Assembly: GCA_949752745.1 (NCBI GenBank)
Contig: OX457027.1
Location: forward strand, 81,461,214 to 81,525,213
Direction of reading: 5' to 3'
Source: Protula sp. h YS-2021
Lineage: Eukaryota; Annelida; Polychaeta; Sabellida; Serpulidae
DNA: 64,000 bases
The translations under genes and the position numbers were made by a program. Positions 1-64,000 of this stretch are shown piece by piece; within the stretch, counting starts at the first letter, position 1, and each line of letters begins with the position of its first letter. The notes under the pieces were generated by a model. That model did no database searches. It saw nothing but the letters and a program-made list of their open reading frames with translations, and was not told the origin of the DNA.

Positions 1-3000
1 TAACCTTTAGTGTCTCAAATTAATGATGTCGACAAAGAAAATATGATTGACATGTGTAAAAAAAAACAGCTTGAATATGTCTATGAGGTGTGGTGTGGTA
101 AAGCTCAATTAAATGTGGAGTAAAAATATAATGTTATTTCACAAACAGTATTATTATCGGCGTGTTGTTTATAGGTGTAGTTGAATAGTTAAAAAAATAA
201 TTTGTGAAATATATATACCACAGCATGAAAGACATTTCCTAATTCAGAATGCTTATTATTTAATTTTATTTATTAAAGACCCTATATACAATTGTTACAA
301 TACCTGGTTTGTCTATAAAGTTTGAGCTAAAAGCTCTGGCTAGCATTATATGATAAAGAATCTGTCACAACGCATAAATGAGAGGGTTCCACATCATGTT
401 AATATAAGTAAAGACAAAAATATACCAATCTACATGCCACTGCTTGAAAAATAGCAGCAGTGGAACTTACACTTCGCAATAGTTTACCAATATAAAAAAA
501 AGAGCGAATAATTTGTCCATTTTAAACCTTTACACGTAAAGAGCAAATGATAAACTGACATAAAATTCCAGCTACAGATGCAGGTGTTTAAGTCACTGGG
601 TACTGACCTTTCTTCCGTAACTTAATGATACTGGAATTAGTGCTATCACTGTAGGTATATATGTATTATAAACGAATATGTCTTATGATTTATAAACATA
701 ACCTGGTAACAATAATGTCTTAGTAAATATTTTCTCACAACCAACGGATCATGTTTCAGCACAAATAACGCAAATTAAGACACAATATTTGTAGTTTGTA
801 TGTTACTGTATAATACATAAAGGATGGTCAAAAATGTTTATTAGCTATTATTAAACACCTGTTTATATATTGCTAAAATAGCAGTGATACAAAATGAAGC
901 AGAGAATATTCTTTTTATAAATACAGTGCTAAAGTATAGAGGGACTGATGTATAATTAGAAATCCGACTCCATCAAGTGTGTTCATTAAATCTGAACATT
1001 TAAGTGTCTGAACTTTCATCTTATCGTAAAATTAGTTACTTATTATATAAGGCGATAAAATCGTCCTTTTTTGTAATCGGTGAACGTATTCAGTTTGAAT
1101 TTAATGCAAAGTGCCATATATCTCTATTATGTTTCAAATTGCCACAACCCCATTTTGTGGTTTATTTTAACTGTTAGCGGTTATACATCATCAATTCCTG
1201 TGAAATAATAGACAAATTTCCAATTCTTTTTTGAAAAAATCATTTTCAGAACCCATACAATGCATTTGGAAGATAATGCAAAATATTGTGTTAATCTCTA
1301 CGTATAGTTATTTGCTTGGATAAACAAAGTTTGTGCCCTTCAAATTAGCGTTTGCTACTGGTATAATGCTGATATTTATACTTACATAATTTGTGTATTA
1401 TCTATGATTTTATGGATAAGGTAACCAACTCAGATCAAAATATAGCTCAATTTCACTCTCCAAAAGGCACAGAAAATAACTTTCATTGTTCGATGGAACA
1501 GCCCAGTCTTTCTTTTTCTGACACAGCATCAGTATCATTACAAGAGAATCGGTTTATATCAGTAAGTTCTGAAGCGCTATAGATATTAACTTAATTCATG
1601 ATTGAAAGTAAGATATGAGCTAGTTAAAACGTTGTTCTAAAATGCAAAACGTTGAAACTAAAATAACTGTGCATGTTAATTTATATTAAACATGTGTGTT
1701 TAATATCACGTTTAATATCAAGACGATGTTTATTATTGTCAAAACCTTAATCTTACCTGTATACCAATGTTATCTTATAAATGACTGTGCTATCTATAAA
1801 GTGCTTGCGAATGTAACTTTAAGTGCCATAAAAATATATTTAAGAGATTACCATAGAGTGCAAACTTTAATAAGTGTCATCCCACGCAAGTTATTAATAG
1901 ACCAACGCTATGTGTTAATCTTAAAAAGGTGTAACCAGTTTTTTTACTTACGGCGTAAATTAGACTCATCCAGGCACTGCTAAATAATATTGTGTTATCA
2001 AAAGTAAACAAAGTGCAGCTGGTTGAAATAGCCCATCTCCGAAGTAGCAATTGGACTTAAGATATTTTGCAATCGAATGGCGAAATATCACCCACTCAGT
2101 CCCTCAGGATTTTAAAAATCAGTATTGACAGCTAAAATCCATTGCAAAAAGTGTTATCTAATCTAAGCTCAACATGGAACAACCTTGTAATAAGCTTTGT
2201 AATAATAACCTTTTAGTATTTGTTTTATTAATAATTGAAGCTCACACCTCCGGCAGATTTGAGGAAGGTGTTAAAACTTTATGTCTCCCTCACTGTGCAA
2301 AAAGAGCAAGCCATGTATAAAGAGGCATCAGCTTTGCGTAAATTTGCTGCAAGGGCAATCTACAGACACTTAGAATGCGCACCACGTTATGTACATACCG
2401 ACAATCACTCCTCCTTTTCATTAAAATTTCCTTTTGCATCCGTCGACCATGAGTCAGCCTTGAAAGAGAGTATCACTGCCTGTCACCTTTAGTAATGTAG
2501 ACATGACGTCACATTAAGTCAGACATTGGCCCAAATGTGTTAGGGCTTTGGTATCAAATGTAATTTAAAAATTAACTCCTTTTTATATCTTTGAAGTACA
2601 GAAACCCTTTTATCTTATTACTGGAACACACCAAACAACATTTTATTAGTACAATAAAGGCCAAATGGAATGCCTTGCCACAATCAACGCAACTACCCAA
2701 TCTGAGCCGCAGTTACTGCTTGATTAGTGAACTATGGTGTCATTATTTGCGATGCGTTTTCTGAGTACGCATGTCATTCGTAGTGAGATCATTCCGCTTC
2801 GACCTTTGACTTGCTAACAGTTTCCTCGTTTCTTGTTGATTGTTCCTGAACTTCCGTGCGTTACAAGTCACTGTTGCTGAAACTGCGAAAAGGGTTAGGG
2901 TGCGCTCTGCTGTCTTTCCCCCTAAGGTTTTTAGCCTCGGTTTATTGACTGAACTTTGTGTTAATGAACATTTTATTTAATAAGAAACTGAGTTAGTTCC

Positions 3001-6000
3001 CTTGTAGGCCAAAATCTTGTGATTTTATTAAAGGAGGGGTGCTAGTGATTTCTGTCTTCTTTCTTATTGATCTAAACCTCGAATGTGATTTATTCATCCG
3101 CATCGGTGCACAGAGATAATATAACATGCACTTAGTTCCTACCAGAAGTATTATATAAATGAGTTTAGTGCCATGTAAAAATGGTGTCTGTGTATTGCTT
3201 CCTGATGCACGCATTTTAAGCCTGAAGAGAGTAATCGAAATATCCACTTTCTAAATATAAAGATTGCTAAATATCCTGCTCTCTTGTTTGTCTATGTTTC
3301 AATTTTAAAAATAAGGGTCACAATTTTGCATAGCATGTTTACAACACATAATGAATCGATCGTTCCACAGAAGGTTAGATTCACGCCCAAAGTACTTTCT
3401 GTAAAAACAAGTTAAACAAGACGATTTCATTACTGACCACAAAATCAAATCTGGAACTTCAAAAATGTGACTAAAGAAATGTTTAACAAGCAAACAAACA
3501 CACACAGAGAAAAAGGATGAATAATTAAAGTGTGAGATTTTAATAATAAAAAAATATAGCTGAAATATAGTTATTCAGCGCAACTTAAAATTATTACGGT
3601 ACTATATGTTGTAACTGTTCACATAGTGTGGAAAGCGGAAATATCAAAATACCGATGCGAATATTTGTGTTGTGTGTACCTTATTCATGGGCTGCAATGG
3701 CAAAACTTTTTGTATATAAAATGCAAGTGAATTTAAACGTTTTTAATGATAATAATAACATTATTTCAAACACGAAATGCAAAATGTCATTGTTATAATT
3801 ATCACGCGAATTTCCGCTTTTACTTTATAAACGTTCATTTACATGTATTTTGATCTCATAGAGCTGCAATTCACCTATTTAATTCATAATAAATTGAAAG
3901 AATAGTTTTCAGATTTCTATCTTGACTGATGCTAGATATTGAAGACAAAATACCTGTCATCAAAGCGAACATGACCAGATCCTATTACGCTATATACGTC
4001 ATTTAAGTTACATGTTTTAAAACAATTATTCACACTTTACATGTATAAATACAACAATGAAGTACGGTGGCAGTATAGATTCGAATCAGATAATTTAATT
4101 ATAGACATTGGTGAATAGAAAAATTGGTCCTGGATAAAGCTGCGTTGCAATTCAAACTTGGATGAATTTACATGTATTGGTATGTACAGCTATAATTTAT
4201 GGAACTTTAAGCCATTATGTAAGAAGATAGCAAATATTTTGTCATATTATGGTTGCGTGTTGATCAATTGGCAAAACTAAAATTTAAAAGTTGGCTCAGG
4301 AATATCGCAGTGAATGTTGATTTTTAACACTTGACAAGGCTTTGGCTTGCAAGAGTTATATGAATTTGTGCGGGCAAAATTCGTCCTTTTTTTTCTTCTT
4401 GACACTTTTTCAGATTTTTTGTGTCTTCTTCTTCTCTGACACTATGGGCCCTACGACCATCAAACTTGGGACTTATGAAGAGCTTGATCTGAACATGTGC
4501 ATGTCACTTTTTATTTTCGTCTTTGATTTCGTTTTCTTTGTTAAAACGCCATGTGAAAAGAGTGTATTTTTTGCAAATAAATGCGTAGCATTTAACGACA
4601 GCACAGCATACACATTTGCTTAGTGAGCTTTGTACGAGCTCTCACTGCGTAAATAGATAACAAGGCGTATGCCTGATCAGTCAATAAAACTTTAAGTCAA
4701 CAACAACCAAACACTACTCGGCTTATAAGACGTATTCAAGCTGTGTTGTTTACAATATATTATACAAGAAATAACCCATTGAAGGAAGTATTTTTGCGTT
4801 TTAATTTTTGTCAAGTGTTTAACATTTCGCCAGCGGAATGAGCTTCTAGTTTACTCTTGTTTTCGTAGATTTTCCACATCAAGCTGTAATATTAAGTCAC
4901 GCTCCATTAAAATCGTAGAAGTCTTAAAACGTCTGTGTTTCGCAAACGTCATCGAAATATATGGAGTTTAGCTTAGTCAGTTTGAATTTTGTGTTATTAC
5001 TGAACGAGAGTTAAGGAATGGATACCGGCATATCATATTATTTAATATTATCCGGAAATCATGGTAAATTTCAATTTCGGTTTTCATGATACAATTTAAA
5101 AATGCGTTTTTTTAAGCGTGGACAAAAACAAGTCTGTTTTAATATAATATGTAATTTACCAGTATTAAAATAAAATCCCAAATAGTGCAGTTAATGATTC
5201 ATGAAACAAAGCAGGTGAGGCAATTTCACATATGAAAGTACTAATCAGTTGACTCATAGGTTCACTACATAAAAACTACAATTTCAATATTTAACATTAG
5301 TTTTCTGGTGGGTTGAAAAAAATTTGTGACACATTTCAAGTGGCATTTGTTTTTACTTTGTTTTTTTTTTTTGTAATGTTAGTGAACAAGACGCTTTGTA
5401 AGTGAAAATGCACTATGAGTAACATTCAGTAAACACTGGATTGCATTTGAGGGAATACAGTGGCATTAATTGAAGATGTAAAACATTGAAATCGAAACTT
5501 TGATTCCAAGAATGAGTCGCCTGGAACGCAAGTACCAAGCAATATTTTGTGCACAGTGTCATTTAGTTATTCATACCCAATAAAAGTCAACTAAATTTGT
5601 AAATACTACACATTTGAAATAATTTACAGTTGTAGTTTAGAACATTTTCATATCTACTTGATTGTTAATGCATTCTTAAATAAAAAGTATAAATGTGCTT
5701 TGAGGTTTGTTTTCAAAACTTTTGTTCCCTTGAAACAAGGGGGTTTGCTGTCGAGTTGTATGTGCTCTTGCAGTACATTATCATTATGTCCCCAGGCATA
5801 CTTGTAGTTATCGCACTATTGGTTCATAATGCACCACATTCAGTGAAGCAGCCTCGAAAACAACAGCGCAACGTTCATTTGCGCACATATATTAACAGGA
5901 AACGTTAATATTAGTGAAAACATTGGCAAGTCTAGCTTCTTAAAGGAATCCTTGTCGTGACGTATGATCAACTGTGGACACTTACACGTTTGTGACGAGG

Positions 6001-6460
6001 TGTGATTGCATGCCTACGTTCGCCCTGTATGGTATTTGTTGCCATTATTGAGAAATAAAAAAAATAAAACAAAGATTCTGTTTGTCTCTTTGTTTCTTAA
6101 CTATATTATTCTTTGAAAATATGAGCTTGTCTTGAAACGAATTGTGGATAAGTTAGTAACTTGATCTGATCTGATTTCAACTAAACATCTAGTAAAATTA
6201 GCACTGGTTCAGTAATTATTTAGATTTAAATTATTTCTAACTGCAATTAATTTAGATGAACAGATCATAAGTTTGATTGCAATTGAATTGATAAATTATT
6301 ATTTGTCATTTGTAGATGAGTATACGTAGAGATTATAGTAACATTAGGATTGCAATTACTGTAGATGACCAGATGCAATTTTTGATTCCAATAAATGGTG
6401 ATAAATTGTTACAGTTTGTTTTATTCATGAAAATAGGTTTTTTTCTCTTAGTATAATTTT
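1..6460. other. AT-rich region without a recognisable gene
   Basis: I see only short open frames here, without conserved motifs, codon-like composition or paired splice sites. Homopolymer and AT-rich runs are common. The frames at 1391-1582, 1696-1983, 2235-2492 and 4342-4623 were looked at and not supported. Intergenic or intronic DNA is the simplest reading. Confidence 0.5.
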
Positions 6461-6465
6461 TTACC

Positions 6466-6564
6466 GCGGATCGGTCCGCGCGGGACTTGTCCTACTGTTG
6501 TGGCAAGCGGGACTTGTCCTCGCAGGACTTGTCCCCGAGGGACTTGTCCACACGGGACATGTCC
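6466..6564. promoter_or_regulatory. Row of five p53-family-like decamers
   Basis: GGACTTGTCC occurs at 6483, 6510, 6525 and 6540, and GGACATGTCC at 6555. All five fit the p53/p63/p73 half-site consensus RRRCWWGYYY. The last four start exactly 15 bp apart and their 5-bp spacers differ (TCGCA, CCGAG, ACACG). A small inverted repeat (CGCGGA-TCGG-TCCGCG) lies just before them. The motif match is seen in the sequence; binding is inference. A short decayed tandem repeat is the alternative. Confidence 0.4.
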
Positions 6565-6848
6565 TGTTCCCATACGTATGTGTGTTTGTATGCATTTACT
6601 TATGTCCTTTGACGATACGTGGGTTAAATAAAATAACTGAACATTTCAATATTTAGCAATTGTATTACAGCAGTCAAGTTTAGCAGATTCATAAACAGAA
6701 AATATAAATAGCGTTGGAACGTTTTTATTTTCAATTTCCTTACCTCACCTTAAACATCACTGATTGTTAAACATGTGAATGTGTCAGCTGAAATGAATTT
6801 CTGGAGAGATTCATGAATATCACACAAAACGCTGTAAGATGCATGTGT

Positions 6849-7069
6849 TTAGAGAAGAGCACGTTTCCTTAAGCCTTTGCTCATTTCGATGTCGCTGATC
6901 GGATGACCAGATAATTGCGTGACTAATTCCAGTTCCCAAGCAAAAATCTGAGCATTAGCTATTGCTGAAGCAGTCAAGCCTTTCATGTGATGCATGAGAC
7001 ATGCAAAGCAACATGTGTCTAAACAGATAAGCATTCTACTGCATTTAAACATTGATTTCGTGTCCTGGC
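6849..7069 (-). CDS. Candidate 3' terminal exon of an unknown host gene
   Basis: On the minus strand a strong pyrimidine-rich acceptor (TTTCTTTTTCCTTAG) is followed at 7069 by about 73 open codons ending in TAA at 6849. The peptide is Cys-rich at first (CLDTCCFACLMHH), then helical (ASAIANAQIFAWELELV). A possible AATAAA (plus-strand TTTATT, 6724-6729) lies about 120 nt past the stop. I do not recognise the family. Upstream exons on the minus strand (above 7.1 kb) were not found. It could be a chance frame. Confidence 0.3.
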
Positions 7070-7940
7070 CTAAGGAAAAAGAAATTATACAAAGCAGTGA
7101 GACATGCTGTTTGATTTTACACTTCAATACAACTGCGCAATGCTATAAGAACATCATATAATGTGCATAATACAAAGGTTAATTTAAAAATAGAAATATG
7201 AAAAAATAAAACAAAAATAAACAGTACATCACGAAAGATCAATTCAGATAACAGGAGGAAGTCAATTGATTGGAAAATTTTCAAGTCTTCTTTAAATAAC
7301 AGTTATAAACAGATTTAATAAAATAAACCAAATAAACATTACCGGCTAGTTAAATGCATAAATGTACAAAATATTACATATTACAGTAAAATCACAATAA
7401 ATCGGACAGATATACGAGCTAATTTGACCTCTTTAGTGAGGTGTCCGGTGTATGGAAAATCCCTCATTTTCCCACTTTAACGTAGTACCACCACACTATT
7501 TTGGTTGGGTAAAGAAATTATGCCTTACAAATTCAATGTTTTCACAATGATTAATGACCAGGAACATGACTTGTTTTGCACAGCAGAGGAGCGTTTCTTG
7601 TGGAAAAAACGCCCATATACAAAACTCCCCTCATTTTCAGCAACCACAGATATCTGCTTCCCAGGATGGAATTTCTTTTAGAAACTTTTTGTGCAGCAAA
7701 ATGTGGTCAAAGACTATAAACAAAAAGAGGCGTCTGTGCATAAATAAGCGAATCAACGAGCTAATCCGCCTTGACAAAGCTGGTAGTATCCAGATCTGAC
7801 AAGGCTCTTGTGTTGAATGAAAACAAGCAAAAATGGCAGACAAAAAACGTGGAGGGACACATTGTGCTGCATATGGATATCAAAACAGCCAAAATAACTC
7901 AAGCGTTTTTTATTGTTGCTGTTTTAGTGATTAAGTATCT

Positions 7941-8068
7941 CCCAATATCAGATGGGGGGAGCCCAAATATATGTACATATTGTTTCCGCTCTAGCACCTC
8001 TCCCCTGTAATCGCCCCATCCTATTTGGATATATTTCGTTAAACGCCCTCCCCCCATCTGATATGGGG
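7941..8068. repeat. Inverted repeat with 21-bp arms
   Basis: CCCAATATCAGATGGGGGG at 7941 is repeated in inverted orientation at 8048-8068, with one mismatch and a loop of about 86 nt. It could be the ends of a very small MITE-like insertion or a hairpin. No duplicated target site was evident. Confidence 0.45.
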
Positions 8069-8089
8069 GGAACTTAGTCACTACAAATC

Positions 8090-9980
8090 AAAAGCATTGT
8101 CTAAGTTCCATAAATGAGAGTGAACCCGTTGAATCATTGCAGATTTCTGACGAAGTTCGAGAAATTCTGAAAGTCGTTTGTGACTACTTGTTAAAAAAAT
8201 GTGATAAATCCTGTGATAATTGTAGAGTAAAATTAATGAATTCTTCCTACATTCCCAGACAATAACAAATTATACACATTTTTAAAAACGAAAAAGTATT
8301 GTGAAGAAAGTGCTTTAGTACATCCAACACAGAAATTTGTCAGTTTCGTGGGAATTTGGAAACATGGAAAAACATTTTTCATATCAGTTGCCTAATGTTA
8401 TTCACATGTGCAATATTTTTCCGCGGTTAATGGAGTCATTAAATGTTTCTTGGATAAATTTCAAGATCTCCTTTGTTACAATAATTGTAAAGATAAAATG
8501 ATTTTTCCGTGAAATTATGTTATAAAATAAGATTAAAAGCGGCAATGCGAAAGGCCAATTTTCAGAGCAAAGGAAAGGACGGGAAACGAAATAGAAAGGT
8601 GTTAAAACTTCTGCATTTATGAACATAAAAGTGAAAATACGGAAAATAAATATGTGACTGGAAAAAAGCCTTTTTTCAAGGGAGGAGAGCTGTGATACTG
8701 CCAGAGGTGTCAAGGACGCTTAGCCCGCATGCCACACCATAACACATAGCAGGATTCACGTCTTAAAATACACTGTCTTTGATGTGGTTTAGTAGAGTAC
8801 TTCTGACGAACCCATTGAATGAGCTTGTCATCCACTGTATATCCAGATCCCATTGAAGTTTTTAATCACGAATTCCATTGCCAATCACCATGCAGTCATT
8901 CAAACCATTTTAATGTTTTCTGACCTACTCAACCATGACCTCCACAGTGGCTAAAGCTCCCGCCCCCACCCAGTCATCACTTTAAAAAAAAATTTTCTTA
9001 CGATCATAGACCCATTCCTTAAAAATATACCGCACACGAGACACTGTCTACAGGAATAGCACATACCGGTGTGCGGTACCTTTCCCAACCGGCTGCCAAA
9101 AACAGGTCAGAGGGGCAGTTCACGGCGGATTTTCTCGGAGATTTGTTTGGGAGTGTTTCAAAGAGCCGCCCAATTCCATCCATATATTCTTATGTATCCC
9201 GTAGGAAGGGTTTGTAATATTTCTGTCTGTTTTACCTATAAGACATAATGACTATGTTATTGTTTTTCGAGGGTTATCAAACCATCTGTGAGATGTCTTA
9301 GTATAATCAGGCACCAACTGTATTTTTTGCAACTTTCTGCAGCAGAAGCCCCAAACGGGCTGCATTATGACTCATAATTGAATGCCGTAACTCTAAAACA
9401 GTGGAGATATACTGCACCATGTATGCATGCTTCCCCCCCCCCCCCCCCCCCACTGAAAACAACAGCAAACAATGAATGTTCAGGTACACAAATACCAGAG
9501 TCTTATCTAAAATGTTTCTTATGTTAGGGTTTGCAAACTGTTTTGGCGAAAGTATCTGACAAGAAGTAAGTTTTATTTTCGAGTAACTGTTCACCATCTT
9601 CAAAAAGAAATATGAATATCTTATTTCAAACTTGAGAAAAATTAATTCAGATATTCAAACCGAAAGGGTGTGGATCGAAGCTGTGTTTTAATCATTCAAA
9701 AGATGTGCACAAATTCATGAGGGATTTTATATTGTAATTTACAGCTAATTTTTTTCAATTCAAATAAACCATTTAACATGTGTACAGGGCATTCGGGAAC
9801 ATGATTAATTACACTCATGCACTAAATAATCAATCGTGAAAACATATTATTCGAGACGTAGTATTTACTTCTGATTCGTGTTTGCCAAGTGAAAACTTTT
9901 CAAGAAACGTTGTTTTGCACTCGAAACGCACAAAAAGGTCTCTATTGTCAGTTACTTTATGTCTATTGTCGGTGTTCCCT
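8090..9980. other. No gene seen; poly-C run
   Basis: The region holds only short frames without recognisable motifs. A run of about 20 C lies at 9432-9451. Confidence 0.45.
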
Positions 9981-9984
9981 TGTT

Positions 9985-11495
9985 CATGCCTGGTCTGCTG
10001 AGTGGAATCTCCCTGGTCTGCTGACCGGTATCCCCCTGGTCTGCTGACTGGTATCCCCCTGGTCTGCTGACTGGAGTTCACCTGGTCTGCTGACTGGTAT
10101 ATTCCTGGTCTGTAGACTGGTATCCTCCTGGTCTGCTGTCTGGAGTCCACCCGGTCTGCTGACAGGTATCCCGCTGGTCTGCTGACTGGTATCTACCTGA
10201 TCTGCTGACTGGTATCCCCTAGTCTGCTGACTGGTATCCCATGATATGCTGACTGGTATCCCCCTGGTCTGCTGACTGGAATCCCTCTGGTCTGCTGACT
10301 GGTATCCTCCTGGTCTGTGGATCGGTATCCCCCTGGTCTGCTGACTGGTATCCCCCTGGTCTGCTGACTGGAGTTCACCTGGTCTACGGACTGGTATCCT
10401 AGCGGTCTGTAGACCGGTATCCTCCTGGTCTGCTGTCTGGAGTACACCTGGTCTGCTGACAGGTATCCCCCTGGTCTGCTGACTGGTATCTACTCGATCT
10501 GCTGACTAGTATCCCCAGGTCTGCTGACTGGTATCCCCCTAGTCTGCTGACTGGAATCCCTCTGGTCTGCTGACTGGTATCACCCTGGTATACTGACTGG
10601 TATCCCCCTAGTCTGCTGAGCGCGATCGCCCTGGTCTGCTGACTTGAATCTCTCTGGTCTGCTGACTGACATCCCCTGGTCTGTTGACTGGTATCGCCCT
10701 GGTATGCTGACTGGTATCCCCCTGGTCTGCTGACCGCGATCCCCCTGGTCTGCTGACTGAAATCCCTCTGGACTGCTGACTGGTATCCCTCTGGTCTGCT
10801 GACTGGTATCCCAATGGTCTGCTGACTGGAGTTCACCTTGTCTGCTGACTGGTATCCTCCTGGTCTGTAGACCGGTATCCTCCTGGTCTGCTGTCTGGAG
10901 TCCACCTGGTCTGCTGACAGGTATCCCCCTGGTCTGCTGACTGGTATCTACCTGATCTGCTGACTGGTATCCCCAGGACTGCTGACTGTTATCCCCCTAG
11001 TCTACTGACTGGTATCCCCTGGTATGCTGACTGGTATCTCCCTGGTCTGCTGACTGGTGTCCCCCTGGTCTGCTGACTGGTACGCCCCTGGTCTGCTGAC
11101 CAGTATCCCCCTGGTCTGCTGACTGGTGTCCCCCTGGTCTGCCGACTGAAATCCCTCTGGTCTGTTGATCGGTATCCTCCTGGTCTGCTGACCGATATCC
11201 CTGGTCTGCTAACTGGTATCTCCATGGTCTGCTGACTGGTATCCCCCTGGTCTGCTGACCGGTATCTCCTGGTCTAGTGACTGGTATCCCCCTGGTCTGC
11301 TGACAGGTATCCTCCTGGTCTGCTGACTGGTATCTCCCTGGTATGCTGACTGGTATCACCCTGGACAGCTGACTGGTACGCCCCTGGTCTGCTGACCAGT
11401 ATTACCCTGGTCTGCTGACTGGTGTCCCCCTGGTCTGCTGACTTTGGTATCCCCCTGGTCTGCGGACAGGTATCCCCCTTGTCCGCGTGCTTGTG
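9985..11495. repeat. 23-bp minisatellite, about 65 copies
   Basis: The unit is close to CTGGTCTGCTGACTGGTAT plus CCCC, repeated over about 1.5 kb with scattered point changes. Because 23 is not a multiple of 3, translation gives a repeat of 23 residues per 69 bp. Several long minus-strand frames (SRPGGYQSADQGDTSQQTRG-type) result. These are by-products of the repeat, not genes. A longer order may exist, since variants such as GGAGTTCACC and GATCTGCTGACTGG recur. Confidence 0.9.
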
Positions 11496-11543
11496 AAAAT
11501 TTACTGCCCATTCCCGATCCTGAAACATAGATTGCTTATCACC

Positions 11544-11900
11544 AAAACTAACGTTTTATTTCGTAAAACGAGCTTTTACGAGTAAAAGCTCAATTCGCGT
11601 TCTCCACTTTTAATGGGTTCCCTTCCAGTGATATTTACCACGCAAAAAAAAAAGAACTTTTTGTGTTGCAGTTCGAGATCACTTATCCCGCCATCCATCT
11701 TTCGACCAATCACAATGACTGAGACATCGTCTGCTAGCCTCGCAGTATAGCCATTCCCTTTTTAGCCATAAACGGCGGTACAACATGCCCAGACTAGTTG
11801 GAGAAGGATGGGAGGTGATATTTACATTAATAGTGGAGAACGCGAATTGTGATTTTACTCGTAAAAGCTCGTTTTACGAAATAAAATATTAGTTTTACTT
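11544..11900. repeat. MITE-like inverted-repeat unit at the left end of the DIRS-like element
   Basis: The segment around 11544-11608 (containing CGTAAAACGAGCTTTTACG) is repeated inverted at about 11834-11900, so the piece is a near-palindrome of about 350 bp. Its core (11602-11763) also matches, inverted, the right end of the retroelement at 18181-18343. Directly after it, 11890-11935 matches the outermost right end again. The left terminus is therefore compound: a solo terminal unit seems to sit next to or inside the element's own end. Confidence 0.6.
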
Positions 11901-12909
11901 CGCCAAAGCTTTGAATTCGCTTATCTCCACTTTTAATGGGACTTGAGTCCGGAGCAGGGCAGCCTGCCATTCTTTGAACTGCCCAAAAAAGTCGCGAATT
12001 ACACTATGGCTTGCAAAAGCTCGTTATTTAAATAAAGGAGTGCTGGGCACTCGATGCACAAGAAGAAATAAAACTTGTCAGCTAAGTTTCAATTCTTTCA
12101 ATGATTTCCCAAATAATGTTCGGAAGAATACCATTCCCGTCTTGTAACATAAGGTAAAATCGGAAACAAAGTAAAATATCTATCACTTCGAGTAACGAGA
12201 CTGGAGTGCCTTGACAAGACATGCTGTTCATACTTGGAAAAAGAGAGACTCCGTTGTCTAACCTTCTTTCCCCATAACATTCTCTTAATCTACTACGTTT
12301 ATTCGAAATAATGCTGTAAAGATTGACTAGATTGCTCTAAGACTACTGAGAATCGACATAAAATGAAATACAGACAAATTTCGGCTAATTTGTGACTGTT
12401 TCCCTGCATGGGGCCGTTATGGGCCCATGGGCCCATTATGACACTATGGTACCCTTATCATGATCAAGAGACCGGTCTTTCGGTCTACCAGACACAAACG
12501 GGTATACGGTCACTGCGGTACGTTTGGGACCGAAACGGTCCCCCTTTCTTTCTGAAAGACTTGAAGAAAGGAGTTCAGAATTTAAAACCCGCGTAGCCGT
12601 AAGACTGAAGACTGGGCTGCACCAATTACACATACTATCATAAACGCCTCGGAATATATAGAATGCTTAATTAAAAAATTCTCGTCCAGCGTTTGCCCGT
12701 AGCTTAATATAAGCACGGGACCGAAACGGTCCGAAGGACCTTAGCGAAAGACGAAATGTCCAAAGTAAGAAGGGGAAGTCCTTCTTGTGGGTTGTTGCTT
12801 TCGTGGGTTGTTGTTGTTGTTGCTGTTCCCGTTACGGCCCTTGGAAAAGTTGCCCTTCTGCTTGCCCTTGTTATTGAACTTGGGGGACGCAGATCTACAA
12901 CAGAAACCA

Positions 12910-14035
12910 TCAGCCTGTAATGGTCGTTTCTGAAACCACGAACGGTTCCAATGAATATAGACCGGACAATTCATCCTGTGAAAAGTCTTTCAGAAAAGTA
13001 TTTAACAAAAGAGTTGGGGAAGACCAACAACCTGTTCTTAATATATTTGAAAGGGACACATTACGTACGGCCCTCAGGGAATTAGCTACTTGTCTTACCT
13101 GATGGGCTTTGACGTTAAGTTCCCCGGACGGAATCGGGTCAATTTGTGCCTCGTCATAGGCTGCCAAAATGATCTTTTCAATATAATTCGAGATCGACTG
13201 TTTCGAAAGATCTTTGTTAAATGTCGGCATAAAAGAAATGATGAGTGCGTTTTGATTCTTCGTTGTTTAGGCCTCTGACATTTCCAAATACTGACGTAAA
13301 GCCTTGAAGGGACACAGGGAGACTAAGCCGTCGGTATCGGGGTCATCTGGTAGGGATGGAAGGGTAATGTGATCGAACGTTCCCATTCCTGCTCTGGGAA
13401 CTAGGGTGACCTTCTCCCAAGTGCCCCTATCTTTATTTACCTTTCTGTCCAGCGCATGAATCTCACTTCTTCTCTTGCCTGACGCTAAAGCCAATAAAAA
13501 CGTGAACCTTAGTGTTGCATTTTTTTTGCTGAAATCACGTCTTTACTAAAATGTCTGGCCGTTGGAGATACCACAAGACTAAAGATAAGTCCCAGTGCGC
13601 TATGTTGGATGGGCATGGTGGGGAGTTTATTTTAAAATGTCTTACCAGCTGTGAGAGGGCTGCATCTTCGCCTGGGTCGTACCCTGTCGACGCTTTGAGA
13701 CTTGACCCGATAGCGGCCCTATAGCCCTCGATGGAACCTACCTTCAACTTTCCATCTGTACCTAGGTGATCGAGGGAGTCCGTTACCACTGCTGGGCTAG
13801 CCTGAGACGGGTCCAGCTCAGATCTGCTACACCAGGTGGCAAACTTATTCCACTGAGACCTGTAAACCTTGGCCGTAGAGCCCTTATGACTATTTACTAT
13901 TTTCGCCCTCACCTGTTTAGAGAAGCCCTTGTTTTTCAAGAAGGACTGGTCAGACACCAAAAGTGCAGATTCAGTAAGTGAGGGGAGGGGTGGAAGTGTT
14001 GCCAGTGGGGCTGTGATAGCAACTCCTTGTGGCAT
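12910..14035 (-). pseudogene. DIRS-type tyrosine recombinase, broken
   Basis: Three minus-strand frames together cover the domain. 14035-13535 has an N-terminal DNA-binding core (WNKFATWCSR, GSIEGYRAAI). 13494-13267 holds the first catalytic Arg (LASGKRRSEIHAL). 13230-12910 holds the HxxR box (KAHQVRQVA) and the W of GCWSSP. At the end, where family members have a Tyr nucleophile in an FY/HYLRD-like context, this copy reads NTFLKD with a TTT codon. A stop or frameshift separates each piece. The role in an active element would be integration of a circular cDNA. Family assignment is strong; the missing Tyr is read directly, and its meaning is inferred. Confidence 0.75.
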
Positions 14036-14059
14036 GGGATCTGTATCGACCTCACTACC

Positions 14060-15767
14060 TTACAATGGAGTAGGAGGGCGAACCGTGGTTTCAACTCGAT
14101 TACCCTTTGTATTACTTGCCCTACGATTGCCTGTGAGGGAAAGGCATACAGAACTCCGTCCCGTGGCCACTGACAATTGAGGGCGTCCACTGTCAAGGCT
14201 GCTAGATCCGGGCAAGGAGATACATACCGGGGCAGTTGGGTGGTCATAGCGTTTGGAAACAGATCCAGAGTCGTGGGACCCCATGGTGACTGGTGTATTT
14301 CCCATTGAAACGATCGATGGGATAGGCACCACACGGTGTTGATAACCCTGTCTGGAAGCTAAGTCCGCTAGAACGTTTAGTTTCCCGGCAAGGTGACGGG
14401 CTGAAACGGTTACCTGTTGCTCTCGGGCCCTGGTGAGAATCTGAAAAGCTAGTTTGGAAAGGGACCGTGATTTGGTCCCTCCCTGCTTGTTGAGATAAGC
14501 TATGGCTGTGGAATTGTCTAACCGAAATAGGACTGCCTTGTTTCTGAGCTGGTTGGTCAGTTTGGTCAGGGAAATCCAGACTACTCGGAGCTCCATCTAA
14601 TTTATGTGATAAGTCTGGAGCGAGGGAGGTCACTTGCCCTTCCATACCTGACCGTGCCAATAAATTCCCCACCCCGAGTGGGATGCGTCTGTTTGAATTT
14701 CTATCTCTGGGGTGGGGGGGGGGCATCCCTTCGGACATGACCTGCACATCGCACCGCCACTGTAGGGGCTTGTAGGGTTACCTGTTAACCTTGCATCTTT
14801 GCTGTAGTTGAACGACCCTGATGCAATGCCCACCTCACTTGGCTTTGGAATGGCCTGTAAAGGAGACAGCCCAGAGGGACTGTCTTTTCTGTTGCCACTA
14901 ACAGGCCTGAGAGGAATTCCATGGCCTGTAATCTTATCTTTTTCCCAGGGGGGATGGCCCTTATGGCCTTCGCAATTCTCTGTTAGCGTATTGGTGTAGG
15001 GAACGCCCTTGCTATTGCCAGGTCCCAAAATTCACCTAGAAAAGTAATTGACTGTTTGGGGGTTAGTTCATATTTGACCAGGCTTGCTACTGGACCTACT
15101 TCTAGTGCCTTGCGAACTAACGTCATCGTTTGGTTCTCGGTTACCTGCCTGTCTTGATTTGCAAGGAACCAATCATCTAGATACTGAAAGACTAACATCC
15201 CCTCCAGGCGTGCCCATGTTTTCAACACCTTCATGACCTTGGAGAAAACGTACGGGGCTGTACCCAGACCGAAGGGAAGTGCCAGAAACCAAAAACGTAT
15301 TTTCCCTACTTGAAAGGCCAGGAACTTTCTTGCCGAGCTGTGAAGAGGGATATGGAGATCGGAGAAATCTATGGAGGTACCCCACATCCCTTCCCGTAAC
15401 GACCCTTTTATCACCTGGGCCGTGTCCATCTGAAAGGTGACCACTCGGAGAAAACCGTTTATGGGGGAGAGGTCGATTACTAACCTCCACCAACCGGATT
15501 TCTTGGGGACAGAAAAACCCTGCTGAAAAAGCCCATTTGATTTTCTGGCATTTCCTCGATCGCCTGTTTTTTGTCAAGCTCAAGAACATTTCTTGAAGAG
15601 CTAGGTTCTTTTCCGACCCCTTGGGGTAAGAGGTGACCAGTTGCTTTGGCGCATGGGTGGTTAGGGGAATAGGGCACATGGGCCCGTTTTGGTCTCGTTT
15701 GAAAGGTAGAGAGTAACCCCTCTTCAGCTAACGCACTACCCTTCGAGACACCCCCATTTCTACCCAT
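14060..15767 (-). pseudogene. DIRS-type reverse transcriptase and RNase H, broken
   Basis: The reverse transcriptase has motif A (TSIDFSDLHIPL), motif B (LALPFGLGTAPYVFSKV) and the catalytic box FQYLDDWF between about 15444 and 14983. The upstream finger region (GFFSRVFLSPR) is in another frame, with a shift near 15480. The RNase H part follows at about 14596-14330, with VLFRLDNSTAIAYLNKQGG and RHLAGKLNVLADLASR. The two parts lie in different frames. The protein would copy element RNA into cDNA. The YLDD box and the linked recombinase support DIRS over LTR elements. It is inactive because of the shifts. Confidence 0.8.
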
Positions 15768-15802
15768 TGCTGATAAAACTTTCCTAGTCTCCCTCCTACG
15801 GG

Positions 15803-17946
15803 CTAGGAGGCGTTTAAGGAGAGTACATTTTCCAATTCTTTTAAGTTTGTTAAAGTATCGTCAGGAGATGAGAGAATCTCGTGACGGTACTTTGATTGGT
15901 TGCTACCTGAACGACTGTGGAGATGGCCCTCTGTTTTGCTGCCGGAGTTGGGTTTCGGTCTCTTAACAGGGGGCTCTTGTAGTTGCGCTCTCGGTTTGGC
16001 CTGTGTCGGTGAGGACTGCTGCGGTCGCTTCCTCTTCAGTGGACGCTTGAACGAGGAATGAGACATCCTGGACATGAGGGCATAATCCTGGGAAAATGAG
16101 CGACTTTCCTGGTTCACCCTCTCTACCTCGGCGGGAGGAAATAGTTTCCGTTCCCCCTGAATGGGGGCGTGGCGCAGATCCCGTAAACCTTTTGACACTG
16201 GACCAGCAGTGCTGTAGAAAGGCGTCTCGACGTAAGAAGACCATTGACGTCATCAAAAGGTAGAAAGTTTGACCACGTCTCGGGTAGCTAAGGCCAGGCA
16301 TTCCATCAGTTTAGAAGACACAGCATCACTGAGGCGAAGCTCTTCCCAACGGGTCTTCAGTGCCTTGAGTGTGTGATCTTGAAACGACATAATGTTCAGG
16401 ATGTGACGAGAAGACGCCTCAATGGTCTTGGCGTCTTTCTCCACTAATGGAATGTCCGAGTCACTACGCACTGTAGGCCTCCAGACTGTCCGCTTCACGG
16501 GTTGTTCCAGTGCCTCGAGGGGAATTTGTTCATCCTCTGACCGATATGGGCCTCGTCGTACTAGGCAGTGCTTAGATAAGTGAAACCGTGACAGTGTACG
16601 ACCCTCACCGGCGTCCATCTTCTTTAATTCTTTCGCGCGAACCGTGACAGCATGCGCAACGCCCTCGCTGGTGGCTAGTGCAGTGAAGCAGTCCTGTTGT
16701 GATGCAGCGGCCTGAGATGTCATACGAATGGGCGGATCCTCTTTATCTAAATGTGGGGAGCCACAGAAGACCTCTGCTAAGGGGGCTATCTCTTGAATGG
16801 CATCCCTGAACGGTACGCCTTCGGTGTTCCAGTGCGATCATGGAAGCGGAACTCGAGGGGGTTGCAGCCTCGACCGACGGGGTAAGGTCTGGTGGAGAGG
16901 GAGTTCGGATAGGGCGTCTGTCCGCTGCCTCTGGGTCTCTCCAAAGTCTTTTCCCCCGGCCTGGGGACCGTACCTGATCCATTGCCCTTAATGGTAGATG
17001 GAAACGGGAATGCACAGGTGTGCCATCGGATTCTCCTTCCACATCCTCAACCTCCGACTCCAACTCATCAGATCCTGCTTCTGGGAGCTGCGATGTAGTA
17101 GTTTTGACGTTTGGGGTTCCCCTGATGGGGTGTAAATTTCCCTGTCTCTATTCCTTGGAACTGTGGCGAGAGGGGAAGTTTCCATCAACCCGATTTCCGC
17201 GTCCTCCTCTAGTAAAGCAGAGACTTGACCCGAGGGGAGAGGGGGCACGCCCACGGAATCCTCTTCACTGATGGTGACCGTCTCGGGAATTTACATCTTG
17301 GAATCCAGTGGGAGGTGTGGTGGGGTCGAGCCCGACATCGCTGCCACTGGCTGATCATTCGGAGGAGGTCGAGAATCTGTAGGTGATGCTCTGGGCTTCT
17401 GTTGCTGACTAAGCAGATGTTCCTGCTTCTGTACTTGATGTTGTAAATCAAAAAGTTGCTTTTGCAGGTGCGACTGCAGGGACAAAAGCTGAAAAATCAC
17501 TCGGGAGACGTTGTAGCTGGGGAGGGGGATAAATGCTCTCGCGGGGGAATGCCTAGTTGGCCTGACATCGCCTAAAGAACTGTCGTCGTGTCCTTGTGTG
17601 TAACAGTCACTTGTTCCACGGAAGGAGACTTGAATGCACCTTCCGGACTGCCAATGGGTTTCAGTCTGGGAGATGATGCCCATGCCTCTCGGAGAAGATC
17701 CCGTTCTTTCCCTTCCGGGATATCCACTTTTGCTATAATCTCAGAAAAAGCACGTCCCTTACTCTTGGAATTTTTATGTCTCTTGGATGATGATGTAGCA
17801 TCCGATTCTGCTACAGTGTCCACGTGCACACTTTTTGAGACCTGGCTCAGAATAACGGCCCTGGCCCTTTCCATTTCGGGCATGGGTCCGTCTTGCCTCG
17901 GATGGTACCCTCGGAACATCTGACCATAACGGGAAAATGGTCCCAA
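15803..17946 (-). pseudogene. DIRS gag-like region, broken
   Basis: Minus-strand pieces at 17946-17572, 17683-17291, 17063-16743, 16723-16253 and 16198-15803 lie upstream of the RT. They are rich in Ser, Lys, Arg and Glu, with a helical stretch (SSKLMECLALATRDVVKL) and basic patches (SFKRPLKRKRPQQ). No zinc knuckle is visible. I call it gag-like from its position and composition only. The frame changes several times, so it cannot be read as one protein. Confidence 0.5.
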
Positions 17947-18180
17947 TGGGCCAAGAATGGTCTTTTCGTACCTGTGACCGTATTACTACAACGAGCAAAC
18001 GGTCCTGTCGAATTTATGTCACTTAGGCTCCATAAATTTATCACAACGCACAGTAATAGAGAAAATAATCCATTAGGTAGTGAATTAAAGTAAAATATGA
18101 AGCAATTCGCATCTTAACGCAGTTCCCTTGCTGCAAAAAACCGGCAGCACACAGAATGGCGTGTTGTAGTGACGCCACTC

Positions 18181-18343
18181 AAAAAGGGAATGGCTATACT
18201 ACGAGACTAGCAGACGATGTCTCAGTCATTCTGATTGGTCGAAGGATGGATGGAAGGATAAGTGATCTCGAACTGCAACACAAAAAGTTCTTTTTTATTT
18301 TGCATGGTAAATATTACTGGAAGGGAACCCATTAAAAGTGGAG
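18181..18343. repeat. Right inverted terminal repeat of the DIRS-like element
   Basis: This stretch is the inverted counterpart of 11602-11763, from AAAAAGGGAATGGCTATACT to ATTAAAAGTGGAG, with a few percent mismatches. It would be the 5' end of the minus-strand element. Confidence 0.75.
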
Positions 18344-18419
18344 ATAAGCGAATTTAAAGCTTTGGCGAAGTAAAAAAAGTGGTTTATATGGATTCCGGTA
18401 TATATAGCAACGTTACAGG

Positions 18420-18616
18420 TGCATTACTACTGCTACTTCTACTACTACTGTTACTACTACGACTTCTACTGTTACCACTTCTGCTATTACTCCTACTGGT
18501 ACTATTACTGCAATTGCTTCTGCTGGTGCTTCTACTAAAAAAAACAATTACTACTACTGCTATTATTACTATTACTACCACTACAACTACTACTACCACT
18601 ACTACTACTACTGCTA
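18420..18616. repeat. Imperfect CTA/CTT/CTG trinucleotide microsatellite
   Basis: This is a run of TAC/CTA-type triplets broken by CTG, CTT and ATT triplets. It gives Leu-rich and Thr-rich frames on plus and Ser/Arg-rich or Val-rich frames on minus, none of which I consider genes. Confidence 0.9.
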
Positions 18617-18732
18617 AAACGACGTTGTGGGGTACTTTGTACAGCTATTCAAATTTCCCCATTCTTTTCTTTGAATCCTGAAATTGCAACAAGATGCCAA
18701 TAATTTCATAACTTCACGCTTTTAGCATCCAT

Positions 18733-18738
18733 TTTATT
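18733..18738 (-). terminator. Candidate polyadenylation signal of the FAD monooxygenase gene
   Basis: AATAAA on the minus strand lies about 370 nt past the stop codon at 19104. It is the first clean hexamer I noticed there. This is inference from position only. Confidence 0.35.
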
Positions 18739-19103
18739 ATCTTTTACAAAAAATATACTTGTTTGTCGTCAAATATTTCCTATATAAAACCGCAATTTAC
18801 GTTTGAGTGAGACAGGTAGGTCCTATAACGATATACGCTGCAGTGAGTTGTTTTCCGCAAGTGTTTGCACAAATCAAGAAGTAAGACAGGGCCTGATCTA
18901 TAATTATTATAACTTGAATAGCTCAAATTCACGTCATAAGCAAAAACACTTGAACATACAGTCATGTCGTCACAATGACCCACGTTTGTGACGTAAATTT
19001 GCTTATGAGATCTGGGAGTGTATCCACCGGTATCACTCACTTATAATGTACATTAGAGAAATAGGAGCATAAAAATTGTAGAATAATCGGCTGTTTGATA
19101 ATT

Positions 19104-19285
19104 CTATTCTTCAAATATGTGTTCCGTGAGGCACGTTGATAAGTACTGCTCCGTCAAAGCTTTGGTGTGACAATGCTTGTACATGAGAGCCGATTCTATT
19201 TCAGTATCGTTTCCTGCCGTGGCCGCTAGGTGAAGAAAGTGCGCTAGTGTCGCTAATCCCTCCACACCAACGTTGATGTCCAGAC
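19104..19285 (-). CDS. FAD monooxygenase exon 4
   Basis: It starts after GCTTTCAG and completes a Gly codon with exon 3. It reads LDINVGVEGLATLAHFL and a helical tail to the TAG at 19106-19104. This is the C-terminal exon; no further domain follows. Confidence 0.75.
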
Positions 19286-22200
19286 CTGAAAGCAATCCAG
19301 GCAGAGTCTATATATAATAAAAGGAAATGGATATACGCAGCGTGTTTATATAATAAAATGAAATGGATATATGCAGAGTGTTTATATAATAAAATCGAAT
19401 AGATATACGCAGAATGTCTACTTCATAAAACAGTTATGCATATATAACCCTCTGATAGTTTAACGTCTTTAGATAAAAATGTGTAATTTAACATTAGGAA
19501 GTGAAAGTGTTGGAGTGATCACAATTACATATGTCACAGAAACTTCTGCATCGAACTGGCGTGCAAGTAAAACCTGAACTCACCTGTGTGTAAATTCAAT
19601 GTCCTCGCCGCCTCGCCTTCCGTCGCAACAAAGACGTCACCTTCTTCACAATACGTCACTGTTTCTAGGCGCTCCGATAGCTTGATGTCAAATAGCCGAG
19701 GGCTGAAGCGCATGTGACGTAACGCTGACGTATCTGAGATGACACTCTCGTCAGCACTTTTGTACATGTTGAAGCATACTTGAAATATGTTCCTCATCAC
19801 CTGTGGAAGTGTAAGAATGCTGTTGTCAGGGTGGTTAAAAGAAGACGATGGTATCTATGCAACCAGAAACGATTAGGTCATCTCGTATTAAATACTATCC
19901 AGCTAAACATTCGAAAATATCTTATGGAGTTTTTTTCGTTCGTTTTCATTTTTTCCATTAAGCAGGATCTGGAACATTAGATTCTGCCCAAGTGAAGAAA
20001 TTTATGTCTTTGGCTATGACATTAATGGTCTCACTGGCCAACAGGTTTGAAGGAGAATGATACCCGACAGGAAAATACCCAATCGGATAATACCTGACAG
20101 GACAATACCCGGCTGGATGATACGGGACAGGACAGTACCCTGATGTCTTCTGGCCTGAAGGACCGATCTAATTATAACCCAACGTCAAGCTTTATTCAAG
20201 AATTTCTGTTGTAAAAAGGTAAGATGACTCGACTATGAATATGATCGGCATAACCAGTAAACATTGCAATGTTGAAGCAAAGCTGGAGAGAAGTCGCACC
20301 TGACGCCTAATCAAAGCTGGATTTTGGTTGTGTTCGGCAGTTGCAACAACGCCTGCCTTTCGACATTGGATAAATGTCGAATACCCCAGGTCTAATCAAC
20401 GTTGCGTAAAGGTTGCAAATGGAAGTCGTAAAAAAGGTCTATCCCCTGGACGTTGTCCAGATGTCCGAAAAGCGATGTTGCTGGACGTTGGAAAAGTATT
20501 AATATAGAATCGCTGTCTGGATGGCGACAATCATAGTGTGGTGACCCCTGCGTGTGCCATAATCTTGGGTTATTCAGTCACGCAGAATATCCATTAAAGT
20601 CAATTTCGATGAATACTTTCGAAAGTGGATGTGAAAAAAGCTCTTGAAATTCTCTTGTTTAAAGGGACTAGTCATGGCTACTATTTCTGGCGAGCAATAA
20701 CACGAGAAGATTTCTTTTGGTTGTGGCTCCAACGTCGATTTTCCGATGTGTATTCAACATTGCACCAAGGACGTTGATTACACGTCGGAGAAAGTTGAGT
20801 TTTGGTTGCGACCAAAAGCAACGTTTAAACAAGGTTAGTTATTCAGAAACCTTTGTCTGAAGCCAAAAAATGTTTGATTTTGGGTCATCATTAGATCGGT
20901 CCACTCACTCGTTTGTGACCAACTGACTGTGCTCTTTCTAAGTCGTGGTAGCGGGTCTCATAGGCCGCAGTTAATAGTATAATGTGCATACTTCTTACTC
21001 CCCCCCCCCCCCCACAGTTCTGCCACACCCCTGTCACCTCAACACAGGCTATTTTGACTTGTAACTTTGAACAGACGACTTACATTAAAGGCTCTATTTT
21101 CAGAAAACCATCCCAACAAAAATCTTTCCAGCCAACATTTTCAAACCACAGAGTTTACAACGCAGTTCTCTAGCTTTTGATGGATGGTCCGGTTTGATTA
21201 CACAGTTACACAACATTACCCATTATCTTCTTTAAAAAAGGAAAGAAAGAAAAAACTACGAACACTCCGAGGCAGTGGCGGCTGTGGTAGAAATATATGT
21301 CTTTACAGTCACTTAGCTGCAACAGGCCTTCAGTCAATAATTAAATAGCCATTCTACGTGCCGGGAAACGCCAAACAGACTGCTAAGTGGCTGACAAACA
21401 AAAGAGGTAAAAATTGCTTTTAACGCGCCTTTCTGTTCCATTTAGTTTTTTTGTGTTATTAGAAAGTGGTGAATTCAATCTTGTCACAAAGCGAGAACCC
21501 ATATCTTGCCCGTTTTGATTTATTTTTACAGAACTGCCGAAAGTTCAGTGCCTTACGAGTACTTCGGCATTTAAATTGGATCACACCAAATTCAGAATCA
21601 AATTTTCTAAGACACCCAAGTAACACCAATTTCCCTCCAGACGGATCGATGCTGCCACGGAAAAACACTGAGTCGTGATCTAAGTTGGATACGCTGGATT
21701 TTGTTTCAGTCATGAAACTGGAAACATCCCAGTAACAATTTTGACATTGAATGTCGACTTGAGTTTGCGACGTCGACCTGACCAAAACGTCTAATAAACG
21801 TCCTTGACACAACGTTGAATGGACGCGGATGATAAATATCGTTGTTTAAGACGTTGATCTTGGTCGCAACCGAAATCACACTCTCTCTGAGATCTAATCA
21901 CCATCTTTGGTGCAGCGTTGCATAGACGTCGGGTCACCACCAAACAAAAACCTACTCCTGTTATCGCTCGCCGGAAATGGAAGCCAAGGCAGTCCGCTTC
22001 TAAAATAGACCAATATTGGGGCGCAAAATGCGTGAATTTTAAAAGAGCACAATTGAGTTTTATCTCTCCTGCTTTGCAAAAACATTCATGAAAATAGATT
22101 TCATACATATACTGTGTTACCCCTGATGACGCAAGGGTGGGGATAGTTTAACGGAGGCATGACTTGGTCACTTCATGGTTGTCACTAACTAGATTTCGAT

Positions 22201-25200
22201 TCCAAATTAATATTTAAAGACGTCGGTAGAATGTTGCTCTCACAACGCCTGTACAACTTCGGAAGATAGACGGTGTTTCAAGTCCCATTTGCGAACTCTC
22301 CACAATGTTGATTAGGCGTTGCTTAATCAAAGTTCAACGTCGCCAGATAGATTTTCTTCCGACATCCATAGACCACCAAAAGACGACGTTGATTCGACGT
22401 TCAGTGTGACGTAATCACCATCCGTTATACAGCATGGCTTTTCGACGTTTCAGTCCTACGTCGTGGCGACGGCATTTCATTAACCGGATGCGGCACATCT
22501 GTCGTATATTGGCATTATACCGTATAAAGTTTTAATCCCTAAAGCACAACAATTTCAGTGGGACGGAAGGAATGGCAGATGCACTGACGGACAGATGGAC
22601 GGGCGGGCAGATGGACTGAAGGGCACATGGACTGACGTACAGAGAGCATTTTGTAGTCCCCTGCCTGGAGGAAGGAGGGGGAGGGAGGAAATGCAAGTTC
22701 GATAAAAGTTCGGAATAAGGTCAGGGTTAGGGTTAGGAATAATCAACCGCTTAAGACTGCCATTGAACACAACTCGTCCTCGGCCTCCTTCGGACTGCAG
22801 TTTAATGGAGCTTTTATCTAAATGGACATTTCTTTGAGCGTTCTCATAGATTTTATGTTCATACTGATAATCCCGGTATGTCATTTCTTGCATGCTATAA
22901 ACTTAAGCGGTTACAAAATAATGGCCGGAGGGAGAGGAAGGGGTAGAGGGTGAACAAAGAGGACGGATATGAACATATTCTACTTGTGTAAATAATTTCT
23001 TGAGTAACGCCGATGAGCAACGCCAAGTTATCGTTTAAATAGATTGGTGTAACCGCCAGGGGCGACTCAGATAAAATCAAACCATTACGAAAGAACTTTG
23101 AAACTGATTATTCAAAATTAAATGCTGAATCCAGAATTTTTTTTGATCATAACTCTTGGCGAAGACTCATTTTGAATAATCAGTAGTATGTATGCGTAGT
23201 ATGCACATGCGTATGTGGAAGACATGTTCCCTAGTGATCTAAATAAAACAGTACGAACTCTAATAGACAGACTAAAATAAATCAACAATAAATAAATAAA
23301 AAAAACTAGTTTTTATAGTTGTTGTTGTCTGTCAAAGCATTCTAATGATGCGACACGTTTATATATATATATATATTCTTTTTAAGACTTTGTGACGTAC
23401 TAACCGATCTATCGTAAAGTGTCCTCAGTTTTTTCACAATTCTCGTGTCCACTTTCGCCACCACAAGAGTGAGATACCGGTGTCTTTTGCTGCCAAATAT
23501 TTTCAAGTGAAAATTCTTCTTTGGATCTGTCTCCATTTTCTCTTCAGTCTCATTTGCATATGCACATAAATTAAAGGTCAAATTATGAATTCGTATTTCC
23601 GGAATAGGCACTGCGCATGCGTCTGTACGCTCAATGGCGGCCACTGCACCATAGGCGCGGCATGGGTGCTGCCTGTAATCCTCACTCATGCCATATATGG
23701 AAGCAGTACGGCCCTGCGCCCCGTCACACGCTAGCACCACGTGGCGATGGTGTGTTCTCTTGCTGACGTCACAAACCGTTTCAGCTGTAAACTAGAACAA
23801 CTCATGCATATGAATACAGATTCAATGTGGTATTCAGAATAAATAACAAACATAGACAAAAGCTACTCACAACACTTACTTAACAAAGTCAAGTGATTTT
23901 ATATTGTAAAATGCAATGAAATGTTTAAAAGAGTTTAATTACGTTCTAAGAATGGAAATACGACGCATGCATCTATCTGACCATGGAATCTAATGTCAAG
24001 GGGACAAGGTCACATTGCTGGTAACCGCAAGACGCGACCAGACTGATGAAATCCATTCACATGGTCCCCCTTTTGACACACCACACTGTTCCTAATTACA
24101 CCCTACAGCCTCGTGTTTTGAAGTTTCCCGCCTGCTCAGCAGTTTCAAAGGCTGCTGGAAGGGTAATAAGTTGCTTTTGAGCTGTCGCAAAAAATCTAGG
24201 TAATTTTCACTCAGTGAAGCGATACCCGGTTTTTATAGAAATACTGTCTTCGTTCCAAATTAGTGTGGTTGTCAGGAAGATTGTTGATTACGGAGACACA
24301 CTGTCACCCTTCGTCAATGCTTAAGCGGAGTTTTCCCATATTCTCTGGTTTTTTCAGCGACAAATCTTTCATACTATCAAGGTCTGCAAGGTTACAAAAC
24401 TGATGAAAATTAAGATGGCTTTTATACCTTTCAGTTCATAAATTAAATGATAGGAGTATTTTATGGCAAACGACATTTTGCTAGTCAATTCCCAAGCATC
24501 TCAAGAGAAATAGAGCAAATTAATTAGATTTATCACCAGAACTCAGTTCCATTTCTGTTACCAAACAGAAGACTGATTTAATGCTACAGCTGGAAAATGG
24601 GCGTAAAATGCCCACACCAAATTGCTTGTCACTAGTATGACTAGAAAATACTGGATGTGAGGCTTTTTATTTCATAATCTACTTTCTGTTCTTTAAAATT
24701 CCTAACATTTTTATAGCATTTTTGAAACGATTTATAATAAGCTAAGGCGGGACGAGGGCCGGGGGAGGGGTGGAGGGGGGGGGGGAGCGTAAGCTCTTAC
24801 GGAAATAAGACCATTTTCGGTTTAATCTTCTTTCTGAACTGAGTTCCCCGAGGATGTTGTGAGAAATGATAGCAGGATTCAGTCTTTGGTGCAATCTTAT
24901 CACTGGTGGTGGTTTTGGTACAAGTTGTAACATTTCACACATCTATCTTGATTTTGCAGCGTCGAAATAAGTCGGCTTCTGCGGTCGATAATTGTTCAAT
25001 TTTTGTTCTGAGTCCAAGAAATCCGACAACTGCGACCTCAGAAGAACCCACTTCCCTTTTTTATTTGTGTGTTTTTTTTTCTTTGAATCTTTAAGCCAGA
25101 TTCAAACATCAGTGACAACAAATACATCATTGGATGCTCTTTCTTCATTTCAGTAACTAGCTAAAACATATTGATTTGCAATTAGATTCGCTGATTTCAC

Positions 25201-28200
25201 CCAAAGCAATCTGTTTTAGCTTAACCCTTTTTTCAAGTTAGCAATATTTTATAGATATTGAAATTCAGGTTTTCAACTCAACCATTGATAACATCAATCT
25301 TAAGGAAGAAATGGATTGGATCTAGACAAACAAGCAAACACACAAACAAACAAAATGTAACGCCGACCACCCCCTCCCCACCCCTATACCCTGTCCATCT
25401 ACGAAAACCTTCAGTCAACATCCCAACGCCTATTCAACGTCATTTTGTAGTTGCGGTATCGGCCACACCAGACCACAATATTAACCCTGTTTGTAATTTG
25501 GTTGTGATTGGTGGCGACCACAGAACAATGTCTTATTAACGTCTTTGACACAACGTCAAATAAGCGTTGGATAAGCAATGATGTTTAGACGCTGCATGCT
25601 TTTGATCAAAGCGAAAACGTAACTTTCTTCAACGTCTAATCAGTACCTTAATTTGGTGCAACTTTGAATAGAGCATTGGAAAATCGAACTTGGATAGGTG
25701 TCGAAAATCAATCTTGTATAGACGTGGGATTCACAACCCCCCCCCCCCACCCCCCCAAAAAAAAACGTCCTTGCGTTATCGGTCACCGGAAATTTGAGCA
25801 ATGACCGGTCACTTCGAAAATAAACCATAAGTAGGACTAAAAAATTTGAGAATTTCAAACGAATTGTTTCGACTTAAGTAAACAATAAAAATTCGACGCT
25901 GATCCGGCGTCGGGTGAGAAGTCTACACAACTCTGATCGAACGTCACGATGTCTACTGGGCCATCTTGTTGGTTTTATGAGAAAAAACATTATGATGATG
26001 GAAAACCGAGCGTGATTATTACGTGATTTATTGCTCCAAATATTCAAGTTTTGCTATATAATCCTGAAGCCTGTCTGGTTTGTCACAATCTAAACACTTT
26101 AGAGCCAAGTATCGTGGCGTCAACCACCTACTGGCACCGATTTAGCAAATTTATCACCACAACCAAGTTAAGTAGCATCGAATTTCCCCATCAAAAATTC
26201 CAACGTTTGTTTGAAGTTGCGACGTCGATCCGGCTAAATCACAATATTAAATCCGCGGGTTGTACTTTTGTTGTGATTGGTCGCGATCATAGATCACGCC
26301 TTAATAAGCGTCTTTGACACAACGTTGAATAGACGTTTTATAAACAACGTTGTCTGCTCTGATTGCAATCAAACTCAACTTTCTTAGACGTCTAATCAAC
26401 GTCTTTGGCATTACGTTGAAGAGACTTCAAAAAATGTTTCACAGACAGTAGTGTATAAATGGGGGTTCTGGGTCACTTGATGACGTCATACTGTCTGGAA
26501 GTGACGTCATCATGTCTGGACCGGAAGTGCTGTCTAGACCGGAAGTGCTGTCTAGACCGGAAGTGCTGTCTGGAGTGGAAGTGACGTCATCATGTCTGGA
26601 CCGGAAGTGACATCATGATGTCTGGACCGGAAGTGACGTCATCATGTCTGGACCGGAAGTCATGATAAGCGTTAGGATAGGCGCGACCATGTGTGACGTC
26701 ATCATGACGTCATACTGAGATGATGCTGTCTGGAGCGAAAGTGGTTTGGCCGAGTCAATCAACATGAAGCCAATGAACCCGACCTGTCAATCAGTGTAAC
26801 CATGGCAACAGACCCCCCCCCCCTCGAAATTGTGATTTTTGCATATTTATCCGTTTCAGACGATTCTGAACATTTTTCATTTTTTCGACCCCCCCCCCCT
26901 CGAAATTGTGATTTTTGCATATTTATCCGTTTCAGACGATTCTGAACATTTTTCATTTTTTCGACCCCCCCCCCCTCGAAATTGTGATTTTTGCATATTT
27001 ATCCGTTTCAGACGATTCTGAACATTTTTCATTTTTTCGACCCCCCCCCCCTCGAAATTGTGATTTTTGCATATTTATCCGTTTCAGACGATTCTGAACA
27101 TTTTTCATTTTTTCGACCCCCCCCCCCTCGAAATTGTGATTTTTGCATATTTATCCGTTTCAGACGATTCTGAACATTTTTCATTTTTTGGGTCGACCGA
27201 CCCCCCCCCCCCCCAGGACAGACTATGTACCCCCCCCCCCCCTAGGACAGACTATGTACCGACCCCCCCCCCCAGGAGAACAAACTAAAAAAAAAAATTG
27301 TGCTGAATCAGCATGATGAAATCGTTGATTCAGCATGATAAAATCGTATATAAGTGTAGTGTCTCGAGGCTTAGGCATCGTCAGACACACCAGCTATCAA
27401 CATAGACATGGATGACTTTGAAACAGTTACTTTTGATGATACATTATTATCGTTGGAAGAGATAGATGCGTTCTTTGAAGACGCTGAAACAGCTTTGAAG
27501 GAAGCGTTAGTTGTTCTGCCAGATGTCGCTACAGTGCAACAAGCAATGCCTCAGGAGGTAGCGTTAAATGCACCATCAGATGTCGCTACAGTGCAACAAG
27601 CAATGCCTCAGGAGGAAGCGTTAAATGCACCATCAGATGTCGCTACAGTGCAACAAGCAATGCCTCAGGAGGAAGCATTAAATGCACCATCAGATGTCGC
27701 TGCAGTGCAGCAAGAAATGCCAGATCCTGAGGGGTCTGACTACCCGTTCTGGGTTGCGAATAGACTTATCAATGGTGACAACTCACAACTAAGTGCAAAG
27801 TTAAAAGCGCATCTAGCACATTATGAGGAAAACGAAGTGAGTGATGATGATGAGGATTCAGAATTGGACATGTCAAGCGATAATGAGGATTCAGAAGTGG
27901 ACATGTCAAGCGATGACGGAGAAGACAAACAGCTGAAATCTAAAATTGAATCGAGTAAGACCATACCTGTTACTGAGGAAGATGTTATAATGTTGAAACG
28001 GAACTTTCGAGCAGTACTTCCTCTGATTGATTGTAACATTTTATGGTGTTTATGTGAAGAAGGCTTTTTCAACAACCACACGTACATGTATCTAACGGAA
28101 GAAGTGAATACCGTCATTCAACTCATCTACATGTTAGAAGGAAACACAGAACATGTTCCGGCGTCAGAGCCAAAGTTCTCCGAAGCTATGACTCAACGTT

Positions 28201-31200
28201 TCATTCAACTTATTAAAAGTCTTCATGAGGAACTTTTTAAGACTTTATCTCTACCGGCGCCAAAGTCTCTGGATGAGGATCGTGAATTCAAATGTGCAAA
28301 GGTCATGTTGCATGGTTTCAAATACCTTGAAGAACGCATTCATGTGTATGATATGATGGCTTACCTCTATGAAAAAGGACATTTCACTATGTCAATGCTG
28401 TTTCAATGGATACTAGGGCATCGGACCCCAGGAGACTTTTTAGTGATTGTCATGGTACAATCGCTAACAAACGGTTTACCAACAACCTTTCTCGACGGTT
28501 TCAATGACATGACTCCGCGATTTTACAAACATCTCATGAAAACCTACATGTAACATCTGTATAAAAGGAGGTAAAACCATCTACAATGTCAACATTGCTT
28601 CTTCATCGATGTGTAGCGACCATGGATGACGTCTTCAAAGTGAATTATGCTGACTATGTGTTTTCAAAGCTTCCTGCTTTTGAATCGGATTGGATGCTGC
28701 AAGTGAAGAACTTACATCAGCATTGGGAAGCTGTTGGAAAGACCATTCCAAGAGATCGTTTCATCCGCTCGTTTCTACGTGAATGTGAATATCTACATTT
28801 ACCGTTAACTTATGACATTGATTTAGCATTTATCAACGTGAATACAATTTGGGCAGTTGAGCTCATGTTAGATGTGGCTGCAAGAATCATTTTACATTAT
28901 GATGATGATGTTCCATTGAAGACGAATGTATCAGAGCTTGTCCGATTCAACCATGGACGAGTTGAAGTGAATTCAAAACTTTGCAAGTTCTTTGCTGACT
29001 CAGCAGATAGTTGGGTATAAAAGGGAGTGAACTCAGCAGAGTGAAGTCATTTCTCAGCAGACAGTTGGAGGGAGTGCATCATCAGTACATTGTAGCAGCC
29101 ATGGAGAACAAGACAAGCAACGCAACGCAGCGCAGCAGCAGCTTTAAAATTAGTGCTAACTTAACCATTACTGTGGAGCATGGAGAATATGGGCCATTTC
29201 TACGCATCACACGTGGAGAGAGATGGTGTGCTTATTCACCATCTTTGTGGAAGATTGTATGCCAAAGCTTGAAAAATTTACGCGACATTGGCTTCAAACT
29301 GTACTTAACGCAAACGAAGTGGCTTGAAGTCATTTCATACTTGGATATGCGCTATGTGAGTTTTGTGCGCACGTCACGGTTTGAAGGGAAAGAATACACA
29401 CATCACATCAACATGAATGATGGTGAATGGGAGACACTGCTTCAGGAGATGGACAACATCAACTCAGCCCTATCACCATGTGAGGAATGTCATGACAAGA
29501 AAACAATCATCAAGCTGCAAAAGGATGGTCGGATGAAGGTGTCAAAGCTATCCAAGAAAAGGCTGACTGAAGTTCAGTTGGAGAACATGAACGTGCAAAA
29601 TCAACTTGGACTTACCTGCGACTATTGCGGTGCTTGTGGATATGTGGAAGATTATCATTGCCATTGCCACATGTATAATTGCAAGTTGTGTGAACCAAAC
29701 AACTTCTGCGGCAAGTGTGGAGTACTTAAAGTCAGTGAAGCAAAGTAAAAAGCCCACAAGACACTGAAACAAGATGGACGCATGTTTTAAAAATGCTTAT
29801 ATTGACTTGATGATTGCTAAACTTGCTTGCTGTGGCACTCCAGACTATCAACTTTATCATTTGGATGCTTTTTGGGATGTTGTACATCATAGTCTTGATG
29901 TGATTGAACTGCATTCAAGATTTCTTGGAGAATGTCATAAAACTGGAATAGAAGAAGATCCTGACTTTGACTTTGATGCTGCACTTTATTCTGCTCGCAC
30001 TGATGTGGAAGTATATTTCACCGTGGTTGATCATTTGAGAGATTGTTGTAAAGAAGCAGAGGAAACCGAGCAGCTTTATCAGGTAAGTTATATAAAACCT
30101 TTTTTAATCATGTTTATGACAACATAGTGAATTGTTTCTCAAAGACATAACCATGTTTTTCTTACTAGCAAATTTAGTTTTATGTGAGTGGTTTCAACGT
30201 AAACAAAGAAAGAATATGATAGAAGAGGCAGCAAATATATTAAAAGATATTTTATTACAGGAAGAAACCGACATGTCAGAATAAAGAAGCAAAGTCAACA
30301 TGGAGAATCTTGTACTATTCAGCGGTCATAAGGACGTTCTTTCAAATATGTTTCCAACACGACTTGAAAAGTATGGACATGTGTTCAACTCAAGTGAAGC
30401 TTTGTATCAATATGAGAAAGCAGTGTTTCATCACCGTCCAGATATTGCTTCAGCCATTGTGTCATCCAGAAATGGATATGAAGCGAAACGTATTGCTAAA
30501 GGGATAAAACCATGTCCTTTATGGCATACAGTGAAGAGAAGCAAAATGCAAGATGTTTTACAAGTCAAACTGGATCAGTGTGTATTGTTTCGCAATAAGT
30601 TGAAAGAATGTAAAGACAAAACTTTAGTTGAAGCAACGTATGATCATTGGTGGGGAGCTGGTGTGAAACATGTGTCATCTGAATATCCTGGTCAGAATAT
30701 TATGGGAAAGTTGTTAGAACTGTTGTGTGAGGGTTAGAGACTTTTTCATTTGCTTGCCAACCGTCATGGTGTGCAGACGTGTGGACATGTAAATTTGAAG
30801 TATGTTTAACTTGTGTTGCATTGATTCAAGACTGCACAATGGCGGACATGACACTGAGACAATATATTGTGCAAAAAGCTTATTGTGAAGAAATGTTATC
30901 CGCTGTAAAAAAGTTTGCCTATTTAGTCTGTCCTGCTTGTCAACATGAAGAGTGTCAAGAACATACTTGTCATTTTGCATCTGTTTATACATATTGGAAT
31001 GAAGCTAAATATTACATGCATTTAGATAAAGTGTTAGAGAATGCAAATCAACGTTGTGAGAAATATGGTGTAGATGCTATTACATTGGATGAACTCAGTC
31101 ATTGGTTAGTGTTCATTGAAGACCAATGGTCTCCAGTGATTCATACCATTGTATCTATACTTGATTTGTAAAAAACTTGTTAGTTAAGTTATAAATGCAT

Positions 31201-34200
31201 GTTAGTTAAGTGATGTTGGTTGAGTTATAAAATAAAAGCTGTTCTGTTGAGAAGGTGGTTTTCATTCGGTGTGACCATGTCGACGTGGAAAGACTACTTG
31301 ACTGATATTTACTTCAAACCTGGACAGCCTGGAGCATTTGCTGGTCCTTACAAACTGTATCACATCTTACGAAAACATAATCAACCAGTCACACAGTCAC
31401 AAGTGAAGAAATGGTTGCAGGATCAAGATGCTTTCAGTTTACTCCAACCTGTCAAATACAGGTTCAAAAGACAACGTGTCATTACACGCGGTATTGATGA
31501 CATGTGGGATATTGATTTGGCTGATATGGGAAACATAGCTCCCTATAATGATGACATACGCTTTTTACTCATTGTCATTGATGTGTTTTCCAAATATGTC
31601 TGGGTACAGCCAATACCTAATAAATCACATACCAGCGTCATACAAGCTTTCCAAAAGATTTTTCATGACACACGACGAAGACCGCGAACTCTAAGGTCTG
31701 ATAAAGGAACAGAATTTAAAAACAGATGGGTAAAAGCATTTTTGAAGAAAGAAGGCATTCATGCTTATACCACAAAGAATGAAACCAAAGCCAACTTTGC
31801 TGAAAGAGTCATTCGTACTCTGAAGGGAATGATGTATCGGTATTTTCTACATAATCAAACTTACCGTTACTTAGACATTCTTCCAGACTTGGTGTACAAT
31901 TACAACCATAGACCTCATGGTTCTCTTCCTAATAAATATGCTCCAGCCGAGATTCGTAAAGACAACGAATCAAAAGTGTGGAAGTATATGTATGTCGACT
32001 CAAAATATCGCAAAGATATCTTTTGAAATCATGTCTCTCATTCATAATCATTCGTGTGAATGTAGTCTTTCTCCATTGGAATGGTTTCACGTACCACCAA
32101 CGCAAACTGCTGTAGAGAAAAGTTATAATGTTGACTATCAACCACTTACAAGCATTAGAGAAGGCGCTCCAATAGAATTCTACATTCCTGCGAGTACAGA
32201 AGAATATCTGGATTTAAAGAACAGCAAACTTCATATTGTATGTCGCATTCTAAAGGCTGATGGAACAGCGTGTGGCGCAGATGATAATGTCTCTTGCATC
32301 AATGATGTGTTTAATGGGTTATGGTCTAATATTGAATTGTTTCTGAATGATCGTTTGGTTTCGCATAGCAACAATACTCATGGTTATACCAGCATTATCT
32401 CTCATCTCATCCATGATTCGGAAGAAAGTCTGCATTCTGAGCGCTCTATGCGTCTCATGTACAAGGATACTGCTGGGTCAATGAATAGTCATGAGGTGAA
32501 AAGACCTAATCATGAACAATATGTATCCGGGTTTCATGTCAATGCCGACGGTGGTGACTTGGCTGAGCAAGGCAATAATGGCTTACATCATCGTTATTTG
32601 CATACTCGTCTTAGCCGTGATGTTATGCTCGCAGGTGGTTTAAGGATAGATTTGTTTGAGCAGGATCGTTATCTTCCGAATGGCATCAGTTTGAAATTGC
32701 GTTTCCATAGACAAAAAGATGACTATGTATTGATGGCTGTAAATAATACCTATAAGGTAGAAGTGAAAGAGGCATTTTTAACCATTCGCAAAGTGAGGGT
32801 GAGTCCAGGTATTCAGTTAGGACATGCAGATGCATTGATGAAAAGTCCTGCCAAGATCATCATCACTAGAAAAGAATGTAAAGTCTTGGCCATTCCAGCA
32901 GGATTTCAGTCTTTTGTGAAAGATAACATCTTTTTGGGTCAATTACCAAATCGTATTGTCATTGGTCTGGTTCATAATGAAGCTTTTGGTGGATCAGTAT
33001 TGAGGAATCCATACAATTTTGATCATTTTAATCTGGACTATATGCAACTGTACACGGATGGTGAACCAGTTCTATCCAAACCTCTCAAGCTTGACATTAC
33101 ACAGAACAAATACCTGAACGCTTTTGAAACGCTTTACAAATCGTTTGATCGGTTGAATGGTGAGAAAAGTTCCATTATAAAACGGGAAGATTGGCCTAGA
33201 GGTTATGCTTTATTTTCGTTTGACTTAACACCGGATTATGATGGTGATGATCATTTCCCCCTGATCAAGCATGGGAATTTGCGGCTAGAAATGAACTTTG
33301 CTAGGGCTTTGCAACCTACAATCAATGTCATTGTCTATGCTGAATTTGACAACATTATTGAGATCAGTGCCAATCGCAGCATCCAATTCGACTACCAGTC
33401 ATGAACACGAAGCAGATTGATGCCATATTGAGTCATGATGTCATGACCAAAGACTTGTTTCAAGGCGTGTTTGCCATGGACCAGTTACCGTCTTTACAAC
33501 GCGGCGCCTATGTGATCAACACAGACGATCAAGATGAACCAGGAGAACATTGGGTGGCAGTGTATTATGACAAAGACCCTGCAGAATATTTTGACTCTTA
33601 TGGACTGTTCCCTCTCGATGATCGTTTAGATATGTTTTTAAGAAATGACTATATGTATAATTCTATATCATTACAAACGCCAATATCATCGTCATGTGGT
33701 TTTTATTGTGTCTATTATATATTGCATAGAGCTCGAGGTCAGAGTATGTTTGATATTGTGAATATATTAAAAAGAAAGGATGGTGATTTTATTGTAAAGG
33801 ATTTTGTATATAGACATTATAAACCATTGTTTTATTAATGTTGTTGTTGTTATATTAGTTAAGTTGTTGTTGTTATATTAGTTAAGTTGTTGTTGTTGTT
33901 ATATTAGTTAAGTTGTTGTTGTTGTTAAATAAAACAAATCAAGTTTCAAACAACTGTCTTGTTTATTGTGTTGTACATACGTTTATTTACAAATTCTTAA
34001 CTACAAACACTATTTACAAAGTTTACAAACACTATTTACAAAGTTTACAAACACTATTTACAAACTCTTAACTACAAACGCTATTTACACTATTTACAAA
34101 TTCTTAACTACAAATTCTATTTACACTATTTATAAACTTTTATTTACACTATTTACACTATTTACAAAATTCTTAACTACAAACTCTTAACTACAAAGTC

Positions 34201-37200
34201 TATTTACACTATTTACAAACTTTTTATTTACAAACACATTCATTTTTCAATACATTCATCAATGAATACCATTCATTAGAATCTAAATTGATATAGGTAT
34301 CATAGACATTACATTCATGTTTGTAAATGCTATGAAAGCTCACATAATACACATCACCAAACTTTATCACTTTAACAGTTACATGTTCAGACAGTTTCAG
34401 TTCATATCCTTCTTCTAAGTCAATGTCCATCACACGCATAGGTTGTGTCAGCTCAATGGATTTGATGCCTCGTGTAAGCCATATTTCTGTTTCTTTGAAT
34501 TCAAGCGTTAGGTTCTTTCCAATCCAATGCTTGTAACAACGCGTTCCATTCCACTGTGTTGAGGGTGATGTAGTCATAGTTTTCTGTAAGCTCGTCATAT
34601 TGGCGAAATTGTATAAACACGTCTAAGCAGTTCTCAGTCACACGCACTTCTAATTCATTTGAGACTGCCAGGAGAAAGCCAGGTATCCTGAACTTCTCTA
34701 GATGGTCTTTCAACACGGATTGGTCATCAAGTGATAGGACGAGATACTGTCCAAAATGTCTTAGCACAATGTCATCATATTCGTTTCTCAGATATGAGAA
34801 CCCATGCGTAATTGGTTTATATTCCGTTAAAAAGTCTTCCATCTCGTTCAACAGTCAGATGAACTATGAGCTGTCTCCTTGTCTGCAAAGACGTTTTTTT
34901 TTTATGCTCGCAAGATGGTGAAGAGTGGATGTTGTATCACTTCTAGGAATCGTAAGACTGCGCGCCAGTTCTTGATATCAAAGATGATCAAATCTGTATA
35001 TGGTGTATCTGGTACAACTCCCTTATAATCCTTTGGATAATCCTGTAAAAGATTTCTACAGATTTCTACACGTATGTTAGAATCATATTCAGCCACTGTC
35101 ACTTCCACTTTATTTTCAAGTCTACGTTTAAACCCAGCTTCAAGTGGTATGTTTTTAAAGTCTTTCCACACTTCAGGTTTAAACCGATGATAACTTGTCT
35201 TAGAATCTAGTATCACTTCATTCCTCTCATTGACAGTAAGGTAAACACCACCGTTCAGCATGAGTGCATTCATGATTGTTACCTTGTTATGACTTGTCGT
35301 CTTGTCTGCGAAGCCTTTTATCCACTTCTTTCACCTGCTTCTTCATCATTTTCCATTCAGGTATTGTCAGCAAGATACCCTTTTTCGTTGGACGGTTTTT
35401 TCCAGTCCCCTCATCTCTGAGGTATTTGCGAATGTTTACCACACCTTCATTACTTTGTTTCATAATCTTGATATACTTTCCATTGCCTAGAGAAAGCATT
35501 CCATCCCACGACTGTGGTGTTGGTACCGTCGTCTCCACTTTTAATTTCTTAATGGTAGTATCAGGATGTTTCACTTTCATGTCTTTCACCGTATCTGCTA
35601 GAGTATCCATATCCGTTGGTGCAGATCTTTTCATGTTGACGCTTCAGTGTTCACACCACAACTAACTCTCAAGTTGAAGTGTCTCCCCCTTATATACTGT
35701 AATGCCCATGCGCCAAAGTGGAATAGCCATCACTCATCACATATCGCTTGTCATCAAAGGGAGAGAGAGCCACTTTCCTCAACTTCTCCGAGAAGATCTG
35801 GTGGTTATGACTTCGAATGATGTGTCCTGTAGTCATCGTTTGCGTTTGGTTGAACAAACTGTCTCTATACTGCTGATGTTTCATCCGTCTTTGACACGCG
35901 CGAGTGATGCCTTTGGCCGTACGTTTTTCTTTCCCACCATACATCATACTATACATTTTCGGCCGAAGTCCAACAAACTCTTCAATGGGAATGCCCGCCG
36001 TCTCATCTTTCATTTTCCCAAGCACTTTCTTGTTCACGTTGGAATGTAGGAAATGATCTGGCGGATAGTCACTTGTGTCGAACAAGTCAGCATCTTCCTG
36101 CATGTCTTTGTATATATCTTCCGTTTCTATGTCATAACATAGACTGTCGGTGTCGCTGAACAAGAGTTTGGCGTTGGGATACTTGGTCATGATGTAGTTG
36201 TAATGAAAGTGGAACATGAGCACTTTGCTGAGGTCGAGAATGGTGAACCCAACTTGAATGGGTTTATCCAGAAGCAGATCCACTTTGCGCAAATGTACCG
36301 CGGTCAAATCTTCGTTGAAAATTCTAAATTTGTGGAAGGAAGGTTTGGCTACAAGTTTCTTGAACCGCTTTTCCTGGTGAACAAGTTCCACATTCATGCG
36401 CTTTCTTACATTTTCCATGGTTTTGCCAAACACCGAGTTGTTCATCAATTTGAAGAAGTCTTTCTCAAACGGGTTCTTGGCCAACTTTCTCTTTTCCGTG
36501 TTCAAGGAGATGTATTTTGCCAACCATTTGCTCTGTGCAAACATGATGGCACGATGCACCTTCGTGACTTTCAATCCCAGTGAGACATATTGCTGTAAAT
36601 TTCTATAATGAAGCACATATTTCTTCTTGTCACACAAGTTGGGAATGAGCTTTTCACTAGGTTTGCCTTTCATGTTTAGATCTTTCCGTAGCTTCTGACT
36701 ATGTTTTGACAATTCTCCCACTTTCACACATTTCCGTTCTGGAGCCACTGGGTAGTGATTATGATGATCATGAATTGAATATGGGTATTCCAAATCCACT
36801 TCTAAAATGTATCCAATCTCGTCATCTTCATCCACATCCATAAAGTCAATGGATTCTGGCTCGCTCACCCACATAAATCCACTTTCCGGCATGCTTTGCG
36901 ACATAGCCCAGCCATACAAGTTGTTTGCATCCAGGTAAGTCAAGTAGTTGGTTGGTTTCAAGGGATCGTAATCTGCTACGTAGGGGTTATTTGCTTTCGC
37001 ATACTTGTGTGTGATGACAGATATTCCTCCACGTAAACCTTGTTCAACCATTTGGTACATGTCAATGTCGTTGATCAATTCCAATTTCACCTTTGTCGCT
37101 TTCAACATGGCATCCCACGACAGTCCTGGCGCTGTATAGTAGTGAGCAGGATCCAATTCATACGTGTTGAGACATACGTGACGAAAGTTTTCAAACACGT

Positions 37201-40200
37201 CAGCCAGCAGCAACACATCTGATTTCAGGTACAAGTCATGGTATTCGCCAAATGTAGTACAGTGGAATGTCTCCCACACCTTCTGCGCATGCGCATAATC
37301 CTCATCGCTAATGTCTTCTTCACTGAGTAGACTGTAAAACTTGTCCTTGGACGGCAGTTGTGTTTCAGCAAACTTGGATGGCTCATCCACGTAATCATAA
37401 GGGTACACTCCCTTTCTCAACAGTAACTCTTGTTGGTCGCTATCGTGAATGTGTGACGTCATGTGATAAAAGTTGTCTTTCCCTTCTGCTGCCAGGTTGG
37501 AGACCAACTTCTGTAGAGAAGTACTCATGAACTGAAAGCTGTCTGTAAATTTCAGATTGCTCATGGTGAATGCAATATATTTCTCAACGGTGTTGGGAAT
37601 GACTGTAATACTTTCGTTTTTGAACTTTCCAATTTCTTCCATGATCAAATGACTGTCATAGCCTCGTAAATTGTGGAAAAAGACAGGAATGATGAAAGAA
37701 TCTTCAACATCCTGCTGATCTTTTCGAAATCGAAATTGTAAATTGCATTCATTATGTGCAGCTCCGCGGTATTTGCCATTGATATGATCATGATCTCTCA
37801 CACGATCTGCTCCTAGAGGCTCATGACAAATGTAGCAATCTGTGGCGTTCTTATAATGCTCTTCATCTTCACAAGTCATGACTATTTTCTTTTTCTGCTG
37901 TAGACCATGCACAATACGATCACGTTCATATACCATATGGTCTAAAAAGACTTTCACAGCATTATCGCCTCGATATACGACTGGAGCACGTGTATCATAC
38001 TGGCTGACAACCACGTAGGCAAAGCTGTTTGGACGATGATGTTGATACTTGTCTCCTTCATGCTTTTTCGTGAAACATTCAAAGTCTGCATAAATGACAA
38101 ACGGCGCTCGCTGTTGTTTGGCTACATTCTTGAACTTGATGAAGGGTTCCTTGGGAAATGATAAACGTTGTGCGCCATGCTTGCCACACACTTCACGATG
38201 CTTGTCTAACAGATCTTGTCGTATAAACCCGTGAAGACAGTTGAAACAATAAAATGCTGCAGCCTTATGCTTTGATCGATAAGCCATCAGTCTGCTGAAA
38301 TTCTTGATGAGGCAATAATGTCTTGTCTTGTCATTGCTAATCAAAAGCAAGTTGATTTCTCTCGCACTGTTGGCGCTGTTGGCGCTGGTGTTTCGGCTGA
38401 GTTGTATGGGAACAACGACATCATGTTCATATCCAAACACGTTAATGGACACATCATTCTCCTTTTCAAACTTTGGAATGTCTGTAATCGGTGTTGGAAA
38501 TGTCATGCCTTCCACCTTCAATTCGTTCTCAAATGGTGTGTAATGACTCACGCGGCAAGGACTGTTTGTTGAAGGGTGAAGGTGAGCCAATACAGACCAT
38601 AAGAAGCACTTGTTGTCTTTATTCTGAATGTTTAACACCGCCTTTGTATTCTTTACTTTCTTCGGTAGTGGGATAAAACTGCTTGCTTCCAATGGTGCTG
38701 ACGTCGCTGTATGCACTTCAATGAATAATATGTTATCCAACACCCAGCCAGAACCTTGTCGCTCATGTTCATCAAACCTGGTAAATAATTCTTTATAGGC
38801 TTCTGGCAAGTCCTTCTCAATATCTGTTGGATTGTATGCTGCATACGTTGGACTACTGATGAAGGCATTATCCACTTGTTCTACCATCACGCCTTCAACA
38901 TTTGGTGTCATTTTCTTGAAGCGTGCATGCACGACAATGTACCATTTCATACCACGGTTTAACGTTTCTAGCAAATGTCTCTTGATTCGGTTCTCTTGTT
39001 GTCGCATTTCAAGTAGCAAATCTGATCCATCTTCAGGCTCAAACCGTCTTTCCTGCGCGTTTTCACCAAGACTCACTCTTCTGCCTCTGCCTACTTGCAC
39101 TGTCTCTTTCTTTCTTTGTTCTTCATGAGACACATTTTCCATCTCAGCACATGCATGTGTCTCAAATGCATCCAAAGATGAAAATATCTTGACGCATTTA
39201 CAGCAGAGGACTGGATCAGGTCTGTCAACACCATCTTGTACGGTCTTTCGTCTCTTGGCTTCAATCTGCTCAACAAGCTCTTCATGAGCACGTTTCATCC
39301 TAGCTGGTTTGCATGTATGTGTCACGAACACTTCCAGAGATGGAAATGTCACATCACAATCATGACAGTAGACTGGTGCCATCGTTGTTGCTTCTTCAAC
39401 TGCTGGAACTGAAATGAAGTAAAATATACGTTTCACTCTTCCTTTTATACCACTTCAATGGTGTGTTGACTCAGCAGAATGTATCACTAGTTGACTAGTT
39501 GACATGTTTCACTCATGCTTTTATGCTACTTCCATGTAATCAAAATATGGTGTGTAACTTTTCAAACTTGTTCCAAAATGTTAAAATTGCTGACTCAGCA
39601 GAATTTTACTTGTGTATATGAATGTCTTACTTACAGTTGTGAAGTTGTACAGCTGCACTGCTACACAGCAGAGACATCTAGCGGTGAAGTTAACTGACGG
39701 TGAAGTTAAATGGTCTGTCAAATGGTATTCATCCGCCAACTAGACCTGAAATGTGATAAAATGTATTCTCACACACACACACACAAACATGTTTTGCTTC
39801 ATTTCATAATATAGGATGGCCCTTAAAAGGGCCCGAAATATTTTAGTATATATCAGCAGCAGTTATGGGGTTGTCCCTCATATTCCAACCACACTTGACA
39901 CTTGCAGTATCGTTGAGTCAGTGTTACTATGCGGTTGTTCCACATAAATGTAATTACTACGTCAGGCTTCACTGCAGCGATCTGAGTTGGAAATTGTAGC
40001 ACCTCCTCCAAAGCATATGTAATATCAGCTGCTTCAGCTTCATCACGCATATTTACCCAGATGCAAACAGATTCATTCGCTTGAAACGCTGTTAAGTCAT
40101 CAATGATGATAGCTGGTGTGTTATCCATGATGTGTCTGACAATGTCTCTAAGCCTTGAGACACCACACTTATATAGGATTTTATCATGCTGATTCGACAA

Positions 40201-42540
40201 AAATTTTTTGGTGCTCTCCTGGGGGGGGGGGGGGGTCGGTACATAGTATGTCCTAGGGGGGGGGGTCGGTACATAGTATGTCCTAGGGGGGGGGGTCGGT
40301 ACATAGTATGTCCTAGGGGGGGGGGTCGGTACATAGTATGTCCTGGGGGGGGGGGGGGGGTCGGTACATAGTATGTCCTAGGGGGGGGGGTCGGTACATA
40401 GTATGTCCTAGGGGGGGGGGGGTCGGGTTCGTTGGCTTCATGTTGATTGACAGGTCGGGTTCATTGGCTTCATGTTGATTGACTCGGCCAAACCACTTTC
40501 GCTCCAGACAGCATCATCTCAGTATGACGTCATGATGACGTCACACATGGTCGCGCCTATCCTAACGCTTATCATGACTTCCGGTCCAGACATGATGACG
40601 TCACTTCCGGTCCAGACATCATGATGTCACTTCCGGTCCAGACATGATGACGTCACTTCCACTCCAGACAGCACTTCCGGTCTAGACAGCACTTCCGGTC
40701 TAGACAGCACTTCCGGTCCAGACATGATGACGTCACTTCCAGACAGTATGACGTCATCAAGTGACCCAGAACCCCCATTTATACACTACTACAGACGCAG
40801 AAGATCGACGTTCTATGGACGTTGAAAAATTGACGTTGTGTAAATGTTGAGCTCGGAACCAAAAAGACCTCTCATATCATCGCTCACCGGAAATGGAAGC
40901 CATGAGAAGTCGTTTCGAAAATAAGCCAAAATTAGGACATAAAATTTCAGGAACGCGCAAAGTTTTTATAATAACGCTGCAGAGTCTAGCTTCTTTCGTA
41001 TTCCGGGTTACCGAATGGCCCAAGGGTATGGGGACTTTGACTGGGTGCTTCACAATTGTCGCTCCCTAGATGAAGATTCTAGATTAATCTTTCCCCGACG
41101 TCTATACAACGTCGGGAGGTAGACGTTGTCTCGGCTTCCAATCGAAACCGAAACCCGGCATTGATTCGACGCCTGGTGCAACATCTAACCATTATTGATC
41201 TAACATCGTAATGTTTACTTATCGGTTAATATTCCGGCGGGTTACCGCTGTCTCCAGCTACAATGTGATGATATCAAAAAAAAAATAAAAACATTCTGTG
41301 GACCTTCCCCACACCCCGGGCAAAATAGGAAATAAATAAAAGGGGTTAAAATTTAATTTGAAGCCAGCGAAAAATGCTTCGGCAAGTACCACTACCAGGA
41401 CACGCCACCCCCCCGCCCCCCCATACCCACACCCACACCCACCCTCCTCCTGAAACATAACAATAGTCAAAAATGAAAAAATAGTTTATTCGGCCCCTTC
41501 GAAAAAAAAAAACATGGAAGCTGTGTCACCACATACGGCGTTCTCAGATGACCAAGACAACTCCCCATCCCCCGCCCCCACACACGTACACACATACACA
41601 CACATCCAGCACACACACGCGAAGGACAATGTTGCATCCTCACGTGACAGAACCAGACACCGCAGATGACGCAAGGCGAGTGGAACACAGGCTTGATTAT
41701 TCCTTTCATTGAATAACAAAGGTATAGAGGAGTTGTTGCTTGTGACTATAATGAGGTCTAATGAGGGGTATTGTTTTTATGCAGAAAGTGTGCCTTGTTA
41801 ATTGTCTTATGCCCTGGCGGAATAAGGCAGGTTGCAGGTGGGCTCGCAGGGTGGCTGATCCATTAAATCCATGGTCTGAATACCAGGCTTGCAAAAACAC
41901 ACATCTATTTTTATAATTCCAACCCCCTCTTCCCTCACCACTCCGTCACTCCATGAATCCAACCCGTGACTTTCAGGAAACTCTCCCAGTTTTTTTTGTT
42001 CCAGCCTTACCGTGAGCTAAAGCATTGAGAGATTCAATGAAAAAATAGGCTTACCTTGGAATCGAAATGAACGGTCACCGGAATGTCTCTATTTTTGAGC
42101 AAATTGAGCAGATATTCCAACAACACCCCGACTCTCGTGAAAAAACAACCATTTTTCCAGCAGCCTTCCAAATTATCAAAATCAACTCCAATGTTCCTAA
42201 GAAAAATGACGTTCTCTCCGACCAGTGCTATTTGATGTGGTTGGTTTAAAATAGTGCCTCTTGTGAGCTTCTCATAGATAGTGAGGCTTTTAACACGGGT
42301 GCTATTGACAGCGATAAGAGAAGATAACAAGCCTATTGGCCCAGCACCAACTACAGTTACATCCAGATAAGACCACCTTATTTTACAGGTATCGTATCCC
42401 GATTTTAACGACAGATAACAAAAAACCGAAAAGATCGTCACAACAATCGTTTGTAGAAAATCCGTACCCGAGAACATTTCCCCACTTGTAATATCCGATT
42501 TGGATATCAGGCAATTTTCGTCTGTCGTAACCAAAGCCAT
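19104..42540 (-). CDS. Membrane-anchored FAD-dependent monooxygenase, four-exon host gene
   Basis: The exons are 42540-42055, 23791-23405, 19800-19584 and 19285-19104. Junction phases are 0, 0 and 1, and all sites are GT-AG. They join to 1272 nt, 423 residues plus stop. The N-terminal region has one membrane segment (FLQTIVVTIFSVFCYLSL, about residues 28-45). A Rossmann FAD motif follows (VTVVGAGPIGLLSS), then the second flavin motif ACDGAQGRT in exon 2, and the FAD ribityl-binding end (HTGLDINVGVEGL) formed across the exon 3/4 junction. This is the layout of class A flavoprotein monooxygenases such as UbiH/PHBH relatives and MICAL. The substrate is unknown. Intron 1 is about 18.3 kb and contains the whole Polinton; introns 1 and 2 also hold other repeats. 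Nothing suggests that the coding sequence is broken. Confidence 0.8.
19307..19414. repeat. 36-bp tandem repeat, three copies
   Basis: The units start at 19307, 19343 and 19379, with the core TTTATATAATAAAATGAAAT. It lies in intron 3 of the FAD monooxygenase gene, close to the last exon. Confidence 0.8.
19584..19800 (-). CDS. FAD monooxygenase exon 3
   Basis: It starts after CACTTCCACAG and ends ACACAG|GTGAGT, leaving one base. It contains VFVATEGEAARTLNLHTG, the third flavin-binding segment (GD/GE-A motif) of the family. Confidence 0.75.
20055..20145. repeat. Short degenerate repeat of about 16-17 bp
   Basis: GATACCCGACAGGAAAATACC-like units alternate with GGATGATACGGGACAGGACA-like variants, about five times. 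It sits in the 5' flank of exon 3, within intron 2. No function is visible. Confidence 0.55.
20200..20850. repeat. Diverged copy of the CAACGTTG/GACGTC-rich interspersed repeat
   Basis: CAACGTTG-, GGACGTTG- and ACGTCG-type words recur at short intervals, as in the clearer copies at 21.6, 25.4, 26.2/40.8 and 44.4 kb. Limits are approximate. Confidence 0.45.
21640..22110. repeat. Interspersed repeat, copy A
   Basis: It shares with the other copies a CAACGTTGAATGGACG-like part, then TTATCGCTCGCCGGAAATGG, then AATAGACCAATATTGGGG-like sequence. It is non-coding and lies in intron 2 of the FAD monooxygenase gene. Confidence 0.6.
22724..22737. repeat. Two TTAGGG-like units
   Basis: GGGTTAGGGTTAGG occurs once. 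It resembles the telomere unit but is far too short to mean more than an interstitial match. Confidence 0.5.
23405..23791 (-). CDS. FAD monooxygenase exon 2
   Basis: It holds 129 codons, phase 0 at both ends. The acceptor is TTGTTCTAG|TTT. A nearby AG (TTTACAG) gives the wrong phase, which decides the choice. It carries VVLACDGAQGR, the DG motif that binds both FAD and NAD(P)H in this class. The donor is TCG|GTTAGT. Confidence 0.75.
25380..25900. repeat. Interspersed repeat, copy B
   Basis: It matches the other copies in TTGTGATTGGTGGCGACCA, CACAACGTCAAATAAGCG, TTATCGGTCACCGGAAAT and CTTCGAAAATAAACCATA. A run of C with A (25738-25765) interrupts it. It lies in intron 1 of the FAD monooxygenase gene, about 0.5 kb from the Polinton. 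Confidence 0.65.
26210..26446. repeat. Interspersed repeat, copy C, left half
   Basis: TTGCGACGTCGATCCGGC, TTGTGATTGGTCGCGATCA and GACACAACGTTGAATAGACG match copies A, B and D. The copy stops at the Polinton and resumes at 40797. The last six bases (26441-26446, ACAGAC) are the target duplication. Confidence 0.7.
26441..26446. repeat. Target site duplication, left (ACAGAC)
   Basis: It is the direct counterpart of 40791-40796 and abuts the AG of the terminal repeat. Confidence 0.9.
26447..26793. repeat. Polinton left terminal inverted repeat
   Basis: It is 347 bp, inverted and apparently identical to 40444-40790. Inside, a unit CCGGAAGTG plus ACGTCATCATGTCTGGA is repeated in part or whole about seven times. 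Many copies read GGAAGTGACGTCA, an ETS-type core joined to a CRE/ATF palindrome. It ends where the left side continues GTGTAACCATGG and the right side does not. Confidence 0.92.
26810..27190. repeat. 76-bp tandem repeat, five copies, subterminal
   Basis: Each unit has a run of 10-13 C, then TCGAAATTGTGATTTTTGCA, then a small hairpin-forming TCAGACGATTCTGA. The copies look identical apart from C-run length. Four identical 60-codon frames inside are repeat artefacts. The right end has no such unit, so the two subterminal regions expanded independently. Confidence 0.9.
27190..27285. repeat. C-rich repeat shared by both inner ends
   Basis: Runs of 11-15 C alternate with AGGACAGACTATGTACCGA. The right end has the inverted, closely related unit at 40211-40433. 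The sequence next to the gene side (CCCAGGAGAACA on the left, GTGCTCTCCTGGG on the right) also corresponds. Confidence 0.8.
27301..27354 (+). promoter_or_regulatory. Left inward promoter of the Polinton
   Basis: TGCTGAATCAGCA (27301-27313), a second half-copy GATTCAGCA (27329-27337) and TATATAAG (27347-27354) precede the ATG at 27408 by 54 nt. The same arrangement (AATCAGCATGATAAAATC, TATATAAG, TGGTGTCTC) faces inward at the right end (about 40190-40160). The inner part of the inverted repeat therefore carries a promoter at each end. Confidence 0.7.
27408..28553 (+). CDS. Acidic protein with two CARD-like death-fold domains
   Basis: The protein has 381 residues. An acidic start is followed by three and a half copies of a 19-residue repeat (DVATVQQAMPQEEALNAPS, residues about 39-105). 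Residues 112-140 are mixed, and residues 141-172 form an Asp/Glu/Ser-rich stretch. Two helical regions follow. The first is about 194-275 (LKRNFRAVLPLIDCNILWCL, then EEGFFNNHTY). The second is about 293-370 (YLEERIHVYDMMAYLYEKG, FTMSM, later PGDFLVIVMVQSLTNGLP). The second follows the caspase-recruitment (CARD) pattern: L-E-x-I, hydrophobic pair, x-x-G-x-F-T, then a hydrophobic helix and an F-L ending. The first is weaker. If correct, it may bind host CARD proteins and affect cell death or innate signalling; that is inference. It is the first gene behind the left promoter and the ATG is in a good context. Confidence 0.6.
   Translation: MDDFETVTFDDTLLSLEEIDAFFEDAETALKEALVVLPDVATVQQAMPQEVALNAPSDVATVQQAMPQEEALNAPSDVATVQQAMPQEEALNAPSDVAAVQQEMPDPEGSDYPFWVANRLINGDNSQLSAKLKAHLAHYEENEVSDDDEDSELDMSSDNEDSEVDMSSDDGEDKQLKSKIESSKTIPVTEEDVIMLKRNFRAVLPLIDCNILWCLCEEGFFNNHTYMYLTEEVNTVIQLIYMLEGNTEHVPASEPKFSEAMTQRFIQLIKSLHEELFKTLSLPAPKSLDEDREFKCAKVMLHGFKYLEERIHVYDMMAYLYEKGHFTMSMLFQWILGHRTPGDFLVIVMVQSLTNGLPTTFLDGFNDMTPRFYKHLMKTYM
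28560..28568 (+). promoter_or_regulatory. TATA box TATAAAAGG
   Basis: It lies 7 nt after the stop of the preceding gene and 62 nt before the ATG at 28622, which supports that start over the ATG at 28586. Confidence 0.65.
28622..29020 (+). CDS. Small helical protein, paralog 1 of 3
   Basis: The protein has 132 residues. The ATG at 28622 (GACCATGG) is preferred to the one at 28586 because of its context and because the sister protein at 29774 also begins MD-FK-Y. It reads MDDVFKVNYADYVFSKL at the start and HWEAVGKTIPRDRFIRSFL in the middle. It aligns by eye with the products at 29774 and 30839: start helix, then a [HFY]W-E/D-x-V helix, then F-L-x-E-C or N-x-R-C, then a hydrophobic last helix. 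The function is unknown. Its stop codon lies inside the next gene's TATA box. Confidence 0.7.
   Translation: MDDVFKVNYADYVFSKLPAFESDWMLQVKNLHQHWEAVGKTIPRDRFIRSFLRECEYLHLPLTYDIDLAFINVNTIWAVELMLDVAARIILHYDDDVPLKTNVSELVRFNHGRVEVNSKLCKFFADSADSWV
28993..29024 (+). promoter_or_regulatory. Maf-recognition-like site and TATA box inside the upstream gene's end
   Basis: TGCTGACTCAGCA at 28993-29005 is the exact T-MARE consensus (Maf/CNC bZIP; also holds an AP-1 core). TATAAAAGG follows at 29016-29024. The TAA stop of the 28622 gene is part of the TATA box. The next ATG is at 29101. Confidence 0.65.
29101..29748 (+). CDS. PC4-like two-domain protein with C-terminal zinc ribbons
   Basis: The protein has 215 residues from ATG 29101 (GCAGCCATGG); upstream in-frame codons have no ATG. 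The N-terminal half looks like two diverged PC4/p15-type units. One ends CAYSPSLWKIVCQSLKNL. The other is YVSFVRTSRFEGKEYTHHIN followed by MNDGEWETLLQEM, which mirrors the last strand and helix of PC4 single-stranded-DNA-binding folds. Residues about 123-128 (CEEC) and 167-205 (CDYCGACG, CHCHMYNCKLC, FCGKCG) hold many Cys/His and probably bind zinc. The role is likely nucleic-acid binding in transcription or replication, by inference. It is related to the four minus-strand PC4-like genes. Confidence 0.6.
   Translation: MENKTSNATQRSSSFKISANLTITVEHGEYGPFLRITRGERWCAYSPSLWKIVCQSLKNLRDIGFKLYLTQTKWLEVISYLDMRYVSFVRTSRFEGKEYTHHINMNDGEWETLLQEMDNINSALSPCEECHDKKTIIKLQKDGRMKVSKLSKKRLTEVQLENMNVQNQLGLTCDYCGACGYVEDYHCHCHMYNCKLCEPNNFCGKCGVLKVSEAK
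29774..30284 (+). CDS. Small helical protein, paralog 2 of 3, probably spliced
   Basis: The unspliced frame runs to 30127 (117 residues). However, TCAG|GTAAGT at 30083 and TTTTATTACAG|GAA ending at 30260 define a 178-nt intron in phase 0. The spliced frame is 29774-30082 plus 30261-30284, 110 residues ending EETDMSE. The start MDACFKNAYIDLMIAKL and the DAFWDVVHHSLDVIELHS helix match the product at 28622. Function unknown. The second exon is shared, in the same frame, with the small membrane protein at 30153. Confidence 0.6.
30153..30284 (+). CDS. 43-residue single-pass membrane microprotein, alternative to splicing
   Basis: The ATG at 30153 (AACCATG) opens a 43-codon frame. It has a hydrophobic start (FFLLANLVLCEWF), a basic patch (QRKQRK) and an amphipathic helix. 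The frame crosses the intron/exon border and ends at the same TAA (30282-30284) as the spliced gene, sharing seven residues. Small membrane proteins are usual in viruses. Whether it is made is unknown; if the intron is always removed it would need its own promoter. Confidence 0.4.
   Translation: MFFLLANLVLCEWFQRKQRKNMIEEAANILKDILLQEETDMSE
30300..30737 (+). CDS. NADAR (YbiA-like) ADP-ribose-processing protein
   Basis: The protein has 145 residues, a typical length for the NADAR (DUF1768) family. Diagnostic parts occur in order: LFSGHKDVLSNMFP, FNSSEALYQYEKA (conserved Ser-Glu and Tyr-Gln), W-x-x-x-K-x-x-M-x-x-VL, Q-x-x-x-FR, TYDHWWGAG and PGQNIMGKLL. Family members are N-glycosidases acting on ADP-ribose- or riboflavin-precursor-type substrates, and some remove ADP-ribose from guanine in DNA or RNA. 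Inside a virus-like element it may protect element nucleic acid or change host NAD/ADP-ribose signalling; that is inference. It starts 16 nt after the preceding stop, at AACATGG. Confidence 0.88.
   Translation: MENLVLFSGHKDVLSNMFPTRLEKYGHVFNSSEALYQYEKAVFHHRPDIASAIVSSRNGYEAKRIAKGIKPCPLWHTVKRSKMQDVLQVKLDQCVLFRNKLKECKDKTLVEATYDHWWGAGVKHVSSEYPGQNIMGKLLELLCEG
30839..31171 (+). CDS. Small helical Cys-rich protein, paralog 3 of 3
   Basis: The protein has 110 residues from ATG 30839 (CACAATGG). The frame extends upstream, but that part lies in an untranslated-looking gap. A CPACQHEECQEHTCH stretch (residues about 31-45) could bind zinc. The remainder (YTYWNEAKYYMHLDKVL, then NANQRCEKYGVD, then a hydrophobic end helix) aligns with the products at 28622 and 29774. 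Function unknown. Confidence 0.65.
   Translation: MADMTLRQYIVQKAYCEEMLSAVKKFAYLVCPACQHEECQEHTCHFASVYTYWNEAKYYMHLDKVLENANQRCEKYGVDAITLDELSHWLVFIEDQWSPVIHTIVSILDL
31277..32026 (+). CDS. Polinton DDE integrase (rve type)
   Basis: The protein has 249 residues from ATG 31277 (GACCATGT). TATAAAATA lies 51 nt before it at 31226, and in-frame codons further up lack an ATG. After an N-terminal helical region, an RNase-H-like catalytic core carries Asp in DDMWDIDLADM, Asp in TLRSDKGTEFKNRW, and Glu 34 residues later in KANFAERVIRTLKG. VYNYNHRPHGSLPNKYAPAE follows, as usual in integrases. It inserts the element and produces the 6-bp duplication. It lacks the C-terminal chromodomain found in many Polinton integrases and ends soon after the core. 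The capsid gene starts 4 nt after its stop. Confidence 0.92.
   Translation: MSTWKDYLTDIYFKPGQPGAFAGPYKLYHILRKHNQPVTQSQVKKWLQDQDAFSLLQPVKYRFKRQRVITRGIDDMWDIDLADMGNIAPYNDDIRFLLIVIDVFSKYVWVQPIPNKSHTSVIQAFQKIFHDTRRRPRTLRSDKGTEFKNRWVKAFLKKEGIHAYTTKNETKANFAERVIRTLKGMMYRYFLHNQTYRYLDILPDLVYNYNHRPHGSLPNKYAPAEIRKDNESKVWKYMYVDSKYRKDIF
32031..33404 (+). CDS. Major capsid protein, double-jelly-roll type
   Basis: The protein has 457 residues from ATG 32031. The frame is open further up but without ATG and overlapping the integrase. The start CECSLSPLEWFHVPPTQTAV and the following PLTSIREGAPIEFYIP are features of the invertebrate F54H12.2-like proteins carried by Polintons, which I believe are the capsid proteins of this group. 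Many short beta-rich segments with Gly/Asn-rich loops (NGLWSNIELFLNDRLVS, RYLPNGISLKLRFHRQ) fit jelly rolls. The end EFDNIIEISANRSIQFDY is also typical. No transmembrane segment. The protease gene overlaps its stop by ATGA. Confidence 0.82.
   Translation: MSLIHNHSCECSLSPLEWFHVPPTQTAVEKSYNVDYQPLTSIREGAPIEFYIPASTEEYLDLKNSKLHIVCRILKADGTACGADDNVSCINDVFNGLWSNIELFLNDRLVSHSNNTHGYTSIISHLIHDSEESLHSERSMRLMYKDTAGSMNSHEVKRPNHEQYVSGFHVNADGGDLAEQGNNGLHHRYLHTRLSRDVMLAGGLRIDLFEQDRYLPNGISLKLRFHRQKDDYVLMAVNNTYKVEVKEAFLTIRKVRVSPGIQLGHADALMKSPAKIIITRKECKVLAIPAGFQSFVKDNIFLGQLPNRIVIGLVHNEAFGGSVLRNPYNFDHFNLDYMQLYTDGEPVLSKPLKLDITQNKYLNAFETLYKSFDRLNGEKSSIIKREDWPRGYALFSFDLTPDYDGDDHFPLIKHGNLRLEMNFARALQPTINVIVYAEFDNIIEISANRSIQFDYQS
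33401..33838 (+). CDS. Adenain-like cysteine protease
   Basis: The protein has 145 residues. The catalytic residues of the adenovirus/Ulp1-type (C48/C5) fold are visible: His in GEHWVAVYYD, Asp in YFDSYGLFP, and Cys in SSSCGFYCVYYILH. It is expected to mature capsid proteins in the particle. The ATG overlaps the capsid stop by one base pattern (ATGA, 33401-33404), so it may be translated by reinitiation or from another mRNA. It is the last rightward gene; AATAAA follows at 33928-33933. Confidence 0.9.
   Translation: MNTKQIDAILSHDVMTKDLFQGVFAMDQLPSLQRGAYVINTDDQDEPGEHWVAVYYDKDPAEYFDSYGLFPLDDRLDMFLRNDYMYNSISLQTPISSSCGFYCVYYILHRARGQSMFDIVNILKRKDGDFIVKDFVYRHYKPLFY
33839..34223. repeat. Convergent intergenic region with two short tandem repeats
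   Basis: GTTGTTGTTATATTAGTTAA is repeated about four times (33839-33926), and ACTATTTACAAA-like units many times (34005-34225). AATAAA for the rightward genes is at 33928-33933. Several TTTATT (for example 33960 and 33980) can serve as signals for the leftward genes. No gene. Confidence 0.75.
33928..33933 (+). terminator. Polyadenylation signal for the rightward gene block
   Basis: AATAAA, 90 nt after the protease stop. It is the first clean hexamer there. Confidence 0.6.
34224..34598 (-). CDS. PC4-like protein 4
   Basis: The protein has 124 residues from ATG at 34598. Its first 33 codons overlap the end of the neighbouring gene in another frame. The core reads LEEGYELKLSEHVTVKVIKF and, after a loop, TYINLDSNEWYSLMNVLKNE, the strand-helix ending shared with the other PC4-like products. 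An upstream half (LTLEFKETEIWLTRGIKSIE) may be a second, degenerate unit. It probably binds single-stranded DNA, inferred from similarity to the product at 35287-35634. Confidence 0.6.
   Translation of the reverse strand: MTSLQKTMTTSPSTQWNGTRCYKHWIGKNLTLEFKETEIWLTRGIKSIELTQPMRVMDIDLEEGYELKLSEHVTVKVIKFGDVYYVSFHSIYKHECNVYDTYINLDSNEWYSLMNVLKNECVCK
34501..34842 (-). CDS. PC4-like protein 3
   Basis: The protein has 113 residues from ATG at 34842; the frame reaches 34851 only with a TTG. The first half (VLRHFGQYLVLSLDDQSVLK) and second half (NELEVRVTENCLDVFIQF, YITLNTVEWNALLQAL) fit the two-unit plan of the family. A TATA-like CATAAAAA lies about 55 nt upstream. It overlaps the next gene by 98 nt. 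Confidence 0.6.
   Translation of the reverse strand: MEDFLTEYKPITHGFSYLRNEYDDIVLRHFGQYLVLSLDDQSVLKDHLEKFRIPGFLLAVSNELEVRVTENCLDVFIQFRQYDELTENYDYITLNTVEWNALLQALDWKEPNA
34902..35273 (-). CDS. PC4-like protein 2
   Basis: The protein has 123 residues from ATG at 35273. The first unit ends YHRFKPEVWKDFKNI. The second unit contains NKVEVTVAEYDSNIRVEICR and LIIFDIKNWRAVLRFLEVI. GATAAAAGG on the minus strand lies about 45 nt before the ATG, inside the end of the preceding gene. Confidence 0.6.
   Translation of the reverse strand: MNALMLNGGVYLTVNERNEVILDSKTSYHRFKPEVWKDFKNIPLEAGFKRRLENKVEVTVAEYDSNIRVEICRNLLQDYPKDYKGVVPDTPYTDLIIFDIKNWRAVLRFLEVIQHPLFTILRA
35287..35634 (-). CDS. PC4-like (transcriptional coactivator p15) protein 1
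   Basis: The protein has 115 residues. The C-terminal half is the clearest PC4 match: GNGKYIKIMKQSNEGVVNIR, KYLRDEG, RPTKKGILLTIPEWKMMKK, with the conserved Lys-Lys-Gly-Ile-x-Leu and E-W at the start of the helix. In PC4 this fold dimerises and binds single-stranded DNA. The N-terminal half is charged. Likely roles are late transcription or covering displaced strands during protein-primed replication; that is inference. Its TATA box (TATATAAGG, plus 35688-35696) includes the stop codon of the polymerase gene upstream. Confidence 0.85.
   Translation of the reverse strand: MKRSAPTDMDTLADTVKDMKVKHPDTTIKKLKVETTVPTPQSWDGMLSLGNGKYIKIMKQSNEGVVNIRKYLRDEGTGKNRPTKKGILLTIPEWKMMKKQVKEVDKRLRRQDDKS
35688..35696 (-). 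promoter_or_regulatory. TATA box TATATAAGG overlapping the polymerase stop codon
   Basis: The TAA at 35692-35690 that ends the DNA polymerase frame is the middle of this box. The ATG of the PC4-like gene is 54 nt downstream. Confidence 0.65.
35690..39382 (-). CDS. Protein-primed family B DNA polymerase of the Polinton
   Basis: The protein has 1230 residues from ATG at 39382. The frame reaches 39436 only without ATG, and TATAAAAGG is 59 nt before this ATG. Two Cys/His fingers open it (CHDCDVTFPSLEVFVTHTC; CCKCVKIFSSLDAFETHAC). A region NKCFLWSVLAHLHP, typical of Polinton polymerases, follows near residue 258. A third finger is near 380 and an endonuclease-VII-like Cys/His knot (CYICHEPLG, HDHINGKYRGAAHNECN) near 517-547. 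Exonuclease motifs: YADFECF (about 431), FFHNLRGYDSH (about 570), YLKSDVLLLAD (about 718). Polymerase motifs: LDANNLYGWA (about 818), KLMNNSVFGKT (about 978), FSDTDS (about 1075). All catalytic acids are present. It would replicate the element from a terminal protein. It should be active. Confidence 0.95.
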   Translation of the reverse strand: MAPVYCHDCDVTFPSLEVFVTHTCKPARMKRAHEELVEQIEAKRRKTVQDGVDRPDPVLCCKCVKIFSSLDAFETHACAEMENVSHEEQRKKETVQVGRGRRVSLGENAQERRFEPEDGSDLLLEMRQQENRIKRHLLETLNRGMKWYIVVHARFKKMTPNVEGVMVEQVDNAFISSPTYAAYNPTDIEKDLPEAYKELFTRFDEHERQGSGWVLDNILFIEVHTATSAPLEASSFIPLPKKVKNTKAVLNIQNKDNKCFLWSVLAHLHPSTNSPCRVSHYTPFENELKVEGMTFPTPITDIPKFEKENDVSINVFGYEHDVVVPIQLSRNTSANSANSAREINLLLISNDKTRHYCLIKNFSRLMAYRSKHKAAAFYCFNCLHGFIRQDLLDKHREVCGKHGAQRLSFPKEPFIKFKNVAKQQRAPFVIYADFECFTKKHEGDKYQHHRPNSFAYVVVSQYDTRAPVVYRGDNAVKVFLDHMVYERDRIVHGLQQKKKIVMTCEDEEHYKNATDCYICHEPLGADRVRDHDHINGKYRGAAHNECNLQFRFRKDQQDVEDSFIIPVFFHNLRGYDSHLIMEEIGKFKNESITVIPNTVEKYIAFTMSNLKFTDSFQFMSTSLQKLVSNLAAEGKDNFYHMTSHIHDSDQQELLLRKGVYPYDYVDEPSKFAETQLPSKDKFYSLLSEEDISDEDYAHAQKVWETFHCTTFGEYHDLYLKSDVLLLADVFENFRHVCLNTYELDPAHYYTAPGLSWDAMLKATKVKLELINDIDMYQMVEQGLRGGISVITHKYAKANNPYVADYDPLKPTNYLTYLDANNLYGWAMSQSMPESGFMWVSEPESIDFMDVDEDDEIGYILEVDLEYPYSIHDHHNHYPVAPERKCVKVGELSKHSQKLRKDLNMKGKPSEKLIPNLCDKKKYVLHYRNLQQYVSLGLKVTKVHRAIMFAQSKWLAKYISLNTEKRKLAKNPFEKDFFKLMNNSVFGKTMENVRKRMNVELVHQEKRFKKLVAKPSFHKFRIFNEDLTAVHLRKVDLLLDKPIQVGFTILDLSKVLMFHFHYNYIMTKYPNAKLLFSDTDSLCYDIETEDIYKDMQEDADLFDTSDYPPDHFLHSNVNKKVLGKMKDETAGIPIEEFVGLRPKMYSMMYGGKEKRTAKGITRACQRRMKHQQYRDSLFNQTQTMTTGHIIRSHNHQIFSEKLRKVALSPFDDKRYVMSDGYSTLAHGHYSI
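39437..39852. promoter_or_regulatory. Promoter region of the polymerase gene with Maf-like sites
   Basis: On the minus strand TATAAAAGG lies at 39449-39441. TGTTGACTCAGCA lies at 39464-39476 and an exact T-MARE TGCTGACTCAGCA at 39588-39600. A hairpin GGCCCTT-AA-AAGGGCC lies at 39818-39833 and an (AC)n run near 39773. No gene is seen. Confidence 0.55.
39853..40128 (-). CDS. Unknown 91-residue protein behind the right inward promoter
   Basis: The ATG at 40128 (CATCATGG) lies 46 nt after TATATAA (plus 40169-40175). The protein starts MDNTPAIIIDDLTAF and has beta-rich parts (ESVCIWVNMRDEAE; PDVVITFMWNNRIVTLTQ) and a Cys-rich end (YCKCQVWLEY). Its leader and first codons align with those of the CARD-like gene at the other end, because both lie in the inner inverted repeat. 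Not recognised; a small viral regulatory protein is possible. Confidence 0.6.
   Translation of the reverse strand: MDNTPAIIIDDLTAFQANESVCIWVNMRDEAEAADITYALEEVLQFPTQIAAVKPDVVITFMWNNRIVTLTQRYCKCQVWLEYEGQPHNCC
40211..40433. repeat. G-rich repeat of about 34 bp, six copies
   Basis: The unit is a run of 10-16 G followed by TCGGTACATAGTATGTCCTA. It is the inverted relative of 27190-27285, expanded on this side. Long G runs could form G-quadruplexes on this strand. Confidence 0.85.
40444..40790. repeat. Polinton right terminal inverted repeat
   Basis: It is the inverted partner of 26447-26793, with the same TGACGTCA- and CCGGAAGTG-containing units. Internally it is followed by a second partial copy of its last 30 bp (40420-40445) and then G-rich repeats. 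Confidence 0.92.
40791..40796. repeat. Target site duplication, right (ACAGAC)
   Basis: It is the direct counterpart of 26441-26446 and follows the terminal CT. Confidence 0.9.
40791..41225. repeat. Interspersed repeat, copy C, right half
   Basis: It begins with the second ACAGAC (40791-40796) and continues the repeat where the left half broke off: CGACGTTCTATGGACGTTG, ATCGCTCACCGGAAATGGAA, TTTCGAAAATAAGCCAAAA. This shows directly that the Polinton inserted into an older repeat. Confidence 0.7.
41230..42030. other. Intron 1 sequence without features
   Basis: Low-complexity C/A-rich runs (41400-41450; ACAC-rich 41578-41625) and no coding signal. It lies between the split repeat and exon 1 of the FAD monooxygenase. 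Confidence 0.5.
42055..42540 (-). CDS. FAD monooxygenase exon 1
   Basis: It holds 162 codons from ATG at 42540: the membrane anchor, the GxGxxG dinucleotide fold, and a conserved-looking stretch NQPHQIALVGENVIFLRNIG. It ends FDSK at an exact AAG|GTAAGC donor. No clear promoter motif is visible upstream. Confidence 0.8.
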
Positions 42541-43195
42541 TTTATAGCACAGACAAGTGTTGTATCCAAATGTCTTTGTTTATACACACGTACAAACACT
42601 GCTTGAACTTTCCAGTGGCTAAGTGTGTGAATTACACTTATATGGAAGTAATATCCTAGCCCACTGTATCACTGACAGGTAACGTTGTACTGCGGATAAC
42701 TCAAGCTCTATTACACTGATAGCCGTTTAAGTCAACACACTCATCCAGTCCGTTGCAAGCAATGCTTGGCAAAACACCCTTTTCTATGTAATAGAATTAA
42801 GTGAGACTTAATCAAGTTACACATTTTTATGAGGATTAGACCTGAACCGCAATTCCAGTGTTACTGATAGGTAATGACGCCGGAGCTTGCCCCCGCCCCC
42901 CCGCTCACACCCACCCCATCCTCCCCTAAAGACATGCTACCTTCACACGTAATTTAGCCATAATAGCCATGAAGTGAGACGAGAATAGCAATTACCAGAG
43001 GGCTGGAATTAATGCTCCCTGGCCCCTTTTAAGCATTGCTCTCTCGGGGGTTTTATGTAAGCTGCAGATTGTGCATAATGGAGCTTAGACTTTAAAACTC
43101 TGTCTTTCACAATGGACAACAAATCTCAGCTGACTGAGACATGCCACTATCCCCTTGGTGAAAATCGAAAACGATGGCTGGCATAATGTAATGTG

Positions 43196-43935
43196 CGTCA
43201 AAGGACGCTGAGCACTAGTCATAAAGGACGCTGAGCACCAGCCATAAAGGACGATGAGCACCAGCCATTAACGGCGCTGAGCACTAGTCATAGAGGACGA
43301 TGAGCACAAACCATAAGGGACGCTGAGCACCAGCCATAAAAGACGCTGACCAGTAGTCATAAAGGACGCTGAGCACCAGCCATCAACGACGCTGATCACC
43401 AGCCATAAGCGACGCTGAGCACCAGCCATAAAGGACGCTGACCAGTAGTCATAAAGGACGCTGAGCACCAGCCATCAACGACGCTGAGCACCAGCCATAA
43501 AGGACGATGAGTACCAGCCATCAACGACGCTGATCACCAGCCATAAGCGACGCTGAGCACCAGCCATAAAGGACGCTGACCAGTAGTCATAAAGGAAGCT
43601 GAGCACCAGCCATGAAGGACGATGAGCACCAGCCATAAAGGACGATGAGCACCAGCCATAAAGGACGATGAGCACCAGCCATAAAGGACGCTGACCACTA
43701 GTCATAAAGGACGCTGAGCACCAGCCATGAAGGACGATGAGCACCAGCCATAAAGGACGATGAGCACCAGCCATAAGCGACGCTGAGCACCAGCCATAAA
43801 GGACGCTGACCAGTAGTCATAAAGGACGCTGAGCACCAGCCATAAAGGACGATGAGCACCAGCCATAAAGGACGATGAGCACCAGCCATAAAGGACGCTG
43901 AGCACCAGCCATCAAGGACGTCGAGCACCAGTGAT
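43196..43935. repeat. 23-bp minisatellite, about 32 copies
   Basis: The unit is close to AAAGGACGCTGAGCACCAGC plus CAT, with GACCAGTAGTCAT, AACGACGCTGATCACC and GATGAGCACC variants. The variants recur in the same order in three blocks (43335-43430, 43435-43590, 43680-43830), so there is a higher-order unit. Minus-strand frames (LWLVLIVLYGWCSSSFMAGA-type) are by-products. It lies about 0.7 kb upstream of the FAD monooxygenase start. Confidence 0.9.
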
Positions 43936-44399
43936 TACTTTACGATATCATGAAAGGGAGAATCCAGCATTAGATTCACACATGCAAGCTTTATGAATGC
44001 GCATCGCCTAAAATTAGACCTCACATGACATATTGATATTATAACACATTAGCATGAAACCGTAGTATAGGAAGAATCGTCACATAAACAAGTTCTTTAT
44101 TCGTTCCTGTCGTGCTATCAAACAGCATGGGTCGCACATGCACACGTTATATAGAGGTCGGAAAAAAGTTAATATCGAGTCGCCGCCAAGATCTATCGCC
44201 TCGGCCCAGTCCCAATCAAATTACCGAGTGAATGTGGTTTGGTCGGTGGCTATTTCAAATCGATATTGGCTCGATATTTGAAGGTTTACCGGGTTGTGTT
44301 TCGTCATGATAAAACATGTGCTTGACAAATGTGTACCAAGAATCAACATGTCGCTAACATCTGTACGTGGTTGTAACTGCTACCATATGTTGAGCGTAC

Positions 44400-44770
44400 C
44401 TAGTAGATATTCGAACGCCGATTCAACGTCGATTTGAGGTTGCAACGTTGAGCCGACCAAACCACAACATTGACTCTGGTCATACTTTAGTTGTGATTGA
44501 TGTCGACCAAAAGATCAACGTTTAACCAACAACTTTATACCACGGTGTTTCAACGTTGCGTTTGGTTAAATTTTTACGGAGCAGCGTTGAATAGACGTCG
44601 GAAAATCGGATAACGTCTAAAAGTCGACGTTGTATAGATGTCTGATGCACAAACAACGTCTCCATGTTATCACTCATTGTCATAGCCATGACAGGTGGCT
44701 ACGTAAACAGTCTTAAACTTCATACACGTCCAGCGGTCTAGCGGTACCGGATGACGCAAGTATGGCGTAA
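44400..44770. repeat. Interspersed repeat, copy D
   Basis: It contains CAACGTCGATTTGAGGTTGC, GTTGTGATTGATGTCGACC and GCGTTGAATAGACGTCGG, the same order as copies A-C. Weaker relatives follow at about 44930-45060, 47390-47535 and 51990-52060. Confidence 0.6.
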
Positions 44771-45069
44771 TGCGTTGGAAGGTGATTGTGATTGTCGCTG
44801 TCAAGATGGCGATTCTCGATTGTTATTGCCCCGAGGTCTACATATCGTCGCTTTTCCAGCATCTGTACAACACTTGGACATAGATGTTGTTTCGACTTCC
44901 ATGTGCAACTTTTACTCAACGTTGGCTAGACGACAGATAATCGATGTCTATTTAACGTAGGAAGGTAAACGTTGTTCCAACTTCCATAAATAACGAAAAC
45001 CACAAGAGACATTGATCTGACGTCGTATGCGACGTCTATCCAACGTTGTTCCAAAGTCGCAATGTTTGC

Positions 45070-48000
45070 TGGGTATGTGGTGACCACATCTTTAACATAG
45101 ATTAACCACATTTTGCCCTTAGCAGAAATATGATGTAGCAAAAAACATGTATAACCATGCGGTTAAACAAAAGGTCACACAAAATTTTTTCCATTAATTG
45201 TTCTGCTATCACTTTGTTAAAATGGTGAATTGTTCTATTTTAGAGATTTTTATTTAGTACAGGCATATTCAAGTATGCGATGTGGGGCGTAACACTCGGG
45301 GTATTTATAATTTATATAAATACAAACAAGTTTCTTTGTCTTCCTTCAAAAGGAAGATACCAAATATAACCCACTTTTCTTCAGTATTTCATCCTTTGAA
45401 TTTCTCACATCTATAATGCATCGTATTTTAGCATTTGTAATGGAATTGTTCTCCTTAACCTCTTCCTTATAAAACTGAACTTATGACCTTTTATTAAAAG
45501 CGAAAGATTATCTTCTGATAAGCTATCTCTTTGAAGCAGAAAATCAGCCGAATGCAGCTTTAACACATTTAAGCATCTATTGATTATTTCCCGAGTGGCT
45601 TTACAATCACAGTAAAAGCGAATTAAAGTTTCCTGAAAAATGCAAAATTGACTGATCCTGCAATTTTTCAATCTTTAGTTTTAGCTATAATGTTGCAGAT
45701 TAATTTAAACTGCAGAGCCAATAATTGTTGTTTCGTTTGCTTATTGCGAAAAGGTGCACTTGGATAAACAGGAACCTTCTCATTCAATCTTTCCTGCGCC
45801 CAATAGACGAGGCTTACCGGAACTTGTGAAAATTTCCTTATCAAAATATAATAATAATCTTTTTTTCAATAAAGGGCTACTACAATCGACTGCATAGGCC
45901 TCTGTAAAATATCTATTGTTATAAGTACTCTGAAGCCATTTACAAATTTGAATTTTTAGACCGTTATAGAAAAAATATCTCTCTTCAGATCGTACTTCCT
46001 CTGAAGATCCGATAATGAAAGAAACTTGACGTCGCTATCTAATAAATCTTTAATGTATAATATTCCTTTCATATGCCACTGCTCAATATACAGGGATTTA
46101 TTATCTATTATCGCCTCCGCACTTGTTCTGATTGTCTAATTCTATAACAAGCATAAGGATTTCTTTATAGAAAAGAGGGAAAATGTACAGGTTTTAGATC
46201 AAAAATGTGAATGCAAAATAAATTAATTGTCAGCCCCCACAGTCTTTCTATTTCACTGTGTATTATCGAATTGTGTATATAGGTTTATCCTACAGTATTG
46301 ATGACCAAGCCAATCTCAAATATTTTTTTATCACAACTAAATCCTTAGGACGAATACCTCCTCATCAAAATACCCTTTCAAGGTGCGATGCTTAATGATA
46401 TTTGGTTTATTTAACGAAATAAAAACTCATTAATCAAAGACTGTAGTCTTGTCTAATTCTTATCCGTACAAGTAGCAGTGCTCAGACTTTAAATAAGATT
46501 AGAATTCTTTATAGGTTTGGCTAGAATTACCTTCTAAGTAACGTAAGACATTTTTGATTCCATAGGTTTAGACATGTGGATTTTTTGTTTTGCCTTCAAT
46601 AGTAACCTGAGCACATTTTTTAACATTTTCAACATTAAACAAAGTTTTACCATATAGTGAAGATATGTTTGGCAGAACTAATGTATGTGTCGCCCTATTA
46701 TTACAATTGTTAGCATGTTTAAAACGATTCTTACGGGTAAATATCTTGTAGTAGTAAATGAGTTAATAAACACTTGTATAAAAAGACTGTAATTGATCGA
46801 TTTGGCAAAACGATTCACTCAGACAGAAATGAAATTCACCAGAAGAAAAGCATACTTGCAGAGAGACTTAATGGGTGTGTGGGACGTTTGTAGAACTGTT
46901 GAGTATAACGAAGTGAATTGTGAAAAAGCAATTCCCAGAAAAAAATAGCACAGAAAAATGGATTGCAGACTCAAACAAAAGCAACTTCCTTCCCGTTAAT
47001 GTTCATCATTTACATTAAGACACAGCCAAGATCATAAATCAGTATGAATAAAAAATCAGCGGCAATGAAAATAGCTTTAGTAAAAAGCGTCCTTCACCTT
47101 GTAACTGATTAGCGGAAAGCAAAGTAAATCCAACATAAGCGGTGCTGTCAGTTTGTAGAATTGGAATTTATTGTTAAAGAATGAACTAGTTTTTACGTTT
47201 ATATCATTGATATTAAGGTGGTGATAGCCTTAAGTTAACTTTGGAATTTTAAGGAAATCGCAGCTATTTCCAGAATAAAGTGAATCGAAATCGACTTATT
47301 GTGTATCCTGCGTGACCGGATGACCCAATGTAACTGTCATGGAGGATTGACCACACTACCACGCCATGACTGTTGCTGTCAAGATTGCGATTCTAGATAA
47401 TTGATGTCCCAACATCTGTTTATCGTCACTTTCACGACGTATATGCAACGTTGCTTTCCCGACATCTGTGTGACGTTGCTTCGAGTTCCATTTTCAACTT
47501 TTACACAACGTCGATTAGACGTCGGGTAATCGACGCAAATAAAAATGCGAATTGTAAACATAATAATAGCACAGTTTTGCCAGTTTTCACTTAAATGTTG
47601 AATGTTAGTTTATTCACATAACCAATGCATCTCACGTAACTTGAAACTAAAAAGATGTGAAAAATATTTTGCCACAATATCCAAGCAAAACCATACAGGC
47701 CATGATGTATAGAAAATCGTATACTACCGTAGAGACTCCAGTGTACAGAAATCTGTGTACGACCACAGTGTGATACATTTTTTGCTGGAATCTAGCAACA
47801 TTTTATATGGTAAAAGAGCAACTTACACAATGTCGCTTCAACTGTTTTATGCATGTGAAAGCCTTTTCTGTTGTGTTCAGGTGATTTTCAGGATATTCTC
47901 ACTATAGAACCTTTAATATATGAATCACTGCAGTATTTGTCATCACATTTTACAGCATCTAAAATTATGAATAATTTGCCATGGGATGACATCAAAGGAT

Positions 48001-51000
48001 TTTAATGCAGATCTGTGATGCATTTATCTGTGTATTCCTTTTGATAGTTCAGGTCTTCTATTGGCAGTTCAAGATCTTGTCTTCTCAAGTGTGAAGTCAT
48101 ACCTCCATTGGTGCTAATATATTGTGGAAATTGCAAAGCAAACACCAAAGCCTCCACATAAACTAATAGAATTTATATATATTCACAGCTTACTGCGAAG
48201 CATTTCACGCTGTAAAACAGTAGGAAATTTTTACTTGAAGGTAACGAATTTACAATGACATCAGCTAGACCCAGCCATTACGTAAAACAGATGATATATT
48301 GACTAGGATATCAGTCTAGAGGCGGTGCAAAATGAGAGCGAAGACCAGAAAATACAAACGATATGACACGTAGAAATAGGGTGACCTTTTATATTAGCAT
48401 CATAAAATTTTACACAATGAAATGGCATTTCGAAAAAACGATGAAATATAAGATGAGAATTTTACACCAGCGATAGTATGAAATGCCAAACTTTAAGATT
48501 ATAAAATGGCATAATTATAAGATTATAAAATAAATATTGATCCCATCTAGTTTCAAGCAATTTAATAAATAATTAATTTGATAACAACATGACGGACAGT
48601 CAATAATCGCAAATTGCGAGTAGATACTCCAACAAAATTGGATACTCAGCAACGCAAGAGTCTCGATCAGCTTGAAAATTTCTAAGCTAATCACATGTAC
48701 TTTTTAAGAAGTTTGCTTTTACTGGCATTTGATCTCTTAAAATATGGCTAAAATGATGAATTTTAATTCAGTTTGAATTGCATACAACAGCGTTGCGATC
48801 TATTTATATATTTTTTCTGATCCATGAGGGTTCTACTTTTGTTAACATGCAACAACCAGCCTCACGCCAATACGTCATCAGACACCAAATTGTTGAGAAA
48901 TTGTCAGATCTGAAACATAAACTGCCAAATAAATACTTTGCTTTGTAAAGCAAATGAAATATGTGTGCTTAAACACAAATTTGTTAAACACTTTCAGGGA
49001 AATATTCATGAATTCGGACTCTATACAGCTGGAACGCATGTAAGAGCGATAACAGTCAAATGTGCAATACGCAGATGAATCGAAATTGTATTCAACGGAA
49101 ATTTATAACGATATAAGTAAATTCTTTTGACGAGTGACAAGTGTGAAACACAAATGAGTAGCTGTTACCAGAAAAAAGTAGTAGGGTGAAAATATAAACA
49201 AAAACCATTAAAAGCAGTTTTTACCTGTCAGTGGCCTATGGCACTGTTTATAGCTTGACAACGGCTGATTAATATTTGATTACGTAATTAACGTCTGCTA
49301 GCTAAGTATCAACAGATGACAATGGGTAATAGTTTGGCTAAAGGCTGTCACTAATATTAGCTTAACGATAACTTGCAAATGTTGATAAAATAGCTTAAGT
49401 TTGCGCTCATTCCTAACTCTGAACTGAACATGTCCATGCTGTGCTTGATGCTTTTTGACACTAAGTAGGATATCCGATCCATACAGCTCCGGTTACAGTG
49501 GTACCATCACACTTGAATTTTCCTTAAATCCTGCTGCTTCATTAAATCCATGTTCGCCTTAAGCCAGCTGAAATCGGAAAGGGTTTTAGAAATAAGTTTC
49601 TTTGTAATCCGGCAATTTAGAACTAAGTAATTGTGTTCATGTGGAGTAAATGAAACAACTATAACAACAACTAAACTTTTTTCTTTCGACTGGTAGCAAA
49701 ATAACCAAGAGTGTTTCTAGCACTAAGCATTACAGAGGTAAAGAATGAGAGCTAGGGCTTTACGTTCTAGCGACAAATTATTCTACGCAATAAAAAAATT
49801 ATTTAGATTTGGATTTACAAACCATACTTCTTGCATTCTTGACAAATACTTTGGTAAGGTAAAGTAGCGAAGAACAATATATAACAGAGCATTTACCGCT
49901 ACACAACTTACTGAGCCAATGGCTAGTACAGTGAGCTTATATCAACCTTGAAGTGCCATCTCACTGTTGCTTAAGCGAAGTACTAAAGATCACCGAAGTG
50001 TTATGCGTTGATAGAAATCATAAACGTTTGGTGTTGTATTTTTTTCGTTGGAATTTGGGTGTTGAGGATTAGGATGTGTAGACGTCTGGCTTATGCACGT
50101 TTTCTGTCAACAATTTGCTTTAAAGCTTAATCGAATCACCTCCCGAAAGAAAACTTAGAACACAAATATCTTAAAATACTCGTTCAGCTCCCAAGTCACC
50201 TTAAAATCAATTATAGTCATATCTGATGGGAAAAGTATATAAGATACTGAAGGCGAAACTTTCAAATAAATTTCATCATCTCGAAACTACTACAAATTCA
50301 ACAGAATTTAAACACCACAAAGAGGTGAAAAAAGAAACAATAAATATGGAACGAAGCCATAATCGTATCAATAGCAAAAGCATACCTAACAAAAATGACC
50401 CAACAAATTCCAAAACTATAGACCAATCTCACTTACAAGCAGTATGACTTAACCTGATGATAGGTGCTAATGATAGATGCTAACGTGGTACCTAGAAAGC
50501 AACAACTTGCTAGCTGGTATTCAAAGCGACTTTAGAAGTCAAAGGGGTGCTATAGATCGCCTTGTGTAGTCCTTTCGCTAATGATGAACATGTTGCGACG
50601 GTCTCTTTTTAGCTTCAAAATGGATTATGACAACGAAATCTCCTTTCAGCTACACTATTTCTCATTAAAATCGATAGTATAAAGAGCTATCTTGAACAGA
50701 AATAAAGAGTTCACTCTTGTGGATGACTTCTCGGTGTCTTTTAGAGGTAAGCGCGTGAAAGAAATACGATGTCGTTTGCAACAAAATATATTCGTCCTTC
50801 AAGTCTAGGTAAATAAAAACATTTCAAAATTTTCTCAGGCCACAACCTCAGACAACGTTACATGGTCTTATGTCTCTCCCGAATGGAAATCCTAGTAGTG
50901 AAAGAAATTCCTAGGTCTTATCTTCGATTCTAAGCTTACTTTTTTTCCCTTATATGAAAAAATGCCAGAAGTCACTGATTGTTGATCATTAGCTCTTCTC

Positions 51001-53790
51001 ACGGTTCGGGGGAATATTCTTCATTAGGTCAAACTTAAACTTTGATGGTAGTGTCTAAGGTCCTGCAGGATCATCTTACCCAAAGATGCTTGATTCGATA
51101 CAAAATCAAAGTCTCAGGACATTCTAAACACTTTCACAGCTATTCCTGAGGTTTACAGTTTACATGTTGAGGTCAATGAACAGCCTCTACCCTTTCTGTT
51201 GTTAACGCTTTCCATACAATATGTTGTAAAATTGCTAAAAGACAAAGCTAACAGACAGAATCCACTTCGTCGGTTTTGCTTCAGACTTTCAAAATTTTCA
51301 GACAGTAGCTCTTTCCCTCCGTTGGTTGCCCACGCTGTAGCACACCAAAGCAATACTAGGGCATGGATACACCTTTCATAAACACCTTCTGAGAGGTTTT
51401 TCGGACCCAATGCTGACAATTAACATACAACACATTTGCGAGACAGAAATAAATAAAAAAACAAGCATATTCAAAGTGCTGGTTTTGCTTTTGAACTCAC
51501 CGTGTCAAAATCGATAGATCGTATTTAAACAATGTGGATTTGTAACTCTTCTTGAGCTCATTCACGGTCTTATATTAAACGTAAGGCGCTATTCTACACA
51601 AAATAATAAGATTTGGAAACAAATATTAGTCACATGTGAATAAGCCATTTTATGAAACATAGTTCCATTGTATCAATCCTAGTTTTGACGACTCTGCAGA
51701 TGTAGTTACCACTGTTCAGCCATTGACTCCCACACAAGATATGGCGTTGTGAACTACAGGGGTCAGATGCCACTTTAAAAACGAATCCAACGTTGCACCC
51801 CTCGTTCAGCTAACACTGCCACATAATGCACTCATGAGTGTTGTAACAAGACAAGAGTGCAAAAGGATTGTTTTAAAACACAAGCCCAAGCGAAAAAAAC
51901 TATAAATTTTGTAATCACTACCTGTGAACGTGCGACATTGCATATACGCTGGAAAGACTCGTCGCCAGGCGTCCGATCACGACATGGATTTGGTTGTATT
52001 TGCAAGTCAGAACAACGTCTAACAGTGCGACGTTGTATGGGCGTCTGGAAAAGTCGTTGCATAGCCATGGGGCGCTCGGCATTCCCGATACATCATGTTC
52101 GCCCTTTCATCCAAGTGTCCCCTACCCTCCCTCCCCCTCCACCGTCTTTTGGTGATCCCATGTGCATACCAAACCACTATTCATATGTATTCGCCATTCA
52201 TTAAGCGCCAAAACACTTGCATGACTTTCCAATTTTAACGTTTAAATAATAAATTTCACCTAAGACCTATACTACCATGGCTGCTGGGAGAGAATATAAG
52301 ATTGTTTTTGTTTATCTAAACGACGAGGTGTGGGTGGAGGAAACGATGCCTTGACTTTTATATACAACCATATTCAAGATTTTAAAAAAATGTGGAAATT
52401 GGTTTATGGACATTTGGAGCTCGAAAAGACACAGGATAGACGTCGCAGCATTTTCTGGGTAATTTAAACAGTTAAGGCCAGCATAATGAAAGTAATATCT
52501 TAGAGGCTTAAGCAAGATCTTGTGCCTTGTCTATATGTCTAAAAAGGAAATAAAATAAAAGAATTTGCTATCTAATGTAACATTAATTGCTAAAATAGAA
52601 ATAGAAGAAATAAAAGCAATAAAAACTAGACAAAATTCCGCTACAGAGCGGAATTGGCCCACTTAATTGTAGAAACCACTAAGAAAAATATTTGTAATAA
52701 ATTATGACCAAAAACCTCAAACTCACGCAGTACCCCTTCTTTATCGTCTCGTTAATCCAACGGGTTCAAAATGAATCCAAAATCCCCCAATCTCTGTAGC
52801 ATTGAAACAGCCCAGCATTGAAACACCACATCATTGTATGGGCCCATCCAATGGCTGGGCTAAATCAATACAGAGGCTATTGAAACAGCACATACAGTTT
52901 CTCCCCATCAAACACGACTACACGACTACACTGCCGATGTCATTTCAAACAACATATGTGTTGAGATCGTGTAATGGGACGGGCCGTTATATTTCTTTGT
53001 CAAAAATGTAGAAAATAAAAAATCCGAGAACATTTTTAACATTTAATTATCCTCTTACCATTTTGCTTGTAACAAACAACCACACTTAACATTATTTATT
53101 TTGATGGAAAAGTCAGCTATAATCTCAGCAAAGCTTCTCTCTCTCTCTCCCCCCCCCCTCTTGCATTATGGCACTTCCTTCCCTATTTCAGTGCGTTGCA
53201 TGTGTACTTTCCCTGCACTTGCCTGTGAAAACCACACTTGTCGCTGTGATCTCTCAGTGACTAAGTGCGTTTTTTTTGCTGGGTTTTAGCTGTTGAGTTT
53301 TAAAGTACATATCAGACATACTTCACGTTTTGCTTGTCAGGATACAGGAGGCATATTTAAATATTTTTTCGAGTACGGTATAGAGACTCGACAAAAATTC
53401 CTTACTGACCCCAGCTCAGTGTCCTTTTGCAGGGCAGCTGGTAAAGTCAAGTTGGATTGCGCATATTTTTTTTGTTCTTTTTCCTTTTGGTATTTTTGCG
53501 CTTTTGGTATAAATTGATCAAAACACCGCCGACTGTTCCGCCCACTCCCTCGCTTAGGGGATTTTCACAGTTTTTCTGTGCTGAGAACGAAATTGACTGT
53601 TCTCGATACCTAAACACGGTGAATTTCTCATCTGCAGGGCCTCAATGTCCTAGTTTTGAAGGCGCTCATTTGGTTTGTGGGTATATGCCGGCCTCCATCC
53701 CGGTTATATCCATGCCCCCACCCATTTTTTTGCTGTATATTGTGAGTGCAGCCTTCTACAAATGGGCGTTTTCGCTGTTTCGACTTTTTT
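45070..53790. other. Long region without a recognisable gene
   Basis: It is AT-rich with only short frames. A weak repeat relative lies at 47.4-47.5 kb and another at 52.0 kb. A hairpin AATTCCGCT-ACAG-AGCGGAATT lies near 52635-52657, a CT/C run near 53139-53158, and poly-G at 54058-54074 just beyond. I found no exon with both conserved motifs and matching splice sites. Confidence 0.45.
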
Positions 53791-54213
53791 TTGGTTAAAA
53801 TTGGGTCTTTTTAATGGATGGCCGGGGGGTCTCGTAAAAGAAAAGAAGGACCCGGGGGGTTGTGCCTGCCGTGGGCCATATAGTACAGCGGCCGTGGTGG
53901 ATGCTCCTTGTGCAAATCATAGCGCAAGTTGAGCTGCTCGGTATATTATTTGAAGCAAGTAGACTTAGGTCTATCTTCGGATAAATTTCAATTAGAAATA
54001 ATTGAAAAGAGCGTAACAACTGTCAGTTATCCATGCCACGCAAAATTTGTACAAAGGTGGGGGGGGGGGGGGGCATTTATTACATGAATATCAGTTTTTT
54101 TCCATTTCCACAGTTTCCCTTGAGTTTTCTCAATATTGTACAGAAATGTTATTTAGCTGTATTTATTTGAGAAAATGTTTTATTTTTGTAATCGGCCAAA
54201 TCTTATCCAATTT

Positions 54214-55347
54214 TTAGCCCTCAGCCAATGTTGGCTATTGTTATCGATCTGTCCGTCCGTCTGTCCGTCTGTCAGTCCGTCCGTTCGTCCGTAAACTCTT
54301 TTTGTCCGGACGATATCTCAAAAAGTATTCATCGAATCTTCACCAAACCTTACAGGAAGAAAGTATGTAAGATGTAGATATGCACCGGGGAATGGGGGAT
54401 CCAATTGGCACGTGACCTTCCGGTCACGTGACCGTCGCACTTAAAACTTTTCTTGTCCAGGCTATATCTCAAAAGTTATTCACCGGATCGTCACCAAACC
54501 TTACAGAAAAAATTTTATAAAGTATAGATAAGTAACGAGGGGTTCAATTGGAGACGTGACCTTCCTGTTACATGACCGTCGCACTTTAAACTTTTTCTTG
54601 TCCGGGCGATATCTTAAAAACTTTTCATTGGATCTTCACCAAACCTTACAGAAAGAAAGTATATAAGGTCTAGATGTGCAACAGGGAGTTTGATTTGTCA
54701 CATGACCTTTCCGTCACGTGACCGTCGCACTTTAAACTTTTCTTTGTCTGGGCGATATCTCAAAAACTATTTATTGGATCTTCACATAACCTTACAGAAA
54801 AAAGTATATAAGGTGCAGATGAGCAACGAGGGGTCAATCGGTCACGTGACCTTCCTGTCACGTGACCGTCGCACTTTAAACTTTTTCTTTGTCGGAGCGA
54901 TATCTCAAAAACTACTCATTGGATCTTCACCAAGCCTTACAGAAAGAAAGTATATAAGGTCTAGATGTGCAACAGAGAGTTTGATTTGTCACATGACCTT
55001 TCGGTCACGTGAACGTCGCACTTTAAACTTTTTCTTTGTCGTGGCGATATCTCAAAAATTATTCATCGGATCTTCATCAAACCTTACAGAAAAAAGGATA
55101 TAACGTGTAGATGTGCAACGGGGGGTTCCACCTGTTACGCGACCGTCGCACTTAAACCTTATTTCTTGTCCGACGATATCTAAAAAGCTTTTCATCGGAT
55201 CTTCACCAAACCTTACAGCAAGAAAGTATATAAGGTGTAGATGTGCAACGGGGGGTTCAATTTGTCACGTGACCTTTAAACTTTTTCTTGTCCGGGCGAT
55301 ATCTCATGTTCTGCCTTCAGCCAATATTGGCTGAGGGCTAAAAATCA
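54214..55347. repeat. Repeat of about 1.1 kb with short inverted ends and tandem units of about 146 bp
   Basis: TTTTTAGCCCTCAGCCAA at the left is inverted at the right (TTGGCTGAGGGCTAAAAA). Inside, a unit containing GGCGATATCTCAAAAA, TTCACCAAACCTTACAG and TCACGTGACC recurs about eight times, at spacings of roughly 126-152 bp (near 54310, 54462, 54609, 54752, 54898, 55044, 55170 and 55298). A (TCCG/TCTG)n stretch follows the left end. It looks like a non-autonomous element that amplified its core. Three frames across it are artefacts. No clear target duplication seen. Confidence 0.75.
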
Positions 55348-55932
55348 ATGTTCTGTAAAATATTATAAGATTTATGCTGTAAACCAAAATTCAAAAGTTT
55401 GGGCAATCCTTGAAAGGCCAAGGCTATTACATTTTCCATCATCTACTTTCTAGATTTGAAGCAGTGTTCTCTGAAAAACCTTTTTCAAATAGGCCAAAAT
55501 CTCCGTAATTGGCGACGGTTGTAAAATTCGGTTGGTCAATCTTAAAAAAGAGTAACACTTCCATAAACAACAGGAAAACCACTACCACGACCAATAAGAT
55601 CATTACCGCAACCAGCACAACAAAATGGAATATATAAGCAACACAAATACGACCTGCACATCACCAGCATAAAACGTTACTTGATAAACTATTACTTTAT
55701 CATGTTATAAAATATATATAAGACATTAAAGAACAAGATCGAATAAAGTTTAAAGCTTTTAAGAAATGGTATTGTTTTACGAAATCTTGCTTGACTGACT
55801 AACTTTTGAAAGAATTTTAAAAGCTTATAGTTTTATGTACATTGAAATTCTTTGCTTGTTTTTAAAAGTGATTATAACTTTAATATAATTATGTATTAAT
55901 TAACATGTACAACATGTTAACAGGCAATCGAG

Positions 55933-56109
55933 ATGAGAATTACAAAGGAACATATTGAAGCCTATAAGCATCTGGCCTTAGAAAAACAACCAAATTGGAA
56001 TCATCCAGTATTTGTTGCTTTATCCATCCAAAAGGGTTTCAGCTGCAATGCATATGTTATTTCGGATGACAACAGCAAGAAGGAAAAGAAGGCTGTCCCT
56101 GGAAACACA
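55933..56109 (+). CDS. Possible upstream exon or small frame
   Basis: An AG acceptor (GTTAACAG) is followed by ATG and 58 open codons (ITKEHIEAYKHLALEKQPNW...) ending in TGA. The integrase gene's first supported exon needs an upstream exon leaving two bases, and I found no donor in that phase here. It could be an older start or unrelated. Confidence 0.25.
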
Positions 56110-56219
56110 TGACACATAACATATAAATCTGTCCTTACAAGACTACAAATCTTAAGAACATATCAACGTAATTAAGAAATATTGACTACAAATATCATTA
56201 GAACTATTGTCTATTTTAG

Positions 56220-58389
56220 ACGTGATATGATCCAGATCGTGGAAAAGTTCAATATGTATGTGGAAGAAAACAAATTGATGGGGAAGATTACAGACAAAAG
56301 CACGGGGCAACAGATAGCACTTACCGTGGTGCCGTCCGAGAATGGCTATGAAATTGCTCAGAAAGAACACCAACAGATGGGTCATCTTGGAATAACTAAA
56401 CTTTCATCATGTGTAAGAACGTTTGCATTTACAAATTGGTCCTTTGTAAAACGGTGTGCTAAAGTTTTATTGAGTAACGTAAAGTTATATTTCCTGCTAA
56501 AATTTGTATTATACAGGCTGCTTATACTGTCTTCAGATGAGGCTCAAATACGTAGGAATTCTTTTCGAAGATATCAACCAAGCCGTTAAGGACTGCCACA
56601 CGTGCCTGCTTACAAAAGTAAGCCGTTCTTCATTTAACTAAATTATAACCAACTGGCAACTTAAAATTAGCTATGAAATATTAATTGAACTATCAGTTAA
56701 ATTTGACGAGAAAAAAACTATGGGCTGAAATTGAAGGAATAAAATTATTGCCTTGTTTAGACTAGCAACAAACGACAGGTGCATAACAATCCAATTGAAA
56801 TCTACATGCCGTTTCAACGAGTTGGAGTGGACATCACAGTATTTAACCACGAGGGACATGATGTAAATCTGCTGACCGTCATCGACTTCTTTAGTCGGTA
56901 CGTCATCTTTCGCTTCGCACTTTACAATAGAAAATGAAAACAACGGCAATATTGATTAAGTGAACTAAGTTACATTTGCAAACATTCCATTTTTTAATTT
57001 CTTATTTACAGGTTTGGTTGGGTTTTTCCAATGAATTCCACTACAGCTGACAATGTTTCAAGCATTTTGCGCAGACTTTTTATGCATCTTGGCCGTATAC
57101 CAAAGGAATTTCACAGTGACAACGGTCCACAGTTTACCAGCGAGATTTTAACGTAAGTGTAGTTGCAGTTTCAAAGAGATCAAAGCTTAAAGATGTTCTT
57201 AAACTTTACAAAACATATCTATTGAGAAAACACCGATTACATCTCAGAACATTTTATATTACAAGTATTACATTGTCATTTCATGTTTTTAGCGCTTTAA
57301 TGAAGACAATGGGAGTGGCTTTGAAGAAGTCAGCGCCATATACACCACAGCACGGTGGCCGTTATGAGAGGTTCCATGCAACAATAAAGCCCAAAATTTC
57401 CTATTTTCTACAGCAATCCAAAGACCTAACTTTCGAAGAGGCAGTTGACAGTGCTGTGTACTTATACAAGTAAATTGTCCTTTATCTACACTTCATCTGT
57501 TGATATTAATAACATGGGTTTTTGTAATAACAGTGTTTTTAACAGACATTAATTTTTAATTCTTTGTGTTCATTATGCAATACATGAAATGCATAAATTG
57601 TATCTTTTTAGCAACACTCCACACAGTAGTCTGTCATATAAGGGGAGCACGTTAACACCCTTACAAGTCTGGCAACCAGGAAATATTGACCGCAGCCGTA
57701 GCATCAATATTACAAGCAACCTTCATTCATTAAATTTGGAGTCAATGGAGTGCACTGATCCAGCACCAGAATTTACTGAGTAATTAGTTATAATTCATAT
57801 TTTGTTCTTGACTTTTAGCACCTTTTTAACATATATTCTTTTTGTTGTGGTCTATTAAAATGTTTAAACGTGTATTTACTTGTACCGAAACGGCCAAGAC
57901 TGTTATGTTATTGAAGTTATTATGTTTTTGCTAGGCTGGCCTGGGAACGCATGCAAAGTATGGTGGATAATGTTGGACTGTCCAGCACTGCCGCCGTTAT
58001 GCTAGCGGAACAGAAAATAACAAAAGGATCGACATCCACAGTATATTTTAGTATTCAATATTTGAATATTTTATAGATAATAATTCTTTAACTATCTACA
58101 TAAATTAATAGATTATTAACAATATTAAACAGCAAAATTAAAAAACGTTTCATGAATTGGCAGGGTAACTCTTATTGTCTATTTCAGACAACTCAAGTAA
58201 AAATTGGGGATGTTGGCGTAGTTCCCCTCCAAAAAAAGCTACGCCAGAAAGGTCAACCACCTAATGTTGCGGTTCGAGTTACTGGAGTAAGCAGCAGCAA
58301 CACACTGTGCTTAGAAGCACTTGATAAGGATTTTCAAGAAACCGGAGTGGACATAACAACACCTATTCATATGCAGAAATTCAATAAAT
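56220..58389 (+). CDS. Integrase part: H2C2 zinc module, DD35E core, SH3-like tail
   Basis: The zinc module reads [11 protein letters not shown] ... DCHTCLLTK across exons 1-2. The catalytic core holds Asp in [16 protein letters not shown], then Asp in [13 protein letters not shown], and Glu exactly 36 residues later in [13 protein letters not shown] (DX35E). [13 protein letters not shown], the usual integrase motif, is restored by splicing between 57469 and 57612. [15 protein letters not shown] in exon 58188-58389 resembles the C-terminal module of gypsy integrases. There is no reverse transcriptase nearby. The type is therefore Ginger transposase or the related domesticated GIN integrases. 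Introns interrupt the core five times, and all catalytic residues are kept, which suggests either selection or recent origin. Confidence 0.85.
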
Positions 58390-61300
58390 GTAATATGCAT
58401 TTCCTGCCTCTTCTGTTTATATTTATATAAATATGTATGTTTATGTATATTAATATGAATAACCTTTGTATAAGCTTGAAAAATTGAGGAAGAAGTACCA
58501 TATGAAAAATCGTGTTTTGACATATCTGCATTGTTTTGTTATTTTAGACACGGGAAAGGTAGTAAGGCCTTCATCACGAACACAAGAAAGTCCAAGCCTA
58601 AATAGCTTAGGTTATTTTATTAATCTTTCATAAAGAGAGCGCTGAAATAATTTATATGACAAAACATTTTATACATTTGAAGTATTAAAATACAATTGTG
58701 AGTGAATTTACCTTGTTGCTTTCATTTTTATTTAAAAATTCTTATATCTATAAGTGGTCATTTCAGATACAGAAGCCGACGACTACCTTATTAATAAGAA
58801 TACAGCTAATGAAGAACTTGAAATGACAGGGAAATCGTATCACGAATTGCTAAATGCACCGGAGCTCTTGATTAACGGTATGCTTTGCTACATTAAGTAT
58901 CGTTATGATTCGCTATTGTGCTGAATTGAAGTAATTATAAAAAAACTATCCTGTACAGTATGTGTTTATTCAAGCCTCATATTTTTATTTTTATTCACAG
59001 CTGCGAAGCCTACTGTTACTGAACGTCGTGTTATGGAATGGGTGGACCAGTTTCTGTCTCTCTCTTGCGGTCGGCAACTTCACATACTTTCGCTAATTTT
59101 TTGGATTGCGCGTTATTACCGAAGTCCCCATTGTGACCATTCCCTCATTGCAAACAATGTTCGTGCTGACATTCTACAAATAATATCCGATTGTGGAGAT
59201 CTGGGGAACATCAAAGATCATGGACCTCAATTACTAGCATGTATATGGCCCCATGTTCAATGTAAAAAGCTTCGAAATCTAGCCAAAGAAACACAGCAAC
59301 ATAATGAAGCAGTTGAGATGCTGCCGCACGTCGAAAAGGACGTATTAAACTGTTCAGCTGCCACACCACAGCTTACCTCAACTCCGGTGCAAGCCAGTGC
59401 TGAGAATAGAAGAAAAGTATGTACGGTAATAGTTTTATTGATATGTATTTATGTGTAATTAGGAGCATTACCAATGCTAATGCTAAAACATTTTATAGGG
59501 TTTTAAATTTGTCGCTGCTGGCTAAAACTTAGCTTCTGATCATCATTTGCAGATGTCACTGGGCAAGGCAGCTATATTTTTGTACAAAGGGACGAAGGCA
59601 ATGAAGGTTGAACGTTGCCAATGCAAGGGTAGAAATCCATGCACATCTATGAAGTGTTCATGCTACAAGAATGGTAGACCGTGTTATGACAAATGCTCTT
59701 GTATACATTGCCAAAATACTGCAGAATTAGCTTCTTGTGGTTTAGACAAAGAAGAATCGCCTGCAGAACAGGGTAATTGCTCTTATATTTTTCGACCAAG
59801 GGCTACAGATATCTTTGAACTACGATTTGTGTCATTTGTGATTGTGCATCATAAGTGAAAATTCCTAAATCATAATTCAAAGGTATTGGTGCAATTTCAG
59901 GCGATAACTTACACGGAATTGTCCAATTCGCGAACAATTGCTACGCTGGATCAGTTCTGTGTTCTCTGCGTGCTCAACCATGGTGGCTACAAACTGCTTG
60001 CATCTGGCCTGAAGTCCCACTTGTGGAGAAAATAGAAAGCCTTTTCAGAGTGAATAAAGAATATCTGGAGAAAAGCCAGGCAACTTCTGGGGTAGGCATT
60101 ACACTATTCCTAAATTTCTTATTGAGATGGCGCTGTGCTCTTCTTTCAACAACGAAGAAATAACCAAAAAGCACTGATAAATTTCTCATTTGTTCAGTAT
60201 GAGGAACGAAGATGTGAGTTGCATACCAAATTTTGTGAACTTCTCACCTACATGGAATGGGATGGAGAAGCAAGGCCCGGTACAGGCAATGCCAACGATG
60301 CCGTTGAGTTTTATGAAGTTATGGTGCAGAAGTTGTTGCTCGACTTGGAAGAGGTAATGATATACTATTATTTGACTTAATTATTTAACAGTATTTTCAT
60401 AAAATGAAATCTACGTAACAGTTTAAAAAGAGTTAAAAAATATGTGTTTTGTTGGATTTAGCTTTAAAGTAATAATAAATATTTTTCAGAAGCTATAACA
60501 TTTTTTCTAGATTGATGCATTTGCATCAGGCCGTTTAAGAGCTGACATTGGCATTATGCCTATCGGTAAAACTTACTTAAGAATGTTTGTTCTTGCATGC
60601 TGTTATTGGTTGTTGCCCTATATCCCTATCCCACAGCTGCTTGTTCAGTACTTTTTATTCCGGTTAAATATTTGAAATGTTATTTCAAATTAATTTAAAA
60701 CGTAAATTTGTGTTAATTACTATTGCAAACTGGGGATTGTGTACTAAAGGTCATAAGGAAATGTATATTGCAAAACTGCATTTTTATTGTGTTTCTAATA
60801 TTAGTCTTTCATTTATAGGTAACGAACTGGTGCTCCGAGTGCCAACATTTTCAGAAGTGAATCGAAATGCTCATCTTTTCTACGGCACTCTGGAAGTAGC
60901 CATTGAAAACAGATTGAAACACGTAAGACAAAACAAAGAAACAAATATGTGAAAGCAATTATTATAAAATGGTGTTACATATATAATGTGTTCAACTGCC
61001 AGTTATATTTAAAGTTGTTATTGTTCTTTACAGCTTGAAAAAGATGTCATTCTCCCACCACATCTGACCATTCACCTATGTGGCTTGAACGACACTGAGG
61101 TAACATATTTTTTCGCTTTTCACATCATGTGCATAGATGTGTTAATGTTTCAAGTCCTATTATACTTTTATTAAAACAAATTCAGATATTTTACTATTTT
61201 GCATTTCAGGTGTCTGGTTTAAGACGAGAAATAGCTGTTCCTATCAAGATGCAACCTTCAAAGTTTAACATAGACAAGCACTTCGATTATGTCCTTTCTG

Positions 61301-64000
61301 CAGCAATATGCTATGGTACAGAGGCGCACCATTTCACCACTTTGGTGGCAGAAAATGGATTATGGTTAGTTATCTTTTCAGACCTGTTTTTGCTGTTGAA
61401 GAAATATTATTTAAAGAATATTTAATAGAAATTGTTTGAATATTTTGTTGCTTATTAATCTAAATTAATTCAGGTTTGAATATGACGGAAGCTCGAGAAG
61501 ACAACTTGCAACAAGGATTGTGCATAAAAAGCTTGGCGGACGTGCATGTATCCTTTAAAGTAATAACTTGGACCTAAATTGGATATTTAATTACTTTCTT
61601 TATATTAAAGTCATATTTAATTAGAATATATTTAAGAGCTAAATCAAAGTCACTAAAATACGATTTAACTATTCTACTTATTATTTATACCTTTACACCT
61701 ATTACCTATATTAGACATATGCTCCTTCACATTTTCAAACAGATTGTCTTTTCTACGTTTCCTCAGATGAACCAGAGGGTTGTACTTTCCTGGAAGATCA
61801 GGTGAAAAAATTCCCATGTTGCATCCTGTGGCTAAATGATTATTGAATATAGTATAGATATAGGGCATATATAAGAATTTTTATAAAAAATAATAAGTAT
61901 ATTTTTGATTTGACAGCTTGTTGTAACTGTATCATCGGAAGACATGGCTGGAACATTTGACGACACTGTAGCTCTGCAACCAACTGAGGTATTTAGAGCG
62001 AATAATATCACCCCTTTTTAAATTAGAAATTAATAGTTAACACAAATTGTTATGCAATACAGATTAAACTATTATTAAAATTATTAAAAATATAATTGAT
62101 TAATGGGTTTTGTACACTAAAAAAATAGGTGGAAGATGATGGAGAGTATGATTCAGGCCATCCGAGCAAAAGCGTGAGCAAGGTACGTTCAGGCAATGTT
62201 TTGACAAATGGTAACATATTTGTGAAAACAAGAAATCCTCTTTCAAGATGTTAGTGTAAGACCATGTAAGCCTTTGATATGATATGCTTAATGTTTGCAT
62301 CATACTATTACTAATGGACAATTAATGATAGCTTACTGAATCGTTATACATTCAGTGGTACCAGTAGTAAAATATCATTTATCAGAAAAGCATTCATGAT
62401 TATTCAGTTGAAATATTATTTACAGTCTTTTTCAATATTGAATGTTTAAAAACGTAAAGGGCTCCCATGAGACATTGGAAATCAACCAAGAGAAAAATTC
62501 AGACCCGTCTTCTGTAAAAGTAATTCCTTGAATAATTATTTCCAATAGGACATTTAAGAACTTTAATCTGCACAAGACATTGCAATAATTTACAAATATA
62601 TTAGAAGTACAGTTTAAAACTTAACGAGTCCTAATACGTGTCAAATATGCTGTGTGCGAACTGTAATATCATGTATTTTAGCAACTACAGAGATACAGAG
62701 ATAGCATGAAAAGCAATACAACGACAAATGAAACGATAAAAAATCTTAAGGAAAGTAGCAAGTGTTTAGAGATCGGCGTGTGAAAATATGTGATTTATCA
62801 TATTGCAATTTTTCTTTGTTGTGCAGCGTGCTGTTCAAGAGTCACAAACATCTCCCCCCGTCTCTCCTCCGTCTTCTCAGCCTCACGATGACGACAGTAG
62901 TGACTTTGAAGTCAGTATATTATCCGAAGTAGATATTAGTTAAAGTTTAAAAGTAACATTGTTGTAGAAATATTGGATACTGCACTACAATTTAGAAGAC
63001 CAAATGTGTACCCATTTTACTCAAATTTATATATTTTTCATTTGCAAAAAGGAACCCTTTCCCAAAAGAAGAAAGTTCTCGAAATCAATCTTCCGCATTG
63101 GCATGCAAGAGAACGTGCAAAGAAACACCCGTGAAGATGAGGTAATGTTGGTTCAATATTGTTTCACAAACTTAGCTTTCACAACTAATGAATCTTCACA
63201 ACTATATAAGTTATTAATGAAACAATATGTTTTGCTGGGAAATGAAATTAGGATAATTCAATTTTACAGGAAGAAGAACAGCAGCGACGATGCGAAAAGC
63301 TTTTGAGCGGCATTGACACAAATCTGATAACGCGCATAGAATCTGAGGTAGATATACTATGTTTCTATCATGATATTACAAATATTGTATAATTCTCAGT
63401 TTGATGCCCAGATGTCGGAAATCAAGAAATTTTCATTTCATGTTACAGATTATAGAGACAAGTCAAACAGTTCAATGGGAAGATATTGCAGGACTACACT
63501 TTGCTAAGAAAACAGTTCAAGAAACAATCATTTGGCCGCTTCAAAGACCGTCAGTATTTCTTTCATTTTTTCATTTCAAATGAAATTAGAACGAGACTGA
63601 AAAATGGTTGATTATACATAAAGAGTGGTATTACTTAACTGTTACTTAATTCTTGGAGCTTCTTGAAGGAAAATAACTGTAATGCAAAATTACTGTAAGA
63701 GAAATATTAACCATATTGCTTTTAGTTATAATACACACTGTGTTTACTTTTAGAGATTTGTTCACTGGTCTAAGAGCTCCTCCAAAAGGTCTCCTGCTGT
63801 TTGGCCCACCAGGAACTGGGAAAACCTTAATCGGTCTGTAGTGCTTAATTTGGTATTATTAATATGTTTTAATGAAAGATTTTAGATTTAAAATGTGGCA
63901 TTGTTGTTCATTAAAGAAAGTAAATTGGAATATTAACGTTATATTTTATTGCAGTGATTTTCGTTTTTGTCAATAACGCTTAACTATTTTTGCAGGCAAG
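56220..64000 (+). CDS. Integrase - CXC - ubiquitin protease - AAA ATPase gene, partial at both ends
   Basis: Exons that join in phase: 56220-56412, 56537-56617, 56761-56897, 57012-57152, 57293-57469, 57612-57779, 57935-58040, 58188-58389, 58548-58610, 58767-58877, 59001-59416, 59553-59772, 59901-60091, 60198-60353, 60511-60565, 60819-60922, 61034-61099, 61210-61364, 61474-61547, 61743-61801, 61917-61988, 62129-62182, 62460-62519, 62827-62910, 63052-63141, 63270-63347, 63449-63549, 63754-63833 and 63996 onward. All borders are GT-AG; 62460 has a poor pyrimidine tract and 58610 a weak donor. That is about 3.5 kb of open frame, some 1166 codons, and the gene continues past the edge. The N-terminal start is not found. 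Domains are given in separate entries. Alternatively two genes lie head to tail; phase continuity argues for one, but the exons from 61917 to 63347 are all phase 0 and cannot prove it. Confidence 0.7.
58548..59416 (+). CDS. Linker exons with a helical domain of unknown type
   Basis: Two short acidic exons (58548-58610, 58767-58877) lead to the largest exon (59001-59416, 138 codons). It reads [20 protein letters not shown], then [25 protein letters not shown] and a polar tail. It is mostly helical with a hydrophobic core. I do not recognise it. Phases match on both sides. Confidence 0.6.
59553..59772 (+). CDS. Cys-rich CXC-like motif exon
   Basis: It contains [20 protein letters not shown] followed by [14 protein letters not shown]. 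The spacing CxC...C...CxC-x6-C-x3-CxC-x2-C-x-N is that of Tesmin/TSO1-type CXC modules and of similar zinc modules seen in some transposase-like proteins. It probably binds zinc and DNA. The exon begins with an in-frame Met. Confidence 0.65.
59901..61801 (+). CDS. Ubiquitin-specific protease (peptidase C19) domain
   Basis: The Cys box is [19 protein letters not shown] (exon 59901-60091; the nucleophile is the Cys of NNCY). The His box is [20 protein letters not shown] followed by GLWFEYDGSS (Trp and Asp in place). The ending [14 protein letters not shown], formed across 61547/61743, is the usual last strand of the family. Eight exons join without a phase error. With Cys, His and Asp present it should be a working deubiquitinase, though the usual zinc-finger Cys pairs are not visible. 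Substrate unknown. Confidence 0.82.
61917..63347 (+). CDS. Acidic, Ser/Pro-rich linker exons
   Basis: Six exons, all multiples of three in phase 0 (72, 54, 60, 84, 90 and 78 nt), encode polar, mostly acidic sequence ([30 protein letters not shown], a basic patch [10 protein letters not shown], then a helical [16 protein letters not shown]). Any of them can be skipped without changing frame. The last one leads into the conserved start of the AAA module. Confidence 0.55.
63449..64000 (+). CDS. Fidgetin-like-1 type AAA ATPase, N-terminal part of the module
   Basis: [20 protein letters not shown], then [19 protein letters not shown], then [16 protein letters not shown]. The WEDIAGL box, the hinge and the Walker A (GPPGTGKT) are intact. 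The wording is closest to FIGNL1 of the meiotic AAA clade (also spastin, katanin). FIGNL1 acts on RAD51 filaments in homologous repair. Walker B and the sensor motifs lie beyond the window. The preceding [13 protein letters not shown] also fits the family. Confidence 0.85.

Follow-up and report, generated by a model that had tools for sequence, protein, structure and literature searches.

A giant Ginger-like transposon in a serpulid genome whose gene most likely joins a DD35E transposase to a USP-type deubiquitinase and a FIGNL1-type AAA module

Features of the locus

The window, by which we mean the whole 64,000-nucleotide stretch of DNA analyzed here, lies at C4:81461214-81525213 of the 863-Mb home genome of the annelid Protula sp. 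h YS-2021. Its right-hand part holds a transposon that carries a gene of many exons (Table 1). Other elements are found to the left of it. A Polinton/Maverick-like element at 26447-40790, with 347-bp terminal inverted repeats that are 100% complementary and an exact 6-bp flank (ACAGAC), looks recently inserted; its domains include rve (4.4e-11), NADAR (1.7e-18), and an adenovirus-type protease (4.7e-4, below cut-off), and it has a 1,254-aa open frame. Overlapping open frames on the minus strand at 12913-17982 contain a reverse transcriptase domain (4.2e-10) and are DIRS-like by eye. Two 23-bp tandem arrays with unlike units occupy 9989-11483 and 43200-43931.

Table 1. Coordinates of the transposon, its gene, and its repeat arrays (window positions unless another sequence is named)
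Feature	Position	Strand	Basis
Transposon, window portion; runs past the window end	52795..64000	+	Near-identical copies begin within 5 bases of 52795 (query 2192-2196); flanks differ from those of the C1 copy
Left terminal repeat TGTAGCATTGAAACAGCCCA	52795..52814	+	18 of 20 bases agree with the C1 copy's right end, reverse-complemented
146-bp tandem array within the element; longer in the C1 copy	54292..55277	+	Tandem-repeat scan; comparison with the C1 copy
N-terminal coding exon, conserved initial Met	55933..56093	+	50% identity to locus J (E ~1e-12), 48% to locus N (E ~1e-11)
Integrase/transposase, exons 1-8: H2C2 zinc finger, DD35E core, C-terminal tail	56220..58389	+	Pfam rve 4.8e-16; catalytic residues
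Linker of unknown fold, exons 9-11; exon 9 tentative	58548..59416	+	Exon-chain scan; exon 11 matched in J, E 6e-7
CXC (Tesmin/TSO1-type), exon 12	59553..59772	+	Pfam TCR 2.5e-4, below cut-off
USP-type deubiquitinase, exons 13-20	59901..61801	+	Pfam UCH 5.6e-6 (piecewise scan), above cut-off, profile 2-254 of 254
Acidic/Ser-Pro linker with basic PKRRK stretch, exons 21-24; 21 secured, 22-24 tentative	61917..63141	+	Exon 21 68% identical in J, splice sites coincide
FIGNL1-type AAA, exons 25-28, to just past Walker A	63270..64000	+	FIGNL1 structure 3d8b, 7e-28
169-bp satellite, near-identical units	L023:3721-9733, L024:964-9997, C1 from ~16580632		35.6 and 53.4 copies in the two window-side stretches

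Exon model and reading frame

The model over 56220-64000 on the plus strand has 28 exons, of which 27 are complete and the last is truncated by the window end. All junctions are GT-AG with agreeing phases, and the joined translation of the window model gives 1,152 residues with no stop, so that the in-phase chain from integrase through USP to AAA that had been proposed from the sequence stands. Exon GC is 0.433 versus an intron mean of 0.265 (first 20 introns). The introns are short, with 22 of 27 at 101-160 bp and a median of 140; the longest is intron 22, at 644 bp.

An exon-chain scan, with a score trained on exons 1-8 and 10-20 and an exon penalty of -13 (a lower penalty chains noise, and -10 still admits noise exons), returned a single chain of 25 exons scoring 326. 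At the same penalty, the top score from 20 Markov sequences was 13.6 and that from the opposite strand was 15.6. The chain reproduces the manual model exactly for 21 of its 25 exons (1-19, 21, and 25), gives exons 20 and 26 other borders, replaces 22-24, and omits 27; exons 20, 22-24, 26, and 27 are less certain because of this disagreement. In the scan, the acceptors of linker exons 22 and 24 are weak, and exons 9 and 22-24 are carried in the model as not secured.

When the stretch from USP to AAA was scored alone, its score was matched by none of 200 shuffles and 1 of 60 AT-rich real slices, and by 31 of 136 real slices of any composition. Judged inside the window, the link between the USP and AAA parts is only moderately supported, in agreement with the original prediction, which had called it the weaker one. 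The link is now strong because other copies and diverged loci have been read, as described below.

Continued past the window, the complete reading comprises 33 exons and 1,375 residues with a single terminal stop, located at window-equivalent position 65676 in the downstream stretch L023. The conserved N-terminal coding exon, with a provisional 3' border and splice partner, lies upstream of the model.

Domains of the integrase, CXC, and USP parts

The integrase part has the catalytic residues D121, D179, and E215, whose spacing is DD35E, as in the original prediction. The Integrase_H2C2 profile matched at E 0.0055, below the curated cut-off, and the HQQMGH and CHTC motifs are present. Pfam scans of the gene pieces and of the joined protein gave no reverse transcriptase. 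A single-sequence fold prediction for linker exon 11 reached a pLDDT of 39.7 and gave nothing usable.

The USP domain is complete, as had been claimed, with its match in Pfam coming from the piecewise scan; the joined whole protein gave no UCH report. It carries a Cys box (NNCY), a His box (AHHFT), and the motif WFEYDG, and both the Cys and His boxes are retained in the diverged loci J and N. Compared with PDB structures, the USP part had USP46 as its top match, at E 0.05.

The FIGNL1-type module

The prediction of a FIGNL1-like AAA ATPase held as to type, while the window itself carries just the start of the domain, up to Walker A, the remainder occupying 1.7 kb beyond it. Six exons complete the domain in L023, the first of which (exon 28) starts inside the window. 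The complete module matches Pfam AAA (2.5e-37), AAA_lid_3 (2.8e-8), and Vps4_C (2.3e-8), and over these three parts it is 57.7-67.2% identical to the named animal FIGNL1 rows. Over a 78-residue AAA segment, it is 58-69% identical to those rows, whereas for the FIGNL1 proteins of Mya, Manis, Nematostella, and Hydra the identity to other animal rows over the same segment is 72-96%, the nematode excepted (58-63%). Given this lower identity, the AAA part is not the ordinary FIGNL1 ortholog. In a tree of 311 columns, the module sits on a long branch apart from the animal group, its placement unsure; its neighbor in a 78-column tree, T. cruzi, is likely a long-branch artefact. Among the records compared, P0056 from Saccostrea echinata fuses FIGNL1 to folliculin-interacting protein 1, probably an annotation fusion. 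Scans of viral contigs found no relative of the USP part, of the integrase, or of the Polinton integrase; they gave two weak AAA matches.

FIGNL1 threads proteins, with the N-terminus of RAD51 enclosed in its pore; of its two RAD51 sites, an FKTA-type motif forms the first, according to the available part of a published account (PMC7617353). The AAA, lid, and Vps4_C parts are common to FIGNL1 and the protein described here, but integrase, CXC, and USP replace the N-terminal region and FKTA. The FIGNL1 N-terminal profile gave a best match over the window of E 0.42, at exon 25 just before the AAA domain, in a search that an intron-split match could escape, and neither an F[KR]TA nor an FxxA motif is present in the linker exons. 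The connection to RAD51 made in the original prediction is not supported; neither the FKTA-type motif nor the N-terminal region was found.

Near-identical copies and ends of the element

The element is a mobile unit with defined ends. A search with the linker-CXC-USP protein found seven other near-identical copies, at C1:16.57, C2:44.20, C3:58.08, C3:61.20, C4:23.04, C4:49.41, and C6:5.99 Mb. In the sequence compared between 57481 and 61859, introns as well as exons, identity of these seven to the window is 98.7-99.5%; six are 98.4-99.0% identical over 61843-65845, the C1 copy is 98.7% identical over 61851-67542, and all seven run colinear onward through the AAA stop. All 33 exons are retained in the C1 copy, which shows 13 base differences and neither gaps nor stops. 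The six remaining copies were read over exons 6-33, where three are without defect and the others have, respectively, a one-base gap in exon 12, a lost exon 33 acceptor, and an 11-base gap in exon 11 combined with a lost exon 21 donor. Whole-genome counts given here are lower bounds, as only the best candidates were scored.

A DNA search with the left end (query window 50600-53600) found eight other loci at 99-100% identity, all starting at query 2192-2196, so that nine loci including the window share the left 0.8 kb at 99-100%. The window and C1 copies both begin with the same terminal repeat and have different flanks; in the window, the five bases before 52795 read ATCTC. The locus at C3:22.11 Mb has the same left end but no USP or AAA match. 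The remaining left-end matches, out of at least 47, show 75-95% identity, many with the same start and some starting later (40 best of 1,467 candidates scored).

The right end was located with the help of a 1,230-bp element nested in the array downstream. The right-terminal 20-mer of this nested element occurs at 445 places in the genome at two or fewer mismatches, compared with none for a reversed control, and lies at C1:16593114-16593133 and C2:44185664-44185683. Right ends were read for these two copies, and the window copy is bounded at the left only. The C1 element measures 26,960 bp with GCTAG on either flank, and the C2 element about 20,033 bp with GTCAC on either flank, each an exact 5-bp target duplication. 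The termini read TGTAG (left) and TGTTG (right). Inspection of the flanks for terminal inverted repeats, proposed in advance, was thus rewarded: the left repeat of the window pairs with the C1 right end, continuous over about 20 bp with 18 of 20 matching and patchy further in.

Both the window and C1 copies contain a 146-bp tandem array at the left and a 169-bp satellite array at the right, the latter read in C1 save for 2.5 kb. In the C1 copy, the satellite adjoins the right end, a satellite expansion carried by a transposon. The nested 1,230-bp element, which extends from L023:9734 to L024:963 inside the satellite, has like termini and a CTAAT duplication and is perhaps a non-autonomous relative. 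The 445 right-end 20-mers, together with about three dozen further left-end matches, point to many non-autonomous or older relatives.

Diverged loci with the same architecture

Two diverged loci, J (C2:54.69 Mb) and N (C1:15.46 Mb), carry integrase, CXC, USP, and AAA in the order and orientation of the window. Identity of J to the window is 40-66% for integrase exons and 72-87% for AAA exons 26-29, figures that are lower where an alignment crosses an intron. Splice sites fall exactly at the places seen in the window for 17 of 22 acceptors and 15 of 22 donors in J, and for 12 of 26 acceptors and 17 of 26 donors in N. Linker exon 21 matches in J at E 0.001 and weakly in N at E 0.58; exons 22-24 have no match in either locus. 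Against J, dN is 0.394 over 386 integrase codons, 0.476 over 275 CXC and USP codons, and 0.151 over 136 AAA codons; dS was returned as -1, not computable, which we read as saturation; change at the amino-acid level is limited. Locus N is decayed, with stops in the AAA part, and J is not intact as read, its last AAA exons lying about 7 kb further on.

At least 20 loci in the genome have a USP match, and 18 of 20 also have an AAA match on the same strand, at a distance of 4.2-4.7 kb in 17 and of 20.9 kb in one. The two USP loci with no AAA match are at C1:100.38 and C1:100.40 Mb. Ten of the loci with both are more diverged from the window; J and N were read as DNA and the others were placed by search rows. 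AAA matches with no USP neighbor also exist, for example at C2:41.62 and C5:83.2 Mb.

Comparison with known transposons

Of the described elements that we found, Ginger1 and Ginger2/TDD come closest. The features by which the Ginger superfamily is known from published descriptions, a DDE integrase, an H2C2 finger, and TGTNR ends, are all present here, which would place the element in this superfamily. What follows on Ginger is drawn from the available part of the account by Bao et al. (2010; PMC2836005). Ginger1 resembles our element in its Gypsy-integrase-like transposase with H2C2 and DDE, its TGTNR termini, its possession of some introns, and a C-terminal cysteine protease whose targets are ubiquitin or SUMO. 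It differs in several respects. First, the Ginger1 protease is OTU or Ulp1 (one with PHD), whereas here USP is accompanied by CXC and AAA. Second, Ginger1 has 4-bp target sites and a length of about 2.6-7.1 kb, compared with a 5-bp duplication and 20-27 kb. Third, Ginger1 genes have 0-4 introns, compared with over 30 exons here. Ginger1 also has GPY/F and YPYY motifs; a reading of the joined protein by eye showed none.

Ginger2/TDD, in the same account (PMC2836005), likewise combines H2C2 and DDE and has TGTNR termini, and TDD-4 and TDD-5 give 5-bp duplications, as here; it is without GPY/F or YPYY, motifs that were looked for in our element by eye and not seen. In contrast, metazoan Ginger2 gives 4-bp duplications, whereas the duplication measures 5 bp in each of the two bounded copies and in the nested element; autonomous Ginger2/TDD elements are about 2.8-6.7 kb long with terminal inverted repeats of 45-297 bp, compared with 20-27 kb and about 20 bp; and the available text on them mentions no USP or AAA, both of which are present here.

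Joining of OTU, Ulp1, or peptidase C19 to transposases has already been described, and Bao et al. proposed a ubiquitin-pathway role for OTU/Ulp1 in Ginger1 transposition; an AAA domain does not come up in that text (PMC2836005, available part). The Trichomonas protein with Transposase_11 and Peptidase C19 likewise joins a transposase to a USP-class deubiquitinase, but the transposase belongs to another family and no CXC or AAA is mentioned in that text (PMC2836005). A review of giant transposons notes, in its accessible part, a planarian Gypsy retroelement with an AAA ATPase showing midasin homology (PMC6431247). Fusion of a protease to a transposase is known, and fusion to AAA appears new.

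The architecture integrase-CXC-USP-AAA was not found described in the open-access literature, a scope that leaves subscription papers largely and Repbase wholly outside. In protein databases, one query part had 260 matches, and the 120 of these that were listed span 7-31% of the query and carry AAA domains, with the architecture absent; a second part had none among 8,000 scored candidates, and a third had 16 among 6,344 candidates, which are weak and, to judge from their Pfam domains, resemble retroelements. The absence of the architecture from these databases is weak evidence because the searches depend on 5-residue words in common and on a length window.

Alternative readings

One alternative keeps the transposon and divides its coding content: one gene or isoform would supply an integrase(-CXC) transposase, and a second, borne by the same element, an accessory protein made of USP and AAA. 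We consider this unlikely, although several details speak for it: an in-frame stop at about 58631 and an ATTAAA at 58684, after exon 9, could mark the terminus of an integrase-only transcript, exon 12 has an ATG directly at its acceptor, and intron 22 extends over 644 bp. However, the remaining 26 window introns are all at most 253 bp, leaving little space for a gene boundary, every junction is phase-matched, and exon 21, between USP and AAA, is conserved in J with the same splice sites. On this sequence evidence, one transcript spanning the whole gene is likely, and the gene would most likely consist of the 33 model exons and the conserved N-terminal exon, encoding a single protein of about 1,400 residues.

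The original prediction had weighed a new kind of transposon machine against a domesticated gene. Domestication of a transposon as a host gene, with a captured FIGNL1 half, might account for the many introns (33 model exons compared with 0-4 introns in the available account of Ginger1; PMC2836005), but is highly improbable given that seven other near-identical copies are dispersed over the genome and that terminal repeats and exact target duplications are present; these observations and the conserved architecture favor the transposon machine instead. It is barely credible that a transposon was inserted into or beside a host FIGNL1 so that AAA exons merely seem joined to it, for although the AAA part is clearly FIGNL1-like, AAA exons occur in all seven other near-identical copies and near the USP match in 10 more-diverged loci, and the N-terminal FIGNL1 profile found nothing better in the window than the exon 25 match. 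The two bounded copies contradict the first of these last readings, and the copies at large the second; both were dropped.

Proposed mechanism

We are fairly confident that the element is a giant (20-27 kb) Ginger-like transposon, apparently recently active, with one gene that most likely encodes, in order, an H2C2-DD35E transposase, a linker, CXC, USP, an acidic linker, and a FIGNL1-type AAA module. Some bacterial and phage DDE transposons depend on AAA+ partners. In Mu (MuA with MuB and ClpX) and Tn7 (TnsB/TnsC), the DDE transposase works with an AAA+ ATPase; these partners are separate proteins, MuB and TnsC, which belong to another AAA clade, select targets, and ClpX is a host unfoldase that dismantles the MuA complex. 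Among eukaryotic cut-and-paste transposons, none is known to us that has an AAA unfoldase of its own.

The roles of the CXC, USP, and AAA parts are inferred. The integrase part would cut the element ends and join them with a 5-bp stagger. CXC domains of the MSL2 and Tesmin type bind DNA, and the CXC part may anchor the protein to DNA or chromatin. The USP part could deubiquitinate the transposase or, at the break, host chromatin factors, thereby protecting the transposase or editing ubiquitin there. The AAA part would form a hexamer that threads and removes bound protein, pulling apart a stable protein-DNA complex.

The parallel with TnsC and MuB drawn in the original prediction is apt in that a DDE transposase has an AAA partner, and loose in that FIGNL1 threads proteins, which makes a role like that of ClpX closer. 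Because the RAD51-binding motif is missing, the AAA part has more likely been redirected to another client, for example the transposase in the end complex. This client would most likely be the post-joining transposase complex, as with ClpX and MuA, and the gap may then be passed to repair. We lean, with reserve, toward a one-polypeptide remodelling machine in which a DDE transposase is united with a module that binds chromatin, with a deubiquitinase, and with an AAA hexamer acting as an unfoldase, which at the joint would dismantle the transposase-DNA complex or filaments of repair proteins.

Implications

If this is true, the element would stand beside the Mu/ClpX or Tn7 AAA partnerships as an equivalent that is complete in itself and has been kept up in diverged families. 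Since near-identical copies exist in which the exons read show no visible damage, deubiquitination and unfolding become testable as steps of transposition. The element also shows that a transposon has captured the AAA half of a DNA-repair protein.
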